From: an uncultured Alphaproteobacteria bacterium
Lineage (GTDB): Bacteria > Pseudomonadota > Alphaproteobacteria > TMED127
Length of the DNA stretch: 13,291 nt
NCBI GenBank assembly: GCA_902567145.1
Contig: CACFLM010000020.1
Span: 1-13,291, forward strand
Direction of reading: 5' to 3'
The translations under genes were made by a program, and so were the position numbers. This document shows positions 1 to 13,291 of the stretch, piece by piece (the first letter of the stretch is position 1; every line of letters starts with the position of its first letter). A model generated the notes under the pieces. That model was not told the origin of the DNA, made no database searches, and saw nothing but the letters and a program-made list of their open reading frames with translations.

Positions 1-1075
1 TAAACTGAGCGTGATATGGAAAATGAGATCCATTTTTTATTATTACAATAAATTGTTTTTCATCTCTGTCTATTAAAGTAATTAGTTTGTTTAATGTTAG
101 ATCATCACGAATGCTTCTATCAGAGTGTCCAAAAAATATTTTTTTATCTATAAACCTTAACTCATTAAGGCTCTGCATATACTGATATCGATGATTCGTT
201 TCCTGAGCAGAAATATAAGTAGTTTTATATCCATTTTTTTTTGCTAACGACCAAAGATTTTCTCTTAAATACATTTTACTTTCTTTAAATTTCATACCGT
301 TAATTAAAGCAAAAACAGATTGCGCACTACAATTATGTATTGAATAGAATGGTTTTAATCCTAAAAAATAATCATTGTTTTCATTATTAATTTTCAAAGC
401 TTTTTGAAAGTATTCGTAACTTATACTTTCATCAATTATTAAAACTAATTTATTTTGTTTTTCTTCTTTAATTTCAATATTATCATAAATAATTTCGTAA
501 TTACTTGTCATAAATAAAAAAGGAAATGGGATCAATACCTGAAGTTGACTTGGCATACCTTGAGTTCCAAATCCACCTCTAAAAAAAGAAAACACAAATA
601 AGAAAATAAAAAAAACTAAAGATAAAAATCTAAATCTAATCGTTGTAAAAAAATTATTAATATTTTGAGAATTTATTACTAATAAAAAAGCAAATAGAAA
701 TATTATAAAATTCTTAATTATAACTTTCTTATACTCTATATAAAACTCTCCATATAAACTTAAATTCAACTTTGCTATTTCTAAGTCATTTATGTTAATT
801 GTATTTCCAGAAATATCATAAAAAATTTGACTTAAGAAACTAGAGAAAAAAAATAGTGAAAAAATTGAAAACCTCAATACCCTAGATTTTATTGCTAGTA
901 AAGAATAAAAAATAACGAAAAATATAATGGAAATACAAAAAAAAAAGAAAAATTTTAAAAAGCTATTATGAGCTATATCAATAAATAATATTTCATATAA
1001 ATTTTTATTAGTACAAACTAAGTATAGCAAAATAAAAAATTTTATTAAATTATTGAGGTTTATATAATTAAACAT
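1..1075 (-). CDS. Membrane sulfatase-superfamily protein, phosphoethanolamine-transferase-like (C-terminus beyond window)
   Basis: An open minus-strand frame starts at ATG 1075 and runs off the left edge after about 358 codons. The N-terminal half is very hydrophobic, with likely membrane segments near residues 10-21, 41-62, 68-83, 117-134 and 148-164, as in EptA-type lipid A or LPS phosphoethanolamine transferases. The soluble part begins like their alkaline-phosphatase-fold domain: LVLIIDES (about 209-216), a Cys-containing segment HNCSAQS (about 246-252) where the nucleophile Thr/Ser is expected, and KNGSHFPYH near the edge, matching the usual GSHGP-Y region. Family members attach phosphoethanolamine to lipid A or core sugars on the periplasmic face. 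The nucleophile does not align cleanly; Ser249 or Ser252 are candidates, so another sulfatase-type transferase is possible. It follows cysQ by 22 bp and is probably the last gene of that operon. Confidence 0.7.
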   Translation of the reverse strand, partial: MFNYINLNNLIKFFILLYLVCTNKNLYEILFIDIAHNSFLKFFFFFCISIIFFVIFYSLLAIKSRVLRFSIFSLFFFSSFLSQIFYDISGNTININDLEIAKLNLSLYGEFYIEYKKVIIKNFIIFLFAFLLVINSQNINNFFTTIRFRFLSLVFFIFLFVFSFFRGGFGTQGMPSQLQVLIPFPFLFMTSNYEIIYDNIEIKEEKQNKLVLIIDESISYEYFQKALKINNENNDYFLGLKPFYSIHNCSAQSVFALINGMKFKESKMYLRENLWSLAKKNGYKTTYISAQETNHRYQYMQSLNELRFIDKKIFFGHSDRSIRDDLTLNKLITLIDRDEKQFIVIIKNGSHFPYHAQF

Positions 1076-1097
1076 TCAAAGTCTTTATTTTTTTAAA

Positions 1098-1889
1098 TTA
1101 ATAAAGGAGAAAATCTTTAAGTTGTTTTGTTGATGCACTAGAATAGGCAATAAAGGATCCATTTTTAAAATTTTCTTTTCCATAGCTTATCTCATTAAAC
1201 TTTTCATCAGTTACTTTACCATTAGCTGTTTTTAAGATTGCATGACCTGCAGCAATGTCCCATTCCATAGTATTTCCATATCTAAAATAGAAATTAGCTA
1301 TTCCTTCTGCAATTAAACAAAATTTAATAGATGACCCAACTTTTGTAATATTGTTTTTTTCTTTTTCAATAATTTTTGCAGTTTTATGATCTATATGTGA
1401 TCTACTAGCTACTATATTTGTGTTTAAAGGGTTTTTGTCACAACAAATTTTTTTTAACTTGTTATTTTTATTAATCTTGAAAGATTCTTTTCCATTTGAG
1501 AAATAACAAATATTCTTTGCGGGAATGTATATTACACCTAAGCACGGTTTAAAATTTTTCATAAATGCAATATTAACAGTAAATTCTCCATTTTTTTTGA
1601 TAAACTCTTTTGTTCCATCTAGAGGATCAACTAGAAAAAAATCAGGTGTTTGAATTTTTTTTTCTCTATTTTCTTCTGAAATTACTGAAATACCATTATA
1701 TTTTGTTTCGAGAAATTCAACGATTATCTTATTAGCTATTTCGTCAGCAATTGTGACTGGAGAATTATCCTCTTTAGTAGAAAATTTAAAATCAGATTTA
1801 TAAATCTTCATAATCTCTTTTGAAGCCAATTTAGAAATATTAATTAAATCATTTGTTAATTTCTCGTAATCATTTCTTTGAATGTTCAT
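1098..1889 (-). CDS. cysQ: 3'(2'),5'-bisphosphate nucleotidase CysQ
   Basis: This is a 263-aa inositol-monophosphatase-superfamily enzyme that hydrolyses 3'-phosphoadenosine 5'-phosphate (PAP) to AMP. PAP comes from sulfate activation or from phosphopantetheine transfer to acyl carrier protein. The metal-binding signature is complete: SEE at 71-73, the run around VDPLDGTKEF (87-96) typical of CysQ, and EWDIAAGHA at 209-217, plus Asp49 in PVTIADE. Its length is normal for CysQ. The start is ambiguous. A TTG four codons upstream (1899-1901) would overlap the acuI stop as TTGA, but the ATG at 1889 is preferred; neither has a strong Shine-Dalgarno sequence. It lies directly behind acuI, almost certainly cotranscribed. 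Confidence 0.9.
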   Translation of the reverse strand: MNIQRNDYEKLTNDLINISKLASKEIMKIYKSDFKFSTKEDNSPVTIADEIANKIIVEFLETKYNGISVISEENREKKIQTPDFFLVDPLDGTKEFIKKNGEFTVNIAFMKNFKPCLGVIYIPAKNICYFSNGKESFKINKNNKLKKICCDKNPLNTNIVASRSHIDHKTAKIIEKEKNNITKVGSSIKFCLIAEGIANFYFRYGNTMEWDIAAGHAILKTANGKVTDEKFNEISYGKENFKNGSFIAYSSASTKQLKDFLLY

Positions 1890-1897
1890 TTTACCAA

Positions 1898-2872
1898 TCA
1901 ATCTACTTTTATAATTGTTCTACCTTTTATTTTACCTTGAAGGATTTTTTTGGAAATTTTTTTTAAATCATTTAAATTGCCAGAGTTCTTTATTTCTTTC
2001 ACAATACTAAAATCTAGATATTTTACTAAAAAGTTCCATGCGTTTAACCTTTTTCTATAAGACGCGTAGACACAATCAATACCTGATAGAGTGATATTTC
2101 TTAAAATAAACGGATAAACTGTGGTATTTAGAAGGTGACTTTTTGCTAAACCAGTAGAGACAACTATTCCATTATACTTTATTTCAGTTAAAATGGTTGA
2201 TAAAATATCTCCTCCAACCGTATCTAATGCTCCTGACCATTTCTCTCTTGATAAAGGGTTAGTAGAATATTTAAAATCTTCTCTTTTGAGAATGTTTTCT
2301 GCACCTAATTTCTTTAAGTATAGTGAACCTTTATTTGTTAAAGCTGTTACTGAATACCCTAGTTTAGATAATAAATTTACTGCTATAGAACCTACTCCAC
2401 CCGATGATCCTGTAACAATAATATTCCCATTTGAAGGCTTTATCTTAGAAATAATCTCTTTAACACATAATGCAGCTGTATAGCCAGCAGCACCAATAAT
2501 CATTGATTGTTCTAATGAAATTTTTTTTGGAAGGTGTATTAACCAATCACCATTTACTCTCGCAAACTGAGAAAAACCTCCGTAATGCCTTTCGCCAATT
2601 CCCCAACCATTGCAGACAACTTTATCGCCTTTTGTAAATCTTTTGTGAGAGGATTCAACCACAACCCCAGCAAAATCCGCCCCTGGAATCATTGGATATC
2701 TTTTTATAATCGGAGCCTTATTTAAAATAGCAAGACCATCTTTATAATTAAAACTACTAAACATAACTTTAACTAATACATTACCCTCCATTAATTGATC
2801 AAATGATATTGATTTAATAGAACCCATTTTTGGAGAGCTCATTAAAAATGCTTTAAATAATTCGGTTTTCAT
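1898..2872 (-). CDS. acuI: Acrylyl-CoA reductase (NADPH), AcuI/YhdH family
   Basis: A 324-aa zinc-free medium-chain dehydrogenase/reductase of the YhdH/YhfP group. Diagnostic blocks in order: FNYKDGLA (41-48), MIPGADFAG (61-69), WGIGERHYGG (90-99), the NADPH-binding glycine loop TGSSGGVG (154-161), LDTVGG (216-221), YPFILRN (253-259) and KGRTIIK (316-322). Known family members reduce acrylyl-CoA to propionyl-CoA. In marine bacteria that detoxifies the acrylate arising from dimethylsulfoniopropionate breakdown; no other DMSP gene is in this window, so that role is inferred. Length is full. A TATAAT element lies 22-27 bp upstream of the ATG, next to an inverted repeat. Its stop is at or next to the cysQ start. 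Confidence 0.9.
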   Translation of the reverse strand: MKTELFKAFLMSSPKMGSIKSISFDQLMEGNVLVKVMFSSFNYKDGLAILNKAPIIKRYPMIPGADFAGVVVESSHKRFTKGDKVVCNGWGIGERHYGGFSQFARVNGDWLIHLPKKISLEQSMIIGAAGYTAALCVKEIISKIKPSNGNIIVTGSSGGVGSIAVNLLSKLGYSVTALTNKGSLYLKKLGAENILKREDFKYSTNPLSREKWSGALDTVGGDILSTILTEIKYNGIVVSTGLAKSHLLNTTVYPFILRNITLSGIDCVYASYRKRLNAWNFLVKYLDFSIVKEIKNSGNLNDLKKISKKILQGKIKGRTIIKVD

Positions 2873-2893
2873 AATTAAATCTTAATTTTATCT

Positions 2894-2929
2894 ATTATAA
2901 CATTATTTAATAATTCATCATTAAATAAT
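2894..2929 (-). promoter_or_regulatory. acuI promoter with overlapping inverted repeat
   Basis: On the minus strand a perfect TATAAT (2899-2894) lies 21 bp before the acuI ATG, giving a short leader. Just upstream, 2902-2911 and 2920-2929 form a perfect 10-bp inverted repeat (ATTATTTAAT, 8-nt loop, ATTAAATAAT) across the spacer and -35 region. It could be an operator; acuI genes elsewhere are controlled by repressors such as AcuR. It could instead be a weak AT hairpin ending the upstream TPR transcript. The sequence also resembles half a Zur box but the second half is absent. Confidence 0.4.
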
Positions 2930-2977
2930 AATGAACGGGATCGTGTCTTAATTTAAATAATTTAATTAGCAAAAAAG

Positions 2978-4342
2978 CTAAGGTTTGTGTAAGTGATTTT
3001 CAAATAAAATTGGGAGACATAAAGGTGAAAGGTGAACACTATCACACATATGAAGGTTATTATTTTCTCCGTTTTTGTTAGAGGTCAAATCATAAACATC
3101 AAAGAAGTATGAACCTCTAGATAAAACCTCTTTTTTTAAAATCAAATTATATATCTTAATTGTTTCAATCCTCTTAATATCTAACTCATCTTGCAACCCT
3201 TTTTTCATGGTTGGAGCTGGAATGCCAAAATAATATTTTTTTAAAAATTTGTTAGAGATAGTGTTCTCTATATGATTTAAATAACCTTTTATTGTTCTTT
3301 CACATACTTCTGAAATTTTTCTATTTTTCTTGATTGTATAAGAAAGTATACCTTGATCTTTTCTACAATCTATTTCTCCAAAAGAGATAAATATTTCATC
3401 GCTTAAAGTTTTACTTTTCATTTGTTGAAATAAAGAATCTTTCCAGTGATTATTTTTATTGTTTGCAAAATGCCAAGCTTTGGCACCAGTTATCAGAACT
3501 GGTTGAATTTGTTTTTCTTTTGAAGATATAGTTAGAGTCTGATGTGCAAAAGAAAGACAATGACTTTCTCCAATATGAAGTATTTTTTTTGAATCACAAT
3601 TTTGCTTATCTTTTTTAAGTTGAGGGTATAATGAAGAAATAAATCTTGAGAAAATCAATGAATGTTTTTTCGTCTTTTCATTTTTGATAGTGTTGAATGC
3701 GCCTTGATTTATTAATTCATTAGTTTTATTTAAATTCAATAAGGTTCCTGAAAAGTCTCCTTGCAATAGATTAGCAATCGTTAATTGTAATGTTGCAATT
3801 AGCTTATCACCTTGAGTGATTGAATTTAATTTAAGAGTAGATTTCAATAAAAGTATCACTTCTTCTATTTTACCAAGATCTGAAAGTATGGTTCCTAAAT
3901 TGTAATATGCCTCTATTAAATCATCTTTCAGTTCAATTGCTTTACGCGTTGATATTTCTGCATCATGTAATTTGCCAGAATCTTTCAATATTGTCCCTAG
4001 ATTGTAATGTGCCTCTGCTAAATCAGGTTTTAGTTCAATTGCTTTGCGCATTGATATTTCTGCTTCAGATAACTTACCAAGACCTCTTAGTATTATTCCT
4101 AGATTATTATGTGCGTTTATATTATTAGGTTTTAGTTCAACTGCTTTACGAACTAATATTGCCGCCTCATTTAATTTTCCATGATTTTTTAAAATTAGAC
4201 CAAAATTAGAAAAAACTCTATGATCATTGTAACCTTGATTGATGCAAAATTGATAAAGTTTAACGGCTTCTGAGATATTCCCTTGTATACTGAATTGTAA
4301 TGCTTGATTAATTATTTGATCTTTAGTTAGTTTTTCAATCAT
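2978..4342 (-). CDS. TPR-repeat protein with C-terminal SGNH-like domain
   Basis: This 454-aa protein has two parts. Residues ~7-176 are tandem 34-residue tetratricopeptide repeats, the clearest at 41-74, 75-108, 109-142 and 143-176, with the repeated core YNLGTILxxxGKLxxAExxxRKAIELK. Residues ~250-454 look like an SGNH-type hydrolase fold: HIGESHC (256-262, candidate Ser260), ISFGEID (319-325) and DSVH (434-437, a possible Asp-His dyad) shortly before the C-terminus. SGNH proteins are esterases or carbohydrate O-acyl transferases/hydrolases; the substrate here is unknown. There is no signal peptide, so it is probably cytoplasmic. Similar TPR fusions often sit in surface-polysaccharide regions, which would fit the LPS-type transferase further along, but that is inference. 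A TATATAAAT sequence about 30 bp upstream may be its -10 element. Confidence 0.75.
   Translation of the reverse strand: MIEKLTKDQIINQALQFSIQGNISEAVKLYQFCINQGYNDHRVFSNFGLILKNHGKLNEAAILVRKAVELKPNNINAHNNLGIILRGLGKLSEAEISMRKAIELKPDLAEAHYNLGTILKDSGKLHDAEISTRKAIELKDDLIEAYYNLGTILSDLGKIEEVILLLKSTLKLNSITQGDKLIATLQLTIANLLQGDFSGTLLNLNKTNELINQGAFNTIKNEKTKKHSLIFSRFISSLYPQLKKDKQNCDSKKILHIGESHCLSFAHQTLTISSKEKQIQPVLITGAKAWHFANNKNNHWKDSLFQQMKSKTLSDEIFISFGEIDCRKDQGILSYTIKKNRKISEVCERTIKGYLNHIENTISNKFLKKYYFGIPAPTMKKGLQDELDIKRIETIKIYNLILKKEVLSRGSYFFDVYDLTSNKNGENNNLHMCDSVHLSPLCLPILFENHLHKP
3856..4214 (-). repeat. 102-bp tandem DNA repeat coding for TPR units
   Basis: Units starting at 3909, 4011 and 4113 have an exact 102-bp period (3 x 34 codons), with a further partial unit on the low-coordinate side. 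The first two units are similar at the nucleotide level (shared TTCAATTGCTTT-CGC and GATATTTCTGC), so the array probably grew by recent duplication and may vary in copy number between strains. Confidence 0.8.
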
Positions 4343-4528
4343 AGCAAGTTTAACCTTTAAGAGTTATTTATATATCATTTTTCCATGATTCATATATCTT
4401 CTAAACTCGCTCTTACATAATAATAATTTGAGAATAAATAATTCTAAAAAGAATTTCAATAAAATTTTCTAAAGTTGAAATCTTATAGATTTTGTTATAG
4501 TTTCTTGAATTGAAATGAATAGTTTTTT

Positions 4529-4553
4529 ATATCTTTCTTTTAATGAAAGATAT
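4529..4553. other. Perfect 9-bp inverted repeat upstream of tRNA-Ser
   Basis: ATATCTTTC (4529-4537) and GAAAGATAT (4545-4553) flank a 7-nt TTTTAAT loop. It lies in the 291-bp gap between the divergent TPR gene and the tRNA. It lacks a T-run on either strand, so it is not a classic terminator. The rest of 4343-4633 holds no gene; a GATAAT at 4587-4592 is a weak candidate -10 box for the tRNA. Confidence 0.35.
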
Positions 4554-4633
4554 GCGATTTTAGAGTTAAGTAGAGAATAATTAGTAGATAATATTAAGAA
4601 ACACTATTTTCTGAAACGCACACTCAAAATGAC

Positions 4634-4723
4634 GGAGAGATGGCAGAGTGGTCGAATGCACCGGTCTTGAAAACCGGCAAGGATGCAAGTCCTTCCAGGG
4701 TTCGAATCCCTGTCTCTCCGCCA
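4634..4723 (+). tRNA. tRNA-Ser (anticodon UGA)
   Basis: A complete cloverleaf. The acceptor arms are GGAGAGA (4634-4640) and TCTCTCC (4713-4719), with G73 at 4720 and an encoded CCA at 4721-4723. The anticodon stem CCGGT/ACCGG encloses the loop CTTGAAA with anticodon TGA at 4668-4670. A long variable arm, AAGGATGCAAGTCCTT, marks it as class II (Ser). The T-arm is CAGGG-TTCGAAT-CCCTG. It decodes UCA and related Ser codons. Its 3' end is the attachment site of the downstream cassette array: the last part of the gene recurs three more times, while the gene itself is intact. Confidence 0.97.
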
Positions 4724-4840
4724 CTATCTGAAAGCCCCATAATCTGTGTGCTTTAGAGTCTTGATTTTGTCGTTTTACCCCCCAAGATTACCCCCCATGA
4801 ATATATTAACTCGGGGGAGGAAAAATACCCCGGCTTGTTT
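4707..4840 (+). repeat. att repeat copy 1 (tRNA 3' end plus left-end block)
   Basis: The 23-bp core 4707-4729 (tRNA 3' end plus CTATCT) is identical in all four copies. The block that follows has AAGCCCC, TTTAGAG, then two ACCCCCC motifs at 4777 and 4790, 13 bp apart. A third ACCCC lies at 4827 within a CGGGG...CCCCG hairpin near the end of the block. The spaced direct repeats look like recombinase arm-type sites (inference). Confidence 0.85.
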
Positions 4841-5714
4841 AATTAGAATTATTAAATTCTCTTATGAATTGTTTTAAATTTTGTTTATCAACTAATTCAC
4901 AGTATATTACATCTGATTCCAAGTTTTCTTCTTTGTTTCTTCCAATATGCCAGTAGGTAGCACTTAAATCTTCTCTGTTAATATTAACTCTTTCATTACC
5001 TCTTCTATCCATAAAGAAAGTCAAAATTATTTCATCCCAAGTTGTTGTGAATTCTCCTTCACCTTCAATTGAATTCATTACATTGAAGTAAACGAAATTG
5101 TTTTTATCCTTAAGTTCAAAACCAAAAATATCATATGGTTTTTTGAAGAGACAGAAAAACTGTTTTTTTGAATTTAAGAGCTTTAAATCTTTTTCATTAC
5201 GAATTGCTTCAGATACTTCTTCACATTTTCTTTTGTTTTTATCATCATTTAATTTATCCCATCCAATATCGTTTACATTGCATTCTTTATATAATTTTCC
5301 CCTGTTCCATAAACCTTCTTTAACAAACCATTTATAGGGCTCCTCGGTATCCCCAATGTAAAGTCTTTCGAATAACTTTCCTTCACCCTGTTTTAAACTA
5401 TTTCTATACTCTCCTTGATAATCTAAAGTTCTATACATTTCTTGATCACCTATTGGAAAAATTTTATAAGAAATTCCATATGAACCACCGTAGGCTTTAC
5501 CCTTATACCATTTTCCTCTAAAAAACATCCCATCTTCTAGTGTTCCTTCTCCTATACAATTATTCCATTTATTTTGCGGAATTTCATTATTACAACTTTC
5601 TGTAAGTAAAATATCAAAATTTAATTTTGAAATAATAAATATACCTAGTGAAATAATTATTAGATAAATAACAACTAAAGATAAGAATTCCTTTGGATTT
5701 TTTTTAACAATCAT
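4839..5714 (-). CDS. Single-pass membrane protein with MORN-like repeats
   Basis: A 291-aa protein of unknown function. The start at 5714 is chosen because its ATG overlaps the upstream stop as ATGA; an in-frame start at 5756 would lie inside the previous gene. Residues ~10-29 form one strongly hydrophobic segment (signal anchor). The rest is soluble, with weak MORN-type units: GEGTLEDGMFFRGKWYKGK (55-73) and YQGEYRNSLKQGEGKLF (99-115). MORN repeats in other proteins bind lipids or protein partners. The C-terminal half is rich in charged residues and has no motif I recognise. It is the second gene of cassette A and ends at the conserved left-end block. The pairing with a nuclease-like protein hints at a two-component function, which is unproven. 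Confidence 0.7.
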   Translation of the reverse strand: MIVKKNPKEFLSLVVIYLIIISLGIFIISKLNFDILLTESCNNEIPQNKWNNCIGEGTLEDGMFFRGKWYKGKAYGGSYGISYKIFPIGDQEMYRTLDYQGEYRNSLKQGEGKLFERLYIGDTEEPYKWFVKEGLWNRGKLYKECNVNDIGWDKLNDDKNKRKCEEVSEAIRNEKDLKLLNSKKQFFCLFKKPYDIFGFELKDKNNFVYFNVMNSIEGEGEFTTTWDEIILTFFMDRRGNERVNINREDLSATYWHIGRNKEENLESDVIYCELVDKQNLKQFIREFNNSN

Positions 5715-6241
5715 GTTTTTATTATATGCCAAGCATTCTTGTATTTGTCTAACCATCCGTCTTGATATTCATTGAGGAAATCTCTGTCTTGGTTGTTTAA
5801 AAATTTATCAAAGGATTCTTTTGCAAAATTTGAATAATCTCTTTGTAACTTTCTCATTGTACTATCATTATGCTTTTGACCTTTTAATCCAGGCAACTTT
5901 AACCATAGACTATGAGAAGTTTTTAAAGCCTTGGATATCTTGTTTGAATCAACCACATAGATCTCTGACTTATCATTTTCTAAATCCATTTTAACTAAAC
6001 AAAAAAATAGATTTTTAATTGGTTTTTCATTTTTGTAAGACATTATCCAGTGATTATGTACTGTAGTTTTCACTTGAATAGGTGCTGAATCATTTCCATC
6101 CTTGTTGACTACAATTATGTCGTAGTCTTTTGTAAAGTCAGGAGTTTTGCCAGCTATAAAACCTTTCCTCAAAAGCATCGACAAAACAAGATGTTCACCA
6201 GAAGCACCTAGAACTGAGGATTGGATTTTAGTATTACTCAT
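5711..6241 (-). CDS. PD-(D/E)XK-like nuclease-fold protein
   Basis: A 176-aa protein with the restriction-endonuclease-like signature: Glu16 in LGASGEHLVLSMLL, Asp41 in DYDIIVVN and the QxK motif at PIQVKTT (Gln56, Lys58), followed by WIMS and IYVVDSNK. The C-terminal part KTSHSLWL...GQKHND...WLDKYKNAWHII resembles a family of small hypothetical proteins widespread in bacteria. Nuclease activity is inferred from the fold only. Its first six codons lie inside the right-end block shared with cassette C, and a promoter in that block would make the mRNA leaderless. It is the first gene of cassette A. Confidence 0.75.
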   Translation of the reverse strand: MSNTKIQSSVLGASGEHLVLSMLLRKGFIAGKTPDFTKDYDIIVVNKDGNDSAPIQVKTTVHNHWIMSYKNEKPIKNLFFCLVKMDLENDKSEIYVVDSNKISKALKTSHSLWLKLPGLKGQKHNDSTMRKLQRDYSNFAKESFDKFLNNQDRDFLNEYQDGWLDKYKNAWHIIKT

Positions 6242-6430
6242 TAAATCATAATAAATTATTAAACAGATGATTGTCTACTTAAAACCCTGGCCTTTTCCCT
6301 GTCTCTCCGCCACTATCTAGAAGCCCCGGATTCCCTGCTCCTTAGAGCCTTAATTCTCTAATTTTACCCCTAACTTTTACCCCTAAAAAATATTGTCCCG
6401 AGGGGAGGAAAAAATACTCAGTTTATTTTA
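6224..6430. repeat. att repeat copy 2 with right end of cassette A and left end of B
   Basis: 6224-6296 is the right end of cassette A and matches 12558-12630 at 69 of 73 positions. The identical core is at 6296-6318. The left-end block 6319-6430 is the most diverged copy: ACCCC motifs at 6366 and 6379 have lost two Cs each yet keep the exact 13-bp spacing. The outer GAGGGGAGGAAAAAATAC segment is recognisable. Confidence 0.85.
6248..6277 (-). promoter_or_regulatory. Putative leaderless promoter in right end of cassette A
   Basis: On the minus strand TAGACA (6277-6272), an 18-bp spacer and TATTAT (6253-6248) are followed by six bases and then the ATG at 6241. Transcription would start at or beside the A of the ATG. 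The same elements and spacing recur in cassette C. No Shine-Dalgarno sequence is visible. Inferred from sequence only. Confidence 0.45.
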
Positions 6431-6435
6431 TTTTT

Positions 6436-7470
6436 TTACACATGCCAAACTGTAACACCGCCTTGCCTATCCAATCCAGCAAGTGCTTTATCATCAGGTC
6501 GCCAATACAACTTTGAAACTGAATCACTCACACTAGTTTCACTTAATCCACTTTCTTCATTTTCAGATTTTAAGTCCCAAAGTACAACAGCACCATCCCT
6601 AGAACCTGAGGCCAGGTTCATTCCACGATGTGCAAAAGCAAGTGTGGTAATTGGTTTTGTGTGAAGTTTTAAGGATAAAGGAGATGTTCCTTCAGGCCCA
6701 TTACCTTTGAAACTCCAAACTGTTACCTCCTCACTTCCCCCTGTAGCCAAGTAACTTCCAGTTTCATCAAAAGATAAAGCTGAGGGTTTTAGTGGATACC
6801 CAGACATCATTGAATCTTGTTCTGTGGATCTACGCCAAAAATGAATTGTATTATCTTGGCTTCCACAAACGACTATGTCACTATTTGGGCTTAAGACCAT
6901 TGAAACCAGCGACCCCTTCCACTCTAATTTCTGTTTTACTTTTCCTGACATACCATCGAAAAAGGAAACACGACCGTAGCAAGTTGTAGCTAGTTCTTTA
7001 TTAATAGACCACCCTAAATTGCTGACGGTACTGTTATGATTATTAGATTTCCATATTTCATTACCCTCTTTAGTGTAAACATAAACTGTTCGAGAGCATG
7101 AAACCGCCAACATTTCACCATCATGTGACCACGACAAGTTTTCTATCCAACCATCACCTAAATCAATGATTTTTTCTCTTTTTTTTTGATGAGTATTCCA
7201 AATAATAATTTTTCCATCCTGTCCTCCTGTTGCAAACCTATCAGTTAATGGGTTAATTGCAGTTGAGAGAATACCACCTTCATGAACTTTCCCTTGGGAC
7301 CATATCACTTCACCAGATTTACCATCAAAGACATATACGCCTCCTGCTGCATCACAAATTATGAGAGCTTCACCATTGTAATTCCAACCTCCAGAAATAG
7401 CATAGTCATTTACATAGGCGTTCCATCCACTTCTGAGAATTTTTTGAGGTTGTGTTTCCATTATACTCAT
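6436..7470 (-). CDS. WD40 beta-propeller protein
   Basis: A 344-aa protein made almost wholly of WD40 repeats (seven or eight blades). Typical strand ends are FATGGQDGKIIIWN (79-92), VVCGSQDNTIHFW (200-212), LATGGSEEVTVW (241-252), LASGSRDGAVVLWD (286-299) and GGVTVWHV at the C-terminus. There is no signal peptide or membrane segment, so it is cytoplasmic. WD40 propellers are protein-interaction platforms; the partner is probably the COG0523 GTPase encoded just upstream, whose stop overlaps this start as ATGA (7467-7470). A GAGGA sequence 10-14 bp upstream of ATG 7470 supports that start. It is the last gene of the Zur-box operon. The zinc role is inferred from context; WD40 proteins have no intrinsic zinc function. 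Confidence 0.9.
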   Translation of the reverse strand: MSIMETQPQKILRSGWNAYVNDYAISGGWNYNGEALIICDAAGGVYVFDGKSGEVIWSQGKVHEGGILSTAINPLTDRFATGGQDGKIIIWNTHQKKREKIIDLGDGWIENLSWSHDGEMLAVSCSRTVYVYTKEGNEIWKSNNHNSTVSNLGWSINKELATTCYGRVSFFDGMSGKVKQKLEWKGSLVSMVLSPNSDIVVCGSQDNTIHFWRRSTEQDSMMSGYPLKPSALSFDETGSYLATGGSEEVTVWSFKGNGPEGTSPLSLKLHTKPITTLAFAHRGMNLASGSRDGAVVLWDLKSENEESGLSETSVSDSVSKLYWRPDDKALAGLDRQGGVTVWHV

Positions 7471-8819
7471 ACAAGACAGTCCTCAAAACCTTTAAGCATT
7501 TCCTTCTCGTCAAGGTTGCGTCCAATAAATACAAGCTGATTACGTCGGGGTAAACTTCCCCAAGGACGATCTGGTTTTCCACTAAAAATCATGTGAACGC
7601 CCTGAAAAACAAATCTATTTGATTCTCCAGCAATACTAAGAAAACCTTTCATACGAAAAATATCTACTCCTTTTTCCCTAAGGAGTTTTGAAATCCAAGC
7701 CTGCAGTTTTTGTTCATCCAAATCTCCATCCTTTTCAATTGAAAAAGAACCAACTTCATCATCATGTTCGTGTTGTGCTACCCATGTTCTTTCTATTTCA
7801 ACTGGAACCTCATCATTATTATCTACTTCAATTAACTTCATATTAAACTCTTCTGCAGTGTGTTGAGCAAAAAGACCTATTTTTGTATCTTTCTCAATTT
7901 CTATATTAAATTCTTTTTGACCTGAGGATTCAAGGTTTAGGTTAACATGTTTGCCTTTAGGAATTATCTCTCCTGGTTTAATTGTCTCGGCATCTTCAGC
8001 GTAAAGGCGAACACAACGCTCAGCACCATTTCTTAAACTTAAATCATCTGTATTTTGACCAAGCTCTACAACGAGAGACATAGAAGGATCAGGCCCTTCA
8101 GACATGATGATTTTATATTTACCAGATTTAGTTGGATAAATTCCCGTCCATTCAAATGGATATTCTGGTTCTAAAAATGTAGGACGACGAATAAGAGCCT
8201 GATCTAAATTAAACGCACTTTTATCAAGAACAGAGTTAATTGGAACATTGGCCATTTCACTCCTAATAAATTTTGCCATTTTGTTCATTTCTCGAAGTCG
8301 AGCTTCTAACTTATCCAATTCTGTGTCTTTTACTAGATCTGTCTTATTAAGAACAATAACATCGGCGAATGCAATTTGTTCTGTACTTTCATCACTTCTA
8401 CCAAGTTGTTGGTTTATATGAAATGTATCAACAAGAGTTATAATTCCATCAAGAGAAAACTCTGAACTTATCTCATCATCCATAAAAAAAGTTTGAGCCA
8501 CTGGACCTGGATCTGCAAGACCAGTAGTTTCTACTACTACGTAATCAAATTTATCACGTCTTTTCATTAGGTTTCCTAGCACCCTAATTAAATCACCACG
8601 GACTGTGCAACAAATACAACCGTTGGCCATTTCAAATATCTCTTCCTCTGCATTTATTACAAGAGCCTGATCAATACCAACTTCTCCAAATTCGTTTTCA
8701 ATCACAGCTATTCGTTTTCCGTGTTGTTCGCTTAAGATACGATTTAGTAAAGTTGTTTTACCTGAACCAAGAAAGCCAGTTAGAATGGTTACAGGAACCT
8801 TATTAGATGAAATATCCAT
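7467..8819 (-). CDS. COG0523 G3E GTPase (CobW-type metallochaperone), long form
   Basis: A 450-aa CobW-type GTPase. Walker A is GFLGSGKTT (15-23), the metal site is CxCC in NGCICC (Cys68, 70, 71), the Walker B region is DYVVVETTG (92-100) and the guanine motif is NKTD (158-161). The C-terminal CobW domain runs from about HEHDDEVGS (350-358) to the end. Residues ~215-345 are an extra beta-rich insert (EYPFEWTGIYP..., LFAQHTAEEF) absent from short CobW proteins. COG0523 proteins handle metals, often zinc, moving it with GTP hydrolysis to client enzymes in the cytoplasm. The start at 8819 is chosen because GGAGAAG sits six bases upstream; an ATG at 8831 lacks this. It overlaps the DUF1289 gene by 17 bp and lies behind a Zur box, so zinc-repressed expression is likely. 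Confidence 0.93.
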   Translation of the reverse strand: MDISSNKVPVTILTGFLGSGKTTLLNRILSEQHGKRIAVIENEFGEVGIDQALVINAEEEIFEMANGCICCTVRGDLIRVLGNLMKRRDKFDYVVVETTGLADPGPVAQTFFMDDEISSEFSLDGIITLVDTFHINQQLGRSDESTEQIAFADVIVLNKTDLVKDTELDKLEARLREMNKMAKFIRSEMANVPINSVLDKSAFNLDQALIRRPTFLEPEYPFEWTGIYPTKSGKYKIIMSEGPDPSMSLVVELGQNTDDLSLRNGAERCVRLYAEDAETIKPGEIIPKGKHVNLNLESSGQKEFNIEIEKDTKIGLFAQHTAEEFNMKLIEVDNNDEVPVEIERTWVAQHEHDDEVGSFSIEKDGDLDEQKLQAWISKLLREKGVDIFRMKGFLSIAGESNRFVFQGVHMIFSGKPDRPWGSLPRRNQLVFIGRNLDEKEMLKGFEDCLV

Positions 8820-9000
8820 TATCTTCTCCATTTAAAATTGTCATTCTTTTTTCTAGATCTTTGCGAAGTATTGTAATTGCATATGGTTTCATATTTTTCC
8901 ATTTTCTACACTCATCACGTGTTCTGCCACAACCGATACACCATGAGTTTTTTCCTGTAAACTGACAAATGTCAATACAAGGACTCTTATTACGTTTCAT
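8803..9000 (-). CDS. DUF1289 cysteine-rich small protein
   Basis: A 65-aa protein with the DUF1289 pattern: SPCIDIC (6-12), WCIGCGRT (20-27) and EC..W (30-34). The family is mostly proteobacterial, and its clustered Cys residues are thought to bind a metal or Fe-S centre; no reaction is established. There are five Cys in the first half and a basic C-terminal half. It is the first gene of the minus-strand operon, 17 bp overlapping the GTPase gene. The Zur box lies 30-48 bp upstream of its ATG. Possible roles include a small metal-binding partner of the GTPase; this is inference. Confidence 0.85.
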   Translation of the reverse strand: MKRNKSPCIDICQFTGKNSWCIGCGRTRDECRKWKNMKPYAITILRKDLEKRMTILNGEDNGYFI

Positions 9001-9029
9001 AAGTTAAGCTCTAAAATTATTTTATTATT

Positions 9030-9048
9030 GAAATGTTATAATATAACA
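9030..9048. promoter_or_regulatory. Zur box 1 (divergent promoter region)
   Basis: GAAATGTTATAATATAACA contains a perfect 7-1-7 palindrome, TGTTATA-A-TATAACA (9034-9048), matching the proteobacterial Zur operator except that the outer right arm has decayed. It contains a TATAAT (9037-9042) and lies between the DUF1289-GTPase-WD40 operon and the membrane-protein gene, so one site may control both directions. Zn-loaded Zur would repress. Confidence 0.8.
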
Positions 9049-9107
9049 GATAATATAGACAATTTAAACATAATTATCAACACAACTTCAAGTAATTTAG
9101 GGACAAA

Positions 9108-9464
9108 ATGGATTTAATTATTGAAAATCTTTTAGGCCAAGCAGGCGGAAATTTCAAAGGACTTATTTTTGGTTTTGTTCACGTTGCGATAATGATTATA
9201 GGTTATTACACTGGTTTTAGCATAAATAAATTTTTAAAGATTCTTTCAAATGGCTATGTTGCTGGTATATTCGGCATAGTTTTGTCACATATTATTGCAG
9301 ATATAATTGCTTGCTATCTAGACCCAGATCTGAGAAAAATGATTTTTGGAGTAGTTATTGGTGGTATAATTCCTCTTTTTTTCATACCAATATTAGAGAA
9401 GTTTGTAGTAAAAAGTAAACAAAGTTTTTTAGATGAAGCAAAAGATGAGATAAATAGATCCTAA
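9108..9464 (+). CDS. Small three-helix membrane protein, Zur-linked
   Basis: A 118-aa hydrophobic protein of unrecognised family. Three membrane segments are likely at about 17-37, 50-70 and 77-97, with a charged C-terminal tail. Helix 2 has H61, D65 and C69 at i, i+4, i+8 spacing on one face (SHIIADIIACYLDPD), followed by D72 and D74; helix 1 carries H25. These are plausible metal ligands in or near the membrane. AGGGA six to ten bases before the ATG supports this start. It follows Zur box 1 and precedes Zur box 2, so it is probably expressed under zinc shortage. It could help zinc uptake or be an accessory to a transporter; no known transporter signature is present. A 6-bp hairpin (9455-9471) spans its stop codon. 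Confidence 0.75.
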   Translation: MDLIIENLLGQAGGNFKGLIFGFVHVAIMIIGYYTGFSINKFLKILSNGYVAGIFGIVLSHIIADIIACYLDPDLRKMIFGVVIGGIIPLFFIPILEKFVVKSKQSFLDEAKDEINRS

Positions 9465-9492
9465 AGATCTATCATTAATTTAAAACATTGTT

Positions 9493-9511
9493 GAAATGTT
9501 ATATTATAACA
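9493..9511. promoter_or_regulatory. Zur box 2 (upstream of second GTPase)
   Basis: GAAATGTTATATTATAACA differs from box 1 only at the central base. The 7-1-7 palindrome TGTTATA-T-TATAACA spans 9497-9511. It lies 54-72 bp before the ATG of the second COG0523 GTPase, giving that gene its own zinc-repressed promoter. Two near-identical operators within 470 bp make chance unlikely. Confidence 0.82.
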
Positions 9512-9564
9512 CTTAATATGTGTCTTTTAATTTTAACTTAATTAAATTTTGTGGAGAATTTATT

Positions 9565-10779
9565 ATGAAAGTTTTAGATAAAAAACTTCCAGTCACAGTA
9601 TTGTCGGGGTTCCTTGGTGCAGGTAAAACAACTCTTTTAAATCACATCCTTAACAATCGACAAGGTCTCAAGGTTGCAGTTATCGTAAACGATATGAGTG
9701 AAGTAAATATTGATGCTAATCTAGTAGAACGTGGTGGTGGTAACTTATCTCAAACTGAAGAGAAACTTGTAGAAATGAGTAATGGATGTATTTGCTGTAC
9801 TTTACGCGAAGATCTTTTGGTACAAGTTAGAGAATTAGCAACTGAAGATAAATTTGATTACCTACTTATAGAAAGTACTGGTATCTCCGAACCTTTACCA
9901 GTGGCAACTACTTTTGACTTTCGTGATGAGGATGGAGCAAGTTTATCCGATGTCGCAAAACTTGACACAATGGTAACTGTTGTAGATGCTGCAAATCTTA
10001 TTAAAAATTATAGCTCCACTGATTTTTTAAAAGATAAAGGAGAAAGTCTAGAAGATGATGAACGAACACTTGTTGATCTTCTTGTCGAACAAATTGAGTT
10101 TGCTAATGTAATTCTATTGAATAAGATTGACTTAATATCCTCTGAGGAATTAAAAACTGTTAAAGCAATTATAAGTGGGCTTAATACTGAGGCAAAAGTC
10201 TTTGAATGCTCACACTCCACTGTCAATCTAAAAGAAGTTATTGGTACCGGTTTGTTTGATCTTAAACAAGCTCATACTCATCCTTTGTGGGCAAAAGAAC
10301 TCTATAACTTTAAAGATCATGTTCCAGAAACAGAAGAGTATGGGATTACAAGTTTTGTATATTTAGCCCGTGAACCATTTGATCCATCAAAAATTCATAA
10401 TTTTTTTAATCAAGAATGGCCAGGTGTAATTAGATCTAAAGGCTTTTTTTGGATTTCAAGTCGACCTGAATTTATTGGTGAAGTTTCTCAGGCAGGTGCA
10501 TTTGTTCGTCATCAGGGAATTGGTAGGTGGTGGACGACTGTACCTAAAGATCGTTGGCCAGAGGGACCTGATTTTGATGCGTTAATGGATAAATATTGGA
10601 ATAAAGATTTTGGTGACCGTCGACAAGAAATTGTTTTTATAGGTTTAAAATCTGAGATGGATGAAAAGAATATTCGTCAGAGACTGGATGCTTGTTTGAT
10701 AAAGAACTATCTTGAAGATCCCAATTCATATCATAAAGCCCTTGATCCCTTCCCGTTATGGTTTCAGAAAGTAGCTTAA
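9565..10779 (+). CDS. COG0523 G3E GTPase, ZigA/YciC-like zinc chaperone
   Basis: A 404-aa CobW-type GTPase distinct from the one at 7467. Walker A is GFLGAGKTT (15-23), the CxCC metal site is CICC (75-78), the Walker B region is DYLLIESTG (98-106) and the guanine motif is NKID (186-189). HTHP (237-240) ends the GTPase part. The C-terminal domain contains the block [20 protein letters not shown] (291-310) and [12 protein letters not shown] (321-332), typical of the Zur-regulated ZigA/YciC subgroup that supplies zinc to essential enzymes in low zinc. The start at 9565 follows GGAG with proper spacing; an upstream in-frame ATG at 9520 would encode an atypical extension. Zur box 2 lies upstream. 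The gene ends 22 bp before att copy 3. Confidence 0.93.
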
Positions 10780-10900
10780 ATTAGAATAAAACCTGGTCTT
10801 TTCCCTGTCTCTCCGCCACTATCTGACAGCCCCTGATTCCCTACACTTTAGAGCCTTGATTTTGTAATTTTACCCCCCAAGATTACCCCCCATAAATAGT
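10780..10900. repeat. att repeat copy 3
   Basis: A short right-end piece of cassette B (AAAACCTGG-CTTTTCCCTG) leads into the core at 10802-10824. The left-end block of cassette C follows, with ACCCCCC at 10872 and 10885, again 13 bp apart. Similarity to copies 1 and 4 stops after CCCCCCATAAATA, so the outer GGGGGAGGAAAAATACCCC part is missing here. Confidence 0.85.
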
Positions 10901-10964
10901 GTTTGTACAATGAGCATGAAAACATAAATTCAATGGTGAGGGTAATAAAGTGGCTAAAATATAT

Positions 10965-12119
10965 TTAGGTTATTTTTTTTAAAAATTCTTTTATATTTTT
11001 ATCAATAAAAATTACATCTTCTTGAGATGTTAATGCCGTTGACATTCCTCCAGCCAAGTGTCCATGTTTTGTGTTAATAACAACCAGTTCCGCTTCTGGC
11101 ATTTCATTAACCTCAGGAATATTATTTCTAGCTGGAAAAGATAAATCAGTTGAACTAGGCATAACTAGAGCTGGACATTTAATATTCGCAAGAGCTTCTT
11201 TAGTGTTGTTATTAAATTTTTGATGTTTTCCAATATCTCCCATTTGCCATGTATTCAACATACCTAATAAATCATTGGCATCGACACTTCCAAAAAAAGC
11301 ATCCATATAATCTAAGTATGACTCAGTATCTTCAAATCCATCAAATAAATTGAGATGTAAACCCTCCTCATATCCTTCCTTATCAAATAAGGTTGATGTA
11401 TAATTTCTAGAAAAAGCTTTTAAACCCTTTTTAGGAGGTGAAATGTAATCTCCATTATTATAATTAACATCTGATTGCAAAGCTAACTTACATCCTTCTA
11501 AAGTTATCCAATTTTGTGTTGTAGTTTTTGCGGTTCCACATAAGGGAATAATACCACCGGTCTTATCTGCATGTAACGCACCCCAGTGAAAAGCCTGCTG
11601 CGCACCCATAGAAAACCCAATATACATCAGCGGATTAGTTATACCAAAATATTCTGATATTAATTTATCTTGAGCATTTATATTGTCATAATATGTAATG
11701 GAGGGAAATCTCGGGCCATCTTGAGTGGGAGCAGTATTACTTGGGGAAGATGAATGACCACTACAAAATAAATTTGGTGTTATAATGCAATATTTTAATG
11801 GGTTTATAGCTCTATCAATTCCATATGCCATTTGATTAAATTTGTGACTTCCCGCAAAACATGTGGCAAATATAATTGCATTACTTTTTGAAGAATTTAA
11901 TTCGCCATTAACATCAACTAACAAAAATGCATTTTTTAAAGTTTCTCCACTTTGAAGCTTAAAATTTTCTAATGGAAATTTAAATGTTTTACTCTTCCAA
12001 GGTAGCTTTTTTTTATCTTCAGATAAATTTACTTTTGGAAAAAGATTAATCATAGATAAATAAGTCATAGCAATTGCTTTAACTGAATAATCAAAAAATT
12101 TTCTTCTATCTAAATCCAT
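10965..12119 (-). CDS. Alpha/beta hydrolase, MetX-like, with Tat-type N-terminus
   Basis: A 384-aa alpha/beta-fold protein of the homoserine-acetyltransferase-like group. The N-terminus MDLDRRKFF followed by a modestly hydrophobic stretch (12-28) looks like a twin-arginine signal, so export to the periplasm is likely. Catalytic elements: nucleophile elbow GFSMG (168-172, Ser170), Asp325 in SSTDLSFP, and His352 or His354 in KHGHLAGG. The block GHSSSPSN...GPRFPSITYYDN (121-146) is characteristic of this subgroup. True MetX enzymes are cytoplasmic and act on homoserine; the signal and divergent sequence suggest a different ester or acyl substrate, unknown here. It follows the small membrane-protein gene by 20 bp in the same transcription unit and ends at the left end of cassette C. 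Confidence 0.85.
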   Translation of the reverse strand: MDLDRRKFFDYSVKAIAMTYLSMINLFPKVNLSEDKKKLPWKSKTFKFPLENFKLQSGETLKNAFLLVDVNGELNSSKSNAIIFATCFAGSHKFNQMAYGIDRAINPLKYCIITPNLFCSGHSSSPSNTAPTQDGPRFPSITYYDNINAQDKLISEYFGITNPLMYIGFSMGAQQAFHWGALHADKTGGIIPLCGTAKTTTQNWITLEGCKLALQSDVNYNNGDYISPPKKGLKAFSRNYTSTLFDKEGYEEGLHLNLFDGFEDTESYLDYMDAFFGSVDANDLLGMLNTWQMGDIGKHQKFNNNTKEALANIKCPALVMPSSTDLSFPARNNIPEVNEMPEAELVVINTKHGHLAGGMSTALTSQEDVIFIDKNIKEFLKKIT

Positions 12120-12139
12120 AAATTTATAGGTTCAATTAT

Positions 12140-12532
12140 TCATATTTTAAAAAGTAAATCCCAACCAGTAATAAGCACCATTAAGTTTAAGAATGCTATT
12201 AAAGCAGGGGCAACGTACCCTTCAGCAGATGTCTTTACACCGTCAACAGAACCCCAATAACTATGGATGGTTTGAAAGCAAACAACTGCCCCGATACATG
12301 CTTGCACAAAACCATAGACAAACAGTAACCAAGCGCCTTCGATAGAAGTGAGCAAAGCAATAGCTAGGGTGACTGCAAAGCCGGCAGCAAAAGTGCCAAC
12401 AAGTCTTGTCATAATTGCGCTGCCTTCACCAAAGCCATATTTCTCAATGTACTTGCGTGTTTGGAAAATACATTGATAAGCATAAATCAAATTTCCAAAT
12501 ATTATTAACGTTATGAGTGCAAAAATTAGCAT
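12140..12532 (-). CDS. Four-helix small membrane protein
   Basis: A 130-aa protein with likely membrane segments at 1-20, 42-62, 67-88 and 106-127 and a conserved-looking loop SYWGSVDGVKTSAEGYVAPA (91-110). I do not recognise the family. It is more GC-rich than the hydrolase gene behind it, which hints at a separate origin. Its ATG lies one base after the stop of the 13-codon leader (TGAAATG), so translation is probably coupled to the leader. It may anchor or support the exported hydrolase; that is inference from the operon only. Confidence 0.75.
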   Translation of the reverse strand: MLIFALITLIIFGNLIYAYQCIFQTRKYIEKYGFGEGSAIMTRLVGTFAAGFAVTLAIALLTSIEGAWLLFVYGFVQACIGAVVCFQTIHSYWGSVDGVKTSAEGYVAPALIAFLNLMVLITGWDLLFKI

Positions 12533-12533
12533 T

Positions 12534-12575
12534 TCAGTTAACCTCTCTAACCCTCTCGATTTTAATATTACTCAT
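12534..12575 (-). CDS. Putative 13-aa leader peptide / 5' gene relic
   Basis: ATG at 12575 encodes MSNIKIERVREVN and stops one base before the membrane-protein ATG. The first six codons are homologous to the start MSNTKI of the cassette A gene. Either it is a relic of the same start joined to new cargo, or a functional leader that delivers ribosomes to a downstream gene that lacks its own Shine-Dalgarno sequence. Confidence 0.5.
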   Translation of the reverse strand: MSNIKIERVREVN

Positions 12576-12764
12576 TAAATCATAATAAATTATTGAACAG
12601 ATGGTTGTCTACTTAAAATCCTGGCCTTTTCCCTGTCTCTCCGCCACTATCTGAAAGCCCCTAATTCCCTACTCTTTAGAGCCTTGATTTTGTAATTTTA
12701 CCCCCCAAGATTACCCCCCATAAATAATTAGACCCGGGGGAGGAAAAATACCCCAGCTTGTTTT
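12558..12764. repeat. att repeat copy 4 with right end of cassette C
   Basis: The right-end block is at 12558-12630, the core at 12630-12652 and a full left-end block at 12653-12764, with ACCCCCC at 12700 and 12713 (13 bp apart) and the outer GGGGGAGGAAAAATACCCC segment. It closely resembles copy 1. It marks the start of a fourth unit or of the original chromosome. The stretch 12576-12801 holds no gene apart from this repeat. Confidence 0.85.
12582..12611 (-). promoter_or_regulatory. Putative leaderless promoter in right end of cassette C
   Basis: On the minus strand TAGACA (12611-12606), an 18-bp spacer and TATTAT (12587-12582) stand six bases before ATG 12575. Sequence and spacing match the cassette A copy. 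Inferred only. Confidence 0.45.
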
Positions 12765-12801
12765 GGTTGTTGAAAGGTCAATAGTAGTCTAAAATTTACA
12801 A

Positions 12802-13291
12802 ATGGTTAGTTTGAAAAGAGATAGTAAGGGAAATCTTAAAGTTGCAACAGGTATTAGATCTAGACAAAGCTCTATTTATAAACCTGGACAAAATGAGGTA
12901 TTTAAAATTAGTCGTTCTAAATTTTCTAATTTTATGGATTGCAAACGCTGTTTTTACCTTGATAGAGTCAAGGGTCTTCAAGAACCTGGAATACCTGGTT
13001 GGGCCTTGAATACAACAGTAGATGATTTGTTAAAAAAAGAATTTGATTATTATCGGAAGAAAAAAGAACCACACCCAATTTTTTATGAATATAACTTAAA
13101 TTTCATTCCTTTCGATCACAAAAATATCAATACTTGGAGAAATAGTTTAAGTGGAGGAATTACTTATTTAGATAAAGATACAAATATTATTCTGCATGGA
13201 GGAGTAGATGATGTTTGGCTTAATTTAGATACTCAAGAAATTATTGTATGTGATTATAAAGCGCAATCAACGTCTTATGAAGTTGAGAAAG
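12802..13291 (+). CDS. PD-(D/E)XK nuclease family protein (RecB/Cas4-like), partial
   Basis: The frame opens at ATG 12802 and is still open at the right edge (163 codons). FKISRSKFSNFMDCKRCFYLDR (34-55) has the CxxC typical of RecB/AddB/Cas4-like nucleases. HGGVDDVW (132-139) supplies His132 and Asp136/137, and VCDYKAQ (149-155) supplies the D-x-K pair (Asp151, Lys153). This order is the RecB-type PD-(D/E)XK active site. Such enzymes act on DNA ends in repair, recombination or defence. Unlike most genes in the array it points away from the tRNA. It may be cargo of a fourth cassette or the first chromosomal gene beyond the array. No clear ribosome binding site precedes it. Confidence 0.85.
   Translation, partial: MVSLKRDSKGNLKVATGIRSRQSSIYKPGQNEVFKISRSKFSNFMDCKRCFYLDRVKGLQEPGIPGWALNTTVDDLLKKEFDYYRKKKEPHPIFYEYNLNFIPFDHKNINTWRNSLSGGITYLDKDTNIILHGGVDDVWLNLDTQEIIVCDYKAQSTSYEVEK

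What the first reader, a model, noticed from the sequence alone, without database searches (positions are those of the whole stretch)
4634..12764. Tandem array of three cassettes delimited by repeats of the tRNA-Ser 3' end
The exact 23-bp tRNA-Ser end is present at 4707, 6296, 10802 and 12630, each followed by a related left-end block. Between them are three gene sets with unrelated functions. This is the pattern of repeated site-specific integration at one tRNA, leaving an ordered stack of small cargo units. It recalls tRNA-targeted satellites and the tycheposons of marine picocyanobacteria, but here the units are only 1.6-4.5 kb and stacked directly.
Basis: partly seen in the sequence, partly recalled or inferred. 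Interest (0 to 1): 0.9.

Follow-up and report, generated by a model that had tools for sequence, protein, structure and literature searches.

The report
tRNA-anchored stack of swappable gene cassettes
In a widespread, uncultured group of ocean bacteria, one serine-tRNA gene serves as a docking site where small gene cassettes, nearly all without a recombinase gene of their own, have been stacked, swapped between species and sometimes fused.

Summary
Confirmed and extended. The 23-bp repeat is exact at 4707, 6296, 10802 and 12630 (0 in 200 shuffles), each followed by a ~110-bp block. A core-plus-block pattern hits 6 stretches in genome contigs, all from one family, the marine methylotrophs TMED127/Methylaequorales. 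Of 14 family genomes whose contig continues past this tRNA-Ser, 12 have at least one gene-bearing core-to-core unit; one has eight in a row. Whole units recur in other species at other positions, with breakpoints at the core. The window's ZigA gene is 94-97% identical at fourfold sites to 6 of 10 other species, where a flanking gene is 21-50%, so units move horizontally. Units are small (median 1.4 kb of 41); many share a left block with tandem TTACCCC-type repeats and a right end CCTGGYCTTT. Only 1 of 41 holds an integrase gene: a DUF6538-type tyrosine integrase, found at tRNA-Ser in 3 of 32 genomes, whose element at the sister tRNA-Ser(GGA) has an exact empty site elsewhere. Best reading: integrase-less cassettes moved in trans, as in tandem CIME accretion. 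Precedents: Dehalococcoides, Methylopumilus, Actinomarinales. Small standardised units and fusion make it a new variant. Excision, the partner integrase and the vehicle are unproven.

The parts
4634..4723 (+). intact tRNA-Ser(TGA), the anchor and putative attB
   Evidence: ARAGORN; Rfam RF00005 61.5 bits (4634-4720)
4707..4729 (+). core copy 1 (last 17 nt of the tRNA plus CTATCT)
4730..4840 (+). left block of unit 1 (type A); tandem TTACCCCCC repeats at 4775-4794
4707..6295 (+). unit 1 (1589 bp), no integrase found; right end CCTGGCCTTT at 6286-6295
4839..5756 (-). 305-aa protein, no Pfam/NCBIfam/PHROG match, alone in its cluster among the compared loci
5711..6241 (-). 176-aa protein, only weak PHROG matches of unknown function, alone in its cluster
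6296..6318 (+). core copy 2
6319..6429 (+). left block of unit 2 (TTACCCCTAACTTTTACCCC repeats at 6364-6383)
6296..10801 (+). unit 2 (4506 bp): WD40 + CobW + DUF1289 + 118 aa joined to a ZigA cassette; the same unit (4505 bp) is in G027 between other neighbours
6436..7470 (-). WD40 repeat protein, 344 aa
   Evidence: PF00400
7467..8831 (-). CobW-family GTPase, 454 aa
   Evidence: PF02492/PF07683
8803..9000 (-). DUF1289 protein, 65 aa
   Evidence: PF06945
9108..9464 (+). 118-aa protein, no family match
9479..9490 (.). approximate junction of two cassettes that are separate elsewhere; core and left block are absent here, a decayed remnant is present at this place in G012
9565..10779 (+). ZigA-like GTPase, 404 aa
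   Evidence: NF038288 591.7 bits, just under its cut-off of 600
10802..10824 (+). core copy 3
10825..10935 (+). left block of unit 3 (repeats at 10870-10889)
10802..12629 (+). unit 3 (1828 bp): MetX-like cassette joined to a 130-aa-protein cassette (junction near 12131)
10965..12119 (-). MetX-like alpha/beta hydrolase, 384 aa
   Evidence: PF00561; PRK07581 325.5 bits (cut-off 332)
12140..12532 (-). 130-aa protein, no family match; its cluster has 16 members in the compared loci, this one included
12630..12652 (+). core copy 4
12653..12763 (+). left block of unit 4 (repeats at 12698-12717)
12802..13291 (+). start of unit 4: gene cut by the window end; same cluster as a PD-(D/E)XK nuclease of G029
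   Evidence: clusters; PF12705 on the G029 member; no Pfam match on the fragment itself

Best explanation
The window shows a stack of small mobile cassettes at the 3' end of an intact tRNA-Ser gene. A tyrosine integrase that recognises the last ~17 bp of tRNA-Ser, most likely of the DUF6538 + Phage_integrase type and supplied in trans by an occasional autonomous element, inserts cassettes there. Each insertion regenerates the tRNA, places the cassette's own left block next to it and pushes the previous core copy to the right, so that successive insertions build an ordered array (CIME-type accretion). Cassettes are exchanged between species as whole units. Later, inner cores decay or are deleted, joining neighbouring cassettes into larger units. 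Shown by sequence: the array, shared whole units, breakpoints at cores, transfer between species, joined units, integrase elements with the same kind of core, and an empty site for such an element at the sister tRNA-Ser(GGA). Inferred: that this integrase moves the cassettes, that they excise, the order of events, and how they travel between cells.
For: Exact cores and blocks. 12 of 14 family genomes with a continuing contig carry gene-bearing core-to-core units. Of 251 distinct alignment-end positions at >=90% identity, 95 fall at an internal core against 8.8 +/- 5.4 for shifted cores, largest 32, none of 1000 reaching it. Of 36 directed whole-unit matches, 18 (nine pairs) have cores at both ends in both genomes, e.g. 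window 6296-10801 = G027, 96%. ZigA fourfold-site identity is 94-97% for window versus G001, G002, G004, G005, G015 and G027, against 21-50% for flank gene c2; versus G006, G011, G012 and G014 it is 66-84% against 34-40%. Arm-like tandem repeats (2 mismatches allowed) follow 40 of 62 cores, all 40 starting 48-56 nt behind the 17-bp core, against 158 of 4000 random 120-bp windows. Type A units end in CCTGGYCTTT (2 mismatches allowed) in 15 of 24 cases, background 16 of 20000. Integrase elements sit at tRNA-Ser in 3 of 32 genomes, with core copies at both ends and similar repeats in both arms. G011 has the empty site at tRNA-Ser(GGA).
Against: The tRNA-Ser integrase was not found in 29 of 32 genomes, though these assemblies are incomplete. 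The right ends of the three integrase elements (..GGACAA before the core) differ from the CCTGGYCTTT of many type A units, so the partner of type A may be another integrase. 18 of 36 whole-unit matches lack a recognisable core at one or both ends in the second genome, and 22 of 62 cores lack the repeats. No excised circle or within-species presence/absence was tested. Left blocks do not always travel cleanly with their cargo: G002's block looks mosaic, which points to some homologous recombination. No overall gradient of sharing with distance from the tRNA was seen (Spearman about 0 over 195 genes). One unit-bearing place, G004 C5, has no tRNA-Ser in the 14.5 kb fetched.
Confidence: 0.82

Rival explanations
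1. The units are exchanged mainly by homologous recombination between the ~130-bp repeats (core plus left block); an integrase played a part only in the distant past.
For: The repeats are 70-87% alike over 134 bp in the window; G002's tRNA-adjacent block resembles the window's first block in its 5' part and ZigA-type blocks further on, read by eye; two units in the window are joined units that lost a core.
Against: Homologous recombination explains swapping and loss but not the first insertion beside an intact tRNA, the repeat position near +51, the right-end motif against the core, or the integrase elements with an exact empty site at the sister tRNA. Type A and type B blocks differ apart from core and repeats, yet occur in one array, e.g. 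G003 and G005.
Confidence: 0.12
2. The array is the eroded remains of several full-size integrative elements or prophages that each lost its integrase after insertion (ordinary decay to CIMEs), with no dedicated cassette format.
For: This is the standard route to CIMEs (review PMC5704250, passages); one 9.6-kb integrase-bearing element is present in the G029 array.
Against: Units are compact: 26 of 34 units of 900 bp or more have a coding fraction of 0.80 or more, the other 8 have 0.52-0.78 (my count). Many share left block and right end across unrelated cargo, and they travel between species in small form (ZigA unit 1415-1416 bp in G001, G002, G004 and G005). Apart from the integrase, no phage-type gene was seen among 29 further representatives, not an exhaustive scan.
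Confidence: 0.25
3. The units are tycheposons or phage satellites of the known kind.
For: tRNA anchor, marine streamlined host (PMC12542740, passages), apparent dependence on a helper (inference).
Against: No recombinase, primase or packaging family among the window proteins scanned; two of three complete units under 4 kb; no exact match to the core-block, left-block or right-end patterns in viral contigs and no close integrase relative there.
Confidence: 0.06
4. Assembly artefact or plain tandem duplication of the tRNA end.
For: G012 has two 166-bp units that look like plain tandem copies of the tRNA end.
Against: The same organisation recurs in separately assembled genomes with different cargo; the units in the window carry different genes.
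Confidence: 0.02

Closest known systems
Tandem ssrA genomic islands of Dehalococcoides (PMC3146451, passages read)
   Same: Multiple tandem islands bounded by an RNA gene or a 20-bp repeat of its 3' end; 15 islands without an integration module, proposed there to be cis-mobilizable elements mobilised by accretion; a distal region without repeats that looks fixed.
   Different: There a CcrB-like serine recombinase (DsiB) in a six-gene integration module, in 16 islands; here a tyrosine integrase with DUF6538, in 1 of 41 units, with units of median 1.4 kb and a shared block at the left end.
Additive flexible genomic island fGI-2 of Ca. Methylopumilus (PMC10872708, passages read)
   Same: [quoted passage not shown] variable size 330 bp-42 kb; 79-80% proteins of unknown function; streamlined aquatic methylotroph.
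   Different: Different tRNA and host class; the passages read do not describe a conserved att block, a partner integrase or joined cassettes.
tRNA-targeted gene cassettes in fGI1 of Ca. Actinomarinales (PMC7771536, passages read)
   Same: [quoted passage not shown] transfer between genera reported.
   Different: Five tRNAs inside one envelope island; the passages read do not describe an ordered stack on one tRNA with a common unit format.
ICE/IME/CIME tandem accretion (review PMC5704250, passages read)
   Same: Mechanistic frame: elements that lost integrase but keep attL/attR stack in tandem and can be moved with related elements.
   Different: Described there as decayed conjugative or mobilizable elements; no transfer gene was seen among the representatives scanned here.
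Integrons (features recalled, and as described in PMC4119200, passages)
   Same: Works like one: small cassettes without integrase, ordered at one site, apparently moved in trans.
   Different: No attC-like fold in the window's four sites, no integrase gene found in the window, the site is a tRNA; cassette genes point both ways (31 away from, 44 towards the tRNA, 41 units).

Membership tests
CIME tandem accretion at a tRNA gene | units bounded by att-like repeats of the tRNA 3' end, several in tandem | tested here: met
CIME tandem accretion at a tRNA gene | units lack integration genes | tested here: met
   Integrase in 1 of 41 units (PF00589 over 32 genomes; window proteins). Resolvase PF00239 in 2 of 32 genomes, neither in a unit; the G022 one lies about 280 bp before a tRNA-Ser-like match, not followed up
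CIME tandem accretion at a tRNA gene | units lack transfer genes | tested here: inconclusive
   no relaxase-type family among window proteins and 30 representatives scanned; not every unit gene was scanned
CIME tandem accretion at a tRNA gene | a related autonomous element with integrase uses the same site | tested here: met
   G029 at tRNA-Ser(TGA), G004 and G013 at tRNA-Ser(GGA); that it acts on the cassettes is untested
CIME tandem accretion at a tRNA gene | excision or mobilisation of the units demonstrated | not testable with these tools
   uncultured host; no reads
Additive flexible genomic island | same location across strains, content varies by presence/absence of cassettes at a tRNA | tested here: met
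   left flank genes c3-c2 recur while units differ, between species; strains of one species not compared
Integron | IntI-type integrase next to the array | tested here: not met
   no integrase in the window; the only integrase inside an array (G029) is DUF6538 + PF00589; IntI's own patch was not tested on it
Integron | attC sites that fold as single-stranded hairpins | tested here: not met
   core plus left block folds no better than shuffles: z 0.04, 0.05, 0.11, 1.14 for the window's four sites on the + strand, 0.28 for one on the - strand
Tycheposon | tRNA at the border | tested here: met
Tycheposon | tyrosine recombinase carried (as described in PMC10872708, passages) | tested here: not met
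   no recombinase among the window's proteins
Tycheposon | 4-200 kb (as described in PMC10872708, passages) | tested here: inconclusive
   two of the window's three units are 1.6 and 1.8 kb, the third 4.5 kb
Phage satellite | phage-related or packaging genes, helper phage | tested here: inconclusive
   PHROGs on six window proteins gave weak hits of unknown function and one weak esterase/lipase hit; no viral contig by exact patterns or integrase

The most novel reading that the evidence does not exclude
Methylaequorales possess an integron analogue built on a tRNA gene: a dedicated cassette format (110-bp left att block with arm repeats, CCTGGYCTTT right end) that captures one or a few genes of any function and is shuffled between species by a tRNA-Ser integrase acting in trans, with the array growing at the tRNA and older cassettes fusing into stable gene clusters behind it.
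Probability: 0.35. Interest if true: 0.78.

Novelty: new variant of a known kind. Interest (0 to 1): 0.57.

Why it matters
It gives a widespread streamlined marine methylotroph a plausible route for acquiring single genes or small gene sets (zinc-type GTPases, methionine-type enzymes, transporters, restriction and other defence-like genes) without an integrase gene in each unit. The shared unit format, the integrase elements with an exact empty site, and a visible series from separate cassettes through a decayed core to joined cassettes make the mechanism directly testable with synthetic DNA in E. coli.

Tried and rejected
Own genome: none held. Viral origin: the core-block, left-block and right-end patterns, exact matches only, gave 0 in viral contigs; the integrase found no close relative there; ZigA found three at 52-71% identity. 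The 4.5-kb unit matched 3 phage records over at most 12% of its length and 741 plasmid records, all at 60-80% identity and none over 80% of the unit; only the five best plasmid rows were seen. Serine recombinases: PF00239 in 2 of 32 genomes. The 380-aa integrase of six genomes was considered as the partner and rejected: its gene lies beside a tRNA-Thr end and TGGAGCCCC repeats. attC-like folding: not supported. Sharing against distance from the tRNA: overall Spearman about 0 over 195 genes; per genome mixed, e.g. -0.81 in G015 and +0.75 in G028. Only the weaker statement holds that singleton genes are commoner within 6 kb of the tRNA (20 of 75 against 9 of 120, Fisher p = 0.0004); I chose the 6-kb cut after seeing the bins. 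Core mismatches rise weakly with distance (rho 0.32, p 0.02, 52 cores). Left-block linkage to cargo: clear for ZigA in G004, G005 and G015, not for G001 and G002.

Limits: core calls allow up to 3 mismatches, so a few of the 64 cores may be false; the core/block rules were set after looking at the data; pairwise alignment ends are not independent, hence the collapsed count; the genomes are incomplete; ORFs come from a simple script of mine, and clusters from blastp linkage.
Full report
What is there. The 23-bp repeat is present exactly at 4707, 6296, 10802 and 12630 (0 in 200 shuffles). The first copy is the end of an intact tRNA-Ser(TGA), 4634-4723. Each copy is followed by a similar ~110-bp block. 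Unit sizes are 1589, 4506 and 1828 bp, and a fourth unit starts at 12630 and leaves the window. Genes: two proteins without a Pfam match in unit 1; WD40, CobW, DUF1289, a 118-aa protein and a ZigA-like GTPase in unit 2; a MetX-like hydrolase and a 130-aa protein in unit 3; in unit 4 the start of a gene of the same cluster as a PD-(D/E)XK nuclease. No recombinase family was found among them.

Who carries it. No genome is held for the window. The pattern TCTCCGCCACTATCTNNNAGCCC was found in 6 stretches of genome contigs, all titled uncultured Alphaproteobacteria, and all six genomes fall in one family. One of them, AG-892-F10, is a TMED127/Methylaequorales genome in PMC12542740 (search listing and passages; the terms tRNA, integrase and genomic island do not occur in its main text). 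I assign the group by that one genome. Within the family, 19 of 32 genomes match core plus block. A full-length match of 87% or more to the window's tRNA was found in 16 of 32 (my count). Two of those contigs stop 0 and 48 bp after the tRNA, as expected at a repeat. Of the 14 that continue, 12 have at least one core-to-core unit with a gene; G011 has none and G012 only two 166-bp tandem tRNA-end copies. G001 has eight units in a row. Of the 51 matches, 40 lie on the contig of that tRNA, one at tRNA-Ser(GGA) of G001, and ten on contigs with no match to the tRNA query (G004 C5, G008, G013, G021, G024, G032), mostly short contigs or contig ends.

Units move whole. Over 23 loci I cut 41 core-to-core units under 12 kb, median 1447 bp, 166-9590. 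Ends of pairwise alignments more than 200 bp past the tRNA fall at an internal core in 254 of 669 cases, against 35.7 +/- 18.4 (largest 101) when cores are shifted; at >=90% identity 171 of 329 against 20.2 +/- 12.8 (largest 83); collapsed to distinct positions 95 of 251 against 8.8 +/- 5.4 (largest 32). Of 36 directed whole-unit matches, 18 (nine pairs) have cores at both ends in both genomes. The window's unit 2 equals G027's unit (96% over 4530 bp) between different neighbours. The 1.4-kb ZigA unit is third in G001, first in G002 and G004, and second in G005. Fourfold sites of ZigA are 94-97% identical between the window and G001, G002, G004, G005, G015 and G027, where flank gene c2 gives 21-50%. 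Against G006, G011, G012 and G014 ZigA gives 66-84% and c2 34-40%. The nearest relative of the window by flank is G001 at 86% over 2.9 kb.

Units join. The WD40-CobW part of unit 2 is a separate 3.2-kb unit in G004 C5 (92%), and ZigA is a separate unit in G001, G002, G004 and G005. G012 still shows a decayed core and block between the two, while window and G027 have lost it, at a short shared TTGTTG (read by eye). The window's unit 3 joins a MetX part (94.6% to a unit of G032) and a 130-aa part (93% to a unit of G004).

Unit format. Tandem TTACCCC-type repeats, up to 2 mismatches, start 48-56 nt behind the 17-bp core in 40 of 62 cores examined; 158 of 4000 random 120-bp windows hold such a motif anywhere. 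Among 24 units with a type A block, 15 end in CCTGGYCTTT (up to 2 mismatches) directly before the next core; 1 of 7 type B, 0 of 2 type C and 3 of 8 unclassified units do; background 16 of 20000. The window's four sites do not fold above shuffles, so they are not attC-like. I read the repeats as arm-type integrase sites by analogy (recalled knowledge of tyrosine integrases).

Integrase. A family-wide search for PF00589 showed, besides many proteins of XerC/XerD size, several longer integrase groups. One is tied to tRNA-Ser: 414 aa in the G029 array, 411 and 417 aa near tRNA-Ser(GGA) of G004 and G013, 69-96% identical; the G029 protein has DUF6538 + Phage_integrase. It is in 3 of 32 genomes. 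Each such element is bounded by the 17-bp tRNA end (one mismatch in the distal copy of G013) and carries TTACCCC repeats in both arms. In G011 the tRNA-Ser(GGA) is followed directly by the sequence that in G004 lies behind the distal core (96.7% over 3 kb, starting inside the core), an exact empty site. A protein search gave 2248 homologues at E <= 1e-3; among the 120 listed, ten are full-length at 55% identity or more (my count).

Mechanism. The simplest account is site-specific insertion at the tRNA-Ser end by a trans-acting integrase of this type, with stepwise stacking and later decay. That the DUF6538 integrase serves type A units is inferred; their right end differs from that of the three integrase elements, so another integrase is possible. 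G002's mosaic-looking block suggests that homologous recombination also acts. The vehicle between cells is unknown; no viral contig was found.

Known kinds. Tandem islands bounded by RNA-gene ends, some without integrase, are described for Dehalococcoides (PMC3146451, passages); tRNA-Lys repeats in Methylopumilus (PMC10872708, passages); tRNA-targeted cassettes in Actinomarinales (PMC7771536, passages) and Alteromonas (PMC4119200, passages); the CIME concept in PMC5704250 (passages). PMC12416821 (passages) mentions tycheposons and tRNA-adjacent transfer but, in the passages shown, no array. My searches of the open library showed no paper on such arrays in TMED127; subscription papers are not held, and the original tycheposon paper was not seen. 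Hence a new variant of a known kind.

Noticed in passing
window 9024-9056 and 9487-9519: Two copies (88% alike) of a near-palindrome GAAATGTTATA(A/T)TATAACA, one between the leftward CobW-side genes and the 118-aa gene and one before ZigA; looks like a Zur-type box (motif recalled, not searched).
   Followed up: no
L033 (G004 C5) 7803-11001: A WD40-CobW unit with core copies lies near a contig end where no tRNA was found in the 14.5 kb fetched; either a distal part of the same island or a second site.
   Followed up: partly
L077, L079, L080, L059, L085, L078: A 375-380 aa integrase beside a tRNA-Thr end and TGGAGCCCC tandem repeats, in six genomes at 92-97% identity (the G009 copy is only 320 aa long).
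   Followed up: partly
L056/L081 and L061/L083/L084: Further integrase groups directly beside tRNA-Thr(TGT) (451 aa) and tRNA-Leu(GAG) (421 aa).
   Followed up: no
G022 C47 1538-1984: A serine resolvase-type gene about 280 bp before a tRNA-Ser-like match.
   Followed up: no
L051 (G012) 8913-9260: Two 166-bp tandem copies of the tRNA-Ser 3' part, apparently plain duplication.
   Followed up: no
L066 and L067: In G028 and G029 one unit ends in a nearly complete second tRNA-Ser copy.
   Followed up: no
window 3861-4166: Three 102-bp direct repeats inside a TPR protein gene.
   Followed up: no
window 12140-12532: A 130-aa protein without family match has 16 members among the compared loci, at varying positions in the island.
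   Followed up: no
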